A stretch of DNA of 64,000 bases, taken from contig NZ_JASNJE010000014.1 in assembly GCF_030164465.1 (NCBI RefSeq), forward strand, positions 1 through 64,000, read 5' to 3'. The notes under the pieces were generated by a model. The model did no database searches. It was not told where the DNA came from and saw only the letters and a program-made list of their open reading frames with translations. Positions within the stretch are counted from its first letter, which is position 1. The number at the start of each line of letters is the position of its first letter. The DNA comes from Sedimentitalea xiamensis (GTDB lineage Bacteria > Pseudomonadota > Alphaproteobacteria > Rhodobacterales > Rhodobacteraceae). Made by a program: the position numbers and the translations under genes. Positions 1 through 64,000 of this stretch are shown here, piece after piece.

Positions 1-152
1 TTTGGGGCTTATTTCCGACCAGCGATCAAACAGATCCCCGGTCAATCGATCTCGTATCGTAATCATGGCCAACTGTACCGGCCTGAATCCAAAACAGGAA
101 TCCACTTTTTACCGCCCCGTCAACTTTCGCGCGTTTCTCAATCCTCGCGGCA

Positions 153-1088
153 GTGGACCGGTTTCCAGAAGACGACGCGGTTCTGTTGCGCGGTATCTGG
201 GTTGCGGCTCGTCACGGCGTGGCGCTGACCATCGTGCACATCGTCGATCTGCCGGATCACCTGACCTCTCCGTCCGTGTTCACCACCTTCCCCGGCGAGG
301 CGGAACGTGCCGCCCGTGGCCGGATCGAAGCGGCCCTGCTCCGGCAGGGCATCGATCCGGGCGGGGTAGAGATCCTCATCGAGATCGGCGATCCGGCCAT
401 TCGGTTGGTGGAGATCTGCGAAAAGATCAGGCCAATGCTCGTCGTGATGCGGGCGCATCACAAGCCGTGGCTCGCCAAGAAGCGGCTTGGCTCCACCACC
501 GAATGGGTGATCGCGGCGGGCCATGCCCCGGTTCTGATCGTCAGGACGAGCGTTGACAAGCCCTACGACCGCGTGCTTCTGGCGGTGGACGGACCCGATA
601 CCGTTCCATCGGCGCTGTCCCTTGTCATGGCCCTGCTGCCGGAAACCAAGGTGCACATGGTTCACGCGGTCGCGCTCCCGCCACAGCTCGAACAGGCGAT
701 GCTGCGCGCCGGTCTGGCTCACAGGGAACTGACGGCGCACCATGACGTTCTGGTGCGGGAGGCCGAAGCGCGGCTTGGATACCTGGCCGCCGAGCTTGTG
801 CCGCAGGTGATGTGGCAGGTGCGGCGGGGTGACCCGCCGCAAGAGCTCTTGCACGCGACCCGCGAGTCTGATGCCGGACTGATCGTGCTTGGCCCCAACC
901 TGCCACGGCGGGTTGTCACCGGCAGCGTCACGCGACGGCTGTTGCGCGACGCAGGGTGCGACGGGCTGATCGCTCGCCCGCTTGCCGCTGGTCTGCCCGA
1001 TGTTCCCGCACGGCACGAGCCGGCCGCCGCACAAACCGCCAACGGTGCTGTCATGTGTGGACCTATATGCTTTGCCCATGTCTTGTGA
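153..1088 (+). CDS. Tandem-domain universal stress protein
   Basis: A protein of about 311 residues with two UspA-type alpha/beta domains, roughly residues 1-135 and 140-280. Domain 1 ends in 'AGHAPVLIVR' and domain 2 starts with 'YDRVLLAVDG', both typical Usp strands. UspE-like tandem proteins are cytoplasmic and nucleotide-binding; the exact role is unknown. The GTG at 153 is the first usual start codon after an in-frame stop at 84-86. However, the frame upstream reads like the missing first Usp strand ('FSILAAVD'), so the 5' end may be decayed or may use a rare start. The second domain keeps a G-x(2)-P-x(n)-GSVT-like nucleotide-binding stretch. The C-terminal 30 residues look non-conserved. 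Confidence 0.8.
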   Translation: MDRFPEDDAVLLRGIWVAARHGVALTIVHIVDLPDHLTSPSVFTTFPGEAERAARGRIEAALLRQGIDPGGVEILIEIGDPAIRLVEICEKIRPMLVVMRAHHKPWLAKKRLGSTTEWVIAAGHAPVLIVRTSVDKPYDRVLLAVDGPDTVPSALSLVMALLPETKVHMVHAVALPPQLEQAMLRAGLAHRELTAHHDVLVREAEARLGYLAAELVPQVMWQVRRGDPPQELLHATRESDAGLIVLGPNLPRRVVTGSVTRRLLRDAGCDGLIARPLAAGLPDVPARHEPAAAQTANGAVMCGPICFAHVL

Positions 1089-1127
1089 AGAGCCTCGAAA
1101 TGGGGATGCATCTCGGTTCCGCCCGAC

Positions 1128-1937
1128 TTAGCTGTTGGGCCGCACGCGGGCAGCGGTCTTGTTGGCGAAGGCTTCGAGCCGCGCGCGAGCGGCGGGCTGG
1201 GTGTTTACGATGCCGCCCACGAAAGCCTCGGCATAGGCGGCGTCCATGCCGGACATGTTGTTCATGTGGCTCACCGCAGAACAGATCGCAAAGTTCGTCA
1301 GCGGCAGGTTCTGCGCGACCTTTTCCGCCAGTTCCATCGCCTTCGCAAAGCTGCCACCCTCTTCGACGATATATTGCGCCAGACCCAGATCGACGGCATC
1401 CTGTCCCTGATAGACGCGGCCGGTCAGGATCATGTCGATCATGCGGTATTTGCCGATCATGTCCGACACCCGGATCGTCGCGCCGCCGCCGGTGAAGATC
1501 CCGCGCTGACCTTCAGGCAGCGCGAAATAGGTGCCGGGGTCGATCACCCGCACATGAGCGGCGCTGGCCAGTTCCAGGCCACCGCCGACGACCGCGCCCT
1601 TGAGCGCGGCAATGATCGGCACGCCGCCATATTCCATCTTGTTGAAGGCCTCGTGCCAGCGCAGGCAGACATGCATGAAGTCATCGGGGCTGCGGTCGGC
1701 CTTCCAATGTTCGACCAGATCGAGGCCGGCGCAGAAGTGATCGCCTGCCCCTTCCAGCAGCACGGCCCTGACGCCCGCCATCCGGGCACCGCTGAAGAAG
1801 CGGATCAGTTCCTCGATCGTGACCACATCCAGCGCGTTGCGCTTTTCCGGACGGTTCAGCGTCACGACATAGAGGCCGTTATCGCGCGCGGAAATTGCAA
1901 GGCGTTCATAGGTGTCGGGGTTGACGACGTCATTCAT
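1128..1937 (-). CDS. dmdD: Crotonase-family hydratase, probable methylthioacryloyl-CoA hydratase DmdD
   Basis: A 269-residue crotonase-fold enzyme. It has the 'NRPEKRNAL' N-terminal signature, the oxyanion-hole segment '[10 protein letters not shown]' (66-75) and '[11 protein letters not shown]' (114-124). Glu122 and Glu142 ('LPEGQRG') lie one residue from the two catalytic glutamates reported for Ruegeria DmdD (121 and 141), with the same spacing. DmdD hydrates methylthioacryloyl-CoA and releases methanethiol and acetaldehyde in the DMSP demethylation pathway. The gene lies 21 bases downstream of a DmdC-like dehydrogenase on the same strand, which strongly supports the call. A general enoyl-CoA hydratase is the alternative. 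The start has an AAAGGA ribosome-binding site. Confidence 0.85.
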
Positions 1938-1958
1938 GGGTCCGGTCCTTTCGAGTAA

Positions 1959-3722
1959 TTATTCTGGGAAAGCCGCGTCCAGCAGGCTTCGCGAGCCGTG
2001 CAGGATGCGGGTTTGTTCGGTGGCACATTCGGGCAGAATGTGCTGGGCAAAAAACAGGGCGGTGGCGATTTTCCGGGTCATGAATTGCGTGTTCTGACCG
2101 GCGTCGAGCGCGGTTTGCGCCGCCAGGGCACCCTTGGCGAGTTTCCACCCGGCTGCCAATGTGCCCGACAGCATCAGGAAGGGGACAGAGCCCGCGAAGG
2201 ACGCATCGATGTCCTTGTGGCCGGTCTCCAGCATCCAGTTCAGCGCGGCCTCATAGGCGCCGCGGGCCTGCGCGAGGCTTGTGCCGATTGCTTGCGCGGT
2301 GGCATCGCCCCGTGCCAGCGTCGCCTCGGTTTCCGCAATTCGGGCAGCGAACAGGCGGGCAGTCGCACCGCCGTCGCGCATCACCTTGCGCCCCAGAAGA
2401 TCATTGGCCTGAATGGCCGTGGTGCCCTCGTAGATCGGCAGGATGCGGGCGTCGCGGTAATGCTGCGCGGCGCCGGTTTCCTCGATGAAGCCCATGCCGC
2501 CGTGGATCTGCACGCCCAAGGACGCGACCTCGACCGCGCGTTCCGAACAAAAGCCCTTGACCAGCGGGACCATGAATTCGGCCAGCGCGGCCATTTCCGG
2601 ATGATCCTGGTGATGCGCGATGTCCAGGAGACCCGCGGTCGCCGCCGCCATGGCGCGTCCGCCTTCGGTCAGGCTGCGCATCCGCATCAGCATGCGGCGG
2701 ACATCCGGGTGTTCGATGATCGCAACGGCGTCCTTGGCCGAGCCGTTCACCGGGCGGCTTTGGATGCGGTCACGCGCGTAGGCCAGAGCGCGCTGATAGG
2801 CCCGTTCGGAGATTGCAATTCCCTGCACACCCACCGAAAAGCGCGCGGCGTTCATCATGATGAACATGTATTCCAGCCCGCAGTTCTCCTCGCCGATCAG
2901 GAACCCGGTGGCATCGGCGAAGTCCAGCACCGCCGTCGGGCTGCCGCGTACGCCCAGCTTGTGTTCAATGCTCACGCAGTTGACCGCGTTCGCGGCCCCC
3001 GGTGTCCCGTCCGGCTCCACCAGCTTCTGCGGCACAATGAAAAGGCTCAGCCCCTTCGGCCCTTGTGACGCATCGGGTGCGCGCGCCAGCACGAGGTGGA
3101 TGATGTTCTCGGTCAGATCATGAGCACCATAGGTGATGAAGATCTTGGTGCCCGTGATGCCATAGCTGCCATCCGCGCGCCGCACGGCCTTGGTCGCCAC
3201 CCGGCCCAGATCGCTGCCCGCCTGCGGTTCGGTCAGGTTCATCGTGCCGGACCAGCGCCCGGCGATCAGCGGCTCCAGATAGGTCGCTTTCTGGTCGTCC
3301 GAGCCGGTCAGCAGCAGGGCCTCGATTGCCCCATCGGTCAGCAGCGGACAGAGGCCAAAGCTCATGTCGGCGGCATTCAGCATCTCCACCGCCGCCGCAC
3401 CAACGGCACGCGGCAGCCCGATGCCGCCATAGTCCACCGGATGGGTCAGCGCCTGCCAGCCCATTTCGACAAACTGGGCATAGGCCCGGGCGGCGCCTTC
3501 GGGCATGGTCACGCGGCCCTTGTCGAACCGGGCCCCCAGCGTGTCTCCTATACGAGACAATGGCGCGATCTGTTCGCGGCAAAACTCAGCATGGCCCTCC
3601 AGCACGGCGCCAATATCCGACAGGTCGTGTTCGGAATACACTTCCAGCGCGGACACCTTTTCCCAGTGGGACAAGTGTTCGATACAGAACATCAAATCTT
3701 GCACGGGCGGCTGATAGGACAT
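1959..3722 (-). CDS. dmdC: Acyl-CoA dehydrogenase, probable 3-methylmercaptopropionyl-CoA dehydrogenase DmdC
   Basis: An FAD-dependent acyl-CoA dehydrogenase of about 587 residues. This is the long form with an extra C-terminal domain that is typical of DmdC, rather than the ~380-residue fatty-acid type. Visible motifs are 'NLTEPQAGSDLG', 'ITGTKIFIT' and the C-terminal 'IHGGMGFIEETG' with 'LPIYEGTTAIQANDL'. DmdC oxidises methylmercaptopropionyl-CoA to methylthioacryloyl-CoA, the substrate of the downstream dmdD. An upstream ATG at 3743 is in frame, but the ATG at 3722 has a well-placed GGGGAG and gives the family-like start 'MSYQPPV'. The dmdA and dmdB genes of the pathway are not in the window. 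Confidence 0.85.
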   Translation of the reverse strand: MSYQPPVQDLMFCIEHLSHWEKVSALEVYSEHDLSDIGAVLEGHAEFCREQIAPLSRIGDTLGARFDKGRVTMPEGAARAYAQFVEMGWQALTHPVDYGGIGLPRAVGAAAVEMLNAADMSFGLCPLLTDGAIEALLLTGSDDQKATYLEPLIAGRWSGTMNLTEPQAGSDLGRVATKAVRRADGSYGITGTKIFITYGAHDLTENIIHLVLARAPDASQGPKGLSLFIVPQKLVEPDGTPGAANAVNCVSIEHKLGVRGSPTAVLDFADATGFLIGEENCGLEYMFIMMNAARFSVGVQGIAISERAYQRALAYARDRIQSRPVNGSAKDAVAIIEHPDVRRMLMRMRSLTEGGRAMAAATAGLLDIAHHQDHPEMAALAEFMVPLVKGFCSERAVEVASLGVQIHGGMGFIEETGAAQHYRDARILPIYEGTTAIQANDLLGRKVMRDGGATARLFAARIAETEATLARGDATAQAIGTSLAQARGAYEAALNWMLETGHKDIDASFAGSVPFLMLSGTLAAGWKLAKGALAAQTALDAGQNTQFMTRKIATALFFAQHILPECATEQTRILHGSRSLLDAAFPE

Positions 3723-3834
3723 ACCTGGCTCCCCAATAGTCACTATGGTTTTCCGTCATGTAGCCGCTCCATTCCTTGCCAGTAAGCTCATCTTTTGACA
3801 AATTTGTATCGGATTACGCCAAGTAAAGCCCCTC

Positions 3835-4848
3835 ATGACCGGCCATGACCCCATTTCTCTGACGACCGTTTCGGCGGGGTTCATTCAGGACTGGCTGGAT
3901 GCGCTTGCGTCTCGATGCACGGCGGAAACGCTGGCGTCCCTGCTGCAGCGCTCAGGTCTGCAAACAGGCCCGACGGCCCCGACCCAACGCGTCACACTGG
4001 AGGAAATCGCAAGGCTCTATCAGCTTGCCGCGCCGGAAACCGGGGATGAGATGATGGGGCTTTGGAGCCGCCCGATCCGCCCCCGAGCCCTGCAACATCT
4101 TGTAACCGTGCAGCGTGAGGCGAGCAGCCTGACTTCGGCGCTGTACCGTTTCTCGACGTTCTGGAACCTGCTCTTGGATGATTTTCGTCTGGACTTGCGT
4201 AACAGACCAGAGGAGGTGGAACTGGCGCTGGTCCCTTACTCAGGGGAAAACCACCCGCAGCGATTTGGCCACATGCTGATCCTGAAATTGGCGCATGGGC
4301 TCTTGTCCTGGCTCGGCGGATCGGAAACGGCCGTGAAAGCGGTTCGCTTCGCTTTCGCCCGTCCGGATTTTGCGGCGGACTACGCTGTCGTCTTTCCTTG
4401 CCCTGTCGAATTCGATGCAGCACAAACCAGCATCCTTTTCGATCCACGCCAATTCAACCGCCCGATCACCCGCAGCCCCGCCGAGGCCTCTGTGTTCCTT
4501 GAACGCGCGCCACTTGACTGGATCTTCACCAGCTCGCGCGCGCATACGAACAGCCTGCGCGTCCGTGCCTTCCTTTACGGAGTGGCCTGGCAGAGCTGCC
4601 AGCTTCCGGATGCGGCCTACGCCCTGAAAATGACGCCCCGGACGCTGAACCGTCGCCTGAAAGAGGAAGGGACATCCTTTCAGGACATAAAGGACGCACT
4701 GCGCCGCGACATCGCTATCCGCGCGCTTCAGCAAGGTACGGACAGCATCGAACAGATTGCCTTCGACACGGGCTTTTCTGCCCCGGCGAACTTCCACCGC
4801 GCCTTTCGCAATTGGACCAATCGGACGCCCGGTTCATACCGGGTGTAA
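3835..4848 (+). CDS. AraC-family transcriptional regulator
   Basis: A 337-residue regulator. The N-terminal ~230 residues resemble the ligand-binding domain of the OruR/ArgR-like AraC subgroup. The C-terminal ~85 residues form the double helix-turn-helix: 'MTPRTLNRRLKEEGTSF' for the first HTH and 'IEQIAFDTGFSAPANFHRAF' for the second, ending at 'PGSYRV'. It is transcribed divergently from dmdC across about 110 bases, so it is a natural candidate regulator of dmdCD. That is inference from position only. A TTGACA hexamer lies at 3795-3800, but I see no good -10 box and no clear ribosome-binding site before the ATG. Confidence 0.85.
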   Translation: MTGHDPISLTTVSAGFIQDWLDALASRCTAETLASLLQRSGLQTGPTAPTQRVTLEEIARLYQLAAPETGDEMMGLWSRPIRPRALQHLVTVQREASSLTSALYRFSTFWNLLLDDFRLDLRNRPEEVELALVPYSGENHPQRFGHMLILKLAHGLLSWLGGSETAVKAVRFAFARPDFAADYAVVFPCPVEFDAAQTSILFDPRQFNRPITRSPAEASVFLERAPLDWIFTSSRAHTNSLRVRAFLYGVAWQSCQLPDAAYALKMTPRTLNRRLKEEGTSFQDIKDALRRDIAIRALQQGTDSIEQIAFDTGFSAPANFHRAFRNWTNRTPGSYRV

Positions 4849-4971
4849 GTATGGGTCGGCCCAGCCCTGCCGTTCGAACGGAGCTTCGCACCCCAAGACG
4901 CGCGACGCGACAGAAGCGTTCAAGAAGGAGCACGGCATCTTTGCCAGGATGATGGCGGGTCTGCCGGGCAG

Positions 4972-5094
4972 TGATCGAGATCATGTTCGGCAGGCTCAAA
5001 GGATTGGCGGCGCGTTGCCACACGATACGACAGGTGTCCGAAGGTTTTCCTCTCAGCCATCGCTCTCGCGGCAACCGTTATATACTGGCTTTGA
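4972..5094 (+). pseudogene. IS5-family transposase C-terminal remnant, frameshifted
   Basis: One frame reads 'IEIMFGRLK'. After one extra G near 5001 it continues in another frame as 'DWRRVATRYDRCPKVFLSAI' followed by 'ALAATVIYWL' and a TGA at 5092-5094. This is the highly conserved C-terminus of IS5/IS427-group transposases. Only the last ~40 codons survive. The bases just after the stop may be the element's right end, but I found no matching left end, so it is a dead fragment. The rest of the gap (4849-4970 and 5095-5251) shows no gene that I can support. Confidence 0.75.
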
Positions 5095-5251
5095 AACTCA
5101 ATGAGGCCGGAGCCTAGGGATTCGGTCTCGAGGAGGGGTTCGCATCTCCAACTGCGAAGCGGTCAAGAGCGGAGACTATGGCATCGTGAAGGAACGGCTG
5201 GATGATATCCCGGAGCTCGAAGTAAAATCGCCAGACCGATCCTGTCGGGGT

Positions 5252-6325
5252 TCACCTTGGATGCGCGTCGGTGACCGGCAGGCGTTTTGCCCAGAACCCG
5301 AGCAGCAGGATCGTCAGTGTGATACGGTAGATGTGGTGCAGCGTAACAAAGGCGGGATTGGCGTGGAGACTGAGCGCGATCAGCCCCATCTCGGTGACGC
5401 CGCCAGGCGAAAACGTGATGAGCAGAACGCTCAGAGGCTGATTTGTGAGCGGCAGAATGAGCAAAGCCAGTATGGTGCCGATGGTCAGCATGCAGATGAC
5501 CGAAACTGCACCCAGTCGTATTCCTTGCAGCAAGAGTTGGCCGCTGAAGCCGCTGAACCGCGCGCCAAGCGAGACACCAATGACGATCTGACTTGCGTTG
5601 AGCAGCCAGGATGGGGTTGCGGGTGCCCCGACGCCGACAAGATTGAGGGTGGCTGCGACAAGCAACGGACCCGTGAGTTCTCCGGCGGGCAATCGCAGAA
5701 GCCGCGCCGCAAGGATCCCCCCGACAGTGGCCGCCAGCAAGAACACCATGCCCGAAGCGGTTGCCTCGTCGCTGGTAACAGCAGCGATGCCCCCGGCGCT
5801 GCCCACCGGATAGCCGACCCAAAGCGACATGGCGATGGGGACCAGCGCAACAACAAAGATGATCCGCAGGAACTGCTGCAATACAATATGTCTGGTGTCT
5901 GCGCCTGCGCCTTCACCCAAGGTGACGCTTTCAATCAGTCCGCCGGGGGCACCGGCGAAAATGGCGGTGGTACGGTCCATTTTGCCAAGACGGCGAAATA
6001 TCTGGTAGTTGATCATATGCGCGAGCAACACGAAGAAGCTCACTGCGATCAGGCTGTAGACCATTTCATCCAGATCTCCGATCAGCTCAGAGGTGACATC
6101 GCTGCCGATCGCAAATCCGATGATCGCGATAAAGGCGGTCCGAACCGGTTGAGGGAATCCATAGCCGTGCGGCAGTGCGTTGGGCATACCTATGGCGATG
6201 ATGCCCGCCACCAGCAGGCTGCCAAGCATGAAGGGCAGGGGCATCGGGGTGAGATGTGCAAGCCAGCCGACGACGGAGCCGATAATGAGCAAAAACAGGG
6301 TGGCGGCAAGGAACTTTGGGCTCAT
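5252..6325 (-). CDS. AbrB-family (duplicated AbrB/AmoA-like) membrane protein
   Basis: A very hydrophobic protein of about 357 residues with roughly ten predicted membrane helices in two similar halves. It matches the layout of the Gram-negative AbrB_dup family, often mislabelled ammonia monooxygenase. Repeated glycine-rich segments are visible, such as 'FAGAPGGLIESVTLGEGAGA' and 'SPGGVTEMGLIALSL', the two halves' equivalent motifs. The ATG at 6325 ('MSPKFLAATLFLLI') was chosen over an upstream in-frame ATG at 6448 because the extra residues are not membrane-like. These proteins are inner-membrane and of uncertain function, possibly transporters. The gene stands alone between an IS remnant and a LysR gene. 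Confidence 0.8.
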   Translation of the reverse strand: MSPKFLAATLFLLIIGSVVGWLAHLTPMPLPFMLGSLLVAGIIAIGMPNALPHGYGFPQPVRTAFIAIIGFAIGSDVTSELIGDLDEMVYSLIAVSFFVLLAHMINYQIFRRLGKMDRTTAIFAGAPGGLIESVTLGEGAGADTRHIVLQQFLRIIFVVALVPIAMSLWVGYPVGSAGGIAAVTSDEATASGMVFLLAATVGGILAARLLRLPAGELTGPLLVAATLNLVGVGAPATPSWLLNASQIVIGVSLGARFSGFSGQLLLQGIRLGAVSVICMLTIGTILALLILPLTNQPLSVLLITFSPGGVTEMGLIALSLHANPAFVTLHHIYRITLTILLLGFWAKRLPVTDAHPR

Positions 6326-6527
6326 AATTGGTCCTGAGGCGAAGACGGCGCACATGACCGTCACGGCGCTTGGGGCAATGGTGCACGGCGGGGCGAAGCA
6401 CAGCAAGACAGCGGATGCCTGCCCCTTTCGACGATTGCCGACCAACAATGCCGCGATATTCGACGGCGGCAGTCGGTCAGGGCCGGCGCGGTCAGTCTAG
6501 GGGTGGGGTGAAGATCGACGCAAATAC

Positions 6528-6539
6528 CTGATCAGTATA
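6528..6539 (-). promoter_or_regulatory. Possible -10 box with overlapping CTGATCAG palindrome upstream of the AbrB-family gene
   Basis: On the minus strand a TATACT hexamer (6534-6539) overlaps a perfect 8-bp palindrome CTGATCAG (6528-6535). The arrangement fits a promoter with a repressor site over the start region, reading towards the gene at 6325. No strong -35 is visible and the leader would be about 200 bases, so this is tentative. Confidence 0.25.
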
Positions 6540-6599
6540 CGTCATGCTCATCGGGCATAGCACAATCGGATATGCATGGCGTCTGCGATATCGGCGTGA

Positions 6600-7526
6600 T
6601 CAAGCCGACAGGATGCCTTTCGCGGACACTGCGGACGCGATCTCGTTCATGTATCTTGGGGCCACCTTGTCCCGCAGAATACCGTGCAGGCGCACCATCG
6701 GCTCGGATTCGGGCAGGAGCCGCCGCCGGGCCCATACCCTGCTGATCGTCAGACCTTCGACTTGCGCCGCACTGATTACGCCGGAACTCAACTCACTGGA
6801 GAAGGCCGAGAACGGCAGGATCGAATTCAGCCCGCCACCAGCGCAAGCATTGATGCAGGCGAAATGCGATTCGACCTCCATCTGGGTAATCGTTCGCACG
6901 CCGTGGCGTTCGAATTCGGCCTCAAGATAGCGGCGCACCCAGTCCTGTTCCGTGGTGAGCACGAATGTACGGCCATCCAGCATGGATATCGGAATCCGCG
7001 ATGCGGCAAATTCGCCGGGAGCGCCGATCACAAACAGGGATTCCTCCCACAGCGGTGAAGTCGTCAGCATGCTTTCAGCCGATGGGTTCGTCAGCACCGC
7101 GCAATCGATGTCCCCGGCCCGGAGCCAGGCTTCCAACCGGTGGCTGGGCGCTTCGCTGAACTGCAAAAGAGCCGTGCGCCGAAGCGCCGCAAGCGAACTC
7201 TCGGTTCTTCCGAGCAGGAGCTTGCCGATTGCCGGCGGAAGCCCGACGCTCAGGCGATTGTCCTCATGTCCCCGGCCGGAGAACTCTTCTTCGATCAACG
7301 CAATACGTTGCATCACGCTTTCGGCCAGCACTTGCAGTCGTTTTCCGTCCTCCGTCAGTCTGGTGCCGCTGCCGGTCCGCTCAAAGGCCGTCAAGCGAAG
7401 TTCCTGCTCCAACTGCCTTATCTGTCGGCTGAGCGCAGGTTGCGCGATATGTAGGACGCGCGCCGCCTGGCTGATGCTGCCCTGAGACGCCACGGCCAGA
7501 AAGTATCTAAGCTGTCTCAGTTCCAT
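6600..7526 (-). CDS. LysR-family transcriptional regulator
   Basis: A 308-residue LysR-type regulator. The N-terminal winged HTH is clear ('MELRQLRYFLAVASQGSIS', then 'IAQPALSRQIRQLEQEL'), followed by a periplasmic-binding-protein-like effector domain. It is transcribed divergently from the transthyretin-like gene that heads the catabolic cluster at 7.7-16 kb, the classic position for the activator of that cluster. The shared intergenic region holds a dyad at 7541-7568 that could be its operator. The effector cannot be read from the sequence. Confidence 0.9.
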   Translation of the reverse strand: MELRQLRYFLAVASQGSISQAARVLHIAQPALSRQIRQLEQELRLTAFERTGSGTRLTEDGKRLQVLAESVMQRIALIEEEFSGRGHEDNRLSVGLPPAIGKLLLGRTESSLAALRRTALLQFSEAPSHRLEAWLRAGDIDCAVLTNPSAESMLTTSPLWEESLFVIGAPGEFAASRIPISMLDGRTFVLTTEQDWVRRYLEAEFERHGVRTITQMEVESHFACINACAGGGLNSILPFSAFSSELSSGVISAAQVEGLTISRVWARRRLLPESEPMVRLHGILRDKVAPRYMNEIASAVSAKGILSA

Positions 7527-7540
7527 CTCGCACTCCGCAA

Positions 7541-7568
7541 ATATCCATGCCGCTATGGCATGGGATAT
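7541..7568. promoter_or_regulatory. Inverted repeat, candidate LysR operator
   Basis: ATATCCATGCC, a 5-base spacer, then GGCATGGGATAT. The arms are complementary apart from one extra G. A further half-site-like GGATATGCC lies about 40 bases downstream. Dyads of this kind between a LysR gene and its divergent target are typical binding sites; binding itself is inferred. Confidence 0.5.
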
Positions 7569-7680
7569 ACCGGAACCGCATTTGTGCCAACCTCTGGATA
7601 TGCCCTAACGTGACGGTCGCGAGCGGCCCCTGTCACCAACTCTGTATGGGCGGGATGTGGCCGGAAGGGGAGAGATAGCA

Positions 7681-8016
7681 ATGCGCTTCAGTATTCACAT
7701 ACTCGACGGGTCGAATGGCGGCCATGCCGGGGATGTTCCGGTCGACGTGCATAGCGTAGATGCGGACGGCAAGCGGGTGTTGCGCACGCAATGCGTTACT
7801 GATGCAGGTGGGCGCGCTGCCGCGCAAATACCTCGTACGGAAGGTATCGATGTCGTGATCGCAAGCGGCGCGCGGTTCCAGACCGCCGACGCGCCGGTGT
7901 CGGTGGAGGCCGTGACGCTGCGTATCGCGGTGCGTGATGGCGCCGAGGGCGTTCATCTGCCCACAGTGATCGCACCCAATTCCAGTTCGTTGTGCTGGCT
8001 GAAATCTGGCACGTAG
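7681..8016 (+). CDS. Transthyretin-like / 5-hydroxyisourate hydrolase-related protein
   Basis: A 111-residue protein with the transthyretin-fold pattern. It has an N-terminal 'IHILD' (the first catalytic histidine region in 5-hydroxyisourate hydrolase), a central 'TDAGGR', and near the C-terminus 'VHLPTVIAP', matching the family's 'YHVPLLLSP' region. The diagnostic C-terminal YRGS tetrapeptide is absent; the protein ends 'SSSLCWLKSGT'. It is therefore probably not a true hydroxyisourate hydrolase. The ATG at 7681 was chosen because AGGGGAG lies 8 bases upstream; a GTG at 7657 is in frame. It is the first gene of a cluster with a Tct transporter and a UxaA/SuyAB-like lyase, and might act on a pathway intermediate or lactone. 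That is speculation. Confidence 0.65.
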   Translation: MRFSIHILDGSNGGHAGDVPVDVHSVDADGKRVLRTQCVTDAGGRAAAQIPRTEGIDVVIASGARFQTADAPVSVEAVTLRIAVRDGAEGVHLPTVIAPNSSSLCWLKSGT

Positions 8017-8036
8017 GAAATCTCGAGGAGGATACC

Positions 8037-8993
8037 ATGATTTTCAAGTTTCTAAAGGCGACCGGGATTGCCGCGGCCATCGCAGTGACGGCTCCGGCCC
8101 AGGCAGAGATGGGCTGGACGCCCCCCGGACCGGTCAACCTGCTCATCCCGTTCGGAGCCGGCGGAAGCGCCGATTCCATGGCCCGGTTCCTGGCAACTGG
8201 TCTGAACGAGCAATACGGCTGGGAAATCCTGCCCGAGAACATCCCGGGGCAAGGCGGTCGGCTGATGGCCAGCAGCCTTGCAAAGCTGCCCGCGGACGGG
8301 ACCGCCATCGCCTTGGCGCCTCTGGGGGAGTTGATCTATACGGAACTGGTGACCAGGGATCCTGGCTATTCCGTAGCAGACATGACGATGATAACGACGC
8401 TCGCGGGTACCCAGATGGGTTTGATCGCGCGGGCAGACCGGGGCTGGAACGATCTTGGAGACGTCATAGAGACGGCCAGGTCGGGTGAGAAGCTCTCGGT
8501 GGCCGTCCCGACGCAGAAACTCGCGGATGCCACATACCTGATCTCGCGGGAACATGATGTGGATCTCACGGTGGTAGTGACCCGCGGCGGGCAGGCGGCG
8601 ATGAGTGCCGTCATCGCCGGGGATGCCGACCTGGCCTGGGCAGGCGGGCTTCAAGGCGGGAATGTCCTGAATGGTCAACTGGTGAATCTCGTCTCCGGAG
8701 AAATGGACCGGTTGGAAGTATCGCCGGACGCGCCCCTGTTGTCCAAATATGCCATTCCGTACTTCTTCGGAACCGATTTTGTGATCCTGGCGCCGGAAGG
8801 TCTTCCCGACGATGCACGGGCAGCATTGGCCGAGGCTATCGGGGCGATCGCCTCGGACGAGGATGGAAACCTGCACAAGCTCTTGATCAAAAGCTTCGCC
8901 GGGGCACGCCTGATCACAGGCAAGGAGCTTGACGACCGGCGGGATGCGGCGATCGCCAACGACCTCGGCCTGCTGTCCGATGTTGATAGTTAG
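8037..8993 (+). CDS. TctC/Bug-family periplasmic solute-binding protein
   Basis: A 318-residue protein with a signal peptide (cleavage near 'APAQAEMGW') and the Bug/TctC signature 'NLLIPFGAGGSADSMAR'. It also has 'ENIPGQGG' and 'LAPEGLPDDARAALAEAIG' near the C-terminus. It delivers a carboxylate-type ligand to the TctA-TctB membrane pair encoded at 11.8-14.0 kb. The start follows a strong CGAGGAGG 5 bases upstream. Homologous three-part transporters import sulfolactate in characterised sulfonate degraders, but Bug proteins bind many carboxylates, so the ligand is open. The gene is separated from tctBA by the lyase and dehydrogenase genes. Confidence 0.88.
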   Translation: MIFKFLKATGIAAAIAVTAPAQAEMGWTPPGPVNLLIPFGAGGSADSMARFLATGLNEQYGWEILPENIPGQGGRLMASSLAKLPADGTAIALAPLGELIYTELVTRDPGYSVADMTMITTLAGTQMGLIARADRGWNDLGDVIETARSGEKLSVAVPTQKLADATYLISREHDVDLTVVVTRGGQAAMSAVIAGDADLAWAGGLQGGNVLNGQLVNLVSGEMDRLEVSPDAPLLSKYAIPYFFGTDFVILAPEGLPDDARAALAEAIGAIASDEDGNLHKLLIKSFAGARLITGKELDDRRDAAIANDLGLLSDVDS

Positions 8994-9174
8994 GGCACAC
9001 CTTGGAGGCAGAGCTGACGCGCGGTCCGGCATCGAAGTCCGCCGTGACCGCATAGAAGCCGAACTGCGCCTTGTATGTAGGTCAAGCGTCAGGGCCTGTC
9101 TGCCAAAGGCCCGACCGGGCAATGATGGGCGAGAATAAGACAGAAGTTGCCAGAATTACTGAAGGGCTTGGAAA

Positions 9175-9477
9175 ATGAGAAATCTGATCATCGTCGATGC
9201 CGGGGATAATGTCGCCACCACCGTGGTCGAGATTGCCGAAGGGACCGTTCTGGCACTCGACGAAACCACAACCTCCAGGCCTCTGACTGCCCGGCAGGCC
9301 ATTCCGTTCGGACATAAGATCGCACTGGTCGATCTCGATTTGGGGGATGAGGTCATCAAGTACGGCGCCGTCGTCGGCGTCGCGACAGCCAGGATCCTGG
9401 CCGGCGATCACGTGCACGTCCACAATATCGCAAGCAAGCGGATACGAGGTGACATAAAGCAAGGGGACATGGCATGA
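9175..9477 (+). CDS. UxaA/SuyA-family small subunit (SAF domain)
   Basis: A 100-residue SAF-domain protein with the family pattern 'IPFGHKIALVDLDLGDEVIK', 'YGAVVGVA' and 'GDHVHVHN'. In altronate and galactarate dehydratases this domain is fused to the catalytic domain. As a separate small subunit it occurs in (R)-sulfolactate sulfo-lyase (SuyA) and in split altronate-dehydratase-like enzymes. Its stop overlaps the start of the large-subunit gene by ATGA, so the two chains are translationally coupled and must form one enzyme. Confidence 0.8.
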   Translation: MRNLIIVDAGDNVATTVVEIAEGTVLALDETTTSRPLTARQAIPFGHKIALVDLDLGDEVIKYGAVVGVATARILAGDHVHVHNIASKRIRGDIKQGDMA

Positions 9478-10670
9478 GTTTCGAGCATTTCACGGGATAT
9501 GGCCGGTCAGATGGTCGCGTGGGCATCCGGAATCTTCCGCTGGTCATTGCGGTCATGGACAATTGCAACCCGTTGACAAGGCGTATCGCAGGGGCCGTGC
9601 AAGGAGCCGTGCCGATTGTTGCGGCATATGGGCGGGGCCAGAAGGGCGACGATCAACGCGTGCACGATATGACGCTTGTCAACTATGGGAGCCATCCCAA
9701 TTGCCAGGCGGCGCTGGTCGTCGGGCTTGAGCATGTGACAGCGGAACGTATCGCAGCGAAGATTGCCGAGACCGGCCGCCCGGTGGATTGGATCGACGTG
9801 CAAGGGCAGGGCGGGACGCTGAATGCCTTTGCCGAGGGAGTGCGGCGTCTGACCGCGCTGATCGATGCCAATCCGGTGCGGCTGGTGAAAAGCCCAATCT
9901 CCGACCTCGTAGTCGGTTTGGAATGCGGCGGATCGGACGCGCTGTCCGGAATCAGCGGCAATGCCGCAATGGGCGTGGTCGCTGACCGTCTGAGCGACGC
10001 GGGTGCCACTGTCATTCTTTCCGAAATCGAGGAGATCATCGGCGCCGAGCATGTTCTGGTAGATCGTGCGTCAAGCGACGAAGTCCGGGCCAAGCTCCTG
10101 GCCGCCGTCGAGCGTTGCGAACGGCATGCCGTGCACCTGGGGTTGAACATGGCGCCGCTTGGCGAAGACAACATCCTTGGCGGGCTGTCGACCACCGAGG
10201 AGAAATCGCTGGGCGCCGTACGCAAATCGGGCACCTCACCTTTGAATGAGGTAATCGGCTATGGTGAGAAACCCAGGGAGCGCGGAGTGGTATTCATGGA
10301 CGCGCCCGCACCGGGGACGGAAAACGTCACTGCCCTGGGTGCGGCAGGCGCGCATATGATCCTGTTCAATACCGGGCGCGGAAACCCGATCGGCAACCCG
10401 GTTTCGCCGACCTTGAAGATCACGGGTAGCCCCAATACCGCCATGCGGTTCGCCGACAACATAGATATCGACGTGTCTGCGATCGTTTCGGGTGAAATGA
10501 ATTTCGACCTTGCCGCCGATCTCATCATGGAAATGATGGACTGCACGGCCCGGGGTCGATTGACGGCAAGCGAACGGCTTGGGGATACCGAGCTTTCCAT
10601 CAGCCGGATCGACAACGGGTTCCTGAGAATTCTTCGGGAAACTTGCCCCTCGATTGCGAATGCCGGATAA
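9474..10670 (+). CDS. UxaA/SuyB-family lyase large subunit
   Basis: A 398-residue catalytic subunit of the altronate dehydratase/sulfolactate sulfo-lyase family. It shows 'GRSDGRVGIRN' at the N-terminus, 'LECGGSDALSG' (probably metal/cofactor region), 'GGLSTTEEKSLGA', 'FNTGRGNPIGNP' and a C-terminal 'SERLGDTELSI'. The CGGSD version resembles ordinary altronate-type dehydratases rather than the CGESD I recall for SuyB. The reaction could therefore be either dehydration of a 2,3-dihydroxy acid or desulfonation. The putative sulfate exporter in the same cluster favours desulfonation. Confidence 0.8.
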   Translation: MSFEHFTGYGRSDGRVGIRNLPLVIAVMDNCNPLTRRIAGAVQGAVPIVAAYGRGQKGDDQRVHDMTLVNYGSHPNCQAALVVGLEHVTAERIAAKIAETGRPVDWIDVQGQGGTLNAFAEGVRRLTALIDANPVRLVKSPISDLVVGLECGGSDALSGISGNAAMGVVADRLSDAGATVILSEIEEIIGAEHVLVDRASSDEVRAKLLAAVERCERHAVHLGLNMAPLGEDNILGGLSTTEEKSLGAVRKSGTSPLNEVIGYGEKPRERGVVFMDAPAPGTENVTALGAAGAHMILFNTGRGNPIGNPVSPTLKITGSPNTAMRFADNIDIDVSAIVSGEMNFDLAADLIMEMMDCTARGRLTASERLGDTELSISRIDNGFLRILRETCPSIANAG

Positions 10671-10694
10671 GCCGCCGCCTGGCTGGAGGAAGAC

Positions 10695-11783
10695 ATGAGC
10701 AAGACCGAGTCAACCGCTGAAGCCTTCCGGTATCGCGATACCGCGCCCGTGGAGCGGTTTGCCTGGGCGCCACTGGAGGCGTGGGTTGCCGCCATTCTGG
10801 GCCGGGCGGATGTGGCGTGCGGCGATGCGGAGCTTGCCGCAAAGTTCCTCGTGCGGTCGGACGCCCGGGGCTTTGGCACGCACGGTGTTTCGCGCCTTGT
10901 CAGCTACGTCGACAAGCTCAAATCCGGCGAGATCGCGCCGCGCGGCGCTCCTTCCTTCACCGAAGTTGCCGGCGCATTGCGGGTCGATGGGGCGGGGCTT
11001 CTGGGACAGGTGGTTGCGCCGCAAGCGGTGGATACGGGGCTCGAATTGCTGGAGGGTCGAGGCTCTGTTGTTTGTCAGATCCGCGACGTGGCGCATCTGG
11101 GCGCGGTCGGTATGTATGCGCTTCGCGCTGCCGAGGCGGGCGCGGTCTGCCTGATCATGCAGGCCACATCGCCCGTTATGGCCACGCAGGGCGCTACCCG
11201 GCCGATGATCGGCAACAATCCCTTGGCCCTGGCTGCGCCACGTCCGAACGGGCCGCCGATCGCGATAGACATGGCCTGCTGCATGGCTGCACGTGGAAAC
11301 ATCCTGCTCGCCGCGCGCGAAGGCGATCCGATTCCGCAAGGCTGGGCCATCGACCCGGAAGGACAACCGACGACCGACGCCGATGCCGCGCTGCGCGGAT
11401 CCCTTTTGCCCTTCGGCGGGCACAAGGGCATGGCATTGGCCATGATCGTCGAGATACTGGCAGCCAGCCTCGCCGGTGCGACGCATTCCGAACGGCTGAA
11501 TCCCGAAGGCGGCGTACAAAGCGCCTCGGGAAATCTCAACGCCTTCTGCCTTCTGCTGTCGCCGGACCACATGACACCCGGAGGGCGGGCCGCATACGAC
11601 AACCACATCACCGACTGGACCCGAACCTACAAGGCCGCGGGCGAAACCGCCGGCGAGCGGCTCCCGGGCGAGCGTGCGGCGCAAGCCGAAGCGCTGGCGC
11701 GGCGGGAGGGAGTCCCGTTGGCGAGATCCGTCGTGACCGAACTCGTGGCGCTGGGGCGCGAAATGGAGATAGCCATGCCATGA
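10695..11783 (+). CDS. Ldh_2-family NAD(P)-dependent dehydrogenase (malate / sulfolactate / ureidoglycolate type)
   Basis: A 362-residue oxidoreductase of the malate/L-lactate dehydrogenase (YbiC/ComC/AllD) family. It has 'DARGFGTHGVSRL' near residues 55-67, 'DVAHLGAVGMYALRAAEAGA', 'IGNNPLALAAPRP' and 'LPFGGHKGMALAMIVEIL'. Members reduce 2-oxoacids to 2-hydroxyacids or the reverse, including sulfopyruvate/sulfolactate (ComC). A 25-base gap follows the lyase gene, and GGAGGAAG provides the ribosome-binding site. In this cluster it probably interconverts the oxo and hydroxy forms, or the two enantiomers, of the imported acid. The substrate is not readable from the sequence. Confidence 0.85.
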   Translation: MSKTESTAEAFRYRDTAPVERFAWAPLEAWVAAILGRADVACGDAELAAKFLVRSDARGFGTHGVSRLVSYVDKLKSGEIAPRGAPSFTEVAGALRVDGAGLLGQVVAPQAVDTGLELLEGRGSVVCQIRDVAHLGAVGMYALRAAEAGAVCLIMQATSPVMATQGATRPMIGNNPLALAAPRPNGPPIAIDMACCMAARGNILLAAREGDPIPQGWAIDPEGQPTTDADAALRGSLLPFGGHKGMALAMIVEILAASLAGATHSERLNPEGGVQSASGNLNAFCLLLSPDHMTPGGRAAYDNHITDWTRTYKAAGETAGERLPGERAAQAEALARREGVPLARSVVTELVALGREMEIAMP

Positions 11784-11825
11784 CGGTCGTTTTTCGCGTC
11801 GCTGATCACCGATAGGGGAGGGGCC

Positions 11826-12401
11826 ATGCTCAGCCGCAGAAACGAGGTCTGGATTGCGCTCCTGTGCATTGTGGCGGCGCTCGTCACCGCAATGGTCTGG
11901 GTTCCGCTGGATAGTGAAACGCCACCCATATACACGTTTCGCCGGCAAATCAATATCGGCGACGCGATGCTGCCGTTGGTGTCTGCAACCGGCATCGCGA
12001 TATGCGCCGTCATTCATCTGCTGCTGACCTTGCGCAGAGAACCGGCGACCGAACGGTCTGCGCCGCTGGATATCCACACCGGTTCTTTCTTTCTTCCATT
12101 TGCCGCGATCATGCTGGTCTCCTGCATGCTCATGTATTGGGCAGGACCGATTGCGCTCGCGCTGTTCGGGCCGACCGGAGAGGAGGCGGTGACCTATCGC
12201 CAGATGCGTGCGGCATTCCCCTGGAAGTATATCGGCTACGGCCTCGGCGGCTTCACGATGGTCTTCGGCGTCACGTCGCTGATTGAAGGCAGGATCTCGG
12301 CAAGCCGGGCGCTCACGTCGATGCTTGCCGTGCTTGCTCTCATCCTCGTTTTCGATGTGCCTTTCGACACCATTCTCCTTCCGCCGAATGGGGATTACTG
12401 A
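11826..12401 (+). CDS. TctB-family small membrane subunit of a tripartite tricarboxylate-type transporter
   Basis: A 191-residue protein with four hydrophobic helices: about residues 8-27, 50-65, 95-125 and 140-160, with a further one at the C-terminus. It lies directly before, and overlaps by TGATG, a clear TctA gene, which identifies it as TctB. It spans the inner membrane and pairs with TctA. GGGGAGGGG before the ATG is a strong ribosome-binding site. Confidence 0.82.
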   Translation: MLSRRNEVWIALLCIVAALVTAMVWVPLDSETPPIYTFRRQINIGDAMLPLVSATGIAICAVIHLLLTLRREPATERSAPLDIHTGSFFLPFAAIMLVSCMLMYWAGPIALALFGPTGEEAVTYRQMRAAFPWKYIGYGLGGFTMVFGVTSLIEGRISASRALTSMLAVLALILVFDVPFDTILLPPNGDY

Positions 12402-13999
12402 TGGGTGTACTCGACTATGTCTGGGCCGGGATCATGGCCGTCATTGCCGGACCCGCCGCGTTCGAGCTGTTCGGAATCGGCATTCCGCTTGTCGGCCTGA
12501 TGGTTCTGGGAGGGTTCATCCTGGGTATCGTCGGTGGTGCGACACCCGGTCTGGCCGGGCCGTTCCTCATGGCGGTATCGCTGCCAATCCTGCTGTCGAC
12601 CTTTGGCTTTTCGCCGGATGCGTTGCTGCCGGTTCTGGGCTTTCTCATCGGGGTGATGAAAGGGGCGACGGTTGGTGGTTCGGTCCCCGCGATCCTGTTC
12701 AACACCCCCGGTACACCGGATGCGATGCTGACCACCTTTGACGGGTATCCGATGGCACAGAAGGGCCAGGCGGGAAAGGCCCTGCGGACAGCGCACTTCG
12801 CTTCCGTTTCCGGCGATACGTTCTCGGATCTGGTTCTGTTTACATGTGCTCCGTTCCTGGCGGTGATGGTCGAGGCATATCTGGGCTTTGGCGAGAAGGC
12901 GGCCCTGATCCTGCTGTCGCTGGCCTTTGTCGCGGCGGTGGTCGGGGCCTCGCCGATGAAGGGAATGATCGCTGCCTTTCTGGGGCTTTTCATTGCCACT
13001 ATCGGCACGGGCCAGGACAGCTATGCCCGCCTCTCTCTTGGTACCGACGTGCTGTCTTCCGGCGTTCCGATGATCACGGCGGTGCTGGGTGTGCTGATCT
13101 TGGGTGAGATCCTGTTCGCCTTCGAGGAAATGTGGCGCAGCCGTCGGGTGGACAAGGTGAGTCCAACCCCGATCCAACGCGACCAGAGGCTGAGCTGGGC
13201 AGACCGTAAGCGCCTGATGCCGTTTATCGGCGTGTCCGCGGCCATCGGAACGGTGATCGGTGCATTGCCCGGTATCGGTTCGACCTTGGCCGCGACGCTC
13301 GGCTATTCCACCGGCGAGAGAATGCACAAGGGGCCGGTCGCCTTCGGTGACGGCACGCCCGAGGGCATCGCCGCGACGGAGGCGGCCAACAGTTCGGTTT
13401 CCGGCGCGAACCTTATTCCGGTCCTGTCGCTGGGCATTCCGGGCAATGTCGGCGCGGTGTTCCTTATCCTCGCCGCGGAATCCATCGGTGGGTTCAACCC
13501 GGGTCCGGGCGTCTTTCGCTTCACGACCGAGGAAGTGAACCCCGAACTCGTCATCGCCTTCGGGCTGTTCACCGCCATGATGCTGGCCAACATCCTGAAC
13601 TGGATGATCGGCGGCAGGATCATGGCCGCGTGCGGCGTCATGGCCCGCGTGCCGAAGCAGGTGTTGCTGCCCATCGTACTGCTGCTGACCCTGACCGCAA
13701 TCTATGTGCAGGAAACGGATTTCACTGTCTTCTACTTTGCCTTCGCTTTCGGGGTCCTCGGTTACGGGATGCGGAAGCTCAAGTTTCCTGCACTTCCCTT
13801 TGTCATTGCCTTCATTCTGGCGGGCAACCTCGAAACGGCATTCAGGCAGGCTTTCGCAGTCTCCGGCGGCGATCCGTTCTTTCTGTTCAAGAGCCCCCTG
13901 TCGCTTGTTTTCCTCGCGATCTCGGTGGGTGTGATCGTCTTCTTCTCGCTCCCACGGAAACCGGTGAACAAAGCCATTGAGGCGGAAGAAGGCGCATGA
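12401..13999 (+). CDS. TctA-family large membrane subunit of a tripartite tricarboxylate-type transporter
   Basis: A 532-residue protein with about 11-12 membrane helices and the family's glycine/proline-rich loops 'GATPGLAGPFLMAVSLPI', 'VGGSVPAILFNTPGTPDA', 'GALPGIGSTLAATLGYSTGE', 'ANSSVSGANLIPVLSLGIPG'. These are diagnostic of TctA. It forms the ion-coupled importer with TctB (upstream) and the TctC protein at 8.0 kb. The stop overlaps the start of the following usp gene by ATGA, so usp is in the same operon. Confidence 0.93.
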   Translation: MGVLDYVWAGIMAVIAGPAAFELFGIGIPLVGLMVLGGFILGIVGGATPGLAGPFLMAVSLPILLSTFGFSPDALLPVLGFLIGVMKGATVGGSVPAILFNTPGTPDAMLTTFDGYPMAQKGQAGKALRTAHFASVSGDTFSDLVLFTCAPFLAVMVEAYLGFGEKAALILLSLAFVAAVVGASPMKGMIAAFLGLFIATIGTGQDSYARLSLGTDVLSSGVPMITAVLGVLILGEILFAFEEMWRSRRVDKVSPTPIQRDQRLSWADRKRLMPFIGVSAAIGTVIGALPGIGSTLAATLGYSTGERMHKGPVAFGDGTPEGIAATEAANSSVSGANLIPVLSLGIPGNVGAVFLILAAESIGGFNPGPGVFRFTTEEVNPELVIAFGLFTAMMLANILNWMIGGRIMAACGVMARVPKQVLLPIVLLLTLTAIYVQETDFTVFYFAFAFGVLGYGMRKLKFPALPFVIAFILAGNLETAFRQAFAVSGGDPFFLFKSPLSLVFLAISVGVIVFFSLPRKPVNKAIEAEEGA

Positions 14000-14820
14000 T
14001 TGCAGTAAGAAACCTGCTTGTGGCATTCAACGGCTCGGAAAGCTCGGAAGGCGCTCTGAAGGCGGCCGTGCATATGCAGCAGAAATACGGAGCGCACATT
14101 ACCGGTCTTCTTGCCCATGAAGGCAAGCGCGAACGTTTCTCGCAGCGTCCATGGATGCCGGAGAACGTGCGGGAGATCATCGAGAAATCGGTCCACGCCG
14201 ATGAAGATCGGGTCGGTGCCGATTTCCACCGCTTGGTCGGCGACGTGCCGCCGGACAAGGTCCATTGGATCACGTTATCGGGCGAACCCGATACCACGGT
14301 CGCGCAATATGCCTGCCTGTACGATATCACGGTCGTCGGGCGTCACACGGCCGACGACGTGCCGGATGCGAGCCTGCACCCCGAGCGGATTGCGCTGAAC
14401 AGCGGGCGCCCGGTTCTCGTTGTGCCACCCGGCTTCGATAAGGCGACGATAAACCGGCCGGCGGTTCTTGCCTGGGATGGTGCGCGTGCGGCGACACGTG
14501 CGCTGAACGACGCCATGTTGGTTATCGAGACCAAGCAGCGCGTCGATGTCCTGAGTGTCGGCAAGAAGATCCGGCGTCCGCTGAAGGCTATCGACGTGGT
14601 CACGACATTGGCGCGTCACGGCGTCGGAGCGAAACGGGTCCGTCGCGAGCAATCCACGCGCTCGGTCGGAGAGGAGATTCTCGCCTATTGTGACGAGGTC
14701 GATGCAGGCCTTCTGGTGATGGGCGCTTTCGAGCACAGCGCGTTCCGAGAGGAATTGTTCGGCGGCACGACCAAGACGGTCCTCGCCAACGCCCGCATTC
14801 CTGTCCTGATCTCGCATTGA
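13996..14820 (+). CDS. Universal stress protein (tandem Usp domains)
   Basis: A 274-residue protein with two Usp domains. The first starts 'VRNLLVAFNGSESSEGALK' and the second 'NRPAVLAWDGARAATRAL'. The second ends with the nucleotide-binding-type loop 'MGAFEHSAFREELFGGTTK' and 'ARIPVLISH'. It is translationally coupled to tctA and followed by the exporter gene. A Usp gene next to an exporter of this family recurs in sulfonate-degradation operons, so its presence here is a contextual marker. The molecular role is unknown. Confidence 0.87.
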   Translation: MIAVRNLLVAFNGSESSEGALKAAVHMQQKYGAHITGLLAHEGKRERFSQRPWMPENVREIIEKSVHADEDRVGADFHRLVGDVPPDKVHWITLSGEPDTTVAQYACLYDITVVGRHTADDVPDASLHPERIALNSGRPVLVVPPGFDKATINRPAVLAWDGARAATRALNDAMLVIETKQRVDVLSVGKKIRRPLKAIDVVTTLARHGVGAKRVRREQSTRSVGEEILAYCDEVDAGLLVMGAFEHSAFREELFGGTTKTVLANARIPVLISH

Positions 14821-14928
14821 GTCACCAATGCCACGACCACGTCCTCCCGCCGTTCGGGCCGGCATTGACGTGACCGCCTGTCGTCCCCTCCGACCCATCC
14901 CGTTAACGCGCCTTCAGGAGCAATTCGC

Positions 14929-15963
14929 ATGGTCAAGTTCCCTTTTGCCGCCAGCCCATCGCGCCTGCGCCTGACAGAAGCAATCCGTTCACGGCTGCCG
15001 GGTATACTGGTGGCGCTGGTCATCGGCATCGCGGCGCAGTTCCTGTCGGACCACTACGGTGCGCCAGCCATGCTTATGGCGCTCCTGCTGGGAATCGCTT
15101 TCCATTTCCTCGCCGAAGAAGGCCAATGTGCGGCGGGCATCGACTTTACCGCGCGGACAGTGCTGCGCATCGGGGTTGCGCTGCTCGGTGCGCGCATCAG
15201 CATCGATATGCTGATCGGCCTTGGTGCGCCCCTCATCATCCTGACGATTTGCGGGGTCGTCCTGACGATAGGTGTTGGATTGCTCGGCGCGCGGCTACTC
15301 GGGCGGGGCTGGCGTTTCGGCCTTCTGACCGGCGGCGCCGTGGCGATCTGCGGCGCGTCGGCGGCCATGGCTATTGCGGCGGTCTTGCCCAGGAACGAGC
15401 ATTCCGAGAAAAACCTCATCTTTACCGTGCTCACGGTCACAGTTCTCAGTACAGTCGCGATGGTGCTCTACCCGACGATTGCCCGGTTTTTCGGCCTCGA
15501 TGATCTGGCGACCGGGGTTTTTCTTGGCGGGACGATCCACGACGTGGCCCAGGTGGTCGGTGCCGGCTTTTCGGTCTCGGAGCAAACGGGCGAGACCGCG
15601 GCGCTGGTCAAGCTGTTCCGTGTCACCATGCTGGTTCCCGTCGTGCTAAGCTTCTCACTGGTCGTCCGCAGTCTCGACGCCAAGACGGAAGCTGGCGAGG
15701 CGTGTCCGCCGCTGGTTCCGGTTTTCGTCTGGGCGTTTCTGGCGCTCGGCGCGATCCACTCGTTCGGTCTGATACCTGCCAGAGTCTCAGACCTTCTGAG
15801 CGACCTCTCCCGCTGGGCGCTGCTCGTCGCGATCGCGGCGGTGGGAATGAAGACTGCGCTCCGAACCATTTTCGACGTCGGCGGCCAGGCCATCGCGCTG
15901 ATGGCTGCCGAGACACTCTTTCTTGCCGTCTTCATTCTCGTCGGCCTGCATTGGCTGGCATGA
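14929..15963 (+). CDS. YeiH/PSE-family putative sulfate exporter
   Basis: A 344-residue inner-membrane protein with roughly ten helices and the UPF0324/PSE signature. This includes 'FLGGTIHDVAQVVGAG', 'GGAVAICGASAAMAIAAVLP' and 'LFRVTMLVPVVLSFSLVVR'. Relatives (TauZ, SuyZ) are thought to export sulfate or sulfite released by C-S bond cleavage in taurine and sulfolactate degraders. An AGGAG lies before the ATG. Its position at the end of the transporter-lyase-dehydrogenase operon is the main reason to suspect that the cluster degrades a sulfonate. Transport activity is inferred from family assignment. Confidence 0.85.
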   Translation: MVKFPFAASPSRLRLTEAIRSRLPGILVALVIGIAAQFLSDHYGAPAMLMALLLGIAFHFLAEEGQCAAGIDFTARTVLRIGVALLGARISIDMLIGLGAPLIILTICGVVLTIGVGLLGARLLGRGWRFGLLTGGAVAICGASAAMAIAAVLPRNEHSEKNLIFTVLTVTVLSTVAMVLYPTIARFFGLDDLATGVFLGGTIHDVAQVVGAGFSVSEQTGETAALVKLFRVTMLVPVVLSFSLVVRSLDAKTEAGEACPPLVPVFVWAFLALGAIHSFGLIPARVSDLLSDLSRWALLVAIAAVGMKTALRTIFDVGGQAIALMAAETLFLAVFILVGLHWLA

Positions 15964-16235
15964 TGTAACGCGTCGCGCGGGAAGCCAGTTCCGCGCATAT
16001 CCATGCCGCGCGTGCCGTAATGCTGGAGCGTCTGGCCGCTGCCGATACCCGCTACCGGGTCGATATCGGCCGCAATCACACCGTAGATCGAAGCAGGAGC
16101 GCGCAATGCTGACGCTGTTGCTACGCGTGGTCGGAGGCGCGCTGTTCGCCTACATGGCCTACGCCACGTTTTTCGGTCCCTACAAGACCACGGTGGTACA
16201 CTTGGCGTTTTTGCCGGAGCATTGCGGGATTCCAG
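15964..16235. other. Decayed region with short unrecognised reading-frame fragments
   Basis: The plus strand reads '...ARAVMLERLAAADTRYRVD' to a TGA at 16107. It overlaps an ATG (16105) that opens a short hydrophobic frame ('MLTLLLRVVGGALFAYMAYA'), which loses coherence after about 35 codons. The ATGCTGA overlap looks like the junction of two formerly coupled genes. I do not recognise either fragment. The region lies between the exporter and a ParA-like fragment and is best read as a recombination scar. Confidence 0.4.
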
Positions 16236-16570
16236 ATGGCCCTGGATGTCGTCGCGGCTGCGGTGGCCGTCGGCGCCGAATGGTCGGACGGCATCGTTGT
16301 GCTTGCGGACCACATCGTGACACCCGTCATGCTGTCGACGTCTGATTTCGATGTCGGAGCGCAGACTTCCGATTTGTTTGAGAAGCTGAAATCCCGTGTT
16401 GACGACCCCTCCAGCCTTCCGCGCCACCACCTCGTCCTCAACATGGTCGACCCGAAAACGACCCGTGCTGACGCCGCCCTGATGGAAGAAGCCCTCACCC
16501 GGTTTCCGATGGCCGAAACCGTCATGATGCGGCGGAACACCTACAAGGAGATGGACCAGAAGGGGCTGGA
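16236..16570 (+). pseudogene. ParA/VirC1-like partition ATPase, C-terminal fragment
   Basis: About 110 codons read as the C-terminal half of a ParA-family P-loop ATPase: 'IVTPVMLSTSDFDVG' (compare 'TPLDI' in VirC1), 'HHLVLNMVDPKTTRAD' and the end region 'MMRRNTYKEMDQKGL'. The Walker A part is missing, though 'YKTTVVHLA' in another frame just upstream may be its remains. After about 16570 the frame becomes incoherent and meets an opposing gene fragment. This suggests a remnant of a plasmid or integrative element. The family call is tentative. Confidence 0.45.
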
Positions 16571-16575
16571 TTGGT

Positions 16576-16752
16576 ATCGATCTGAGAGATCGCCGCAGCA
16601 AGGAGGTCGGGTGTCCAGGGCCCTTGCGGAACACCGTCTTTGCCGATGGGGCGTCCCACGCCGGCCGCCGCTACCCGTGCGAAGAGTTCCTTGAAATCTT
16701 CACTGCCGCCATGTGGGGGGCTGAAAAATTTTCCTTTCTTTGTCAGTGTCAT
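16576..16752 (-). pseudogene. RcgA-family N-terminal fragment
   Basis: On the minus strand an ATG at 16752 starts a coherent stretch of about 58 residues ('MTLTKKGKFFSPPHGG...', 'VGRPIGKDGVPQGPWTPDLL', 'AISQIDTN'). This resembles the N-terminus of proteins annotated as RcgA-family in Rhodobacteraceae, as I recall them. The similarity ends at the junction with the ParA-like fragment, where the expected continuation is replaced by unrelated sequence. It is therefore a truncated gene. No function is claimed. Confidence 0.45.
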
Positions 16753-16951
16753 ACGGCGTCGTATTTCGAGTTGGCCCGTCCGATTTCGTCTTGGGCCGTG
16801 ATTTAACGACTCGGCACTTGGCATCAAGGCCAAAGATGCAACTGTGGCGAGTGCTCGCTCATATCCACCGATTGCTGCCCACGAGGGCTGCTGAGATATC
16901 GCCGGCGAATAGAGACTTGTCCTCCGTGTCGCATCGTCACCATTGGAGAGC

Positions 16952-17137
16952 ATGAATGACCCGAACGAAAAACTGTGTGCAGAAGCAATTGGAAAGATCA
17001 TCGACCGGCGCGGCCGCGATCACGTCGGCTACCTTTGTGAATGGAACAACGGGGAGCTCCAGCAGGCTTGGTTTGATCAACCTCGCACAGATGTAGTCGT
17101 CGAGATGTTCGAAGTGGACATCTCAAAGGCGAGTTGA
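16952..17137 (+). CDS. Small hypothetical protein
   Basis: A 61-residue hydrophilic protein starting 'MNDPNEKLCAEAIGKIID' with a GGAGAG ribosome-binding site just upstream. No family was recognised. It has no signal peptide or membrane helix. It lies alone between the gene-fragment scar and the Fic gene, in a region that looks horizontally acquired. Its pattern of charged and aromatic residues ('VGYLCEWNNGELQQAWFDQP') suggests a folded small protein rather than noise. Confidence 0.5.
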   Translation: MNDPNEKLCAEAIGKIIDRRGRDHVGYLCEWNNGELQQAWFDQPRTDVVVEMFEVDISKAS

Positions 17138-17302
17138 TCGGCGCGGGCTGCCGAGCAGCGACTTGAATTTGGCCTTGTACGACGAGCAAGTTGGATCTTC
17201 GCATAGCAAGACCGAAGGGTGGCCAGCCCATAGTCAGTACAGCTCGCCAAGCAGTTCCCTGAGCGATAGAGTTGACCTCTATACCTCATTGATGATCTAA
17301 GC

Positions 17303-17333
17303 ATGAGTTATAGAAAGGCTTTCTATAACTCAT
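17303..17333. promoter_or_regulatory. 31-bp perfect palindrome over the fic start codon
   Basis: Two perfectly complementary 15-base arms (ATGAGTTATAGAAAG and its complement) flank a single G at 17318. The right arm runs into the ATG of the Fic gene (17332-17334), so a protein bound here would block initiation. A TTGACC (17272-17277) upstream may be part of the promoter. The C-terminal winged helix of the Fic protein makes autoregulation an attractive idea. Confidence 0.75.
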
Positions 17334-18441
17334 GGCTTGGAACTGGACGCTGCCCGATTGGCCGGATTTCCGGTATGACGCCTCCGCTCTGGAGCCGTTC
17401 GAGCAGAAGTTTTTGCTGTCATCCGGGGAAATCCTCGGCGCGGTCCATCATGTCAGCCCGCCGGAACGCGAGCAACTCCGCATCGAGTTGCTCAGTGAGG
17501 AAGCGATGCAGACGAGCGCCATCGAGGGTGAAATCCTTGACCGGCTCAGTGTCCAGTCGTCATTGCGCCGCCATCTTGGGCTCGACCCCGGCAGCACCCC
17601 GGTAAAACCGCGCGAGCAGGGCGTGGCGGAAATGATGGTCGATGTCTATTCCGGCTTTGCGGACCCGCTGACCCAAGTGACACTGTTTCGCTGGCATCGG
17701 ATGCTCCTGTCCCATGATCGCCGGTTGCAAACCGTCGGAGCCTACCGCCAGCACACAGACGCAATGCAAATCGTTTCCGGCCGCCTCGACCGGCCCACGA
17801 TCCATTTCGAAGCGCCGCCTTCGGAGCGGGTCATGCCCGAGATGGAGCGATACGCTGTGTGGTTCAACAGGACCGGACCGGGGGGCGTGGAATCGCGTCC
17901 GGCCCTGACACGCGCGGGACTCGGCCACCTCTATTTCGAGAGCATCCACCCGTTCGAAGACGGCAACGGCCGCTTGGGTCGCGCCCTCGCCGAAAAGTCG
18001 CTGGCGCAGAACATTGGCCAGCCGACCCTCATCTCGCTCGCCTTCACCATCGAGAAGGAGCGCAAGGCATACTACGACCAGCTCGAGCAGCATCAAAAAA
18101 CGCTCGACGTGACCGATTGGCTCGTCTGGTTCGCGGAAGTTGTCTTGAAGGCCCAACAGGCAACACTCGACCGCGTCGGCTTCTTCATCAGCAAGGCACA
18201 CTTCTACGATCGTCACAGAGACCACTTGAACGAACGCCAGGCCAAGGCCATCGCTCGAATGTTTCGGGAAGGCCCTGGCGGTTTCAAAGGCGGCCTCAGC
18301 GCCGACAACTATCTCAAGATCACCGGGACCTCACGGGCAACCGCGACCCGCGATCTGCAGGACTTGGTCGAGAAGGGTGCGCTCAGCCGAACCGGTGAAC
18401 GACGTCACACGCGGTATTGGTTGAATCCGGGTGAAGAATGA
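17332..18441 (+). CDS. Fic-family AMP-transferase-like protein with N-terminal DUF4172-type region and C-terminal winged helix
   Basis: A 369-residue Fic protein. The catalytic motif 'HPFEDGNGRLGR' is complete (residues 206-217). The inhibitory motif T-S-A-I-E-G (61-66) lies N-terminal of the Fic core, a class II arrangement. The N-terminal 'WNWTLPDWPDFRYD' is the DUF4172-like start. The last ~70 residues ('LKITGTSRATATRDLQDLVE' to 'HTRYWLN') form a DNA-binding-type winged helix. Such proteins AMPylate or otherwise modify targets and are kept off by the inhibitory glutamate. No antitoxin gene is next to it, consistent with in-cis inhibition. The 31-bp palindrome over the start suggests autorepression. 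Confidence 0.92.
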   Translation: MAWNWTLPDWPDFRYDASALEPFEQKFLLSSGEILGAVHHVSPPEREQLRIELLSEEAMQTSAIEGEILDRLSVQSSLRRHLGLDPGSTPVKPREQGVAEMMVDVYSGFADPLTQVTLFRWHRMLLSHDRRLQTVGAYRQHTDAMQIVSGRLDRPTIHFEAPPSERVMPEMERYAVWFNRTGPGGVESRPALTRAGLGHLYFESIHPFEDGNGRLGRALAEKSLAQNIGQPTLISLAFTIEKERKAYYDQLEQHQKTLDVTDWLVWFAEVVLKAQQATLDRVGFFISKAHFYDRHRDHLNERQAKAIARMFREGPGGFKGGLSADNYLKITGTSRATATRDLQDLVEKGALSRTGERRHTRYWLNPGEE

Positions 18442-18502
18442 TTATTTTTCATTATATTACAGATATTTAAGAAATTATGCGTAATCCGTTTTATGTAAAA
18501 TC

Positions 18503-18530
18503 AAGGGGGGTGTATCCCCTCAGCATACGG
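18503..18530 (+). repeat. Left terminal inverted repeat of the IS1595-type element
   Basis: It begins AAGGGGGGTGTATCCCCT and ends CATACGG. It is complementary to the right end at 20928-20955, with mismatches only at the 7th and 19th-21st positions. The GGG-rich tip is typical of IS1595-family ends. Confidence 0.8.
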
Positions 18531-18587
18531 GGTTGCGCGAGACGCACAGAGGTTGCATGGTATCGAAATTCTAAACTTGGAGTTTCT

Positions 18588-19436
18588 ATGCCAGTATTTC
18601 AATTTCTGCGTTTGTCCCTAAGTGTTCCAACAATTGGAGACCTAGCCAAAGAAGATCATCGAAATGAGCCGGATGTATCGCGACGTGAATACCTGACCGA
18701 GGCGTTCTCGCATCGTTGGGACTTTTATTATTCTGGTAGGCAATACACATTTATGCCCTGCCCGGATGCGGTGCAGGGGCCGGACATTTTCTCTGGCTTT
18801 GTGGGGAAGCCAGTCGTCGAACTGGTAAATGCGGGACCGGAACAGCTTTTTGCTCTTACAAAATCAAAGCATTACAAAGCGGCCTTCCTTGCGATTGACG
18901 TTTCAGCAGACCAACAGGTGGTTGCCTTTGAAAAGCGACAGGATGTCGGATCTGCCCATCGCATCCTCCAGGCGATGTTGGAAGAAGTGGTGAGGAAGCG
19001 GAAAGGCTTCTCTTGGCACAGCGACGTTGAATACATCTCGTCCGAGCAGGACTTTTGGCGGGCCGCAGAAGAATTTCGTGGTCGGATTACCGAATTATCA
19101 TTCGAGTTTTATCCGCCAAATGGCCTAAAAGGCTTTGAAAAATTTAAGGAATTTGATAGAATTGCGAAACAGCAGGCCAACGGGCAAAGCAGTGAGTATT
19201 CCATCAAAAACCCAGATGGAGCAGTCGCACCCGAAGGTGGATTCGTCGAGAGCGCGGTCGAATATGCCGCAGAAGGTCCCGGCAAAATTACGCTAAAAGA
19301 AGGCCGTAAGACACTGTTTAGCAGCAGGCAAGCGAAGAAGACAAAGGATGTTCCGGAGACCATCATGCCTCGACAAGGTGAGCAATCGAAAATTCTTGGG
19401 GTGGTAGCCTGGCTGTTCGGCAAGAAGGATGGCTAA
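18588..19436 (+). CDS. Cargo gene: soluble protein with RexA-like layout
   Basis: A 282-residue protein without signal peptide or membrane helix. The ATG at 18588 ('MPVFQFLRLSLSVP') was chosen; an in-frame ATG at 18477 would start inside the left repeat. Recognisable blocks are 'HYKAAFLAIDVSADQQVVAF', 'ITELSFEFYPPN' and 'SIKNPDGAV'. The order of these blocks resembles lambda RexA (279 residues) and DUF4747-type proteins, but identity is low and this is my own comparison. The stop overlaps the next gene by 8 bases. The length, overlap and the membrane partner suggest an abortive-infection pair. Confidence 0.7.
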   Translation: MPVFQFLRLSLSVPTIGDLAKEDHRNEPDVSRREYLTEAFSHRWDFYYSGRQYTFMPCPDAVQGPDIFSGFVGKPVVELVNAGPEQLFALTKSKHYKAAFLAIDVSADQQVVAFEKRQDVGSAHRILQAMLEEVVRKRKGFSWHSDVEYISSEQDFWRAAEEFRGRITELSFEFYPPNGLKGFEKFKEFDRIAKQQANGQSSEYSIKNPDGAVAPEGGFVESAVEYAAEGPGKITLKEGRKTLFSSRQAKKTKDVPETIMPRQGEQSKILGVVAWLFGKKDG

Positions 19437-19947
19437 GGTCGTCGCCCTCATAGCGTTGGCGGCGGTGATTTCTGCTGTTGTTGTGTGCAGGCCGCACTGG
19501 CTTTCGGAGAACGCCTTCCTTCGCGACTTCGTAAACCACGAAGTTCTCGCTCTGATGGCGGTTGTCCTCACTGTGACGCTTGCTTCTGTCGCAAATATCC
19601 ACATAGCGTTAAATCGGATTGTCGCGCGCCGATTTGGCGGCAACGTAGATCTCAAGAGAGCGGCAGGCGAAGTAAAGCGCGAAATGAAAGACAACGCTTG
19701 GTATATATTCTGGGGGTTCGTCCTGACCATCGTTGTCCTTCTGGTAAAGGGGTTAAACACAAATGATCAACTAATCGTGGCGATTTCAAATGGCGCGGTT
19801 GTTTGGGTCCTGTTTCTGTTTATCCTTTGTATGCATGATATCTACAAAGTCATTTTCGGGATCGTTGATCTTGAAATGGAAGTAGGAGCAGATCAAAGTG
19901 ACGGAGAAGACTACACTTCAGAAAGCCCGGAAGTCGGGCAAGATTGA
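19429..19947 (+). CDS. Cargo gene: four-helix membrane protein with RexB-like layout
   Basis: A 172-residue protein with four predicted membrane helices: about residues 3-21, 38-60, 91-110 and 116-141. The middle loop is basic ('RIVARRFGGNVDLKRAAGEV') and the C-terminal tail is acidic. It overlaps the preceding gene by 8 bases and so is likely to be co-translated. RexB of lambda is also a four-helix inner-membrane protein paired with a soluble sensor of the same size class. No sequence-level family was recognised, so the role as a membrane effector is inference. Confidence 0.7.
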   Translation: MAKVVALIALAAVISAVVVCRPHWLSENAFLRDFVNHEVLALMAVVLTVTLASVANIHIALNRIVARRFGGNVDLKRAAGEVKREMKDNAWYIFWGFVLTIVVLLVKGLNTNDQLIVAISNGAVVWVLFLFILCMHDIYKVIFGIVDLEMEVGADQSDGEDYTSESPEVGQD

Positions 19948-20080
19948 AGACTTCATCAAGGAACACGAGGCCGATCCCGAAGGCGACCTCGACAAACTCG
20001 ACGAGGTGATCAAACGTCCAGCGAAGGGAACCGGGAAAGCAACTCGTCCAGCATCGTCTCAGGACGAACCCGACGATTGA
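19898..20080 (+). CDS. Cargo gene: small charged hypothetical protein
   Basis: A 60-residue, strongly charged protein ('MTEKTTLQKARKSGKIEDFI', ending 'SSQDEPDD'). It overlaps the membrane-protein gene by 50 bases in another frame, and its 3' end overlaps the convergent transposase gene by about 70 bases. The composition (Lys/Glu/Asp-rich with a disordered tail) and the GATCAAAGTGACGG upstream look like a real short gene. I recall similar small proteins next to IS1595-type transposases in alphaproteobacteria but cannot verify that here. Function unknown. Confidence 0.55.
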   Translation: MTEKTTLQKARKSGKIEDFIKEHEADPEGDLDKLDEVIKRPAKGTGKATRPASSQDEPDD

Positions 20081-20888
20081 AGCGATACTCGAATTCCTTG
20101 ACGTAACGCTGCAAATGCTTGTGCGACACGCTGGTATGGGTGCCAGCAATCGACTTTTTCAGATGGTTGAAGAAACTCTCGATCTGGTTGGTGCTGGTGC
20201 CGTCCAGAGTGGCGTATTCGCCCTTGCCGTGGTTCACGGTCTTGTGGGTGTAATCAGTAACCGGAAGCGCCTTCTTATAAGCCCTGTGCTCGTCTGTGTG
20301 GACCTCTGAGCCGGGCTTCACGTTCTCAACGATTTCGGGGATCAGCGACCACCGGGTTTGGTCAGGAACAACCCTGAGCATCACGTCGCCGCCGCGTTCC
20401 ACCATGCCCATGATAACGGCCTTGCGCTCGCGCCAGTCCATGCCGGTGGTCACGCCGCCATAGAAGGTTTCATCTACTTCCACGATCTTGCCTTCACCGC
20501 CAATGGGAGTTTCGCCGTCAATCGCCGCCATGTGCTCGCGGATCAGCGATGCCATGCGCCATGCAGTCTTGTAGGTCACGCCAAGCTGGCGCTGCAATTC
20601 CTTGCCGCTAACACCGTGCTTGGACGTGGTGAACAGGTAAATTGCATAGAACCAGAGTTGCAGCGGTGTGCGGCTCTTTTCGAAGATCGAACCGACCATC
20701 GGGTGAATGTGATGGCCGCACCATTGGCAGGAATAGGCTTGCTCGGATTGCAGGCGATACCATTTGGCCGCGCGCTCGCACTTGGGGCAGACGTGGCCCT
20801 GACCAAACCGAACGTTGAACAAATGCTCCAAGCAGGCGTCGTCTGACGGGAACTGGTTGAAGAACTGGCGAACGTTGGTCATCTTCAT
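20010..20888 (-). CDS. IS1595-family transposase (ISXO2-like DDE domain)
   Basis: A 292-residue transposase from the ATG at 20888; upstream in-frame residues run into the terminal repeat. The N-terminal zinc ribbon has four cysteines (34, 37, 54, 57). The DDE-type catalytic core shows 'EVDETFYGG' (Asp139), 'VHTDEHRAY' (Asp199) and 'TNQIESFFNHLKKSI' (Glu237), all diagnostic of the ISXO2/IS1595 family. The frame is intact, so the element may still be active. It lies next to the right end and points inwards, convergent with the cargo genes. Confidence 0.93.
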   Translation of the reverse strand: MKMTNVRQFFNQFPSDDACLEHLFNVRFGQGHVCPKCERAAKWYRLQSEQAYSCQWCGHHIHPMVGSIFEKSRTPLQLWFYAIYLFTTSKHGVSGKELQRQLGVTYKTAWRMASLIREHMAAIDGETPIGGEGKIVEVDETFYGGVTTGMDWRERKAVIMGMVERGGDVMLRVVPDQTRWSLIPEIVENVKPGSEVHTDEHRAYKKALPVTDYTHKTVNHGKGEYATLDGTSTNQIESFFNHLKKSIAGTHTSVSHKHLQRYVKEFEYRFNRRVRPETMLDELLSRFPSLDV

Positions 20889-20927
20889 CGGCTTGGCTCC
20901 TATACCTAAAAGATAGGAACCGGGATA

Positions 20928-20955
20928 CCGTATGTCAAGGGGATACACTCCCCTT
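20928..20955 (-). repeat. Right terminal inverted repeat of the IS1595-type element
   Basis: Read on the minus strand it starts AAGGGGAGTGTATCCCCTT, matching the left end at 24 of 28 positions. It contains an ATG (20932) that is in frame with the truncated cytochrome gene to the right. Confidence 0.8.
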
Positions 20956-20956
20956 T

Positions 20957-21198
20957 TGTTGCAGATGTTCCGGGCGCAGATCGAGTCGGGCGCGCTGTTT
21001 GGGCAGCGGTGCAGGACCTGCCATGATACGGCGCGCAGCTTCGTCCGGCTGAATCTGGTCCTGCGGGACAATGTCCTGACGGGCCGGTATTCCGGCCGCG
21101 CGGTCGCGCCGTTCCTGCCCGGACATGCCCGCCTGACCGACGCGGAAGCGGCGGAGATGACGCAGGCGCTGACCGCGATCTGGCTGGGCCTGCGCTGA
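20957..21198 (+). pseudogene. 5'-truncated c-type cytochrome-like gene
   Basis: About 80 codons of coherent high-G+C coding sequence contain a haem-attachment motif C-x-x-C-H ('CRTCHDTA'). They then read 'LVLRDNVLTGRY', 'FLPGHARLTDAEAAEMTQAL' and end 'LGLR'. This is the C-terminal part of a cytochrome c-like domain without its signal peptide. The start has been lost at the right edge of the transposon. An ATG inside the inverted repeat at 20932 opens the same frame, but the product would lack export signals. It sits where phoH commonly precedes ybeY in related genomes. Confidence 0.65.
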
Positions 21199-21246
21199 TC
21201 GCGGCCCGGTTGCCGTTTTCCGCCGGATCGCTACACATCGGTCATC

Positions 21247-21759
21247 ATGGCAATCGAATCGATCATCGAAAGCGACGTCTGGGCGGATCTCGATATCGGG
21301 GCACTGGCCGAACGGGCGGTGTCCGGGGCGCTGCGGGCCTGCGATCTCGACCCGGAGGACTGCGAGGTCACGGTCATGGCCTGCGACGACGCGCGCATCG
21401 CGGCGCTGAACCGGGAATTCCGCGGCAAGGCGCAGCCGACCAACGTGCTGAGCTGGCCCGCGGAGGACCTGTCCGCCGCCGATCCCGGCGGCATCCCGCG
21501 GACCCCGGAACCGGACGCGACCGGAGAGATCGCGCTGGGCGACATCGCGATCGCCTTCGAAACCTGCGCCCGCGAGGCCGCGGCCGCCGGCAAGCCGATG
21601 GCGGACCATGTGACGCATCTGGTCGTTCATGGACTGCTGCACCTTCTTGGTTATGATCACATTCGTGACCCGGATGCCACTTTGATGGAACGACTTGAGG
21701 TCGAGATACTTGGCAGACTGGGGCTTGATGACCCATATAGGGACACGGAAGGTCCTTGA
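21247..21759 (+). CDS. ybeY: Endoribonuclease YbeY (16S rRNA maturation factor)
   Basis: A 170-residue single-strand endoribonuclease required for 16S rRNA 3'-end processing and ribosome quality control. The zinc-binding motif H-x3-H-x5-H is visible as '[11 protein letters not shown]' (His128, His132, His138), with the upstream conserved '[18 protein letters not shown]'. Length matches the family. It is followed by corC and lnt, the usual order; the usual phoH partner upstream is absent. Confidence 0.95.
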
Positions 21760-21781
21760 GGCCCTCATTCGGACAGGACAC

Positions 21782-22684
21782 ATGGGCGAAACAGACGGCA
21801 GTTCTAGCGCGGCGCAAGGCGCGCAGTCTCGGGACGACACGGACCATATCCCGGCGGACGCGCCGGACACGGAAGACGCCCCCGAACGGTCGGGATTCTT
21901 CGGCAGGATCATAGACGCGCTGAGCCCGGCCGATACCGGCGCCGAAGGTGCGCCCGTGGCCAGGACCCCGCATGGCATGATCAACCTGCGCCGGATGCGG
22001 GTCGAGGATGTGGCGATCCCGACAGCGGAGATCGTCGCCGCCTCCAACAGCATCAGCAAGGACGAGCTTGTGCAATTGTTCCGCGACAGCGGCATGACGC
22101 GCATCCCGGTCTATGAGAATACGCTGGATACGCCGCTGGGCTTCGTGCACCTGAAGGATTTCGCGCTGACCCACGGGTTCAATGGCGGCAGCGTGGAATT
22201 CGACCTGGATTCGATGTTGCGCCCGCTGCTCTTCGTGCCGCCGTCGATGCCGATCGGGGTGCTGCTGGCGAAGATGCAGACCGAACGCCGCCACATGGCG
22301 CTGGTGATCGACGAATATGGCGGGGTCGACGGGCTCTTGACCATCGAGGACCTGATCGAACAGGTGGTCGGCGAGATCGAGGACGAACACGACACGGACG
22401 AGGACCAGACCTGGGTGCGGGAAAAGCCCGGCTGCTACATCGCGCTGGCCAAGACGCCGCTGGCCGAGTTCGAGGCCGAGATCGGGCAGTCGCTGACCGA
22501 CCACGACCAGGTCGATGAAGAGGAAATCGACACGCTGGGCGGGCTCGTCTTCATGCTGTCGGGCCGGGTGCCGACGCGGGGCGAGGTCGTGCAGCATCCG
22601 GACGGGCCGGAGTTCGAAGTCATCGACGCCGATCCGCGCCGCATCAAGCGGCTGCGGGTGCGTCTGCCCGATCACGGCGCATGA
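21782..22684 (+). CDS. corC: CorC/HlyC-family protein with CBS pair
   Basis: A 300-residue cytoplasmic protein with an acidic, low-complexity N-terminus (1-50), a CBS-domain pair (about 75-200, with 'MTRIPVYENTLDTPLGFVHL' and 'RRHMALVIDEYGGVDGLLTI') and a C-terminal CorC_HlyC transporter-associated domain ending 'RIKRLRVRLPD'. It lacks the membrane DUF21 domain. It is linked to magnesium/cobalt efflux in enterobacteria. The ATG at 21782 was chosen over an earlier in-frame start that overlaps ybeY. It overlaps lnt by ATGA. Confidence 0.88.
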   Translation: MGETDGSSSAAQGAQSRDDTDHIPADAPDTEDAPERSGFFGRIIDALSPADTGAEGAPVARTPHGMINLRRMRVEDVAIPTAEIVAASNSISKDELVQLFRDSGMTRIPVYENTLDTPLGFVHLKDFALTHGFNGGSVEFDLDSMLRPLLFVPPSMPIGVLLAKMQTERRHMALVIDEYGGVDGLLTIEDLIEQVVGEIEDEHDTDEDQTWVREKPGCYIALAKTPLAEFEAEIGQSLTDHDQVDEEEIDTLGGLVFMLSGRVPTRGEVVQHPDGPEFEVIDADPRRIKRLRVRLPDHGA

Positions 22685-24192
22685 CGCCACCGGAGCGCCG
22701 GCTGCCGCTGGTCCGCACCGGGCAGGCTTTGGTTCTGGGCGCCGTCGCGGCGCTTGGCCTTGCGCCCTACGGGCTGTGGCCGGCGACGGTGCTGGCGCTG
22801 GCCTGCATCCCCTGGCTCTTGCGCGGGATCGCGCGGGCCGGGCAGGCGGGCTGGATCGGCTGGGGGCTGGCCACGGGCTATTTCGCCCACGGGCTCGCCT
22901 GGATCGTCGAACCCTTCCTGGTGGACGTGGCGCGGCATGGCTGGATGGCCCCCTTCGCGCTGGCGTTCCTGGCGGGGGGGCTGGCGCTGTTCTGGGCCGC
23001 CGCCTTCTGGGGCGCGTTCCGGGTGACGGCGCATCCCGCCGGGCGGCTCTGGGCGCTGATCCTGGCGGTCTCGCTGGCGGAACTGGCCCGCGCCTATGTC
23101 CTGACCGGGTTTCCCTGGGCGGCGCTGGCGCAGGTCTGGGTCGGCACCGGTGCGGTGCTGCTCCTGGCCTGGATCGGCCCGCACGGCCTGGCGCTTCTCA
23201 CGCTGCTGACGGCGGTGCTGCCCGGACAGGCGCTGCTGGAGCGCGGCCCCGTCCCGCGGCGGCTGTCGAGCCTGCTGCCCGCCGCCGTGCTGGCCGCCGG
23301 AAGTTTCTGGGCCGCGCGCGGGGCGCCGGATGCCTATCCCGCCGTCGGGACGGTGCGGCTGGTGCAGCCCAACGCGCCGCAGCACCAGAAATGGGATCCG
23401 GACATGATCCCGGTGTTCTTCGAACGGCAGGTCGGGTTCACCGCCGAACGTCCGCATCCGGACCTGATCGTCTGGCCGGAAACCGCCGTGCCGACGCTGC
23501 TGGACTATGCCGGACCCGCGCTCGAGGTGATCGCCGAAGCCGCCGGGGGCACGCCGCTGGCGCTGGGCATCCAGCGCACGGATGGGCGGCGCAGCTACAA
23601 TTCGCTGGTGAAGCTCGATGGCACCGGACAGGTCGCGGCGATCTATGACAAGCATCACCTGGTGCCCTTCGGCGAATATTTTCCCGGCGGCGACCTTGCC
23701 GCCAGCTTCGGGTTGCGCGGGTTCGCGGCGCGGGAGGGCGACGGATTCAGCGCCGGGTCCGGACCGCGGGTCATGGATTTCGGCACCCTGGGACTGGCGC
23801 TGCCGCTGATCTGCTACGAGGCGGTGTTTCCGCAGGACATGCGCGGCACGGGCGCGCGGCCGGATTTCCTGCTTCAGATCACCAATGACGCCTGGTTCGG
23901 GAAGAACGCCGGTCCCTATCAGCACCTGGCGCAGGCCCGAATGCGGGCAATCGAACAGGGCCTGCCCATGGTGCGCGTGGCCAATACCGGCATTTCCGCG
24001 ATGATTGACCCCAGGGGCGGGATAATCGCCAGCCTGCCCCTGGGCGAAGCCGGGTTCGTCGATGCCGGCCTGCCCGCGCCGCTTGCGCCAACCCTGTATG
24101 CGCGCAGCGGCGACTGGCCGGTCCTGCCGCTGCTTCTGGCGGGGCTGCTGGCGGCGGGCCTGACGCGCGGGCGGAAAATTAAATCGGCCTAG
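22681..24192 (+). CDS. lnt: Apolipoprotein N-acyltransferase
   Basis: A 503-residue inner-membrane enzyme that adds the third acyl chain to lipoproteins. The N-terminal ~210 residues hold several membrane helices. The nitrilase-like domain follows, with the catalytic triad visible as Glu267 ('WPETAVP'), Lys324 ('YDKHHLVPFGEY') and Cys378 ('ICYEAVFP'). A final hydrophobic helix precedes 'RGRKIKSA'. Length and motifs are complete. The start overlaps corC's stop, indicating an operon ybeY-corC-lnt. Confidence 0.95.
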   Translation: MTPPERRLPLVRTGQALVLGAVAALGLAPYGLWPATVLALACIPWLLRGIARAGQAGWIGWGLATGYFAHGLAWIVEPFLVDVARHGWMAPFALAFLAGGLALFWAAAFWGAFRVTAHPAGRLWALILAVSLAELARAYVLTGFPWAALAQVWVGTGAVLLLAWIGPHGLALLTLLTAVLPGQALLERGPVPRRLSSLLPAAVLAAGSFWAARGAPDAYPAVGTVRLVQPNAPQHQKWDPDMIPVFFERQVGFTAERPHPDLIVWPETAVPTLLDYAGPALEVIAEAAGGTPLALGIQRTDGRRSYNSLVKLDGTGQVAAIYDKHHLVPFGEYFPGGDLAASFGLRGFAAREGDGFSAGSGPRVMDFGTLGLALPLICYEAVFPQDMRGTGARPDFLLQITNDAWFGKNAGPYQHLAQARMRAIEQGLPMVRVANTGISAMIDPRGGIIASLPLGEAGFVDAGLPAPLAPTLYARSGDWPVLPLLLAGLLAAGLTRGRKIKSA

Positions 24193-24200
24193 GCGATTGA

Positions 24201-24217
24201 CCCCGCCGCTGGCGGGG
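24201..24217. terminator. GC-rich hairpin between lnt and metK
   Basis: CCCCGCC-GCT-GGCGGGG forms a perfect 7-bp stem with a 3-base loop just after lnt. There is only a weak T-run after it, so termination is possible but not certain. Confidence 0.4.
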
Positions 24218-24233
24218 CTTAACTCGGCTGGCA

Positions 24234-24281
24234 CCTGTCACAACGGCTTCCTGACGTGGCGGGCTTAACCCCAATGGAGCA
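24234..24281 (+). promoter_or_regulatory. SAM/SAH-type riboswitch before metK
   Basis: CCTGTCAC (24234-24241) pairs with GTGGCGGG (24256-24263) around the loop 'AACGGCTTCCTGAC'. The downstream AATGGAGCA (24273-24281) carries the ribosome-binding site. The bases 'CACAACGGCTTCCTG' and 'AATGGAGCA' match the SAM/SAH pseudoknot riboswitch known upstream of metK in Rhodobacterales. In that class, ligand binding forms a pseudoknot that hides the Shine-Dalgarno sequence and lowers translation of SAM synthetase when SAM (or SAH) is plentiful. The ATG follows 5 bases later. Confidence 0.88.
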
Positions 24282-24286
24282 CTTTC

Positions 24287-25468
24287 ATGTCCCGTAACAA
24301 TTATACCTTCACCTCGGAATCGGTTTCCGAGGGCCACCCCGACAAGGTCTGCGACCGGATTTCGGATGCGGTTCTGGACGCCTTCCTGTCCGAGGAGCCC
24401 GAGGCGCGCGTGGCCGCCGAGACCTTTGCAACCACCAACCGCGTGGTGATCGGGGGCGAGGTGGGTCTGTCCGATCCGGACAAGCTGCACGAATACATGG
24501 GGCGCATCGACGAGATCGCCCGCGCCTGCATCAGGGACATCGGATACGAGCAGGAGAAGTTTCACCACCAGACGGTCGAAGTCACCAACCTGCTGCATGA
24601 ACAGTCCGCCCATATCGCGCAGGGCGTGAACGCGGCGGAGAACAAGGACGAGGGCGCCGGCGACCAGGGCATCATGTTCGGCTTCGCCACCAACGAGACG
24701 CCGGCGCTGATGCCCGCGCCGATCCAGTATTCCCACGCGATCCTGCGGCGGCTGGCCGATGTGCGCAAGGACGGCACCGAACCGGCGCTCGGACCCGACG
24801 CAAAGAGCCAGCTTTCGGTGGTGTATCGCGACGGAAAGCCGGTCGGTGTCAGTTCGGTCGTGCTGTCGACCCAGCATCTGGACCCGGATCTGACCAGCGA
24901 CGACATCCGCGCCATCGTCGAACCCTATATCACCGAGGTTCTGCCCGACGGCTGGCTGACCGCGGCGACCGAATGGCATGTGAACCCGACCGGCAAGTTC
25001 GTGATCGGCGGTCCGGACGGCGATGCGGGCCTGACCGGGCGCAAGATCATCGTGGACACCTATGGCGGCGCGGCCCCGCATGGCGGCGGCGCGTTCTCGG
25101 GCAAGGATCCGACCAAGGTGGACCGCTCCGCCGCCTATGCGGCGCGCTATCTCGCCAAGAACATCGTCGCTGCGGGACTGGCCGACAGGGCGACGCTCCA
25201 GCTCAGCTATGCCATCGGCGTGTCCAAACCGCTGTCGATCTATGTCGACACCCACGGCACCGGGCAGGTCGAGGACGACCGGATCGAAACCGCGGTCGGC
25301 AAGGTGATGAACCTGACCCCGCGCGGCATCCGCGAACATCTGCAACTGAACAAGCCGATCTATCAGCGCACCGCGGCCTATGGCCATTTCGGACGCGAAC
25401 CCGAGCACGACGGCGGCTTCAGCTGGGAGCGCACCGACCTGGTCGAGGCGCTGAAACAGGCCGTCTGA
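24287..25468 (+). CDS. metK: S-adenosylmethionine synthetase
   Basis: A 393-residue cytoplasmic enzyme forming SAM from methionine and ATP. Signature segments are '[20 protein letters not shown]', '[16 protein letters not shown]' and '[20 protein letters not shown]'. Length matches the family. It is preceded by a SAM/SAH-type riboswitch, so expression is likely feedback-controlled at translation. It is followed 14 bases later by trmB, a SAM-dependent methyltransferase, probably co-transcribed. Confidence 0.98.
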
Positions 25469-25482
25469 CCGCCAACCGCGCC

Positions 25483-26184
25483 ATGACACCCACCCGCCGA
25501 CCGCACCGCAACTTCTATGGCCGCTTCAGGGGCAAGACCCTGAAGCAAAGCCAGAAGACCTATCTTGACGAGGATCTCGCGGCCTTGTCGCCCGGCGCGG
25601 TGGATTGGGATGTGAACCCCGACCGGGCGCCGCTGGATCTGAAAACGCGGTTCGGCGGCAGGCCGGTGTGGCTGGAGATCGGATTCGGCGGCGGCGAACA
25701 TCTCGTGCACCAGGCGGCGGCGAATCCGCAGGTGGGGATCATCGGCGCGGAACCCTATATCAACGGCGTCGCGATGTTGCTGGGCAAGATCCGTCGCGCC
25801 GGGGTGGACAACCTGGCGGTCCATCCGGGCGATGCGCGCGACCTGATGGACGTGCTGCCGGAACAGTCGATCGACCGCGCCTTCCTGCTCTATCCCGACC
25901 CCTGGCCGAAGAAACGCCACCACCGCCGCCGGTTCGTGACCCCGGAACATCTGGCGCCGTTGCACCGGGCGATGAAACCCGGCGCGATCCTGCGCATCGC
26001 GACCGACATTCCCGACTACGTGCGCCAGACGCTGCAGGAGGTGCCGAGGGCCGGGTTCGACTGGCTGGCGGAGCGTCCCGCCGATTGGCGCAGGCCCTGG
26101 GACGACTGGATTTCGACCCGCTACGAACAGAAGGCGCTGCGCGAGGGCCGGGTGCCGCATTACCTGACGTTCCGCCGCCTGTAG
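25483..26184 (+). CDS. trmB: tRNA (guanine-N7-)-methyltransferase
   Basis: A 233-residue SAM-dependent methyltransferase that forms m7G46 in tRNA. The SAM-binding motif 'WLEIGFGGGEHL', the acidic 'GAEPYINGV' and the TrmB signature 'LLYPDPWPKKRHHRRRF' are all present, with 'TRYEQKA' near the C-terminus. The start was taken at the ATG 14 bases after metK; no strong ribosome-binding site is seen, so translation may be coupled to metK. Confidence 0.95.
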   Translation: MTPTRRPHRNFYGRFRGKTLKQSQKTYLDEDLAALSPGAVDWDVNPDRAPLDLKTRFGGRPVWLEIGFGGGEHLVHQAAANPQVGIIGAEPYINGVAMLLGKIRRAGVDNLAVHPGDARDLMDVLPEQSIDRAFLLYPDPWPKKRHHRRRFVTPEHLAPLHRAMKPGAILRIATDIPDYVRQTLQEVPRAGFDWLAERPADWRRPWDDWISTRYEQKALREGRVPHYLTFRRL

Positions 26185-26305
26185 CGGCGGATCGCGGGTC
26201 CGGCCGCATTGGTCCGCGGCGGGTTCCGGCCCGGACACGCCGGCTGTGGACCCCGCCTGGACCTTGCGCTAAAGCGGGTGCGGGTGATTTTCAGAAAGGC
26301 GCAAA

Positions 26306-27658
26306 ATGTCTGCTCACGGTTCTCCCGTTCCGATGATGTCGGCCCCCTGCGGGCCTCTTTCCGGCGTGGCGGAGGTGCCCGGCGACAAGTCGATTTCGCA
26401 CCGCTCGCTGATCCTGGGCGCGCTGACGGTCGGGGAGACACGGATTTCCGGGCTTCTGGAGGGCGAGGACGTTCTGGACACCGCCAGGGCCATGCGCGCC
26501 TTCGGGGCCGAGGTGACGGACGAGGGCGGCGGCAACTGGAGCGTGCACGGCGTCGGAGTCGGCGGCTTTGCGGAACCGGACCGGGTGATCGACTGCGGCA
26601 ATTCCGGCACCGGCGTGCGGCTGATCATGGGGGCAATGGCAACCAGCCCGATCAGCGCGACCTTCACCGGCGACGCCAGCCTGAACAAGCGCCCGATGGC
26701 GCGGGTCACGGACCCGCTGGCGCTGTTCGGGGCGCAGGCCGTGGGCCGGTCCGGCGGGCGGCTGCCGATGACCATCGTCGGCGCGGAAGACCCGGTGCCG
26801 GTGCGCTACACCGTGCCGGTGCCGTCGGCACAGGTGAAATCCGCGGTGCTGCTCGCCGGGCTGAACGCGCCGGGCCGGACCGTCGTCATCGAACAGGAAC
26901 CGACCCGCGATCACACGGAACGGATGCTCGCCGGGTTCGGGGCCGAGATCACGACCGAGGACACGGAGGAGGGCCGGGTCATCACCCTGACCGGGCAGCC
27001 GGAACTGGTGCCGCAGGTCATCGCGGTACCGCGCGATCCGTCCAGCGCCGCCTTTCCGGTCTGCGCGGCGCTGATCGTGCCGGGTTCGGATGTGCTGGTG
27101 CCGGGGATCGGGCTCAACCCGACCCGCGCCGGCCTGTTCGCCACCCTGCGCGAGATGGGCGCGGACCTGGCCTTCGAGAACGAGCGCGAAGAGGGCGGCG
27201 AGCCCGTGGCCGACCTGCGAGTCCGGTATTCGCCTGACATGCGCGGCATCGACGTGCCGCCGGAACGCGCCGCCAGCATGATCGACGAGTACCCGGTGCT
27301 GTCGGTGGTCGCGGCCTTTGCCCACGGCGTGACCATGATGCGCGGCGTGCGCGAGTTGCGGGTCAAGGAAAGCGACCGGATCGCGGCGATGGCGGACGGG
27401 CTGCGCGCCAACGGCATTGCCGTCGAAGAGGGCGAGGACTGGTGGTCGGTGACAGGCAACGGCCCCGGCAGCGTGACCGGCGGCGCCACATGCGCCAGCC
27501 ACCTGGACCACCGGATCGCCATGTCCTTCATGGTTCTGGGCATGGCGGCGCAGCAGCCGGTGACGGTGGATGACGGCACGCCGATCGCCACGTCCTTTCC
27601 GGTGTTCGAACCCCTGATGGGCCGGCTCGGCGCGGCCCTGTCCCACCCGGACGGCTGA
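26306..27658 (+). CDS. aroA: 3-phosphoshikimate 1-carboxyvinyltransferase (EPSP synthase)
   Basis: A 450-residue enzyme of the shikimate pathway, joining shikimate-3-phosphate and PEP. Motifs are '[17 protein letters not shown]' (phosphate-binding lysine), '[17 protein letters not shown]', 'LNKRPMARV' and '[16 protein letters not shown]'. It belongs to the class with Ala after the glycine-rich loop ('IMGAMA'), as in other alphaproteobacteria. It starts a tight run aroA, membrane protein, cmk, with 2-base and ATGA junctions. Confidence 0.97.
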
Positions 27659-27660
27659 CC

Positions 27661-28197
27661 ATGCGGCGGCTGCATCTTGTCCTTCTGGGCCTGATCGCGC
27701 TGGCCGCTCTCAGCTTCGCGGCGCAGTGGCTCTGGACGATCCCGGCGATCCGGGCGGGATCCAACGATCCGGCGCTGATGGATTTCAAGAGCAGCGACGC
27801 CGCGGTCGAACAGGTGCAGGGCTATCTGGTGACGATGACGCAGGATGCGCGCGGCACCTATCTGTCTGCGCAGCGGGCGCTGGACACCGTGTTCCCGGTG
27901 GCGTTGGCGGGGGCGCTGGCCCTGTCCACGATCCTGATCTGGCGGCCGCGCGTCGGGCGCCTGGCGCTGGTGGCGGCGCTGGTGCCGCTGGTCTATCTTT
28001 ACACGGACCTGCTGGAAAACGCGCTGGTGGCGGGGCTGCTGCGGTCGACCGATCCCGGCGCGACCGAGATCGAAACGGCGCTGCTCTATACCAAGGTGAA
28101 GTTCCAGCTTCTGGCGGTATCGGGGCTGATCGTGGCGCTCGGCCTGCTGTCGGTGGCCGTGCGCTGGAGCGCCGACAGGATCAGGAGCGCCGGATGA
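27661..28197 (+). CDS. Hypothetical four-helix inner-membrane protein
   Basis: A 178-residue protein with four predicted membrane helices (about residues 4-22, 78-95, 100-125 and 145-168). A soluble loop lies between the first two ('[20 protein letters not shown]'). I do not recognise a named family. It sits between aroA and cmk with a 2-base gap and an ATGA overlap, so it is part of that operon. The first helix could be an uncleaved signal anchor. Confidence 0.75.
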
Positions 28198-28811
28198 GCT
28201 TTGTCGTCGCCATCGACGGGCCCGCCGCGGCGGGCAAGGGCACGATCAGCAGGGCGGTCGCGGCGCATTTCGGGTTCGAGCACCTGGACACCGGGCTGCT
28301 GTACCGGGCGGTCGGGGCGCGGGTGCTGGCCGGGGGCGACCCGGTGGAGTGCGCCCGCGGCCTGTCCGCGGCCGACCTGGAGGCGGAGAACCTGCGCAGC
28401 GCCGAAGTCGCGCAGGCGGCGAGCAGGGTGGCCGCGCTGGCCGGGGTCCGGGCGGCGCTGGTCGATTTCCAGCGCGGATTCGCGCGGGGCGCCAAGGGCG
28501 CGGTGCTGGACGGGCGCGACATCGGAACGGTGATCTGCCCCGGCGCCGATGTGAAGCTGTTCGTCACCGCCAGCCCCGAAGTGCGGGCCTGCCGCCGGTT
28601 CGAGGAACAGAAGTCGGCCGGGTCCGGGGACAGCTATGACCGGGTGCTGGCGGATGTGAAGGCGCGGGACGCGCGCGACATGAATCGCGCGGATGCGCCC
28701 CTGAAACCGGCGGCGGACGCCATCACGATCGACACCTCCGACCTGAGCGTCGCGCAGGCCGTCGCCAGGGCGATCGGGGTCATCGCGGCGCGGCGCGGCC
28801 AACGGGTCTGA
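28194..28811 (+). CDS. cmk: Cytidylate kinase
   Basis: A 205-residue kinase phosphorylating CMP and dCMP. The P-loop is '[17 protein letters not shown]'. Other segments are '[12 protein letters not shown]', '[20 protein letters not shown]' and the LID-like '[20 protein letters not shown]'. The order cmk-rpsA is conserved in many bacteria; here one small gene lies between them. The start overlaps the preceding stop by ATGA. Confidence 0.96.
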
Positions 28812-28945
28812 GCCGTCAAGGTCAGGAATACCGCAGTCCGGAATTCCACACTGACGTTCTCGTCAACCGCTTGCTAGCGTCTGTCGCATCGGCGCGGACC
28901 TGATCCGGGCCGGACCGCGCAGGTTTCACGCAAGGAGCATTTCAG

Positions 28946-29239
28946 ATGGACAGTTTCGTTTTCAGAACCCCCAGCAACACCGCCGGATACATGAAGATCG
29001 ACGATATCGCCGGCGAAAGCCAGTACGATCCGGCGCTGTCCCTGGACGGGGTGGACGGGACCGTGGCGATCTGGGGAACCAACGGGACCGCCTATGAGGG
29101 AATGCACGTGGACCCGGTGATTCCCGGCAATACCGACGGGCTGGACGCCCTGACGATGCCGCGTGTTCTCGGCCATATTGATCCCATGGACGGGTTCGAG
29201 GATCCGCTGTTGGGTTTCGAGGACCCGCTGTTTGGCTGA
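28946..29239 (+). CDS. Small hypothetical protein with C-terminal tandem repeat
   Basis: A 97-residue acidic protein with an AAGGAGCA ribosome-binding site. The segment 'GYMKIDDIAGESQ' resembles the start of Hcp/type-VI-effector-like proteins ('FLKIDGIxGES'), but the rest of that domain is missing. The C-terminus carries a short tandem repeat, GFEDPLLG followed by GFEDPLFG. No family was recognised with confidence. It stands alone between cmk and rpsA. No signal peptide is seen. Confidence 0.6.
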   Translation: MDSFVFRTPSNTAGYMKIDDIAGESQYDPALSLDGVDGTVAIWGTNGTAYEGMHVDPVIPGNTDGLDALTMPRVLGHIDPMDGFEDPLLGFEDPLFG

Positions 29240-29265
29240 CGCGGACGCCGCGCGTTCATTGCCCC

Positions 29266-29294
29266 TTGCGAACAGGGGCGCAGTCGACTATACG
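29266..29294 (+). promoter_or_regulatory. Candidate sigma-70 promoter of rpsA
   Basis: TTGCGA (29266-29271), a 17-base spacer, then TATACG (29289-29294). This would start rpsA transcription about 155 bases before its ATG, leaving a long leader, as is common for S1, where autoregulation acts on the leader. Confidence 0.5.
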
Positions 29295-29459
29295 CCGCGA
29301 TGTCAAAGCGGCAGTCCAGATCGCAGACATCACGAGCAGGGCCGGGGAATTCCGCGGCCCTTCGCTTATTCTGGGCCGGTGTGAAGACCAACTTGAACCC
29401 GAAAGACCGGCGGAGACAACCGCGCGGCCGGAAAAATGTGAAAAGGAAACGACTAATAC

Positions 29460-31139
29460 ATGTCCGCTAACGCATCCATGGAGGAATTCGAAGCCCTCCT
29501 GAACGAAAGCTTCGAAATGGACACGCCCGAGGAAGGGTCCGTTGTCAAAGGCAAGGTCATCGCGATCGAAGCGGGACAGGCCATCATCGACGTCGGCTAC
29601 AAGATGGAAGGCCGTGTCGATCTGAAAGAATTCGCAAACCCCGGTGAAGCTCCCGAAATCGCCCCCGGCGACGAGGTCGAAGTGTTCCTGCGCCAGGTCG
29701 AGAACGCGCGCGGCGAAGCCGTGATTTCGCGCGAGATGGCCCGCCGCGAGGAAGCCTGGGATCGTCTGGAGAAAGCCTATGCCGAGGAAGAGCGCGTCGA
29801 AGGCGCGATCTTTGGCCGGGTCAAGGGCGGGTTCACCGTCGATCTGGGCGGCGCCGTCGCCTTCCTGCCCGGTTCGCAGGTGGATGTGCGCCCGGTGCGC
29901 GACGCCGGCCCGCTGATGGGTCTGAAGCAGCCGTTCCAGATCCTCAAGATGGACCGCCGCCGCGGCAACATCGTTGTCAGCCGCCGCGCGATCCTCGAAG
30001 AATCCCGCGCCGAACAGCGTGCCGAGGTCATCGGCAACCTGACCGAAGGCCAGGCCGTGGACGGCGTGGTCAAGAACATCACCGAATACGGCGCCTTCGT
30101 CGATCTGGGCGGTGTCGACGGTCTGCTGCATGTCACCGACATGGCGTGGCGCCGGGTCAACCACCCGTCCGAGATCCTGTCGATCGGCGAGACCGTCAAG
30201 GTTCAGGTCATCAAGATCAACAAGGACACCCACCGCATCAGCCTCGGCATGAAGCAGCTTCAGGAAGATCCGTGGGATCTGGTCGCCGCCAAGTATCCGC
30301 TGGAATCGGTGCACACCGGCCGCGTCACCAACATCACCGATTACGGTGCGTTCGTGGAGCTGGAACCCGGCGTCGAGGGCCTCGTGCACGTGTCCGAGAT
30401 GTCCTGGACCAAGAAGAACGTTCATCCGGGCAAGATCGTGTCGACCTCCCAGGAAGTCGAAGTCATGGTGCTGGAAATCGACAGCGCCAAGCGCCGGGTG
30501 TCGCTCGGTCTCAAGCAGACGATGCGCAACCCGTGGGAAGTGTTCTCCGAAACCCATCCCGAGGGCACCGAGGTCGAGGGCGAGGTCAAGAACATCACCG
30601 AATTCGGCCTGTTCGTCGGTCTGGACGGCGATATCGACGGCATGGTCCACCTGTCCGATCTGTCCTGGGACGAGCGCGGCGAAGATGCGATCCAGAACTA
30701 CCGCAAGGGCGACGTGGTTCAGGCGGTCGTGTCCGAAGTCGATGTCGAGAAGGAGCGCATCAGCCTGTCGATCAAGGCGCTTGGCGGCGACAAGTTCGCC
30801 GAGGCGGTTGGCGGCGTGAAGCGCGGTTCGGTCATCACCGTCGCCGTGACGGCGATCGAGGATGGCGGCATCGAAGTGGAATATGAAGGCATGAAATCCT
30901 TCATCCGCCGCTCCGACCTGTCCCGCGACCGTTCCGAACAGCGTCCGGAACGCTTCAGCGTCGGCGACAAGGTCGATGTGCGCGTGACCAACGTGGACAG
31001 CAAGACCCGCCGTCTGGGCCTGTCGATCAAGGCGCGCGAGATCGCCGAGGAAAAGGAAGCCGTCGAACAGTATGGCTCCTCGGATTCCGGCGCGTCGCTG
31101 GGCGACATCCTGGGTGCGGCGCTGAAGGGCAACGAGTAA
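29460..31139 (+). CDS. rpsA: 30S ribosomal protein S1
   Basis: A 559-residue protein with six S1 RNA-binding domains. Typical repeats are 'GVVKNITEYGAFVDLGGVDG', 'GRVTNITDYGAFVELEPGVE' and 'GEVKNITEFGLFVGLDGD'. It binds mRNA on the small ribosomal subunit and aids initiation on structured messages. AAAAGGAAA precedes the ATG. A strong terminator follows, and codon use is typical of a highly expressed gene. Confidence 0.98.
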   Translation: MSANASMEEFEALLNESFEMDTPEEGSVVKGKVIAIEAGQAIIDVGYKMEGRVDLKEFANPGEAPEIAPGDEVEVFLRQVENARGEAVISREMARREEAWDRLEKAYAEEERVEGAIFGRVKGGFTVDLGGAVAFLPGSQVDVRPVRDAGPLMGLKQPFQILKMDRRRGNIVVSRRAILEESRAEQRAEVIGNLTEGQAVDGVVKNITEYGAFVDLGGVDGLLHVTDMAWRRVNHPSEILSIGETVKVQVIKINKDTHRISLGMKQLQEDPWDLVAAKYPLESVHTGRVTNITDYGAFVELEPGVEGLVHVSEMSWTKKNVHPGKIVSTSQEVEVMVLEIDSAKRRVSLGLKQTMRNPWEVFSETHPEGTEVEGEVKNITEFGLFVGLDGDIDGMVHLSDLSWDERGEDAIQNYRKGDVVQAVVSEVDVEKERISLSIKALGGDKFAEAVGGVKRGSVITVAVTAIEDGGIEVEYEGMKSFIRRSDLSRDRSEQRPERFSVGDKVDVRVTNVDSKTRRLGLSIKAREIAEEKEAVEQYGSSDSGASLGDILGAALKGNE

Positions 31140-31169
31140 CCCCGGATCCGCGACCGGAAGCAAGACATT

Positions 31170-31200
31170 GGCCTCGCCTTCGGGCGGGGCCTTTTCGTTT
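31170..31200 (+). terminator. Rho-independent terminator of rpsA
   Basis: GGCCTCGCC-TTCG-GGCGGGGCC forms a 9-bp stem with a stable tetraloop and is followed by TTTTCGTTT. Confidence 0.9.
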
Positions 31201-31319
31201 GCGGCGGACGGCCCGCAGCCCCTATTGCCCTTGTGCGGAGCGACCGGACGCACCGGAGGGATCGGGAATGGCGCCGATTTCCTCTTTGCATTTCGGCGGC
31301 TGCGGATAGGGTGCGGGTC

Positions 31320-32582
31320 ATGACGCCCATCCTGCTGACGACATTGCGGACCTATGACCGCCAGACGTTCCTGGCCGACCTTCTGGCCGGGCTCACGGTG
31401 GCGATGGTCGCGCTGCCGCTGAGCCTGGCGATTGCCATCGCATCCGGCGCCGATCCGGCCACGGGGCTGGTGACGGCGATTGTCGGCGGCTTCCTGATTT
31501 CGCTTCTGGGCGGCAGCCGGGTCCAGATCGGCGGGCCGACGGGGGCATTCATCGTCGTCGTCTTCGCCGTCATCGCCGACTACGGGTATGACGGGCTGGT
31601 GCTCGCGACACTGATGGCGGGGGTGATCCTTCTGGTCGCGGGCCTGCTGCGCGCCGGGCGGCTGATCCGGCTGGTGCCCGAGCCGGTGATCGACGGTTTC
31701 ACCATCGGCATCGCGATCATCATCGCGACCAGCCAGATCGGGGACCTGTTCGGGATGTCGCTGGCCGAAGTGCCTGCGGAGTTCTTCGGCAAGCTGGCGG
31801 TTCTCTGGGAGGCGCGGTCCACCTTCAGCCTGCCTGCCTTGGCCATCGGGCTGGCGACGATCGGGCTTGTCACGCTGCTCAGGCGGGGCTTTCCGAGGTT
31901 TCCCGGTCTCATCGTCGCGGTCGGGCTGACCTCTGTTCTGTGCGCCATCGCCGGTTGGCCGGTCGATACGATCCAGTCCCGGTTCGGGGAACTGCCGCGC
32001 ACATTGCCGGTGCCGTCCTTTCCGCCGATCACGATGGGCCGCATCGCGGAACTGCTGCCCTCGGCCTTTGTCATCGCCTTTCTGGCCGGGATCGAATCGC
32101 TGCTGTCGGCGATGGTCGCGGACAGGATGGCCGGAGGACGCCACCGGCCCGATGCCGAACTGATCGCGCAGGGCGCGGCCAATCTCGGATCGGCGCTGTT
32201 TGCCGGACTTCCGGCGACGGGCGCCATTGCCCGGACAGCAACCAACGTGCGGGCCGGTGGCAGGACGCCTGTCGCCGGCCTGATCCACGCGGCGGCGATC
32301 CTCGTCTTCATGGTCGTCGCGGCGCCGCTGGCGGGCGGTCTGGCAATGCCGGCGCTGGCGGGGCTGCTGATCCTGACGGCCTGGAACATGAGCGAGCCGC
32401 ACAAATGGCGCGGATACCTGAAGAACCGCCGGTCGGACCGGTTCCTGCTGATCCTGACGCTGGTCCTGACGGTGGTCGCCGATCTCACCGTGGCCATCGG
32501 CGTCGGGGTCGCGGTCGGCCTGGCCATGCGGTTGCAGCGCCGCGATGTTCCGGCGGCGGACTGGGACAAGCCAAGGCGGTGA
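31320..32582 (+). CDS. SulP-family anion transporter without STAS domain
   Basis: A 420-residue inner-membrane protein with about 10-12 helices. SulP features are 'DLLAGLTVAMVALPLSLAIA', 'GGPTGAFIVVVFAVIADYG', 'FLAGIESLLSAMVADRMAG' and 'LFAGLPATGAIARTATNVRA'. Relatives carry sulfate, bicarbonate or dicarboxylates. It ends at residue 420, soon after the last helix, so the C-terminal cytoplasmic STAS domain of typical SulP proteins is missing. The ATG at 31320 was chosen because upstream in-frame residues are not membrane-like. It lies alone between rpsA and ihfB. Confidence 0.9.
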   Translation: MTPILLTTLRTYDRQTFLADLLAGLTVAMVALPLSLAIAIASGADPATGLVTAIVGGFLISLLGGSRVQIGGPTGAFIVVVFAVIADYGYDGLVLATLMAGVILLVAGLLRAGRLIRLVPEPVIDGFTIGIAIIIATSQIGDLFGMSLAEVPAEFFGKLAVLWEARSTFSLPALAIGLATIGLVTLLRRGFPRFPGLIVAVGLTSVLCAIAGWPVDTIQSRFGELPRTLPVPSFPPITMGRIAELLPSAFVIAFLAGIESLLSAMVADRMAGGRHRPDAELIAQGAANLGSALFAGLPATGAIARTATNVRAGGRTPVAGLIHAAAILVFMVVAAPLAGGLAMPALAGLLILTAWNMSEPHKWRGYLKNRRSDRFLLILTLVLTVVADLTVAIGVGVAVGLAMRLQRRDVPAADWDKPRR

Positions 32583-32741
32583 AACGGACCTTTCGGGGGC
32601 TGCCCCTGAACCGCCGGACTGTCCGAATCATGCTGGCGCCGCCGCCGCCCCAAGCGGCGATCCCCGCTTCCGCCGCGGCGGGCCTCGGCGGAATTTCCGG
32701 GCAAGTCCGTGTTTTTTTTGTTTTTCTCTAAATAGTTCTGG

Positions 32742-32770
32742 TTCCAGAGTCGCGCGTTTCGTCCTATAGT
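32742..32770 (+). promoter_or_regulatory. Candidate promoter of ihfB
   Basis: TATAGT (32765-32770) with a 17-base spacer from a poor -35 (TTCCAG, 32742-32747). A T-rich run at 32712-32725 lies upstream. The -10 is good; the -35 is weak. Confidence 0.35.
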
Positions 32771-32819
32771 CAGGTGTCGGCACGGAATGCGCGGGTGTGC
32801 TCTGGGAGGGAGCGTCCTT

Positions 32820-33101
32820 ATGATAAGATCGGAATTGATTCAAAAAATTGCAGATGAAAATCCGCATCTCTACCAGCGTGATGTGGAACGGATCGTGAAT
32901 ACGGTTTTCGAAGAAGTCACGGAAGCGATGGCGCGGGGCGACCGGGTCGAACTGCGCGGGTTCGGCGCGTTTTCGGTCAAGAAGCGCGACGCGCGCATCG
33001 GTCGCAATCCGCGCACTGGGGAAACCGTGCATGTTGAGGAAAAACATGTCCCGTTTTTCAAGACAGGAAAACTGCTGCGGGACCGGCTGAACGGAAAGTA
33101 G
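32820..33101 (+). CDS. ihfB: Integration host factor subunit beta
   Basis: A 93-residue HU/IHF-family DNA-bending protein. It has '[18 protein letters not shown]', '[20 protein letters not shown]' and the beta-arm '[20 protein letters not shown]', ending '[12 protein letters not shown]'. The [11 protein letters not shown] segment is typical of IHF-beta. GGGAGGG lies upstream of the ATG. It is followed 4 bases later by a LapA-like gene. Confidence 0.95.
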
Positions 33102-33105
33102 ACCG

Positions 33106-33456
33106 ATGCGATACATTCGCTACGCATTCCTCGGATCGCTGGGCGTCATCCTGATTTCGATGTCGCTCGCGAACCGGGATTTCGTGACCCTGAAACTGAT
33201 GCCGGACGCCCTGGCCGAGATGCTGGGATTCAACGCCGGCATGTCGCTGCCGCTTTTCGTGGTGGTGCTGGGCGGGATCGTCGCCGGCCTGGTGATCGGG
33301 TTCTTCTGGGAATGGATGCGCGAATACAAGCATCGGCGCGAAGCGACGGTGAAAGCCCGCGAAGTGCGCAAGCTGGAACGTGAAGTTGGCAAGCTGAAGA
33401 CCGAGAAGCACGAGGGCAAGGACGAGGTTCTGGCGATCCTGGAAGAGGCCGGCTGA
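33106..33456 (+). CDS. lapA: LapA-family (DUF1049) membrane protein
   Basis: A 116-residue protein with two N-terminal membrane helices (about 5-22 and 45-66) and a charged coiled-coil-like C-terminus ('[20 protein letters not shown]'). This matches LapA/YciS-type lipopolysaccharide assembly proteins. In enterobacteria LapA works with LapB in LPS regulation; no lapB is next to it here. The order ihfB-lapA-trpF is common in Rhodobacteraceae. Confidence 0.85.
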
Positions 33457-33463
33457 CCCCGCC

Positions 33464-34108
33464 ATGCCCGAAGGCGTCCATGTCAAGATCTGCGGTCTGA
33501 CCTCGCAGGAGGCGGTTGCGGCGGCGGTCGCCGCCGGAGTCCGCTATGTGGGATTCGTTTTCTTCCCCAGATCGCCCCGTCATCTCGAACTTTCCGTCGC
33601 CGCGGACCTCGCCGTATCGGTGCCCGAAGGGATCTGCAAGGTGGCGCTGACGGTGGATGCGGATGACACGGCGCTGGACCGGCTGATCGAAGCCGTGCCG
33701 CTGGACATGCTGCAACTGCATGGCCGGGAAAGCCCCGATCGCGTGGCCGGCGTCCGGGCGCGATACGGCCTGCCGGTGATGAAGGCGGTGGGGGTCGCCG
33801 ATGAAGCCGACCTGCCGGGACTGGGGGAATACCTGCGTGTCACGGACCAGGTTCTGGTCGATGCGAAACCGCCCAGGAACTCCGAACTGCCCGGAGGCAA
33901 TGGGCTGGCCTTCGACTGGCGGCTGATCGCGGGACGGCGCTGGCCGGTGCCATGGATGCTGGCGGGGGGGCTGACGCCGGGGAATGTGGCGGAGGCCATC
34001 GCCATGACCGGTGCGCAGCAGGTCGATGTGTCGTCGGGCGTGGAAAGCGCGCCGGGAGTCAAGGATGCAGGTCTGATCCGCGCCTTCGCCGCCGCCGCCC
34101 GCGCTTAA
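33464..34108 (+). CDS. trpF: Phosphoribosylanthranilate isomerase
   Basis: A 214-residue TIM-barrel enzyme of tryptophan synthesis. Motifs are '[12 protein letters not shown]' (catalytic Cys), '[14 protein letters not shown]', '[12 protein letters not shown]' and the phosphate-binding '[16 protein letters not shown]' and '[17 protein letters not shown]'. The catalytic Asp lies in 'VLVDAKPP'. It follows lapA by 7 bases. The next enzyme gene, trpB, is about 410 bases downstream beyond a small gene and a palindrome array. Confidence 0.96.
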
Positions 34109-34143
34109 CGCAGTCTTAACCGGTTTTCCGGCAAGACCGTGAG

Positions 34144-34374
34144 ATGGCGACACTACCTGGACATCTGACCCCCGAAGCCTGGTTGGCACAGATCTTCAGC
34201 TCGGCTGAGGCACGGCGCGGCGGGGTTGTCAAACGTCAGGTGCGCGACGTCGAGCGTCTTGTGGGCCGGGCGATGTTCCTCAACGAGATCAACCGGCTCG
34301 GATACCAGGCGGTCGAGAACGGTCGTCATTTCGTCATCTTTTGCAATAGCCAGCCAGTGCGTCGTTTGCGCTGA
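34144..34374 (+). CDS. Small conserved hypothetical protein between trpF and trpB
   Basis: A 76-residue protein with an alpha/beta-like pattern ('[20 protein letters not shown]', '[20 protein letters not shown]'), ending '[10 protein letters not shown]'. Similar short proteins occur next to trpF in Rhodobacteraceae and are sometimes wrongly named phosphoribosylanthranilate isomerase. It has no TIM-barrel motif. The stop lies just before the first palindrome of the downstream array. Confidence 0.7.
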
Positions 34375-34467
34375 AAGGGCTTTCGAAAGCCCTTTCTCAA
34401 GACGCTTGAAGCGTCTTGTTACGCGGGTTGCAACCCGCGTTGCCAAGGCATTTCGAAATGCCTTGGC
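34374..34467. repeat. Array of four consecutive perfect palindromes
   Basis: Four adjoining inverted repeats with unrelated sequences: 34374-34395 (22 bp, centre TTTCGAAA), 34398-34418 (21 bp, CAAGACGCTT-G-complement), 34421-34440 (20 bp, ACGCGGGTTG-complement) and 34442-34467 (26 bp, again centred on TTTCGAAA). Each is flawless and they are separated by only 1-2 bases. As RNA they would form four hairpins in the trpB leader. No long T-run follows, so simple termination is not the obvious role. Confidence 0.85.
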
Positions 34468-34522
34468 TTGCTCTCGACCGTCGCGCGTTCTAGGACAGGA
34501 GAAACCCATCGAAAGGTGCGCA

Positions 34523-35755
34523 ATGGCCAACGATCTCTTTAACTCCTTCATGACCGGCCCCGATGAAAACGGGCGGTTCGGCAAGTTCGGCGGGCGGTTC
34601 GTCAGCGAAACGCTGATGCCGCTAATCCTGAGCCTCGAAGAGGAATACGAGAAAGCCAAGACCGATGACAGTTTCTGGGCCGAGATGAACGACCTCTGGA
34701 CCCATTATGTCGGTCGCCCGAGCCCACTTTATTTCGCGGAGCGCCTGACGACCCATCTGGGTGGCGCGAAAATCTATCTCAAGCGGGACGAACTGAACCA
34801 CACCGGCGCGCACAAGATCAACAACGTACTCGGCCAGATCATCCTAGCGCGGCGCATGGGCAAGACCCGCATCATCGCCGAAACCGGCGCCGGGCAGCAC
34901 GGGGTCGCCACCGCCACGGTCTGCGCCAAGTTCGGGCTGAAATGCGTGGTCTACATGGGCGCACATGATGTGGAGCGGCAGAAACCCAACGTGTTCCGGA
35001 TGCGCCTTCTCGGTGCCGAAGTGATCCCCGTCACCTCTGGGCGCGGCACATTGAAGGACGCGATGAACGACGCGCTGCGCGACTGGGTCACCAATGTGCG
35101 CGACACTTTCTACTGCATCGGCACCGTCGCCGGGCCGCACCCCTATCCGGCGATGGTGCGCGATTTCCAGAGCATCATAGGCAAGGAAGCCAAGGAACAG
35201 ATGCAGGCGACCGAGGGTCGTTTGCCCGATACGCTGGTCGCCGCCATCGGCGGCGGATCTAACGCCATGGGCCTGTTCTTTCCCTTCCTCGACGATCCGT
35301 CCGTCAACATCATCGGCGTCGAGGCCGGCGGCAAGGGCGTGAACGAGAAGATGGAGCATTGCGCCTCGCTTACCGGCGGCCGCCCCGGCGTACTGCACGG
35401 CAACCGGACGTATCTCCTGCAGGACGAGGACGGGCAGATTCTCGAAGGATTTTCGATTTCCGCCGGGCTCGACTATCCGGGCATCGGGCCGGAACATTCC
35501 TGGCTGCACGATATCGGACGCGCGCAATATGTCAGCATCACCGATGCCGAGGCGCTGGAAGCGTTCCAGCTCTGTTGTCTCCAGGAAGGCATCATCCCGG
35601 CGCTGGAGCCCAGCCACGCGTTGGCGCATGTGATGAAGATCGCCCCGGAACTGCCCCGGGATCACCTGATCTGCATGAACATGTGCGGGCGCGGCGACAA
35701 GGACATCTTCACCGTCGCCAAGGCGCTCGGCTTCGGGATGGAGGAAAAGGACTGA
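34523..35755 (+). CDS. trpB: Tryptophan synthase beta subunit
   Basis: A 410-residue PLP enzyme condensing indole and serine. The PLP lysine segment is '[15 protein letters not shown]'. Other motifs are '[16 protein letters not shown]', '[15 protein letters not shown]' and the C-terminal '[19 protein letters not shown]'. The ATG at 34523 ('MANDLFNSF') has GAAAGGTG upstream; the open frame extends back through the palindrome array, but that part is not protein-like. Its partner trpA is about 7 kb away on the other strand. Confidence 0.98.
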
Positions 35756-35794
35756 CTTCGGGCGTCCCACCCCAAGCCGGCGCGTGATCGCGGC

Positions 35795-35828
35795 GCCCTC
35801 CCCGCCACAATCTTGTGGCGGGGAGGGC
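35795..35828 (+). terminator. 34-bp perfect hairpin after trpB
   Basis: GCCCTCCCCGCCACAA pairs perfectly with TTGTGGCGGGGAGGGC around a 2-base centre. It is very stable but lacks a T-run, so it could be a terminator, an RNA-stabilising element or a dispersed palindrome. The rest of the gap to 36032 shows no gene. Confidence 0.5.
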
Positions 35829-36032
35829 CGACTTCGCTCCGGCCGGTCCTCAGCCTCGCGCGGCTTCTTGGCGGCGCGCAGACGCCCGAAGATACCGTCC
35901 GCCGGATCCATGTCTTGCTGACGCAGCCGGGGCCGAACGGGCTGAGCAACCCGGCTGCGGTCAGCGGCGGGCTGAGCGTTCCGCGCGGCCGTCAGGTTGA
36001 TCGCAGCCGATGCGGCAAGACCAGGGTCTGCT

Positions 36033-36416
36033 TCAGCCCGTAGGCAGCGCGTGGCTTTGCAGCACCGACAGCGGCACGATGTCCAGCGCCCGTTTGTGGG
36101 TCGCGGCCAGGTTGACCCGGGGCGCGCAGCCTTCGTCATGCGCCTGAAGGAAGCGTGCTGCGCAGAGGCACCAGTGATCGCCCGCCTTCAGACCAGGGAA
36201 ATTGAACTCCGGCCGGGGCGTGGACAGGTCGTTGCCGACATATTTCGAGTACGCCAGGAATTCGGCCGTCATCACCGCGCAGACCGTGTGGCTGCCGTGA
36301 TCGGCCTTGCAGGTGTTGCAATGCCCGTCGCGGAAGAACCCCGTCACCGGGTCGCCGGAACAGGAGGCCAGCGCCGCGCCCAGAACGTTCACACTGTCTA
36401 CCGGTTCCATCGCCAT
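36033..36416 (-). CDS. DUF2237-family protein
   Basis: A 127-residue protein matching the DUF2237 pattern: 'NVLGAALASCSGDPVTGFFR', 'GHCNTCKADHGSHTVCAVMT', 'EFLAYSKYVGNDLSTP' and 'GDHWCLCAARFLQAHD'. Several conserved cysteines suggest metal binding. Function is unknown in the family. It is followed on the same strand by nothing close; the upstream gene is a serine hydrolase with a 5-base gap, so the two are likely co-transcribed. Confidence 0.85.
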   Translation of the reverse strand: MAMEPVDSVNVLGAALASCSGDPVTGFFRDGHCNTCKADHGSHTVCAVMTAEFLAYSKYVGNDLSTPRPEFNFPGLKAGDHWCLCAARFLQAHDEGCAPRVNLAATHKRALDIVPLSVLQSHALPTG

Positions 36417-36421
36417 CTCTC

Positions 36422-37594
36422 CTACAGGCCGTCCGCGATCCGGCGGAACATCTCCACATTGGCGTCGTTCACGCCGGGGTCGCGGAAATTCCGGTCGGCC
36501 CCGGTGGTCGCGATGACGACGCCCCTAGCCTGATCAATATAGAGATATTGCCCGTAGATGCCACGCCCCATGAATTCGCCGTCATGGGCGCCCTTGGGAA
36601 TCCACCACTGGTAGCCATAGCCGATCTTGCCTTGTGCGGTCGGCGCGCTCGGCGCGGTCGAAGCCGCGATCCAGTCGGCGGGCACCACCTGTCTGCCGCC
36701 ATATTGTCCGTTCTGCAGGATCATCTGTCCGAAGCGGGCATAGTCCCGCGTCGTCAGGTTCAGCCCGCCGAGGACAAAGGCGGTGCCGGTGCCGTCGGTC
36801 AGGTAATAGCCGTCGTATTCCTGTCCAAGCGGGGCGATGATCTTCTCGGACAGCAACTCGGCCACGCCGCGCCCGGTTGCGCCCCGGATCACCATGCCGA
36901 TCACATGGGTATCGATGGACACGTATTGCCACTGTTCGCCGGGAAGGGCGAAGGTTTCGGAAAAGCTGGCGGCGAAGTCGTCCAGCGTTCCACCCAGGGC
37001 CACCACCCGGCCCATGCGGTTGATGTCGGACCCCTTGTCCATGTAATCCTCGTCGAACACCACGCCGCTCGCCATGTTCAGCACGTTGCGGATGCTCGCC
37101 CCGTCATAGGCGGTTCCTGTCAGTTTCGGCGCGTATTTCGTCACCGGATCGTCCAGCGACGCGATCGCGCCTTCGTCGAGCAGAACCCCGAACAGGGCGG
37201 ACAGGTAGCTCTTGGCGATCGACCAGGATATGCGGCGATCGTCGGGCGCGGTGCCAAGGAAATATTCCTCGTACCGGATCTCGCCATCCTTCATCACGAG
37301 GAGCGAGGTCACGCTGCGGTCGCTGATCCACTGCGCGGTTCCGTCCGGCAGCGCGGTTTCCGGCCCATAGGCCAGTTCGCTTGTCGCCAGCGGTCCGCGC
37401 GGAACGGGTGCGGTCAGGAACGCCTGGTCCATGTGCGAGAAGTTCTGCACGATATTGTCTGCGGAAAAGAGCGAATTCACCGCCATCAGGCGGGTCAGTT
37501 CATCGCGTTTCCAGACGCCGGCGACGATGGCGGCCAACAGGAGTGCGGCAAGTATCCGCCCGAGCCATTTTCCAAAGGTGCGCAACGGGATCAT
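36422..37594 (-). CDS. Beta-lactamase-fold serine hydrolase
   Basis: A 390-residue protein with an N-terminal membrane helix or uncleaved signal (residues 11-27) and a class-C-type serine hydrolase domain. The nucleophile motif is Ser-Ile-Ala-Lys (125-128) and the second motif Tyr224-Val-Ser226. A third motif may be near 'MGRGIYGQYLYID'. The closest type appears to be 6-aminohexanoate-dimer-hydrolase/EstB-like enzymes rather than a true beta-lactamase. It is probably periplasmic and anchored. The substrate is unknown. Confidence 0.85.
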   Translation of the reverse strand: MIPLRTFGKWLGRILAALLLAAIVAGVWKRDELTRLMAVNSLFSADNIVQNFSHMDQAFLTAPVPRGPLATSELAYGPETALPDGTAQWISDRSVTSLLVMKDGEIRYEEYFLGTAPDDRRISWSIAKSYLSALFGVLLDEGAIASLDDPVTKYAPKLTGTAYDGASIRNVLNMASGVVFDEDYMDKGSDINRMGRVVALGGTLDDFAASFSETFALPGEQWQYVSIDTHVIGMVIRGATGRGVAELLSEKIIAPLGQEYDGYYLTDGTGTAFVLGGLNLTTRDYARFGQMILQNGQYGGRQVVPADWIAASTAPSAPTAQGKIGYGYQWWIPKGAHDGEFMGRGIYGQYLYIDQARGVVIATTGADRNFRDPGVNDANVEMFRRIADGL

Positions 37595-37735
37595 CCTTTC
37601 CGTCCGGTGTCAGAAACAGGGTTCGGTTCCGCTATGCAATGCAAACGGCGGGGCATCAAGAGGGGCATTGGCGTCCATGAAGGCCGGCCCGGTGCCGAAC
37701 CGGGGGCAGCGTCGAACCGGTCGGGCGGCGCGGCG

Positions 37736-38416
37736 CTACCTGAACCGTTCGACCAGCCGTTGAAGCGCCGACCGCGTGTCGGCTTCCGGCTCCGGGGGGG
37801 CGGGTTCGGGGTCCGCAGTCCGGGCCTTGGGGCCAGTCGATGAACGCGGCGGCGCCGTGCGCAGGGCCACCGCGTTCATGAACCGGCCGGGGTCGCCTTC
37901 GGCAAGGTCGGCCGCGCCCTCGGAAATGCCGCGCAGCAGATCGTCGAGCCAGTCGCGATCGGCCTTGGAAAAATCGTGCAGCACATAGTGGGAGACCAGA
38001 TCCTTGCGGCCCGGATGCCCGATCCCCAGTCGCACGCGGCCATAGTTTTCACCGATATGGGCATGAAGCGAACGCAACCCGTTGTGGCCCGCATGGCCGC
38101 CGCCTGTCTTCACACGGGTCTTTCCCGGCGCGAGATCCAGTTCGTCATGCAGCACGATCACATCGTCCGGTTCCAGCTTGTAGAACCGCATGGCTTCGCC
38201 GACCGATTGCCCGGAATTGTTCATGAAGGTTTCGGGCTTGAGCAGCAGAACCTTTTCCCGCCCCAGCCGGCCTTCGGCGACCTGTCCCTGGAACCTGGCC
38301 TTCCAGGGGCCAAAGCCGTGGTCGGCGGCGATCCGGTCGACGGCCATGAACCCGATGTTATGTCGGTTTCCCGCATATTTCGGGCCCGGATTTCCCAGTC
38401 CGACGATCAGTTTCAT
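37736..38416 (-). CDS. pth: Peptidyl-tRNA hydrolase
   Basis: A 226-residue enzyme that releases peptides from stalled peptidyl-tRNA. Motifs are '[20 protein letters not shown]' (catalytic His), '[14 protein letters not shown]', '[20 protein letters not shown]' and 'HNGLRSL'. The C-terminal ~40 residues are a Pro/Glu-rich extension typical of alphaproteobacterial forms. It is downstream of rplY on the same strand, the usual rplY-pth pair. Confidence 0.97.
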
Positions 38417-38504
38417 GGCGCATCCTATCCCGTTTGACAGTCCGTGTGATGCCTTGAAACGCGCCTTGAATCCAGCCCCGGATGGGGGTGGACGCCCGGA
38501 GCAA

Positions 38505-38535
38505 GAAAAAACGGGGCCGCAGAGGACCCCGTTTC
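38505..38535 (-). terminator. Rho-independent terminator of rplY
   Basis: On the minus strand AACGGGG pairs with CCCCGTT over a 10-base loop and runs into TTTTTT. It lies between rplY and pth. Confidence 0.88.
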
Positions 38536-38557
38536 GGATGGACCGCTTGTGGCGGTA

Positions 38558-39205
38558 TCAGTTTTCCGCGTTGGTCGCTTCGGCTTCGCCGGCGGCGACC
38601 TCTTCGGCATCCTCTGCGCTCCCGGCGGACCGCAGGCCCGAAGGTGCTGAGACGTTGGCGATGACGAAGTCACGGTCGATGGTCGGCTTGGCCCCTTCGG
38701 GAAGCTTGACCGACGAAATCGTGATGCTGTCGCCGATGTTCATTTCGGACACGTCGATGGTGATGTGATCGGGGATATCGCCCGCGGTCACGACCAGTTC
38801 CACCTCGGGACGGACGAGCGTCAGGACGCCGCCCTTCTTCAGGCCCGGAGACACGTCCTGACCAACCACGTCCACGTGAATGAACAGGCTGATCTTGGTG
38901 GTGCGCCGCAGGCGCATCAGGTCCAGGTGCGTCGGCAGGTCCTTGACCACGTCGCGCTGCACGTCGCGGCAGATGACGCGGACGTCGTCATGCCCGTCGA
39001 CCTTCAGGTTGAACAGGGTCGACTTGAACCGGCCGTCGCGCAGGCGCTTCAGCAGGGTGTTGAACGGGATGTTGATCGGCAGCGGGTCCGTGTCGCCGCC
39101 AAAAACGATTCCGGGAACCATGCCGTCGCGGCGTGCCTGACGAGCGGCGCCCTTGCCTGTCCCCGTCCGTTCCTCGGCGTGAAGATCTGGGATCTCTCCG
39201 GCCAT
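38558..39205 (-). CDS. rplY: 50S ribosomal protein L25/Ctc (bL25)
   Basis: A 215-residue long-form bL25, with the N-terminal 5S-rRNA-binding domain ('[20 protein letters not shown]') and a C-terminal TL5-like domain ('[20 protein letters not shown]'). An acidic Ala/Glu tail follows. The ATG at 39205 ('[12 protein letters not shown]') has a GGAGAAATAC upstream. A terminator separates it from pth. Confidence 0.96.
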
Positions 39206-39358
39206 TGTATTTCTCCAAGTGTTAGGGCAGGGATCCTCCAAGGCTGTATCCCCGCGTGAAGCCGCGCATATAGACCGGATGCGGGCGCTTGAAAAGGGCA
39301 AAACCGCCGCTTCCCCGACAGCCCGCCGGGGCCGGATGGTGCTGTCCCGGCCTGGCGT

Positions 39359-39709
39359 CTAGCCCAGGGAGTCCTGCGCGCCGGCCTCGTCCGTCACCTG
39401 CACCATGTCGCCGCTGCGGACAATGCTGAACCGTGCCTCCGGCGCGCCGGGCAGCGTGATGCGGGCGCGTTCGCCATCGGACAGTTGCAGCACCAGCCGG
39501 GCAGGGTCGCGGGGGGCGTCGGCATCGGTGTAGAAGGCGACGATCTCGAAATCGTCGCCCGTGGTCTCGGTGTAATAGACCGACAGGGCGGTGCCGCTGG
39601 ATTGCAGCGAGGCGCCGGCCAGCGGCTCGCTGACGGTGGCGGTTTCTGCCATCGCGGCCGGGGCGGCGAGGGCAAGGGTCAGGAGGGTGGCGGCGGCTGT
39701 ACGGAACAT
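39359..39709 (-). CDS. Small secreted hypothetical protein
   Basis: A 116-residue protein with a clear signal peptide ('MFRTAAATLLTLALAAPAAM' then A/E cleavage near residue 21). The mature part is a short beta-rich domain ('LSVYYTETTGDDFEIVAFYT', 'LVLQLSDGERARITLPGAPE'). No family was recognised. It is divergent from a LysR gene with only 98 bases between them, so it may be under that regulator's control. Confidence 0.75.
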   Translation of the reverse strand: MFRTAAATLLTLALAAPAAMAETATVSEPLAGASLQSSGTALSVYYTETTGDDFEIVAFYTDADAPRDPARLVLQLSDGERARITLPGAPEARFSIVRSGDMVQVTDEAGAQDSLG

Positions 39710-39769
39710 GATGGCTCTCCGAAATGAAGTTGCGGTTTGATGAAGCTCATATCGGGTCGGCAAGGTAAT

Positions 39770-39804
39770 AATGGAAATCGATCTTCATTATGGTTATCAT
39801 AACC
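39770..39804. promoter_or_regulatory. Two dyads between divergent genes, candidate LysR operator
   Basis: 39770-39789 (AATGGAAATCGATCTTCATT) is a near-perfect palindrome (8 of 10 pairs). 39792-39804 (GGTTAT-C-ATAACC) is perfect. Both lie within 40 bases of the LysR start codon. Confidence 0.45.
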
Positions 39805-39807
39805 CAT

Positions 39808-40722
39808 ATGGATTTAAGGCGCGCCGATCTCGGTCTCCTCGTGTCGCTGGACAGGCTGCTCGCCCGGCGCAGCGTCACCGCCGCCGCCCGCGATCTCGGA
39901 CTCAGCCAGCCGGCGCTGTCGGCGCAGCTGGCCCGGCTCAGGGATCTGTTCGGCGACGAGCTTCTGGTGGGCAATGCCCATGGCATGACCCCGACCGCCC
40001 GCGCCGAGGCGCTGCGCGCGCCCCTGCACGAGGCGTTGCAGGCGCTGGATGCGCTGATCGCGGGCCGGTCCGAATATGATCCGATGACCGATGACCGCGC
40101 CTTCCGCATCGCCGGTGCCGACCTGGCGCATGGGCTGGTCCTGCCGCTGCTGCTGCGCGGCCTGCCGGAGGTTGCCGCCGCTGCCTCGCTGGTGGCGCTG
40201 CCGCTGCCCGACGATCCCGCCGCCGCACTGGAAAGCGGTGCCGTCGATCTGATCGCCGCCGGGCCCAACGTGGTGCCGCAGGCGCTGCCCTCGCGCCGGC
40301 TGTTCGAAAGCGGCTACCGGGTGATCTGGCGCGACGATCATCCGCGGATCGGAACCGGGCTGTCGCTGGCGGAGTTCTGTGCCGAGGATCACATCGCGGT
40401 CTCGGTCGGCGACCGGTTCGTGCCGCCGATGATCGATGCCGACCTGCGCCGGAAAGGCTCGTCCCGGCGTATCGTCGCCACCGTCACCGAATTCCTCGTC
40501 GTGCCGGCGATGATCCGCAATTCCGACTGCCTGGCCGTGGTGCCCGAACCGCTGACCCGGCTGCAAAGCGCCGGGCTGCGCTGCGCCCCGGCGCCGATGC
40601 CGGTGCCCGCCCTGTCCCTGCATCTGGTCTGGCATCGGCGAATGAAGGACGACCCGGCACATGCCTGGATGCGCAGCTACATCGTGGCCCGTTGCCGGGA
40701 ATTCGCCCGGACAACCGGCTGA
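39808..40722 (+). CDS. LysR-family transcriptional regulator
   Basis: A regulator of about 304 residues. The HTH is 'RSVTAAARDLGLSQPALSAQ' and the linker 'LARLRDLFGDELLVGNAHGM' is typical of the NodD/LinR-like subgroup. The effector domain follows. The ATG at 39808 ('MDLRRADLGLLV') was chosen over one at 39790 that lies in the dyads. It is convergent with the lldD-like gene, so its target is more likely the divergent secreted protein or a distant locus. Confidence 0.9.
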   Translation: MDLRRADLGLLVSLDRLLARRSVTAAARDLGLSQPALSAQLARLRDLFGDELLVGNAHGMTPTARAEALRAPLHEALQALDALIAGRSEYDPMTDDRAFRIAGADLAHGLVLPLLLRGLPEVAAAASLVALPLPDDPAAALESGAVDLIAAGPNVVPQALPSRRLFESGYRVIWRDDHPRIGTGLSLAEFCAEDHIAVSVGDRFVPPMIDADLRRKGSSRRIVATVTEFLVVPAMIRNSDCLAVVPEPLTRLQSAGLRCAPAPMPVPALSLHLVWHRRMKDDPAHAWMRSYIVARCREFARTTG

Positions 40723-40742
40723 GTCCCGCCCCGGACCGCGCC

Positions 40743-41906
40743 TCAGGCCCAGCGGCCGGCGAAATCCTCGGGGATCAGCAGGTGGTCGCGGGTCAGCTTC
40801 TTCACGTCGGTGACGCCGCAGAGTCCCATCGACAGGTCCAGTTCCTTGTGGATCACCTCCAGCGCCCTGGTCACGCCGTCCTCGCCCATCGCGCCGAGCC
40901 CGTAGATATAGGCGCGCCCGATATAGGTGCCCCTGGCACCCATCGCCAGCGCCTTCAGAACGTCCTGGCCCGACCGGATGCCGCTGTCCAGATGCACCTC
41001 GATCTTGTCGCCCACCGCCTCGACGATCTCCTCCAGCACCCGGATCGAGCTCAGCGCACCGTCGAGCTGCCGTCCGCCGTGGTTGGACACGATGATCGCG
41101 TCGGCCCCCACGTTCAGCGCTTCGCGCGCGTCGCGCACGTCGAGGATACCCTTGATGATCAGCGGCCCCTCCCACATCTTGCGGAATTCGCGGATGCGGT
41201 CCCAGTCCAGCGCCTGGTCGAAGGATTCATTGGTCCAGTTGCCCAGCGAGGACGGGTCCTTCACCCCCTTGGCATGGCCGACGATATTGCCGAAGAACCG
41301 CCGCTTGGTGCCCAGCATGCCCAGGCCCCATTGCACCTTGGTCATCATGTTGGCGACCGACTTGACGGTCAGCTTGGGCGGGGCGGACAGGCCGTTCTTC
41401 AGATCCTTGTGGCGCTGGCCGAGAAGTTGCAGATCGACCGTGATGACGGCGGCCGAACACTTGGCCGCCTTGGCCCGGTCGAACAGCCGCTGCATGAAAT
41501 CGTCGTCCTTCAGCGTGTAGACCTGAAGCCAGAACGGTTTGCTCGTGTGCTCCGCCACGTCCTCGATCGAACAGATCGACATGGTGGACAGTGTATAGGG
41601 CACGCCGAATTTCTCGGCCGCCCGTGCCGCCTTGATCTCGCCGTCGGCGCATTGCATGCCCGTCAGCCCGACCGGGGCCAGCGCGACGGGCATCGTCACG
41701 TCCTGCCCGATCATCCGGCTGGCGGTGCTGCGCCCGGTCATGTCGATGGCGACCCGCTGGCGCAGGCGAATGTCGGCGAAATCGCTGCTGTTGTCGCGAA
41801 AGGTCTGCTCGGTCCAGCTGCCGCTTTCGGCATAGTCATAGAACATCCGCGGCACGCGCCGCTCGTAGATGCGTTTCAGATCGTCGATATTGGTGATAAC
41901 GGGCAT
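40743..41906 (-). CDS. lldD: FMN-dependent alpha-hydroxyacid dehydrogenase (L-lactate dehydrogenase type)
   Basis: A 387-residue TIM-barrel flavoenzyme. Its motifs are 'RVPRMFYDYAESGSWTEQTF' at the start, 'PVALAPVGLTGM', 'LQVYTLKDDDFMQRL' and the active-site signature 'VSNHGGRQLDGA' with 'VHLDSGIRSGQDVLKALAMG'. It oxidises L-lactate or a related 2-hydroxyacid to the 2-oxoacid. LldD-type membrane association is possible. It stands alone; the exact substrate is uncertain. Confidence 0.9.
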   Translation of the reverse strand: MPVITNIDDLKRIYERRVPRMFYDYAESGSWTEQTFRDNSSDFADIRLRQRVAIDMTGRSTASRMIGQDVTMPVALAPVGLTGMQCADGEIKAARAAEKFGVPYTLSTMSICSIEDVAEHTSKPFWLQVYTLKDDDFMQRLFDRAKAAKCSAAVITVDLQLLGQRHKDLKNGLSAPPKLTVKSVANMMTKVQWGLGMLGTKRRFFGNIVGHAKGVKDPSSLGNWTNESFDQALDWDRIREFRKMWEGPLIIKGILDVRDAREALNVGADAIIVSNHGGRQLDGALSSIRVLEEIVEAVGDKIEVHLDSGIRSGQDVLKALAMGARGTYIGRAYIYGLGAMGEDGVTRALEVIHKELDLSMGLCGVTDVKKLTRDHLLIPEDFAGRWA

Positions 41907-41983
41907 GGCTCGGGTCTTTCCGGATTATGACCCCGGCACACTGCCAATTCGGAACCGAAGGCGCAACATGGCAGTTGCCGCAA

Positions 41984-42799
41984 TCAGGCGTGGGCAAACG
42001 TCACGGACAGGCCGGACAAGGGAATGCCTTCGATCCGGGTGGACCAGGTTTGGCCGGGGGCGATGGGGGCGGCATCGGTGAGAGTGCCGGTGGTCACGAC
42101 TTCGCCGGGATCGATCGGCGCGGCATCTGGCGTCCGGGCGATTTCGGTCAGAAGGTATCGCAGCGCCTGCAAGGGACCGTCCAGGACATCGGCGCCTTTC
42201 CCGGTCAGGGTCGTCTTTGGCCCGTCAAGGGTGATCGAAAGATCCGACAATGGAGCGCCGCCATCGGACAGCAGCGGCGCCGGATCGCGGAACGGGCCGA
42301 GCAGCAGCCCGGCGTGCATTCCAAAGGCGGCGGCGGTGTCCGGGGCGCGGAATGTCCAGCCGGGGTAGAGCGAAAACACCAGTTCGAAGCCGTGGGCCAC
42401 GCCGTCGATGCAACCGGCAAGGTCTGCGTCGGTCATCGCCGCCGACGGAGACCGCGCAAAGCGGAAGGCGATTTCCGGTTCGATTCGAAGCTCCGGCAGG
42501 GCGGGCAGGGCGACAGACCCGCTATCCGCCGGCGGGAACCGCACTCCGTCACGATAGATCCAGCCCCAAATGGGAGCCGCGACGTTGTAGATGTCCCAGA
42601 TCGTCCTGTTGGTGAAGCCGATCTTGCGGCCCGCGGGCGTTTCGCCCCGCGCCAGCCGCAGCCGGTGAATCCGGGCCGCGATGTCATAGGCTCCTGCCAT
42701 CGTCAGGTCCGGGGTGACATTGGTCAGCGGATCGATCTGCCGTCCCGCGTCGAAAGCGGCCAACAGGCGTTGCGCCACCTCGTCCGCGTCGGGTGTCAT
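41984..42799 (-). CDS. 2-keto-4-pentenoate hydratase-like (MhpD/fumarylacetoacetase family) protein
   Basis: A 271-residue protein with the hydratase/decarboxylase layout: '[20 protein letters not shown]', '[10 protein letters not shown]', '[17 protein letters not shown]', '[16 protein letters not shown]' and '[15 protein letters not shown]'. Family members hydrate 2-hydroxypenta-2,4-dienoate or related acids in aromatic breakdown. Its start overlaps the trpA stop by ATGA, an unusual operon partner. No other ring-cleavage genes are nearby, so the real substrate is open. Confidence 0.8.
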
Positions 42800-43587
42800 G
42801 CGGAATGGGCACCATCCGCGAGCGATTTCACAAAGCCCAGAATCTCGTCGACCGGCTTGCCCGCGGCGATCTGGCCGACGATGGCGGATCCGACCACCGC
42901 GCCATCGGCGACGCCGGCGATGGCGCGGGATTTTTCCGGCGTGTTGATGCCGAAGCCGACGATGATCGGCAGGTCGGTCCGCGCCTTGATCCGCGCGACT
43001 TCCGGGGCGACGTCGGCCGCGTCGGCCTCGGCAGCGCCGGTGATGCCGGTGATCGAGACGTAGTAGACGAAACCGGAGGTGTTGGTCAGCACCTTGGGCA
43101 GGCGCTTGTCGTCCGTCGTCGGGGTGGCGAGGCGTATGAAGTTCAGCCCCGCCGCCTGGGCCGGAATGCAGAGTTCGGCATCTTCCTCGGGCGGCAGGTC
43201 GACCACGATCAGCCCGTCGATCCCGGCGGCCTTCGCCTCTTCCAGGAACCGGTCCACGCCCCGGCTGTAGATCGGGTTGTAATAGCCCATCAGGACGATC
43301 GGGGTGGTGTCGTCGGTGTCGCGGAAGGCGCGGGCCAGTTCCAGCGTTCGCGCCAGGGTCATGCCGGCATCGAGGGCGCGCTGCCCGGCCAGCTGGATCG
43401 TCGGCCCGTCCGCCATCGGGTCGGTGAAGGGCAGGCCGAGTTCGATGATGTCCACACCGGCACCGGGCAATCCCTTGACCACGGCAAGCGAGGTTTCGAA
43501 ATCCGGGTCCCCCGCCATGACATAGGAAACGAAGGCTTTCCTGCCTTGCGCTTTCAGCGCGGCGAATTTGGCGTCGATACGGGTCAT
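42796..43587 (-). CDS. trpA: Tryptophan synthase alpha subunit
   Basis: A 263-residue TIM-barrel enzyme that cleaves indole-3-glycerol phosphate. Motifs are '[16 protein letters not shown]', '[20 protein letters not shown]' (catalytic Glu and Asp), '[12 protein letters not shown]' and '[14 protein letters not shown]'. The ATG at 43587 has AAGGAAA upstream. It is separated from trpF-trpB by about 7 kb and reversed in strand, and is coupled to a hydratase gene. Confidence 0.97.
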
Positions 43588-43716
43588 GCTCGGGTTTCCT
43601 TCTGGCTTCGCACTGCCATGCCAAAACCGCCGGTGGAAATCAATGCACGTCATGCAGGGCCGGTATCGTCGCCACCGGGTTTCCGGGCGCACGATCGCCC
43701 GGCAGGGGCGGAAACG

Positions 43717-43745
43717 AAAAACCCCCGAAGCCAGGCTGCGGGGGT
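43717..43745 (-). terminator. Rho-independent terminator of rpsU
   Basis: On the minus strand ACCCCCG pairs with CGGGGGT over an 11-base loop and is followed by TTTTCG. Confidence 0.85.
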
Positions 43746-43780
43746 CGTCGATTTTCGTGTCAGAAAACACCTGGAATGAC

Positions 43781-43987
43781 TTACATCATCCCTTCGCGCT
43801 GCGCTTTCTTCCGAGCCAGCTTGCGGGCACGCCGAATCGCTTCGGCCTTCTCGCGCGCTTTTTTCTCGGACGGCTTCTCGAAATGCTGCTTGAGCTTCAT
43901 TTCGCGGAATACGCCTTCACGCTGCAGTTTTTTCTTCAGGGCGCGAAGCGCCTGATCGACATTGTTGTCGCGAACACTAACCTGCAT
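43781..43987 (-). CDS. rpsU: 30S ribosomal protein S21 (bS21)
   Basis: A 68-residue, highly basic protein ('[20 protein letters not shown]', '[20 protein letters not shown]', '[17 protein letters not shown]'). It is a small-subunit component contacting the anti-Shine-Dalgarno region. AAAGGTGG lies before the ATG. It is divergent from the COQ9 gene and has its own terminator. Confidence 0.97.
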
Positions 43988-44096
43988 GTGGTTTTCACCA
44001 CCTTTCTAAGTTGAGTTGCAAGGATTTGCAGGAAGTGGCCGTATAGCAAAGCCAAACCAACTTGTCTAGTATCGGCTCCAGACAGAGGAGAGCGCC

Positions 44097-44789
44097 ATGA
44101 CCTTGCCAATTGACGACGCCCGCGAGCGGCTTCTGGATGCGGCGGTGATGCATGTGCCGTTCGATGGCTGGTCGGATGCAACGATCGCGGCCGCGGCGGC
44201 GGATGCGGGGATCGACATGGACTTGGCGCGGTCGATCTGTCCGCGCGGCGCCATCGATCTGGCGCTGGCCTTTCACGACCGCGGCGACCGGGCGATGCTG
44301 GAGCGGCTGAAATCCGAAGACCTGAGCGGGCTGAAATTCCGCGAAAAGATTGCGGCGGCGGTGCGTTTCCGTCTTCAGGCGGTGGAGGACAAGGAACTGG
44401 TGCGGCGCGGCACGACGCTTTTCGCCCTGCCGCATCACGCGGCCGATGGGGCAAGGGCGATCTGGACGACCTGCGACCTGATCTGGGAGGCGCTTGGCGA
44501 CACGTCCGACGACGTGAACTGGTACACGAAACGGGCCACCCTGTCCGGGGTCTATTCGTCGACGGTTCTTTACTGGCTGGGCGACACCAGTCCCGATCAC
44601 GCGGCGACCTGGGCGTTTCTGGATCGCCGGATCGACAATGTGATGCAGATCGAGACACTGAAAGCGAAGGTGCGCGACAACCCGGTGCTGAAGCCGCTGC
44701 TGGCGGGGCCGAACTGGCTGTTGGGTCATGTCAGGGCGCCGACGAAAACCCCGGACATCGACCTGCCGGGGATGATGAAGCGGCGCTGA
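44097..44789 (+). CDS. COQ9-family protein
   Basis: A 230-residue protein with a TetR-like fold pattern but without a clear DNA-binding role. 'LLDAAVMHVPFDGWSDATIA' at the N-terminus and 'WYTKRATLSGVYSSTVLYWL' plus 'WAFLDRRIDNVMQIE' at the C-terminus are COQ9 signatures. COQ9 binds lipids and helps ubiquinone synthesis in mitochondria. The rpsU/COQ9 divergent pair is common in alphaproteobacteria. AGAGGAGAG provides the ribosome-binding site. Confidence 0.92.
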   Translation: MTLPIDDARERLLDAAVMHVPFDGWSDATIAAAAADAGIDMDLARSICPRGAIDLALAFHDRGDRAMLERLKSEDLSGLKFREKIAAAVRFRLQAVEDKELVRRGTTLFALPHHAADGARAIWTTCDLIWEALGDTSDDVNWYTKRATLSGVYSSTVLYWLGDTSPDHAATWAFLDRRIDNVMQIETLKAKVRDNPVLKPLLAGPNWLLGHVRAPTKTPDIDLPGMMKRR

Positions 44790-44889
44790 CCGGGCCGTAA
44801 CCTGCGGACCGCACGCGGTTGCCGGCATCGGGGTTTCATTTCCGGTGCGGATGGGGCTACGGTGCCCGAAAAGGGGAGCGGTTCATTCC

Positions 44890-45873
44890 ATGACACAGAC
44901 GATGCGCGCCGTAGAAATCACCACACCGGGCGGACCGGAGGTCCTGCAGGTCGTGGAACGCCCGCGGCCCGAACCCACCCACGGGCAGGTGGTGCTCCGG
45001 GTCGCCTATGCCGGGGTCAACCGGCCGGATGCCTTGCAGCGGGCCGGGGCCTACGATCCGCCGCCGGGGGCGAGCGATCTGCCGGGGCTTGAGGCATCGG
45101 GCGAAGTCGTCGCCCTTGGCGCGGGCGTTACAGAACTGTCCGTGGGCGACCGGGTCTGTGCGCTGCTGCCCGGCGGCGGCTATGCGGACTATGTCGCGAC
45201 GCCGGCCGCCCATTGCCTGCCAGTGCCGGAATCGCTGGACATGAAACAGGCGGCCTGCCTGCCGGAAACCTGTTTCACCGTGTTTTCCAACGTGTTCACC
45301 CGCGGCGGCCTGCGGGCGGGCGAACGGTTCCTGGTGCATGGCGGTTCCAGCGGCATCGGCACCACGGCGATCCAGCTGGCCAATGCCTTTGGCGCGCGGG
45401 TCTTCGTGACCGCCGGATCGGACGACAAGTGCCGCGCCTGCGTCGAGCTTGGGGCCGAACGCGCGATCAACTACAGGACCGAGGATTTCGTGCAGGTCAT
45501 GCAGGCCGAAGGCGGAGCCGACCTGATCCTGGACATGGTGGGGGGAGACTACATTCCCCGCAACGTCCGGGCGCTGGATCTTGACGGGCGGCTGGTGCAG
45601 ATCGCGTTCCTGCAAGGTCCGGAGGTGAAGCTGAACTTTGCCCAGATGATGGCGAAACGCCTGACCCTGACCGGCAGCACCCTGCGCCCGCAAAGCGATC
45701 TGGCCAAGGCCCGGATCGCGCAGGATCTGCGCGAAGCCGTCTGGCCGCTGATCGAGGCGGGGCGATTCGCGCCGGTGATGGACAGCGAATTCGACCTGGC
45801 GGATGCGGCGGCGGCCCATGCGCGGATGGAAAGCAGCGGACATATCGGCAAGATCGTCCTGAAAGTCGCCTGA
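44890..45873 (+). CDS. NAD(P)H-quinone oxidoreductase, PIG3 type
   Basis: A 327-residue zinc-independent MDR-family enzyme. It has 'MRAVEITTPGGPEVLQVVER', 'AYAGVNRPDALQRAGAYDPP', 'FLVHGGSSGIGTTAIQLANA' and 'NYRTEDFVQVM'. The 'GSSGIGTTAIQ' nucleotide-binding loop is typical of the PIG3 subfamily. The ATG at 44890 was chosen; upstream residues are non-conserved. A second quinone oxidoreductase follows after 29 bases. The two are paralogues but clearly distinct in sequence. Confidence 0.9.
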   Translation: MTQTMRAVEITTPGGPEVLQVVERPRPEPTHGQVVLRVAYAGVNRPDALQRAGAYDPPPGASDLPGLEASGEVVALGAGVTELSVGDRVCALLPGGGYADYVATPAAHCLPVPESLDMKQAACLPETCFTVFSNVFTRGGLRAGERFLVHGGSSGIGTTAIQLANAFGARVFVTAGSDDKCRACVELGAERAINYRTEDFVQVMQAEGGADLILDMVGGDYIPRNVRALDLDGRLVQIAFLQGPEVKLNFAQMMAKRLTLTGSTLRPQSDLAKARIAQDLREAVWPLIEAGRFAPVMDSEFDLADAAAAHARMESSGHIGKIVLKVA

Positions 45874-45902
45874 ACGGCATATAGATCAACGGAGTGAGCG
45901 AC

Positions 45903-46877
45903 ATGGCCAGAACCGTCATCATCGAACAGCCCGGCGGGCCGGAGAACCTGAAACTCGTCGATCGTCCGGTGGGGGCGCCCGGACCGGGCGAGGTGCGGAT
46001 CGAACATCGGGTCTGCGGTCTGAACTTCATCGACGTCTACCAGCGCACCGGGCTCTATCCGATGCAGATGCCCCAGGCGCTTGGCATGGAGGCCGCCGGC
46101 GTGATCGCGGAGGTCGGAGAAGGCGTGACCCATCTGAAACCCGGCGACCGCGCCGCCTATGCCGCGACCCCGCCCGGCGCCTATGCCGAGGAACGGGTGA
46201 TGCCCGCGGCGCAGGTCTGCCCGCTGCCGGAGGGGATTGCCTTCGATGAGGCTGCCGCGATGATGCTGAAGGGCATGACGGTGCAATACCTGTTCCATCG
46301 GACCACGCCGCTGAAAAAGGGCGATACGGTGCTGTTTCACGCCGCAGCCGGCGGGGTGGGATTGATCGCCTGCCAATGGGCCAGGTCCGAAGGGATAACC
46401 CTGATCGGCACCGCGGGCTCCGACGAAAAATGCCAACTGGCGCTGGATCACGGCGCCAGCCGCTGCATCAATTACCGCAACCAGGACTGGGTCGCGCAGG
46501 TGCGGGATCTGACCGGCGGCAAGGGCGTCGATGTGGTGATGGACGCGGTCGGGGCGGATACGTTCAACGGGTCGCTGGACAGCCTGAAGCCGCTGGGCAT
46601 GATGATTTCCTTCGGCAATGCATCCGGGCCGGTGCCGCCATTCAACATCGGCATCCTGGGGCAGAAGGGATCGCTGAAGATCACCCGCCCGACGCTGTTC
46701 ACCCATATTGCCGATCACGCCGCCTGCCAGGAGATGGCGCGGCACCTGTTCGGCAAGGTCGAGGCCGGAGACGTCAGGATCCGGATCGATCAGCGGTTCC
46801 CGCTTGAGGACGTGGCCGACGCGCACCGCGCGCTGGAGGCCCGCAAGACCACCGGATCGACGGTTCTGGAAGTGTGA
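45903..46877 (+). CDS. Quinone oxidoreductase, QOR/zeta-crystallin type
   Basis: A 324-residue MDR-family enzyme. 'VCGLNFIDVYQRTGLYPMQM', 'LGMEAAGVIAEVGEGV', 'VLFHAAAGGVGLIACQWARS' and 'NYRNQDWVAQV' identify the NADPH:quinone reductase (QorA) group. The AAGGVG loop is the NADPH-binding motif. The ATG at 45903 is preceded by GGAG at a good distance; a GTG at 45894 is in frame. It is probably co-transcribed with the preceding PIG3-type gene. Confidence 0.9.
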   Translation: MARTVIIEQPGGPENLKLVDRPVGAPGPGEVRIEHRVCGLNFIDVYQRTGLYPMQMPQALGMEAAGVIAEVGEGVTHLKPGDRAAYAATPPGAYAEERVMPAAQVCPLPEGIAFDEAAAMMLKGMTVQYLFHRTTPLKKGDTVLFHAAAGGVGLIACQWARSEGITLIGTAGSDEKCQLALDHGASRCINYRNQDWVAQVRDLTGGKGVDVVMDAVGADTFNGSLDSLKPLGMMISFGNASGPVPPFNIGILGQKGSLKITRPTLFTHIADHAACQEMARHLFGKVEAGDVRIRIDQRFPLEDVADAHRALEARKTTGSTVLEV

Positions 46878-46917
46878 CCGCCGCAAGCCCACCCTTTCGC
46901 CACAAGGAGATCGTGCG

Positions 46918-47415
46918 ATGAAAGCCATTTCGACCCTCGCAACCGTCATGGCCCTGCTGTTGGCGGCGGGCACCGCATCGGCGCAGGCTCTGATCGACAA
47001 GGGCTTTGTCGCCGGCTGGCATGTGATGGTGGACCCGTCCTTCGGCAACGGTTGCCTGATCCAGACCACCTATCAGGATCTGTCGGTGGTGCGCATCGGC
47101 TATGACGCAACCGCGAACCGGGGCTATTTCGTCGTGTTCAACAAGGCCTGGGGAAACATCGAGAAAGGCCAGACCTATCCGATCCGGTTCGACCTGGATG
47201 GCGAACGGTTCGATGAAACTTCCACCGGCCTGTATCTCGACAAGATCCCCGGCCTCGGCGTGTTCTTTCAGGATCGCGAATTCATCCACGCAATTGCCCA
47301 GCGGCGGCACATGATCGTCTATGCGGAAGACGGACGGGAAGTGATGGCGATCGACCTGAAGGGATCCGCCAAGGCGCTGGATTACGCGCGGCAATGCCAG
47401 GACGCGCAGGGCTGA
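46918..47415 (+). CDS. Secreted hypothetical protein
   Basis: A 165-residue protein with a signal peptide (residues 1-22, 'LLLAAGTASAQA'). The mature domain is beta-rich ('GWHVMVDPSFGNGCLIQTTY', 'YFVVFNKAWGNIEKGQTYPI') and has two cysteines, in 'GNGCLIQ' and 'ARQCQDA', that may form a disulfide. No named family is recognised. AAGGAG precedes the ATG. It lies 40 bases after the quinone oxidoreductase and is convergent with the RNase T2 gene. Confidence 0.8.
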   Translation: MKAISTLATVMALLLAAGTASAQALIDKGFVAGWHVMVDPSFGNGCLIQTTYQDLSVVRIGYDATANRGYFVVFNKAWGNIEKGQTYPIRFDLDGERFDETSTGLYLDKIPGLGVFFQDREFIHAIAQRRHMIVYAEDGREVMAIDLKGSAKALDYARQCQDAQG

Positions 47416-47416
47416 T

Positions 47417-48055
47417 CTAGCGGATCGGGGCGAAAACCGCGTCTTTCAGTCCGCAGTCAAGCGCCACGTCGCGACCGCATGGGACCGGCGCCAGATCCCG
47501 CGAGAGGCACAGGCGCGCCTCCTGGATGTGGCTGTCCTTGCAGGTCACGGTGATCATCTCCGGGCGCAGGCCGGGGTTCGCCTTGACGAAGGCCTCTTCG
47601 ATGAGCGAGGCGGGCAGGGTGACGGTCCTGTCGAGCTTGCGAAAGACCTCGGGCCGCGCGACGCTTGCATAGGCGCGGCGCGACAGGGCGAAATAATCCG
47701 CTGCCGACAGGCCCGAACAGGTGCCGTGTTTTTTCCATTGGTGCCAAGCGAGTCCGGACGTGCCCATGATGTCGGCCATGGCGTCGGTCATCGCCCGGCT
47801 GGGCGGCCGTTCGACGGTGTGGCAGTTGGACGGATAGCCGCGATGATACTGCGGCCAAAGCCCATGCAAGATCCAGCCGTGATCGTGGCGCGCGTCGCAC
47901 TGGTCGGACCCCCGCGCGTCGCCGGTGATGGCGCACCAGTTCGGAGACCAGCTCAGGCTGAGCACGAAATAATCGAACTGGCCGGGTCTGCCGGACTGCG
48001 CGACGGCGGGTCCGGCGGCAAGAAGCATCAGCAGGATCGGGATCAGGCGGTGCAT
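47417..48055 (-). CDS. RNase T2-family ribonuclease
   Basis: A 212-residue secreted endoribonuclease with a signal peptide ending 'AAGPAVAQ'. The two catalytic segments are 'WILHGLWPQY' (CAS I) and 'WHQWKKHGTCSG' (CAS II), each with its histidine. Several cysteines suggest disulfides. T2 RNases cleave RNA without base specificity and are periplasmic in bacteria. It is divergent from trcR with a TATATA-containing region between them. Confidence 0.93.
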   Translation of the reverse strand: MHRLIPILLMLLAAGPAVAQSGRPGQFDYFVLSLSWSPNWCAITGDARGSDQCDARHDHGWILHGLWPQYHRGYPSNCHTVERPPSRAMTDAMADIMGTSGLAWHQWKKHGTCSGLSAADYFALSRRAYASVARPEVFRKLDRTVTLPASLIEEAFVKANPGLRPEMITVTCKDSHIQEARLCLSRDLAPVPCGRDVALDCGLKDAVFAPIR

Positions 48056-48201
48056 TGGGGGCTTTCCTTATCGGTGTGGCCCGACTATATACACCGCAAG
48101 TTCCCCGACAACGGTAGCCCGCCTTGAGAGCCAAGGCCGCCTGCGCAGCCAGGCAGCGGGAAAGATATGCGTCGGGTTCGGATGACAAAGGAGATGAGCA
48201 C

Positions 48202-48972
48202 ATGGCCAAGCCGATCATGGCACGAGCGACCGCAGTCTGGCTGGTCGACAACACGACGCTGACGTTCAAGCAGATCGCCGATTTTGTCGGCATGCACGAA
48301 CTGGAAGTGCAGGGCATCGCGGATGGCGACGTGGCCGTTGGTGTCAAGGGGTTCGACCCGATCACCAACAACCAGCTGACGCAGGACGAGATCGACCGCG
48401 CCGAAGCCGACCCGCTGCACAAGCTGAAACTGAAATTCAACGCCGCCGCCGTCGGCGAGGAAAAGCGGCGCGGTCCGCGCTACACGCCCCTGTCCAAACG
48501 CCAGGACCGCCCGGCGTCGATCCTGTGGCTGGTGAAGTTTCACCCGGAACTCAGCGATGGGCAGATCAGCAAGCTGGTGGGCACCACCAAGCCGACGATC
48601 CAGGCGATTCGCGAACGCACGCACTGGAACATCTCGAACATCCAGCCGATCGACCCGGTTGCGCTGGGGCTGTGCAAGCAATCCGAACTGGACGCGATCG
48701 TGCAGAAGGCCGCCGCGAAAAAAGCCGCCGAGGGCGCTGTGATGAGCGATGACGAGCGTCGCAAGCTGGTCAGCACGGAACAGTCGCTGGGCATGGACAC
48801 CGAACCCAAGATCCCGACGGCGATCGAAGGGCTTGAAACCTTTACCCTGGGCGGGTCGATGGACGTGGTGGAAGACGACGAAGACGAGGACGACACCCGG
48901 CTTGTCGACGCGGACAGTTTCTTCAACCTGCCAGCCAGTGACGATGAAGAGGACGATCAGCCGCTCGTCTGA
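48202..48972 (+). CDS. trcR: Cell-cycle transcriptional regulator TrcR (DUF1013)
   Basis: A 256-residue protein of the alphaproteobacterial DUF1013/TrcR family. It has 'MARATAVWLVDNTTLTFKQI' at the N-terminus, 'DRPASILWLVKFHPELSDGQ' with 'ISKLVGTTKPTIQAIRERTH' (HTH-like) in the middle and an acidic tail. TrcR is thought to act with cell-cycle regulators; DNA binding is inferred from the HTH-like parts. The ATG at 48202 has AAAGGAGA upstream. Confidence 0.88.
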   Translation: MAKPIMARATAVWLVDNTTLTFKQIADFVGMHELEVQGIADGDVAVGVKGFDPITNNQLTQDEIDRAEADPLHKLKLKFNAAAVGEEKRRGPRYTPLSKRQDRPASILWLVKFHPELSDGQISKLVGTTKPTIQAIRERTHWNISNIQPIDPVALGLCKQSELDAIVQKAAAKKAAEGAVMSDDERRKLVSTEQSLGMDTEPKIPTAIEGLETFTLGGSMDVVEDDEDEDDTRLVDADSFFNLPASDDEEDDQPLV

Positions 48973-48998
48973 CGCGGCCTGACAGAACTGAATGCCGG

Positions 48999-49033
48999 GA
49001 AAGCTCCGCTGTCAAAGTGGGGCTTTTCGCATT
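48999..49033 (+). terminator. Probable terminator of trcR
   Basis: GAAAGCTCCGCT and AGTGGGGCTTTTC form an imperfect stem (G-T pairs) with a short loop, ending in TTTTCGCATTT. Confidence 0.65.
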
Positions 49034-49116
49034 TCTGACCGGCGCATCCCGATCTTCGCACCGGACGCCGGAGCCGCACCGGCGAAACGGCTGCATCCGC
49101 CCGGACCGGGGCGGGA

Positions 49117-49737
49117 TCAGATGTCCTTTCGGGCGTTCATCGCCGCGGTGATCGTGCCGTCGTCCAGATAATCCAGTTCGCCGCCGATCGGGACACCCTG
49201 CGCCAGCGACGTGACACGGACGCGACCGTCCAGTTGATCCGCGATGTAATGGGCGGTGGTCTGCCCGTCGATGGTCGCATTCAGGGCCAGGATGACCTCG
49301 CTTATGTCTTCGCTGGTGACCCGGTCCAGAAGGCGTGGAATCCGGAGCTGTTCGGGGCCGATGGAATCGAGCGCCGACAGGGTTCCGCCGAGCACATGGT
49401 ATCGTCCCCGGAACACGCCCGACCGTTCCATCGCCCAGAGATCGGCCACATCCTCGACGATGCAAAGCTGGCCGGTGGCGCGTTTTTCGGACTCGCAGAT
49501 ATCGCAGATATCCGCCGTTCCGACGTTGCCGCAGTTCAGGCATTCCCGCGCGGTTTCGGCCACCCTGCACATGCTGTCCGCCAGCGGGGTCAGCAGCAGG
49601 GCCCGCTTGCGAATGAGATGCAGAACCGCCCGACGCGCCGACCGGGGACCAAGGCCGGGCAATTTCGCCATCAGCTCGATCAGGTTATCGATCTCTTTCG
49701 CGCCGCTCACCTGTGGGACTCCTGCGGCGCGGGACAT
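49117..49737 (-). CDS. recR: Recombination protein RecR
   Basis: A 206-residue protein. It has '[20 protein letters not shown]' (helix-hairpin-helix), a four-cysteine zinc finger ('[16 protein letters not shown]') and a TOPRIM domain ('[20 protein letters not shown]'). It works with RecF/RecO in gap repair. The upstream ATG start gives ~12 extra residues before the conserved region. The dnaX-ybaB-recR order is conserved. Confidence 0.97.
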
Positions 49738-49797
49738 GCGGCCGGATCGGTGCGGTGGGGGAAACCGTCTGCCGTGATGCGCGCGGTCATGGCGGGT

Positions 49798-50142
49798 CTA
49801 GAACGGCAGCTTCATGTCCTTGGGCAGCCCCATGCCCTCGGTCAGCTTGCCCATCTCTTCCTGCGCCTTGTCGCTCGCCTTCTGCTGCGCGTCCTTGATC
49901 GCCGCGAGGATGAGGTCTTCAACCACTTCCTTGTCGTCGCTGTTGAAGATCGACGGGTCGATGTCCAGCGATTTCAGTTCGCCCTTGGCGGTGCAGACCG
50001 CCTTGACCAGCCCGGCGCCGGATTCCCCTGTGACCAACAGGTTGTGCATGTCTTCCTGCAACTGGGCCATCTTGGCCTGCATTTCCTGAGCGGCTTTCAT
50101 CATCTTGGCCATGTCGCCAAGACCACCGAGTCCTTTGAGCAT
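49798..50142 (-). CDS. ybaB: YbaB/EbfC-family nucleoid-associated protein
   Basis: A 114-residue protein with the family start 'MLKGLGGLGDMAKMMKAAQE', a coiled-coil arm ('MQAKMAQLQEDMHNL') and the core 'LKSLDIDPSIF'. It forms dimers that bind DNA. The ATG at 50142 has AGGAG; upstream in-frame sequence is not conserved. It lies between dnaX and recR, the normal gene order. Confidence 0.95.
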   Translation of the reverse strand: MLKGLGGLGDMAKMMKAAQEMQAKMAQLQEDMHNLLVTGESGAGLVKAVCTAKGELKSLDIDPSIFNSDDKEVVEDLILAAIKDAQQKASDKAQEEMGKLTEGMGLPKDMKLPF

Positions 50143-50258
50143 GTAGAGTCTCCTGGTTTGCGTTCGGAACAGATACGTCCGCGGGCGGCGCGCCACAAGG
50201 CCCGCGGCGCGGGGCAATATCCGCGCGGCCGGTGCCGGTCCGCGGGCGGAGGGCACGG

Positions 50259-52007
50259 CTAACCGTCCTCGAAAGGGTCCCATTCGTCGTCGACTTCCGG
50301 CAGGGCCTCGGCTGTGACGGTCGCGGCAATTTGTTCCGGTGTCCTGATTTCGGTGATCCGCGCCTCGGGAAAGCGCGACAGGACCGCTTTGACGAGCGGG
50401 TGTTCCGACGCCTGGGACTTCAACGCGGATTCTTCGGCGTCCCGGACTGCCGCGATTGTTGGCGCGCCGCCATCCGACACGACGCTGACCCCCCAGCGCT
50501 GGCCGGTCCAGGTCTGAAGCCGGCCGCTCAGTCGCTGCGCGAGATCCTGCGGAGCCTCATCGGTCGGAGCGAACTCGATCCGGCCGGGCCGGTAGCTGAC
50601 CAGTTGCAGGCAGGTTTCGACCTCCACCAGCAGTTTCACATCCCGGTTTGCCCGGATCAGTTCGATCGCGTGGTCGAAGGTCGGATAGCGGGCCAGCGCC
50701 GTATCCGGTGCGGCGGCCGGCGCGGCCTGCGCGCTCCACTGGCCATGGGCGCGGGCCGAGGCGACAGCCGAGGCCCCCCCGCCCGCCGCAGGCGAACTTG
50801 CGCCTTGCGCAAGGCCATCCGGGCCGCCATGCGAAGGCGGGGGGTCATCCTGCAATCTGCGGATCAGCTCTTCGGGGCTTGGCAGGTCGGCCACATGCGT
50901 CAGGCGGATGATCGCCATCTCCGCCGCCATCATCGCGTTGGGCGCCGCCGCGACTTCCTCCAGCGCCTTCAGCAGCATCTGCCACATGCGCGCCAGGACC
51001 CGCATCGGCACCTTCTCCGCCAATGCGCTGCCACGCGACCTTTCATCCGGCGCGATCGTGGGATCGTCGGCGGCACCCGGCGTGATGCTGACGACCGACA
51101 CCCAATGGGTGATTTCGGCCAGGTCGCGCAGCACGGCGACCGGGTCCGCGCCCTCTGCATACTGGGCGCCGAGTTCGGTCAGGGCGCCCGCCGCGTCGCC
51201 GCGCAGGATCATGTCCATCAGGTCCAGCACCCGGCCCCGGTCCGCCAGGCCCAGCATCGCGCGCACCTGATCGGCGGTGGTTTCGCCGGCGCCGTGCGAT
51301 ATCGCCTGGTCCAGCAGCGACGTCGCATCGCGCGCCGATCCTTCCGCGCCGCGGGTGATCAGCGCCAGCGCGTCACCCGAAATTTCCGCCCCTTCGGCAT
51401 CGGCGATCCGGCGCAGCAGGGCGACCATGTCCTCCGGCTCTATCCGGCGCAGGTCGAACCGCTGGCAGCGGGACAGCACGGTGACGGGAACCTTGCGGAT
51501 CTCGGTTGTCGCAAAGATGAACTTCACGTGTTCCGGCGGTTCTTCCAGCGTCTTCAGAAGCGCATTGAACGCATTGACGCTGAGCATGTGCACTTCGTCG
51601 ATGATGTAGATCTTGTAGCGCGCGCTGGCCGCCCGGTAGCGGACGGAATCGATGATTTCCCGGATGTCGCCGACACCGGTGCGGCTGGCGGCATCCATTT
51701 CCATCACGTCCACGTGGCGGCCTTCCATGATCGCCACGCAATGTTCGCACTGCCCGCAAGGCTCGGTGTTCGGTCCGCCGGTCCCGTCCGGCCCGATGCA
51801 GTTCATCCCCTTGGCGATGATCCGGGCGGTGGTCGTTTTCCCGGTTCCGCGAATCCCGGTCAGAATGAAGGCCTGCGCGATTCGGTCCGCCGCGAAGGCG
51901 TTCTTCAGCGTGCGCACCATCGCGTCCTGGCCGACCAGGTCGGCAAAGGTTTCGGGCCGGTACTTCCGGGCCAGAACCTGGTAGGCGGCAGGGCGTGTTT
52001 CGGTCAT
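50259..52007 (-). CDS. dnaX: DNA polymerase III subunits gamma/tau
   Basis: A 582-residue clamp-loader ATPase. The N-terminal AAA+ module has Walker A 'GIRGTGKTTTARI', a zinc module with four cysteines ('CGQCEHC' and 'MNC'), Walker B 'IYIIDEVHML' and sensor 'FATTEIRKVP'. A Pro/Ala-rich linker (~400-440) precedes the tau-like C-terminal domain ('LIRANRDVKLLVEVETCLQL'). I see no clear A-rich slippery site for a gamma product. It is followed by ybaB and recR and preceded by a divergent zinc metallopeptidase gene. Confidence 0.96.
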   Translation of the reverse strand: MTETRPAAYQVLARKYRPETFADLVGQDAMVRTLKNAFAADRIAQAFILTGIRGTGKTTTARIIAKGMNCIGPDGTGGPNTEPCGQCEHCVAIMEGRHVDVMEMDAASRTGVGDIREIIDSVRYRAASARYKIYIIDEVHMLSVNAFNALLKTLEEPPEHVKFIFATTEIRKVPVTVLSRCQRFDLRRIEPEDMVALLRRIADAEGAEISGDALALITRGAEGSARDATSLLDQAISHGAGETTADQVRAMLGLADRGRVLDLMDMILRGDAAGALTELGAQYAEGADPVAVLRDLAEITHWVSVVSITPGAADDPTIAPDERSRGSALAEKVPMRVLARMWQMLLKALEEVAAAPNAMMAAEMAIIRLTHVADLPSPEELIRRLQDDPPPSHGGPDGLAQGASSPAAGGGASAVASARAHGQWSAQAAPAAAPDTALARYPTFDHAIELIRANRDVKLLVEVETCLQLVSYRPGRIEFAPTDEAPQDLAQRLSGRLQTWTGQRWGVSVVSDGGAPTIAAVRDAEESALKSQASEHPLVKAVLSRFPEARITEIRTPEQIAATVTAEALPEVDDEWDPFEDG

Positions 52008-52203
52008 GGGCTGTCCCGTCGGATTCGCGTTCCGGTGAAACGTAGAGCGCCGCGCCGAAGACGTCCACCGGCCTTCCGGTGTAAGGGGCGCCGGTCAAGG
52101 CTAAACCGGCAAGATGCCGGATTGTCCGGTGCGGGAAGTTTTGGTGCCGGGCCGATCCCGTGATACGCTGAACCGACAGTGGCAGCGGTTCCGGAGAAAG
52201 CAG

Positions 52204-53040
52204 ATGCGATTGCGAGGTGTGCGCGGCAGCAGGAATGTCGAGGATCGCCGGGGAATGCGCCGTGGCGGGGCCATCGGCGGCATTGGCGGAATCGGTTTGC
52301 TGCTGGTCCTGGCGATCGGGTATTTCACCGGGATCGACGTGTCGCCCCTGGTCACGCAGCAGCCGGTCGCGGCCAGCCGTCCCTATGTGCCGACAGCCGA
52401 GGAAGAACAGGCGGCGGAATTCGCGTCGCGGGTCCTCGCCACCACGGAGGAGGTCTGGACCGCCGTGTTCCGCGACCAGTTCAACGCCACCTATACGCCG
52501 CCGGTGCTGGTCCTGTTTTCCGATGTCACGCAAAGCCCCTGCGGCGGCGCGTCCGGCGCAACCGGCCCGTTCTATTGCCCGCTGGATCAGAAAGCCTATC
52601 TGGACCTCGCGTTCTTCGCCACCTTGTCCGAAAGACTGGGCGCGCGCGGCGATTTCGCCGCGGCCTATGTCATCGCCCACGAGGTCGCGCACCATGTGCA
52701 GAACCAGGTCGGAATCCTCGGGCAGGTCGATGAGGTTCGCGCACGGGCTTCGGAGCAGCAAGGCAACATGCTGACGGTCCGGCTGGAATTGCAGGCCGAT
52801 TGCCTGTCCGGCATCTGGGCACGCTCGGTTCAGGGGTTGATGGAACGGGGCGATCTCGAAGAAGCCCTGAATGCCGCGCGCATGATCGGGGACGACCGAT
52901 TGCAGCGCCAGGCCGGGCGCATTCCGCAGCCTCACACGTTCACCCACGGAACCTCCGCCCAGCGGTCCGGCTGGTTCCAGCGTGGCTTCGATGCCGGGCA
53001 GGTCGCCGCGTGCGACACGTTCGGCGCCGATGGCCTGTAG
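52204..53040 (+). CDS. Neutral zinc metallopeptidase (YpfJ family)
   Basis: A 278-residue protein with an N-terminal membrane anchor (about residues 25-42, glycine-rich 'GGAIGGIGGIGLLLVLAIGY') and an outside zinc-peptidase domain. The HExxH motif is 'AHEVAHHVQNQVG', with 'ELQADCLSGIWARS' carrying the third ligand region, both YpfJ-family signatures. The 'MRLRGVRGSRNVEDRRG' start is typical. Substrates are unknown. It is divergent from dnaX. Confidence 0.92.
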   Translation: MRLRGVRGSRNVEDRRGMRRGGAIGGIGGIGLLLVLAIGYFTGIDVSPLVTQQPVAASRPYVPTAEEEQAAEFASRVLATTEEVWTAVFRDQFNATYTPPVLVLFSDVTQSPCGGASGATGPFYCPLDQKAYLDLAFFATLSERLGARGDFAAAYVIAHEVAHHVQNQVGILGQVDEVRARASEQQGNMLTVRLELQADCLSGIWARSVQGLMERGDLEEALNAARMIGDDRLQRQAGRIPQPHTFTHGTSAQRSGWFQRGFDAGQVAACDTFGADGL

Positions 53041-53128
53041 GGTAAGGGAAGACCATCCTGCGCGCGATCCGCGCCCGGAATCTGGAACGCTGTGGCCTTG
53101 CCGGCGATTGCCTGACAAGGTCTTTGGT

Positions 53129-53222
53129 GAGAGGTTGGACATCGACCCAAGCGTGGCTCGTTGTGGCTGCTTCCTTCCGGATCTGACCAGGTTGGCGAGG
53201 CGCTCGCCCGCGCCAACCTCTC
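53129..53222 (-). ncRNA. ffs: Bacterial small signal recognition particle RNA (4.5S type)
   Basis: On the minus strand the apical core 'TCCGGAAGGAAGCAGCC' (53165-53181) is the universally conserved SRP RNA Ffh-binding hairpin, with 'CTGGTCAGA' on the 5' side. The terminal stem is closed by GAGAGGTTGG (53213-53222) and CCAACCTCTC (53129-53138). Length is about 94 bases plus possible end bases. It scaffolds Ffh for membrane targeting of nascent proteins. Location near dnaX is common in alphaproteobacteria. Confidence 0.93.
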
Positions 53223-53275
53223 GCATCTGCATATATGCGCCGTGTCTGAAAGATGCAACCGGTTCGATCCGGGAC

Positions 53276-55171
53276 TCAGAGCGGGATGTCCAGTTCCAGA
53301 AACCCGTCCCGCGTCAGCCCGCGGACCGAAATGCCGCGCGGTTTCAGTTCCGCCAGATGCGCCTCTGCCCCCGGACCGGTGAGGGCGGCGACGGATGCGC
53401 CCGCCATCGGGCAGAAGCCCCAGGGGGGCGGGGCGCGATGCAACGGCTCGTCGCCGGACGGCCCGGCCACGAACTGCCGGATCGCGTCGCGGACCGACAG
53501 CGACGGCAGCTTGATCCGTTCCGCGCCGGCCAATGCCGCGAACGGACCGCCGCCATTGGCGCGAAAGCTGTTCAGCGCGACGGCGAACCTGTCGTCCGGC
53601 TGCACCGGGGTGCCGTTGCAGGTCACGTTCCGCAACCTCCGGCCGCCGGGACCGCGCAGGGTTCCATCCGGGAAGAACCGCGCGGGGGCGGACAGGTCGA
53701 TCTGGTAGCAAAGCCCGTGCATCACGTCGAAATCGTGGCCGGGCATCGCGGTGTCCACCAGGTCTTGTCCCGTCTTTCCCGGACCGACCTGGCGGAACAG
53801 GCTTGCCGACATCTCGATCCAGTCCAGCAGCTGCGCGCCACTGACCAGAACCGCCGCCAGCTCGTTGGGAAAGACGTGAAGGTCGGCCACGTTGCGCAGC
53901 GATATCTCACCGGCGGGCACGTCGGTGTAGAACCCCGGCCCGGACCGGGCGCCGAACTTGCCGGGCGACGCGGCCGACAACAGCGGCAGGTCTTCGGCCG
54001 GGCTGCCGGCCAGCAAGGGGCGCAGGGCCGCCGCCTGCGCCGCCGCGACAAGCGCAAGGGCGCGATCCGGGGCGAAGAAGGTGAAATAGCTGTGCAGGTC
54101 TTGTGCGACGCGCCCCACCGGTTCGTCCATCAAGGCCCTGGTCCGCGCGTGGCTGTCCGCCATCAGGCGGACTAGCGCGGGGTCTTCCCGCACCGTCGCT
54201 CCGGCCCGTCCCGAAGGCGCGCGCCGCACGATCGGGCGCAGCGTGCATTCGAACCCGGCGGGTCTCCATTTCCGGTCTTCGGAGGCGATCAGTTCCAGGT
54301 CGATGATCCCCAGGTGGGACCCGAAAGTGCCCGCCATGACCGCGGGTTTTCCGTGAACGGCGCCCCTGTCCGGATCGACATGCGGCAAGCCGCCGTGATC
54401 CGGCCCCGGCAGCCGAAGATGGGTATGCCCGGCGATTACCGCGTCGATCCCGTCCACAGCGGCGAGCGGGAGCGCGGCGTTTTCAAGATCCGGGTGGTCC
54501 GTGGCGGAAGAAAACCCGGTATGCGCCAGTGCCAGGATCAGATCGCAGCCCGCCGACCGGAGTTCGGGCACCCATCTGCGCGCGCTCTCGACGATGTCGT
54601 CGGCCCGGATCCTGCCTTGCAGCACATGAGCGTCCCATTTCACCGTCTGCGGCGGCACGAAAGACAGAACTCCGATCCGGATCGGCCAATCCCGGTCGCC
54701 GCTGCGCAGGGTCCTGTCCAGAAGTGCGAAGGGGCTGAAACCCGGCGGGCTTTCCGGCGAAACCGGGCTGAGGTTGGAATTCAGAACCGGGCAGGGGGCT
54801 TGTTCAAGCGCCTGCGTCAGCGGCTTCAGCCCGAAGTTGAAATCGTGATTGCCCAGGCCGATGGCGTCATAGTGCAGCTGGTCAAAGGCGCGCATCAGCG
54901 GATGCGGTTTGCCGGGGTCTGCCGCCGCGGCTTCGGCCAGGGGCGAACCCTGCAGCCCATCGCCATTGTCAAACAGCAGAACGAGCCTGCCGTCGCGTTC
55001 GGCTTCGGTGCGCGCCTGGTGAATAAGTGTCGCGGTGCGGGTCAATCCGACCGTCGGATCTGCGCGGTCGGCGTAATAATCGTAGCTGGTCAGGTTCATG
55101 TGCAGGTCGGTTGTCGCCAACAGCCGAAGCCGCGCGCGCGCACCTGCGGGCGGCCGACAGGGTTCAGCCAC
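53276..55171 (-). CDS. 5'-nucleotidase/CpdB-like metallophosphoesterase
   Basis: A 631-residue protein with an N-terminal calcineurin-like metallophosphoesterase domain: 'LLATTDLHMNLTSYD', 'DNGDGLQGSPLAE', 'AIGLGNHDFNFGLKPL' and 'VIAGHTHLRL'. A C-terminal 5'-nucleotidase domain follows ('FPNELAAVLVSGAQLLDWIE', 'ALNSFRANGGGPFAA'). This matches 2',3'-cyclic-nucleotide phosphodiesterase/3'-nucleotidase (CpdB). CpdB is normally periplasmic, yet no signal peptide is seen: the start 'MAEPCRPPAGARARLRLLAT' is not hydrophobic enough. It may be cytoplasmic or have a different start. Confidence 0.85.
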   Translation of the reverse strand: MAEPCRPPAGARARLRLLATTDLHMNLTSYDYYADRADPTVGLTRTATLIHQARTEAERDGRLVLLFDNGDGLQGSPLAEAAAADPGKPHPLMRAFDQLHYDAIGLGNHDFNFGLKPLTQALEQAPCPVLNSNLSPVSPESPPGFSPFALLDRTLRSGDRDWPIRIGVLSFVPPQTVKWDAHVLQGRIRADDIVESARRWVPELRSAGCDLILALAHTGFSSATDHPDLENAALPLAAVDGIDAVIAGHTHLRLPGPDHGGLPHVDPDRGAVHGKPAVMAGTFGSHLGIIDLELIASEDRKWRPAGFECTLRPIVRRAPSGRAGATVREDPALVRLMADSHARTRALMDEPVGRVAQDLHSYFTFFAPDRALALVAAAQAAALRPLLAGSPAEDLPLLSAASPGKFGARSGPGFYTDVPAGEISLRNVADLHVFPNELAAVLVSGAQLLDWIEMSASLFRQVGPGKTGQDLVDTAMPGHDFDVMHGLCYQIDLSAPARFFPDGTLRGPGGRRLRNVTCNGTPVQPDDRFAVALNSFRANGGGPFAALAGAERIKLPSLSVRDAIRQFVAGPSGDEPLHRAPPPWGFCPMAGASVAALTGPGAEAHLAELKPRGISVRGLTRDGFLELDIPL

Positions 55172-55414
55172 GCTTTTGATCCGTTTCTGTCAAGAGCAGA
55201 GAGTTCATGACCGCGCCCATACACGTTAAAGCGAGTATTCTGCTTGATAATTCAATCAAAACACGAGCGAAGGGAATGAAAAACCGTTAACATATGAGAG
55301 TTTGTGTCAGGGTGACGTTGGAGGGCGTCAGATCCTTCGGGGGATTGCAACAGATGGCTGGCTCCGGGCGGTCCGATAAGGTAGCTCACTGGAAGGCTTG
55401 CGAAGAGGTGTGCG

Positions 55415-56398
55415 ATGAAGCTGGCGGAAAAGGTGACGTTTGGCGGGTCCGGCCTGGACCGGGCCGCGCACATGCGGGGTGATCCGGCGCGGATCGCCGA
55501 AGCCATGGAGCATCCCCAGGCCGCCGCCGTCGTGATGTGGCGGGGCAAGCCGCTCGTTCTGGGTCCGGATCTGGATCGGCTGGCGTTGATCCCCATGGAC
55601 CATCCGGTCCTGATCGAGGATCGCGGCGGCAACGGGAACGGCTCGGTGTTTCTCGGGGTCGCGGCGGAGGGTGCGCCGCTTTTCGCCTGCGACATTTCGG
55701 ATTGGGAACCGGAGGCGCTCGACGCGGCGGCGCTGGGAATGTTCCTGGACCCGTCCGAACAGGTCCATCCCGACCTGCCTGACGCGAGCGTCTTTGCCGA
55801 ACTGCGGCGGATCATGACGCGCCTTTCTCCGGTGGACGCGGAACTGGCGGCGACCGCCAAGGCGATCCTGGGCTGGCACGGCAGTCACCGGTTCTGCGCG
55901 CGGTGCGGCGCTGAAAGCCTTGTGTCCCACGCGGGATGGCAGCGCACCTGCCCGGCCTGCCGGTCGCATCATTTTCCGCGCACGGACCCTGTCGTCATCA
56001 TGCTGATAACATATGGCAATTCGGTTCTGATGGGGCGGTCTCCCGGATGGCCGAAGGGAATGTATTCGTTGTTGGCTGGATTCGTCGAGCCGGGCGAAAC
56101 GCTGGAAGCCGCGGTGCGCCGCGAAGTGTTCGAGGAAGCGGGGATCAGGGTCGGTGCGGTCACGTATCTCGCCAGCCAGCCATGGCCGTTTCCCGCGTCG
56201 CTCATGTTCGGCTGCGCCGGGGCCGCGCTGGACCGGCAGATCCTGATCGATCCCACCGAGATCGAGGAAGCCATCTGGGTCAGCCGCGACGAGATGATGA
56301 CCGCCTTCGCCGGCGACCATCCGTTCCTGAAACCGGCGCGCAGGGGTGCGATCGCCCATTTCTTGTTGCAGAACTGGCTTGCGGACAGGTTGGATTAG
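55415..56398 (+). CDS. nudC: NAD(+) diphosphatase (NudC-type Nudix hydrolase)
   Basis: A 327-residue enzyme that hydrolyses NADH/NAD+ and removes NAD caps from RNA. It has an N-terminal domain, a zinc ribbon (Cys161, Cys164, Cys179, Cys182), the complete Nudix box (222-244, 'GFVEPGETLEAAVRREVFEE') and the NudC signature 'SQPWPFPASLM' (254 onward). The start 'MKLAEKVTF' has a short AGAGG upstream. The SRPBCC gene follows after 36 bases. Confidence 0.95.
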   Translation: MKLAEKVTFGGSGLDRAAHMRGDPARIAEAMEHPQAAAVVMWRGKPLVLGPDLDRLALIPMDHPVLIEDRGGNGNGSVFLGVAAEGAPLFACDISDWEPEALDAAALGMFLDPSEQVHPDLPDASVFAELRRIMTRLSPVDAELAATAKAILGWHGSHRFCARCGAESLVSHAGWQRTCPACRSHHFPRTDPVVIMLITYGNSVLMGRSPGWPKGMYSLLAGFVEPGETLEAAVRREVFEEAGIRVGAVTYLASQPWPFPASLMFGCAGAALDRQILIDPTEIEEAIWVSRDEMMTAFAGDHPFLKPARRGAIAHFLLQNWLADRLD

Positions 56399-56434
56399 GC
56401 GGACAGTCCGGCGACGCGCATTACTGGGACTTTC

Positions 56435-56902
56435 ATGCAGTTTTCGAGCAAGGAAGACATCGACGCGCCCATCGAGCGGGTGTTTGTATTGCTTTCGGAC
56501 TTCGAACTGTTCGAACGTTCCGCGATCCGGCGGGGGATCGACGTCCGGAGGTTGACGGAAATCACCCAGCTTGCGGCAGGCGCCGCCTGGCAGGCGGATT
56601 TCAGGATGCGGGGCAAGCCGCGCCGGATGAGGCTCGAACTCGTTGTCCACGAACCGCCGCATGCCATGGTGTTCGCCGGGGATTCACAGGGGATAGATAC
56701 GCGGCTTACGCTGGATCTGATCGCCCTGTCGCCGAGGCGGACCCGAATGGCCGTGGTTCTGAACCTCACGCCCAAGACCCTGTCCGCCCGGCTGATGATC
56801 CAGTCGCTGAGACTGGCGAAAGCCAACCTGAGCAAGCGGTTCAAGCTGAAGGCCGCGGAATATGCCAGGTCGCTGGAAAACCGGGCCCAGCGGTCAGGTT
56901 GA
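56435..56902 (+). CDS. SRPBCC-family protein
   Basis: A 155-residue protein with the START/Bet v1-like pattern: 'MQFSSKEDIDAPIERVFVLL' (first strand and helix), 'ELVVHEPPHAMVFAGDSQG', then a long C-terminal helix ('SRLMIQSLRLAKANLSKRFK'-like). Such proteins bind hydrophobic ligands; some are aromatase-like or coenzyme-binding. The exact role is not visible. It follows nudC and is convergent with pheA. Confidence 0.82.
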   Translation: MQFSSKEDIDAPIERVFVLLSDFELFERSAIRRGIDVRRLTEITQLAAGAAWQADFRMRGKPRRMRLELVVHEPPHAMVFAGDSQGIDTRLTLDLIALSPRRTRMAVVLNLTPKTLSARLMIQSLRLAKANLSKRFKLKAAEYARSLENRAQRSG

Positions 56903-56923
56903 CCTGCGGAAACTCGTCCCGGC

Positions 56924-57757
56924 TCAGTGCCGGCCCGGGTCGGCCGGGTAGACGCCGAGAATTTCGACGTTGGTCGTGAAATAGCCGAGCTCGTCCAGCG
57001 CCAGTGCGACGTTGTGATCGTCCGGGTGGCCTTCGATGTCGGCGTAGAACTGGGTGGCGGTGAAGGATCCGTCAACCATGTAGCTTTCCAGCTTGGTCAT
57101 GTTCACGCCATTGGTCGCGAACCCGCCCATGGCCTTGTAGAGCGCGGCCGGGATGTTGCGCACCTGGAACACGAAGCTGGTGATCATTCCATGCTTTCCG
57201 CGCGGGGTCCGGTCGGCGTTGGGCGACATGATCAGGAACCGCGTGGTGTTGTTGGAATTGTCCTCGATGTGAGAGGCCAGCGGATCCAGCCCGTAGATCT
57301 CGCCCGCCAGCGGGCTGGCAAGGGCGGCGAGACTCCGGTCGGCCTTTTCCGACACGTGCCGCGCCGAACCGGCGGTGTCGGCGCCGACCACCCGGTGAAT
57401 GCCGTGCTTTTGCAGGAAGGACTTGCACTGACCCAGCAGAACCGTGTGGCTCATCGCGTGGGTCACGTCGGCCAAGGTGGCCCCCGGAGCGCCCAGCAGG
57501 TTGATGTGGACCCGGACAAAGGCTTCTTCGATGATATGCAGCCCCGATTGGGGCAGCAGGGTATGGATGTCCGCGACCCGTCCATAGGTCGAGTTTTCGA
57601 CCGGCAGCATCGCAAGATCCGCCTGCCCGTTCCTGACCGCGTCAATCGCATCCTCGAAGGTGCGGCAGGGCAGCGCCTCCATTCCGGGGCGGGCGTTCCG
57701 GCAGGCCTCGTGACTGTAGGCGCCGGGCTCTCCCTGAAAGGCAATTCTGTTGGTCAT
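56924..57757 (-). CDS. pheA: Prephenate dehydratase
   Basis: A 277-residue monofunctional enzyme of phenylalanine synthesis. It has 'RIAFQGEPGAYSHEACRNA', 'AMLPVENSTYGRVADIH' and the catalytic 'NNTTRFLIM'. A C-terminal ACT domain follows ('NGVNMTKLESYMVDG', phenylalanine-binding ESRP-like site). The ATG at 57757 or an in-frame one at 57772 could start it. It lacks a chorismate mutase domain, as is usual in alphaproteobacteria. Confidence 0.95.
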   Translation of the reverse strand: MTNRIAFQGEPGAYSHEACRNARPGMEALPCRTFEDAIDAVRNGQADLAMLPVENSTYGRVADIHTLLPQSGLHIIEEAFVRVHINLLGAPGATLADVTHAMSHTVLLGQCKSFLQKHGIHRVVGADTAGSARHVSEKADRSLAALASPLAGEIYGLDPLASHIEDNSNNTTRFLIMSPNADRTPRGKHGMITSFVFQVRNIPAALYKAMGGFATNGVNMTKLESYMVDGSFTATQFYADIEGHPDDHNVALALDELGYFTTNVEILGVYPADPGRH

Positions 57758-57877
57758 GAGGCGGTTTTCCATGCAAAAGGTTCAGAATGGGCGATTGGTC
57801 GCGGTGTCTATACCTTGCCAGAGCCAAGGGGAAGGCTTAGACAGCCGCGCAAACGGATGAAATGGACACGCGACCAA

Positions 57878-58378
57878 ATGGATACGATGACCTTTACCAA
57901 AGCGGCTGCCGGTGTGCTCGGCGCCTTCCTGATTCTGCTGATGGGCAAGTGGGCCGCAGACGTGCTGTTTTCCACCGGAGGCCATGGCGAGCAATCCTTC
58001 GTGATCGAACTGGAAACCGACGAACCGGCCGAGGAAGTCGCGGAAGTCAGCTTTGACGAGCTGATGGCCTCTGCCGATGTCGAAAAGGGCGCCAGCGTGT
58101 TCAAGAAGTGTTCGGCCTGTCACAAGCTGGAAGACGGCGCCAACAGCACTGGCCCCTATCTCTATGGCGTCGTGGGACGTCCGGTGGCGAGCGCCGAGGG
58201 ATTCGGCTATTCCGATGAGATGGCCGGCCATGGCGGCGAATGGACGCCGGAGCATCTGAGCGAATTCCTGACCAAGCCGAGCGACGTGGTGCCCGGAACG
58301 ACGATGAGCTTCGCGGGTCTGAAAAAGGTCGAGGATAGGGTCAACCTGATCGCCTATCTGGACAGCCTGGACAACTGA
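57878..58378 (+). CDS. cycM: Membrane-anchored c-type cytochrome (CycM/c552-like)
   Basis: A protein of about 166 residues with an N-terminal uncleaved anchor ('VLGAFLILLMGKWAADVLF'), an acidic Glu/Ala linker, and a class I cytochrome c domain. The haem motif is 'CSACHKLED', with 'GPYLYGVVGRPVASAEGFGY' and the axial-Met region 'GTTMSFAGLKKVEDR'. It shuttles electrons between bc1 and oxidases. The start 'MDTMTFTK' was chosen by family resemblance; an ATG at 57857 is in frame. It is divergent from pheA. Confidence 0.9.
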   Translation: MDTMTFTKAAAGVLGAFLILLMGKWAADVLFSTGGHGEQSFVIELETDEPAEEVAEVSFDELMASADVEKGASVFKKCSACHKLEDGANSTGPYLYGVVGRPVASAEGFGYSDEMAGHGGEWTPEHLSEFLTKPSDVVPGTTMSFAGLKKVEDRVNLIAYLDSLDN

Positions 58379-58401
58379 TCCGGCCCGTTCGTTGCGTTTT
58401 C

Positions 58402-58432
58402 AAAGCCGCTGTCGCCGACAGCGGCTTTTTTC
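58402..58432 (+). terminator. Rho-independent terminator of the cytochrome c gene
   Basis: AAGCCGCTGTC-GCC-GACAGCGGCTT is a perfect 11-bp stem, followed by TTTTTTC. Confidence 0.95.
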
Positions 58433-58592
58433 TTGCGCCGCCGCGCCAAGACACGGGACATCGGGAAACCAAAGGATGCGCCCGGACACAGAAAGCTTAC
58501 ATTTTCTCAACTTGAATGTTGGCGCACCGCGGCATTAGCTTACATCGATAGAAATCAGCCGATCAGTGACCCTGAAGATGAAGGAATTCCCG

Positions 58593-60488
58593 ATGAGCCA
58601 AAGTCTCGCCATGCGCGCGATCCGTTCCCCGAAAAGTCAGCGGGTTATCGCGCTTGCGGTGTTGATGCTTGTCGGGTTCGCGCAACTGGTCGCGGCGGAA
58701 GAAAAGATCATCAAGAGCCACGGCTTTTCCGAATTCGGCGAACTGAAATATCCCGAAGGCTTCGCGCATTTCGACTATGTCAACCCGGATGCGCCGAAGG
58801 GCGGTGAACTGAGCTATGCCGCGCAGGGCACGTTCGACAGTTTCAATCCCTTCACCCGGCAGGGACGGGCCGGCGCGCGATCCGCGGATCAGTATGAATC
58901 GCTGCTGTTCCCGTCCTATGACGAACCCGCGTCCTATTACGGGCTCGTGGCGAAGAGCCTGGAGTATCCCGAAAGCCAGGACTGGGTCATTTTCAACATG
59001 CGTCCCGAGGCCCGGTTTTCCGATGGCAGCCCGGTGACGGCCGAAGACGTGGTGTTTTCCCACAACCTGTTGCTGGACCAGGGGTTGCAGTCCTATGCCG
59101 AGGCGGTCCGCAAGCGGATCCCCAAGGCCGAGGTGCTGGGGCCGCACCGGGTCAAGTTCCACTTCGCGCCGGACATTCCCCGCCGCGCGCTGATTACCCA
59201 GGTCGGCGGCACACCGATCTTTTCAAAGGCCTGGTTCGAAGCCGACCCGGAAAACCGGACCCTGGACAAGCCGCGGATGGAACCGGGGATCGGCTCCGCG
59301 CCCTATGTGCTGGATAGCTATGACATCAACCGGCGGGTGGTCTACAAACGCAACCCGGATTATTGGGGCGACGCGATCAACGTGAATGTCGGGCGCAACA
59401 ACTACGACACGATCCGGATCGAATATTTCAGCGATTCCATCGCGGCGATGGAAGCCTTCAAGGCCGGTGAATTCACGTTTCGCCAGGAAAACAACTCCAA
59501 GAGCTGGGCGACCTCCTACGATTTTCCGGCAATCTCGGCGGGACATGTGGTCAAGGAAGAACTGATCGACGGCGATGTGCCGACGGCGTCCGGGTTCGTG
59601 ATGAACATGGATCGCCCGCAATTCGCCGACCCTCGGGTGCGCGAGGCGGTGCAACTGGCGTTCAACTTCGAATGGACCAACGAGAGCCTGCAATACGGCC
59701 TGTTCCAGCAGCGCCATTCCTTCTGGGAAGGCACGCCACTGGAAGCCAGGGGCCTGCCCGAAGGCCGCGAACGCGAAGTGCTCGAAGCGCTCGGCGACAA
59801 GCTCGATCCGGCGATCCTGACTTCGGAGCCCGTGATGGCTCATTCCAGCGCCGCCGACCGGCAGAACGACCGCCGCAACCTGCGCGCCGCGATGAAGCTG
59901 CTGGACGAAGCCGGCTGGACCGTGGGTAATGACGGGGTGCGCCGCAATGCCGACGGCGCGACGCTGAAGATCGAATTCCTGTCCGACGATCCGGTGTTGG
60001 ACAGGATCGCCATGCCTTTCGTCGACAACCTGAAGACCATGGGGATCGAAGCCAGCTACAACCGGATCGACAATGCGCAGTTCACCCTGCGGCGCCGCGA
60101 ACGGGATTTCGACATCATCTCTGGCGCTTACCGGACATCGTTGCAGCCTTCGACGGGGCTGTATCAGCAATACGGCATGGAGGCGGCGGCGTTTTCCGTG
60201 TTCAACCCGTCCGGCGTCAACGGGCCTGACATCGAAGCCCTGATCGACAATATCGTGGCCGCGACCGAAGGCGACGAACTGACCGCCAATGCGCGTGCGC
60301 TGGACCGCGTGCTGCGTTCCAAGCGGTTCATGGTGCCGACCTGGTATCTGGGCAAGCATTGGGTCGCCTATTGGGACATGTATGACTATCCGGAAAACCT
60401 GCCGCCCTACGCGCTGGGCGTCGAAGACCTCTGGTGGATCGATGCCGACAAGGCGGCTGCGCTGAAATCATCCGGCGCGTTGAGGTAA
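58593..60488 (+). CDS. yejA: YejA-type peptide/microcin-C ABC transporter substrate-binding protein
   Basis: A 631-residue extracytoplasmic solute-binding protein (SBP_bac_5) with a signal peptide (about residues 1-35, 'LAVLMLVGFAQLVAAEE'). Family segments are 'HFDYVNPDAPKGGELSYAAQ', 'FSDGSPVTAEDVVFSHNLLL', 'NVNVGRNNYDTIRIEYFSD' and 'KRFMVPTWYLGKHWVAYWDM', all YejA-like. The ATG at 58593 has AAGGAA upstream. It is first in a yejABEF operon; the next gene is 9 bases away. Confidence 0.93.
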   Translation: MSQSLAMRAIRSPKSQRVIALAVLMLVGFAQLVAAEEKIIKSHGFSEFGELKYPEGFAHFDYVNPDAPKGGELSYAAQGTFDSFNPFTRQGRAGARSADQYESLLFPSYDEPASYYGLVAKSLEYPESQDWVIFNMRPEARFSDGSPVTAEDVVFSHNLLLDQGLQSYAEAVRKRIPKAEVLGPHRVKFHFAPDIPRRALITQVGGTPIFSKAWFEADPENRTLDKPRMEPGIGSAPYVLDSYDINRRVVYKRNPDYWGDAINVNVGRNNYDTIRIEYFSDSIAAMEAFKAGEFTFRQENNSKSWATSYDFPAISAGHVVKEELIDGDVPTASGFVMNMDRPQFADPRVREAVQLAFNFEWTNESLQYGLFQQRHSFWEGTPLEARGLPEGREREVLEALGDKLDPAILTSEPVMAHSSAADRQNDRRNLRAAMKLLDEAGWTVGNDGVRRNADGATLKIEFLSDDPVLDRIAMPFVDNLKTMGIEASYNRIDNAQFTLRRRERDFDIISGAYRTSLQPSTGLYQQYGMEAAAFSVFNPSGVNGPDIEALIDNIVAATEGDELTANARALDRVLRSKRFMVPTWYLGKHWVAYWDMYDYPENLPPYALGVEDLWWIDADKAAALKSSGALR

Positions 60489-60497
60489 CGGCACTTC

Positions 60498-61583
60498 ATG
60501 GGAGCCTATATCGCAAGACGCCTGCTGTTGGTGATTCCGACGCTGCTGGGCATCATGATCATCAACTTCACGCTGGTGCAGTTCGTCCCCGGCGGCCCGG
60601 TGGAACAGATCATCGCCCAGATGGAAGGCGGCGGCGACGTGTTCGAGGCGTTTTCCGGCGGTGGCGCGGATGTAGAAACCCAGGCGACGGCGACAAGCGA
60701 CCGCTATGTCGGCGCGCGCGGGCTTCCGCCCGAATTCATCGAGGAACTGGAGCGCGAGTTCGGGTTCGACAAACCGCCGCTCGAACGGTTCCTGAACATG
60801 TTGTGGAACTATGTTCGGCTGGATTTCGGCGAAAGCTATTTCCGCTCGATCAGCGTGATCGACCTGGTTCTCGAAAAGATGCCGGTGTCGATTTCGCTCG
60901 GCCTCTGGTCCACCTTGATCGCCTATATCGTGTCCATCCCGCTCGGCATCCGCAAGGCGATCCGGGATGGCAGCGCGTTCGACACCTGGACCAGCGGCGC
61001 GATCATCGTCGCCTATGCGATTCCGGGGTTCCTGTTCGCCATCCTGCTGCTGGTGATGTTTGCTGGCGGATCCTACTGGCAGATCTTTCCGCTGCGCGGG
61101 CTGACCAGCGACAACTGGAGCGACCTGAGCCTGCTGGGCAAGATCGGGGACTATTTCTGGCATATCGCGCTGCCGGTGATCGCCAGCACGATTTCCGCCT
61201 TCGCGACGCTGACCCTGCTGACCAAGAACAGTTTCCTGGACGAGATCAAGAAACATTACGTCATGACCGCGCGCGCCAAGGGGTTGAGCGAACACAAGGT
61301 GCTCTATGGGCACGTCTTCCGTAACGCCATGCTGATCGTGATCGCGGGGTTTCCGGCGGTTTTCATCGGGGTGTTCTTTTCCGGCTCCCTGATCATCGAG
61401 ACCATCTTTTCGCTGGATGGTCTGGGGCGGCTCGGGTTCGAGGCGGCGGTGGCGCGGGACTATCCGGTGATCTTCGGAACCCTGTTCATCTTCGGGCTGA
61501 TGAGCCTCGTGGTCGGCATCCTGTCCGACATTATGTACGTACTGGTCGATCCCCGGATCGATTTTGAAAAGAGGGAAGGCTGA
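60498..61583 (+). CDS. yejB: YejB-type ABC transporter permease
   Basis: A 361-residue inner-membrane permease. It starts '[20 protein letters not shown]' and carries the YejB-specific insert of about 60 residues ('[20 protein letters not shown]'). Then comes the BPD permease core ('[20 protein letters not shown]', the EAA-loop motif) with six helices. It pairs with YejE. The stop overlaps yejE's start by 1 base. Confidence 0.95.
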
Positions 61584-62689
61584 TGGCGCTTTCTCCGTTG
61601 AACGCGCGGCGCTGGCGGAACTTTCGCCGGAACGGCCGGGCCTACTGGTCGCTCTGGATCTTCGCGGTGCTGTTCGGCCTGTCGCTGTTTGCCGAATTCA
61701 TCGCCAACGACAAGCCGATCCTCGTGCTGTATCGCGGCGAATTCCATACGCCGATCTTCAATTTCTACCCGGAAACCGCCTTTGGCGGCGATTTCCAGAC
61801 CGAGGCGATATATCGGGACCCGGAGGTGCAGTGCCTGATAGCGTCCGGGGGGCTTGAGTCCTGTTTCGACGACCCCGAAGGGATCATGCGACAGGCCGGG
61901 ACCGGCGTCGTGGACGGTGAGCCGATCGAAAAGGGCTGGGCGATCTGGCCGCCGATCCGCTATTCGTTCAACACCACGGTGGATCGGCCCGGTGCGGCCC
62001 CCTTGCCGCCCAACGGGCAGAACCTTCTGGGGACCGATGACACCAAGCGCGACGTGCTGGCCCGTGTCATCTATGGCTTTCGCCTGTCGATCCTGTTCAC
62101 CCTGATGGTGACGGGCGCGGCGAGCCTGATCGGCATCGCGGCCGGGGCGGTGCAGGGGTATTTCGGCGGCTGGCTGGACCTGATCTTTCAGCGGATCATC
62201 GAAATCTGGTCCGCGACCCCGTCGCTCTACGTGATCATCATCATGTTTGCGATCCTGGGGCGCAGTTTCTGGCTGCTGGTCTTTCTCATGGTCCTGTTCA
62301 GCTGGACCGGGCTTGTCGGCGTCGTGAGGGCGGAATTCCTGCGCGCGCGCAACCTGGAATATGTGCGCGCCGCCAAGGCGCTGGGGGTCGGCAACACCAC
62401 GATCATGTTCCGGCACATGCTGCCCAACGCGATGGTCGCGACCCTGACCATGCTGCCCTTCATCGTGACCGGAACCATCGCGGCGCTGGCGAGTCTCGAT
62501 TTCCTCGGCTTCGGCCTGCCGTCCTCGGCGCCGTCGCTGGGCGAACTGACCTTGCAGGCGAAACAGAACCTTCAGGCGCCATGGCTTGCCTTCACCGCGT
62601 TTTTCACCTTTGCCATCATGCTGTCCCTGCTGGTGTTTATCTTCGAAGGCGTGCGGGACGCGTTCGATCCAAGGAAGACGTTTTCATGA
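61583..62689 (+). CDS. yejE: YejE-type ABC transporter permease
   Basis: A 368-residue inner-membrane permease. 'NARRWRNFRRNGRAYWSLWI' at the N-terminus, 'EFIANDKPILVLYRGEFHTP' and the large periplasmic loop are typical of YejE. The EAA loop is 'RAAKALGVGNTTIMFRHMLP'. It has six helices in total. It overlaps yejF by ATGA. Confidence 0.95.
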   Translation: MALSPLNARRWRNFRRNGRAYWSLWIFAVLFGLSLFAEFIANDKPILVLYRGEFHTPIFNFYPETAFGGDFQTEAIYRDPEVQCLIASGGLESCFDDPEGIMRQAGTGVVDGEPIEKGWAIWPPIRYSFNTTVDRPGAAPLPPNGQNLLGTDDTKRDVLARVIYGFRLSILFTLMVTGAASLIGIAAGAVQGYFGGWLDLIFQRIIEIWSATPSLYVIIIMFAILGRSFWLLVFLMVLFSWTGLVGVVRAEFLRARNLEYVRAAKALGVGNTTIMFRHMLPNAMVATLTMLPFIVTGTIAALASLDFLGFGLPSSAPSLGELTLQAKQNLQAPWLAFTAFFTFAIMLSLLVFIFEGVRDAFDPRKTFS

Positions 62690-64000
62690 GCCTGCTCGAA
62701 GTGCGCGACCTCAAGGTTTCGTTTCGTCAGGACGGAACGACGACGCTTGCGGTGAAAGGCGTGTCCTTCACGCTGGACAGGGGCGAAACCCTGGCCTTGG
62801 TCGGGGAATCCGGATCCGGAAAATCCGTTACCGCCCTGTCCACCGTTTCGCTGCTGGGGGACAGCGCCCATGTCGAAGGGTCCGTGACCTACGACGGGCA
62901 ACAGATGATCGGCGCGTCGGACCGGCTGCTGCGCGACGTGCGCGGCAATGACATCAGTTTCATTTTCCAGGAACCGATGACCTCGCTCAATCCGCTGCAC
63001 ACGATCGAAAAGCAGCTGACGGAGTCGCTGGCGCTGCACCAGGGCCTGGCCGGAGAGCCGGCGCGGGAGCGGATCATCGAACTGCTGACCAAGGTCGGGA
63101 TCCGTGACCCGGAAACCCGGCTGGACGCCTATCCGCACCAGCTTTCCGGCGGGCAGCGGCAGCGTGTGATGATCGCGATGGCGCTGGCCAACAAGCCGGA
63201 CATCCTGATTGCCGACGAACCGACGACCGCGCTGGATGTGACCATACAGGCGCAGATCCTCGACCTGCTGGCCGACCTGAAGGCCCAGGAAAACATGGGC
63301 CTGCTGTTCATCACCCACGATCTGGGCATCGTGCGCCGGGTCGCGGACAAGGTCTGCGTGATGAAAGGCGGAGAGATTGTCGAATCCGGCCCGACGGCCG
63401 AGCTATTCGACAACCCCCGGCATCCCTACACAAGAATGCTGCTGGCCGCGGAGCCGTCCGGGCAACCCGACCGCGTGCCCGAAGACAGCGAAACCATCGC
63501 CAGCACGGAAAACCTCAAGGTGTGGTTCCCGATCCAGCGCGGGTTCTTCAAGCGCACGGTCGGCTATGTAAAGGCGGTGAACGACGCCTCGCTGTCGGTG
63601 CGGGCCGGTGAAACGGTCGGCATCGTCGGGGAATCGGGATCGGGCAAGACGACGCTGGCGCTGGCGATCATGCGCCTGATCGCGTCCGAAGGCCGGATCG
63701 TCTTTCGCGACCAGGACCTGCGCCGCTGGACGACGCGGGAGTTGCGCCGCCTGCGCGCCGACATGCAGATCGTGTTCCAGGACCCGTTCGGCAGCCTGTC
63801 GCCACGGATGACCTGCCAGCAGATCATCAGCGAGGGGCTGGCGATCCACAAGGTCGATCCAACGCGGGACAAGCGCGAACTGGTGGCCGAGGCGATGCGG
63901 GAAACCGGGCTGGACCCAGCCACGATGGATCGCTACCCGCACGAATTTTCCGGCGGGCAACGCCAGCGTATCGCCATCGCGCGGGCCATGGTGCTGCGGC
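62686..64000 (+). CDS. yejF: YejF-type ABC transporter ATP-binding protein (cut by window end)
   Basis: At least 438 residues of a double-ATPase (two ABC domains) protein; the 3' end lies beyond the window. Domain 1 has Walker A '[13 protein letters not shown]', signature '[15 protein letters not shown]' and Walker B '[12 protein letters not shown]'. Domain 2 has Walker A '[17 protein letters not shown]', Q-loop '[14 protein letters not shown]' and the start of '[15 protein letters not shown]'. It powers YejBE import of peptides/microcin C-like compounds. The start overlaps yejE by ATGA. Confidence 0.96.

Follow-up and report, generated by a model that had tools for sequence, protein, structure and literature searches.

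A candidate organosulfonate operon in Sedimentitalea xiamensis with a split UxaA-type lyase outside the SuyB clade

The closest described counterpart of the locus reported here is the sulfolactate pathway. There, a lyase made of SAF and GD_AH subunits (SuyAB) clusters with the SlcC/ComC racemase pair, an Ldh_2 dehydrogenase among its members, with the Tct importer SlcHFG and with SuyZ, a PF03601 exporter of the YeiH type. SlcHFG is the known TTT system for sulfolactate, as described in PMC5812351. For the large subunit, 397 SuyB sequences are reported to be more than 70% identical to one reference (PMC6278857); the same paper describes reconstitution of SuyAB with Fe(II) under anoxic conditions. 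The wider UxaA/GarD superfamily also includes a proposed heteromeric L-fuconate dehydratase, and a four-cysteine pattern is said to mark UxaA/GarD enzymes and not SuyAB (both PMC6336799). Our searches of open-licence PMC text returned no title or abstract start on a second sulfo-lyase of this superfamily.

We analysed a 64,000-nucleotide stretch of the S. xiamensis genome, hereafter the window, which clusters the same kinds of genes. However, its lyase, dehydrogenase and transporter all belong to other clades (its TctA is 30–34% identical to TctA of suyAB clusters), SlcC is missing from the operon, and transthyretin-like and Usp genes are added. The sequences leave it about evenly balanced whether this operon catabolizes a small sulfonated 2-hydroxy carboxylic acid, either sulfolactate or one of its near relatives, via UxaA-type desulfonation.

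Layout and conservation of the operon

The first-pass annotation described nine co-directional genes, several of them overlapping, with a divergent LysR gene; the ORF list and Pfam place all of them where it had put them. The nine ORFs span 7681–15963 on the plus strand and are listed here after the two minus-strand genes beside them:

5252..6448, minus strand: AbrB-type membrane protein, possible accessory (PF05145, Pfam 223 bits)
6600..7526, minus strand: LysR-type regulator, divergent (Pfam HTH_1 and LysR_substrate; 71% identity to the Oceanibium counterpart)
7681..8016, plus strand: transthyretin/HIUase-like protein, 111 aa (PF00576, 29.8 bits against a cut-off of 25.3)
8037..8993, plus strand: TctC substrate-binding protein (PF03401, 46 bits; 76% identity in Oceanibium)
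9175..9477, plus strand: SAF-domain small subunit of the split UxaA-type lyase (PF08666)
9474..10670, plus strand: lyase large subunit, GD_AH_second and GD_AH_C (PF20629, 262 bits; PF04295, 88.6 bits)
10695..11783, plus strand: Ldh_2-family 2-hydroxyacid dehydrogenase (PF02615, 300 bits)
11826..12401, plus strand: TctB (PF07331, 18 bits, under the cut-off of 29.1; assigned by position and size)
12401..13999, plus strand: TctA permease, sulfatase-linked subfamily (PF01970, 318 bits; 84% identity in Sulfitobacter mediterraneus L061)
13996..14820, plus strand: tandem universal stress protein, Usp (PF00582, two stretches)
14929..15963, plus strand: predicted YeiH/PSE-family exporter of sulfite or sulfate (PF03601, 219 bits against a cut-off of 24.5)

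With the starts used here, all nine ORFs begin with ATG, and the first two genes also have a longer GTG-started frame. Overlaps join SAF to UxaA (4 bp), TctB to TctA (1 bp) and TctA to Usp (4 bp); the widest intergenic gaps are TctC–SAF (181 bp) and Usp–YeiH (108 bp). Every gene but TctB passes its Pfam cut-off. Because promoter and terminator consensus scans gave counts near those of shuffled sequence (3 vs 3.2 and 11 vs 9.2), we infer co-transcription rather than read it from such signals. The gene set is a rare one in bacteria.

The core recurs in Oceanibium sediminis (locus L003), where LysR, transthyretin-like, TctC, SAF, UxaA, Ldh_2 and YeiH genes are contiguous, at 60–83% identity to the window, with the YeiH frame beginning 47 bp past Ldh_2. 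TctBA lies ∼5 kb beyond this run, and the Oceanibium locus has no Usp match. This retained synteny indicates that the operon is a real unit. Homologs of the AbrB-type protein stand in six sulfatase–Tct loci (see below), at 39–40% identity in L062 and L063, at 38–43% in L129, L135 and L137, and by annotation in L073.

The lyase and the dehydrogenase

The large subunit is a member of the UxaA/GarD superfamily by its two GD_AH domains, both over their cut-offs, its SAF partner and its invariant residues: at each of the 36 columns counted as invariant (in 95% or more of the other alignment rows) it has the conserved residue. The SAF subunit is related to altronate hydrolase chain 3k3s (E 5.5e-16), and as in SuyAB the SAF and GD_AH subunits are separate and adjacent. 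Since a heteromeric L-fuconate dehydratase has been proposed (PMC6336799), the split form is no proof of desulfonation. We propose the large subunit as a candidate C–S (or sulfate-ester) lyase; by our reading it is the only candidate C–S lyase in the operon.

The enzyme is not an ortholog of SuyAB. The alignment bears out the earlier remark that the large subunit carries CGGSD (residues 151–155) where SuyB-type proteins have CGESD, and the phylogeny which that annotation had called for places the window outside both the SuyB clade (12 rows, support 100/100) and the one-piece UxaA/GarD clade (three reference rows, 100/99). Identity to the 12 SuyB-type rows is 33–36%. With the window and Oceanibium left out of the reference sets and C. 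pinatubonensis SuyB added, the window has a non-SuyB residue at nine of ten discriminating columns, the exception being column 358. When the SuyB rows were those of the window's order and the window stood within the contrast set, the SuyB residue occurred at 0 of 19 columns, a count that lacked C. pinatubonensis SuyB, which itself has the SuyB letter at 14 of the 19. A one-piece sugar-acid dehydratase is likewise rejected as a clade, by the split genes and the tree, though not as chemistry; the large subunit also scores 163 against the TIGR03248 cut-off of 730.85. The four-cysteine pattern is no discriminator here, as only C151 is common to all 41 alignment rows, SuyB included.

Convergence to SuyB was not clearly visible in the alignment (four columns in the window and Oceanibium vs two in the two neighbours). 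Position 185, beside an invariant glutamate, is isoleucine in the window and Oceanibium; the two nearest neighbours have threonine there, as do 27 of the 29 remaining rows. This weakly fits a substrate shift. The other differences of the pair are less specific: position 164 departs from the consensus in L004 and L005 too, 225 in L005 and 272 in L004. Modelled by AlphaFold with four input sequences, the large subunit reached a mean pLDDT of 42.6, too low to support an active-site argument.

After Oceanibium, the nearest lyase relatives are 60%, 55%, 46% and 44% identical to the window. They neighbour TRAP or Tct genes, Ldh_2, an enolase-superfamily gene (recognized by eye) or an ApbA-family reductase, without YeiH. 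The lyase shares a wider group, and the dehydrogenase a clade, with the split UxaA/Ldh_2 pairs of three such clusters (L005, L008 and L044), and the lyase alone groups with L004; unlike the window, those three clusters have other transporters, no YeiH and no transthyretin-like match. Among four searched genomes with lyase relatives, some of them MAGs that may be incomplete, a PF03601 match is absent genome-wide from three (G141, G510 and the L004 MAG), and the L005 MAG has one, away from its lyase cluster.

The dehydrogenase has NF040650, L-sulfolactate dehydrogenase, as its best NCBIfam model, but scores 186 against a cut-off of 500. It falls outside the ComC clade, and ComC orthology is therefore rejected. 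An SlcC ortholog was not found in the genome, where the best SlcC-like protein has 37% identity; the SlcC/ComC racemase pair is thus not recovered. We looked for ComC active-site residues in PMC5695019 and found none there.

Transporter, exporter and transthyretin-like protein

TctA and TctC score over their cut-offs and TctB, though under its own, is syntenic (50% identity in Oceanibium, 63% in S. mediterraneus), which identifies a tripartite tricarboxylate transporter. tctB precedes tctA in the window, whereas it follows in the slcHFG order given in PMC5812351. Sulfatase genes accompany the TctA subfamily: 19 of its 24 chromosomal loci have one no more than 7 kb away. Of 21 control loci (18 obtained via the lyase and three other stretches of the window's genome, of differing lengths), in which a sulfatase was counted anywhere in the locus, 1 has one. 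Eight of nine plasmid loci inspected, among 20 matches listed (810 records), also contain a sulfatase, seven of these eight with an alpha-hydroxy acid or FAD-linked oxidase. TctC is 36–47% identical to TctC of four inspected sulfatase loci. The S. mediterraneus locus shares the order TctB–TctA–Usp (63%, 84% and 51% identity, respectively), and Usp directly follows TctA in both L061 and L062 (51–54%; 45% in L132). Loci of this type have a sulfatase next, whereas the window has the lyase, Ldh_2 and YeiH instead and, over its whole length, no match to three reference sulfatases. This subfamily looks like an organosulfate uptake system common to many genomes of the window's order; open-licence PMC text gave no title or abstract start on a sulfatase-linked Tct transporter. 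Relatives of the lyase, Ldh_2 or YeiH occur in none of the 24 sulfatase-type loci, which means that the transporter and the exporter are each linked to sulfur in a separate way.

YeiH exceeds its Pfam cut-off but not that of TIGR00698 (124.5 against 232.6); the NCBIfam name of the family is putative sulfate export transporter. All six inspected plasmid relatives at 61–72% identity sit between xsc and pta (nine loci inspected among 60 matches listed, 301 records), as does a 69% identical paralog in the same genome (Xsc–YeiH–Pta), and suyAB clusters hold relatives at 48–63%. In a tree of rows picked by similarity to the window, the window and Oceanibium proteins fall among xsc- and suyAB-linked exporters, apart from Salmonella and haloarchaeal YeiH (99/99), with the exact sister unsettled. 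Salmonella YeiH is described as driving sulfite resistance (PMC12880088).

The transthyretin-like protein named in the first-pass annotation is present by its PF00576 score and is HIUase-related. Foldseek assigns it the HIUase/transthyretin fold, and H6, R45 and H92 are kept, as in 5-hydroxyisourate hydrolase. In contrast to that enzyme, it lacks the C-terminal YRGS and scores far below the TIGR02962 cut-off (32.5 against 87.45). The genome's second PF00576 protein is high-scoring and keeps YRGS. No signal peptide was seen by eye in the window protein.

Proposed pathway and alternatives

In the route that we propose, TctCBA would import the sulfonated 2-hydroxy acid, perhaps with Usp as a transporter accessory, and LysR would sense the substrate. 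Ldh_2 would convert the 2-hydroxy acid to the 2-oxo acid and back, opening the route to more than one isomer or to the keto form. The lyase would take the alpha proton and expel the beta substituent, yielding a 2-oxo acid such as pyruvate and sulfite, and YeiH would export the sulfite or sulfate derived from it. The transthyretin-like protein may be a hydrolase acting ahead of the lyase. This route would resemble that of SuyAB with a lyase and dehydrogenase of separate clades, and the UxaA/GarD superfamily would therefore have been recruited to desulfonation twice.

Several observations suggest this pathway: the kin of YeiH in xsc/pta and suyAB clusters, the TctA–sulfatase link, YeiH beside Ldh_2 in Oceanibium, the complete set of invariant lyase columns, the precedent of SlcHFG, and the sulfolactate dehydrogenase model that best matches Ldh_2, albeit under cut-off. 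The YeiH-free lyase kin, the lack of clear SuyB convergence, the missing SlcC ortholog and the separate roads of transporter and exporter count against it, as does the transthyretin-like gene, which has no counterpart in sulfolactate degradation as it is known. The earlier proposal of a variant organosulfonate pathway thus survives in part: the lyase is not SuyAB, and the YeiH and Tct clades tie the operon to organosulfur. A simple variant of sulfolactate degradation is made less likely by the placement of Ldh_2, by the failure to find an SlcC ortholog and by the nearer lyase relatives in YeiH-free clusters. Because the lyase comes from another branch of the family than the known enzyme, the exact target stays divided between readings.

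One such reading, a merely diverged SuyAB/ComC sulfolactate operon, is very improbable. The kinds of genes are alike and column 358 has the SuyB residue, but the lyase, at 33–36% to the SuyB-type rows, falls far short of the identity to one reference reported for SuyB (PMC6278857), nine of ten columns and both enzyme trees disagree, SlcC was not found, and a canonical suyAB cluster exists in the same-genus genome G1109, the only SuyB-like one of two same-genus matches. Orthology is refuted; the same chemistry is possible. A rather unlikely reading is that the operon encodes a conventional dehydratase for a sugar acid or hydroxy acid free of sulfur, with the sulfur-type transporter and exporter recruited for other anions or present by chance. 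The YeiH-free neighbourhoods of the nearest lyase relatives beyond Oceanibium and the proposed L-fuconate dehydratase (PMC6336799) speak for it; two unrelated genes that independently indicate sulfur, the YeiH adjacency retained in Oceanibium and, weakly, the isoleucine at position 185 speak against it.

The substrate could instead be an O-sulfated 2-hydroxy acid (e.g., glycerate 3-sulfate) from which the lyase eliminates sulfate for export by YeiH, a reading to which we give little credence. The sulfatase linkage of TctA, the oxidases of the plasmid loci, the transporter and Usp kept in a window with no match to the reference sulfatases, and the exporter family's name all favour sulfate. However, the inspected YeiH relatives above 60% identity belong to clusters with xsc or suyAB, from which sulfite is released, and none of the 24 sulfatase–Tct loci has a YeiH match. 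We know of no UxaA/GarD superfamily enzyme that eliminates sulfate. Since the attached transporter belongs to the sulfatase-linked subfamily, the lyase could act as the sulfatases' counterpart, without hydrolysis. It is correspondingly doubtful that the superfamily, independently of SuyAB, was drawn on once more for the expulsion of an inorganic sulfur group, in what could be the first lyase to eliminate sulfate from an O-sulfated hydroxy acid.

If the lyase desulfonates, as in the pathway that we propose, genome and metagenome searches based on SuyB would overlook a second way in which C3-organosulfonates are turned over. The lyase and its exporter-free neighbours would then form a related pair for residue-level study of how a dehydratase becomes a lyase that releases sulfur. 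The sulfatase-linked Tct subfamily, which came up during the analysis, seems to be a shared means of organosulfate uptake in the window's order.

Operon layout, distribution and surroundings

The host genome comprises 4.75 Mb in 90 contigs, and the window covers positions 1-64000 of one of them. The first-pass annotation described nine co-directional genes with a divergent LysR regulator, and the gene content (transthyretin-like, TctC, SAF, UxaA-type large subunit, Ldh_2, TctB, TctA, Usp and YeiH) and positions that we obtained match this description.

Features of the window and of the Oceanibium sediminis locus
1128-3743: enoyl-CoA hydratase adjoining a 594-aa acyl-CoA dehydrogenase (Pfam)
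6600-7526, opposite to the operon: divergent LysR regulator (gene calls and profile searches)
7681-15963, plus strand: nine-gene operon (gene calls and profile searches)
16107-16694: broken-looking reading frames
17332-18441: Fic/DOC-family protein (Pfam)
Within 17332-21071: 319-aa ORF, no Pfam match; GC is low here (0.51 at 18-20 kb)
20010-21071, minus strand: IS1595-type transposase (Pfam)
Oceanibium locus 13476-17759, between YeiH and TctBA: homogentisate-type block (HPPD and FAH by Pfam; likely maleylacetoacetate isomerase and MarR by eye)

Oceanibium sediminis carries the same gene order, with identities of 71% (LysR), 62% (transthyretin-like), 76% (TctC), 60% (SAF), 83% (UxaA), 72% (Ldh_2) and 75% (YeiH). 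Its run is without Usp, and TctBA is absent from the Ldh_2-YeiH interval; TctB (50%) and TctA (79%) follow YeiH after the tyrosine/homogentisate block. This conserved run shows that the operon is a genuine unit, probably under selection.

Scanning the genome collection by pattern gave three proteins related to the large subunit, at 83% identity in Oceanibium, 60% in a Rhodobacteraceae MAG (L004) and 55% in a Ramlibacter MAG (L005). At E <= 1e-60, 36 of 390 Rhodobacterales genomes match, the host included, the best other match reaching 46% in genome G141, which holds a second copy at 44%. Three of 385 genomes drawn from the Alphaproteobacteria match at E <= 1e-75, again including the host, which is the sole match in a draw of 398 Pseudomonadota genomes. 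The transthyretin-like protein (E <= 1e-10) matches only the host among the 390 genomes of the order. Within Sedimentitalea, the large subunit is matched in three of five genomes, including the host; the G1109 match (33%) belongs to a canonical suyAB cluster, and the G1108 match (37%) is not SuyB-like.

One of the broken-looking frames just after YeiH weakly resembles VirC1/ParA, at 19.4 bits and below the cut-off; the stretch is possibly a partition-gene remnant, which would suggest the border of an earlier plasmid or island. The enoyl-CoA hydratase/acyl-CoA dehydrogenase pair is reminiscent of DmdD/DmdC of DMSP breakdown.

The split lyase and its dehydrogenase

The CGESD motif occurs in 26 of 41 aligned large subunits and is absent from 15, the window among them, in keeping with the earlier reading of CGGSD in its place. 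At all 19 columns where one residue is common to at least 95% of the CGESD rows and another is found in at least 70% of the 15, the window carries the non-SuyB one; this count is generous because the window lies inside the contrast set and the 26 rows lack distant SuyB. In a stricter count, with Cupriavidus pinatubonensis SuyB added and the window and Oceanibium excluded from both sets (12 SuyB, 19 others), the window is non-SuyB at nine of 10 discriminating columns and carries the SuyB residue at one.

In a midpoint-rooted IQ-TREE phylogeny of 33 large subunits, the SuyB clade (12 rows, 100/100) takes in the protein adjoining hpsN and hpsO of C. pinatubonensis, and three one-piece enzymes form their own clade (100/99). 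The window falls outside both, as expected from the suggestion that its lyase may not be SuyAB, and branches with Oceanibium (100/100), next L004 (97/87) and next L005 (100/99). This third group falls on the SuyB side, with support of only 93/94 under the midpoint root. Identity to the 12 SuyB rows is 33-36%; a study of SuyAB reports 397 SuyB proteins >70% identical to one reference (PMC6278857). Clade placement, discriminating columns and identity rule out orthology to SuyAB. A split enzyme of the UxaA/GarD superfamily need not be a sulfo-lyase, since gene context has led others to propose a heteromeric L-fuconate dehydratase (PMC6336799, section 8).

The window large subunit keeps all 36 nearly invariant superfamily columns, which argues that the lyase is very likely active. 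Beside invariant E184, the window and Oceanibium have Ile at position 185. Both nearest neighbours have Thr there, as do the 12 SuyB rows without exception and 15 of the 17 others; T185I is slight evidence that would fit a substrate change.

The ten Ldh_2 proteins of suyAB clusters form one clade (96/95), and the window Ldh_2 groups with those of Oceanibium, L044 (the G141 locus), L005, L008 and L068 (100/99); this placement outside the suyAB-cluster clade rules out orthology to ComC. The best match in the host genome to an SlcC from a suyAB cluster reaches only 37%, and three compared SlcC share 60-77% identity. With the lyase outside SuyB, Ldh_2 outside the ComC clade and no close SlcC, the sequences argue that the split lyase and Ldh_2 core is a module separate from SuyAB/ComC. 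SuyAB systems differ in their lyase and Ldh_2 clades, and the operon keeps the same kinds of component: split lyase, Ldh_2, Tct importer and YeiH.

Split-lyase clusters in other genomes
L044 6884-16290 (G141): two split-UxaA large subunits with Ldh_2 and TRAP-type (by eye) and Tct-type transporters, in a single cluster
L009 6640-10177 (Haloarcula litorea plasmid): neighbouring genes for split UxaA, Ldh and a member of the sulfate-exporter family

Beyond the window and Oceanibium, no YeiH match was found in split-lyase loci L004, L005, L008, L044, L045, L057 and L058. Genomes G141 and G510 and the L004 MAG gave no PF03601 gene, and that of the L005 MAG lies away from the lyase locus; both MAGs may be incomplete. 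In G510 the split lyase lies between two sulfatases and two enolase-superfamily genes (the latter by eye). The Haloarcula plasmid joins split UxaA and Ldh_2 to a distant YeiH-family exporter (25%), and its lyase has CATSD in place of CGGSD; archaea may here have arrived at a similar arrangement independently.

Sulfur links of the exporter and transporter

YeiH relatives were found in 301 plasmid records, and nine regions were examined among the 60 listed. All six examined at 61-72% identity lie between xsc and pta. The Ruegeria pomeroyi relative (44%) adjoins a gene annotated as D-cysteine desulfhydrase, which we take to be the cysteate sulfo-lyase CuyA; another (47%) is without a clear partner gene, and the ninth is Salmonella YeiH. 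The YeiH proteins of suyAB clusters are 48-63% identical to that of the window (58% in L100), and suyAB loci L053 and L055 have none within the stretch read. A second PF03601 gene of the host, 69% identical, lies inside an Xsc-YeiH-Pta cluster. In a 21-row tree, window and Oceanibium YeiH pair (98/97) among xsc/suyAB-linked exporters, with no clear sister group. Deletion of yeiH makes Salmonella sulfite-sensitive (PMC12880088). YeiH points to a tie between the operon and sulfur.

The transporter points to sulfur by another route. Window TctA is 84% identical to that of a Sulfitobacter mediterraneus plasmid (L061), where the order is TctC-TctB-TctA-Usp-sulfatase. Sulfatase-like genes occur in eight of nine examined plasmid TctA loci (L061-L064, L069-L071 and L073; none in L072). 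In the stretches displayed, seven of the eight also encode an oxidase, either FAD-linked or of the alpha-hydroxy acid type, and five encode a formylglycine-generating enzyme. The flanks of 24 further TctA copies (56-66%) from the 390 genomes of the order (L126-L149) hold a sulfatase <=7 kb away in 19 loci and none in five, compared with one of 21 controls (Fisher 4e-7), a set that is not random because the lyase was used to retrieve 18 of its loci, and one of seven controls with a more distant TctA (Fisher 0.004). The 24 loci gave no match (E <= 1e-5) to SAF, lyase, Ldh_2, YeiH or the transthyretin-like protein, and three reference sulfatases had no match in the window.

The TctCBA subfamily of these chromosomal and sulfatase-bearing plasmid loci, marked by one sulfatase directly following TctA and often a second, divergent one upstream, appears to be a widespread means of importing and hydrolysing organosulfates in the order. 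The S. mediterraneus Tct locus also has maleylacetoacetate isomerase genes and MarR nearby, genes that the Oceanibium block likely holds too.

A candidate pathway

In the simplest account using nearly every operon gene, the transporter would take up a 2-hydroxy acid that carries sulfur, Ldh_2 would oxidise or reduce it at C2, the lyase would expel the sulfur group by beta-elimination and YeiH would export the released sulfur product. We favour sulfite, from a sulfonate, as the product because the close examined YeiH relatives stand in sulfite-releasing xsc and suyAB clusters. An ester substrate yielding sulfate is possible, given that relatives of the transporter adjoin sulfatases. Of the variant hydroxysulfonate pathway first suggested, an organosulfur operon with a non-SuyAB lyase is upheld by the clades, YeiH and Tct relatives; substrate and sulfur release stay at the level of a proposal.

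The model of the transthyretin-like protein (mean pLDDT 69.7) shows an HIUase fold and a disordered tail, and its top Foldseek matches are HIUases and transthyretins. Of the HIUase active-site elements it keeps H6, R45 and H92, but the YRGS tail is missing. A second, high-scoring family member elsewhere in the genome has the tail, which leaves the window copy free for another hydrolytic role, possibly on a cyclic ester or amide ahead of the lyase. In its host the operon is an accessory trait and may have been acquired.
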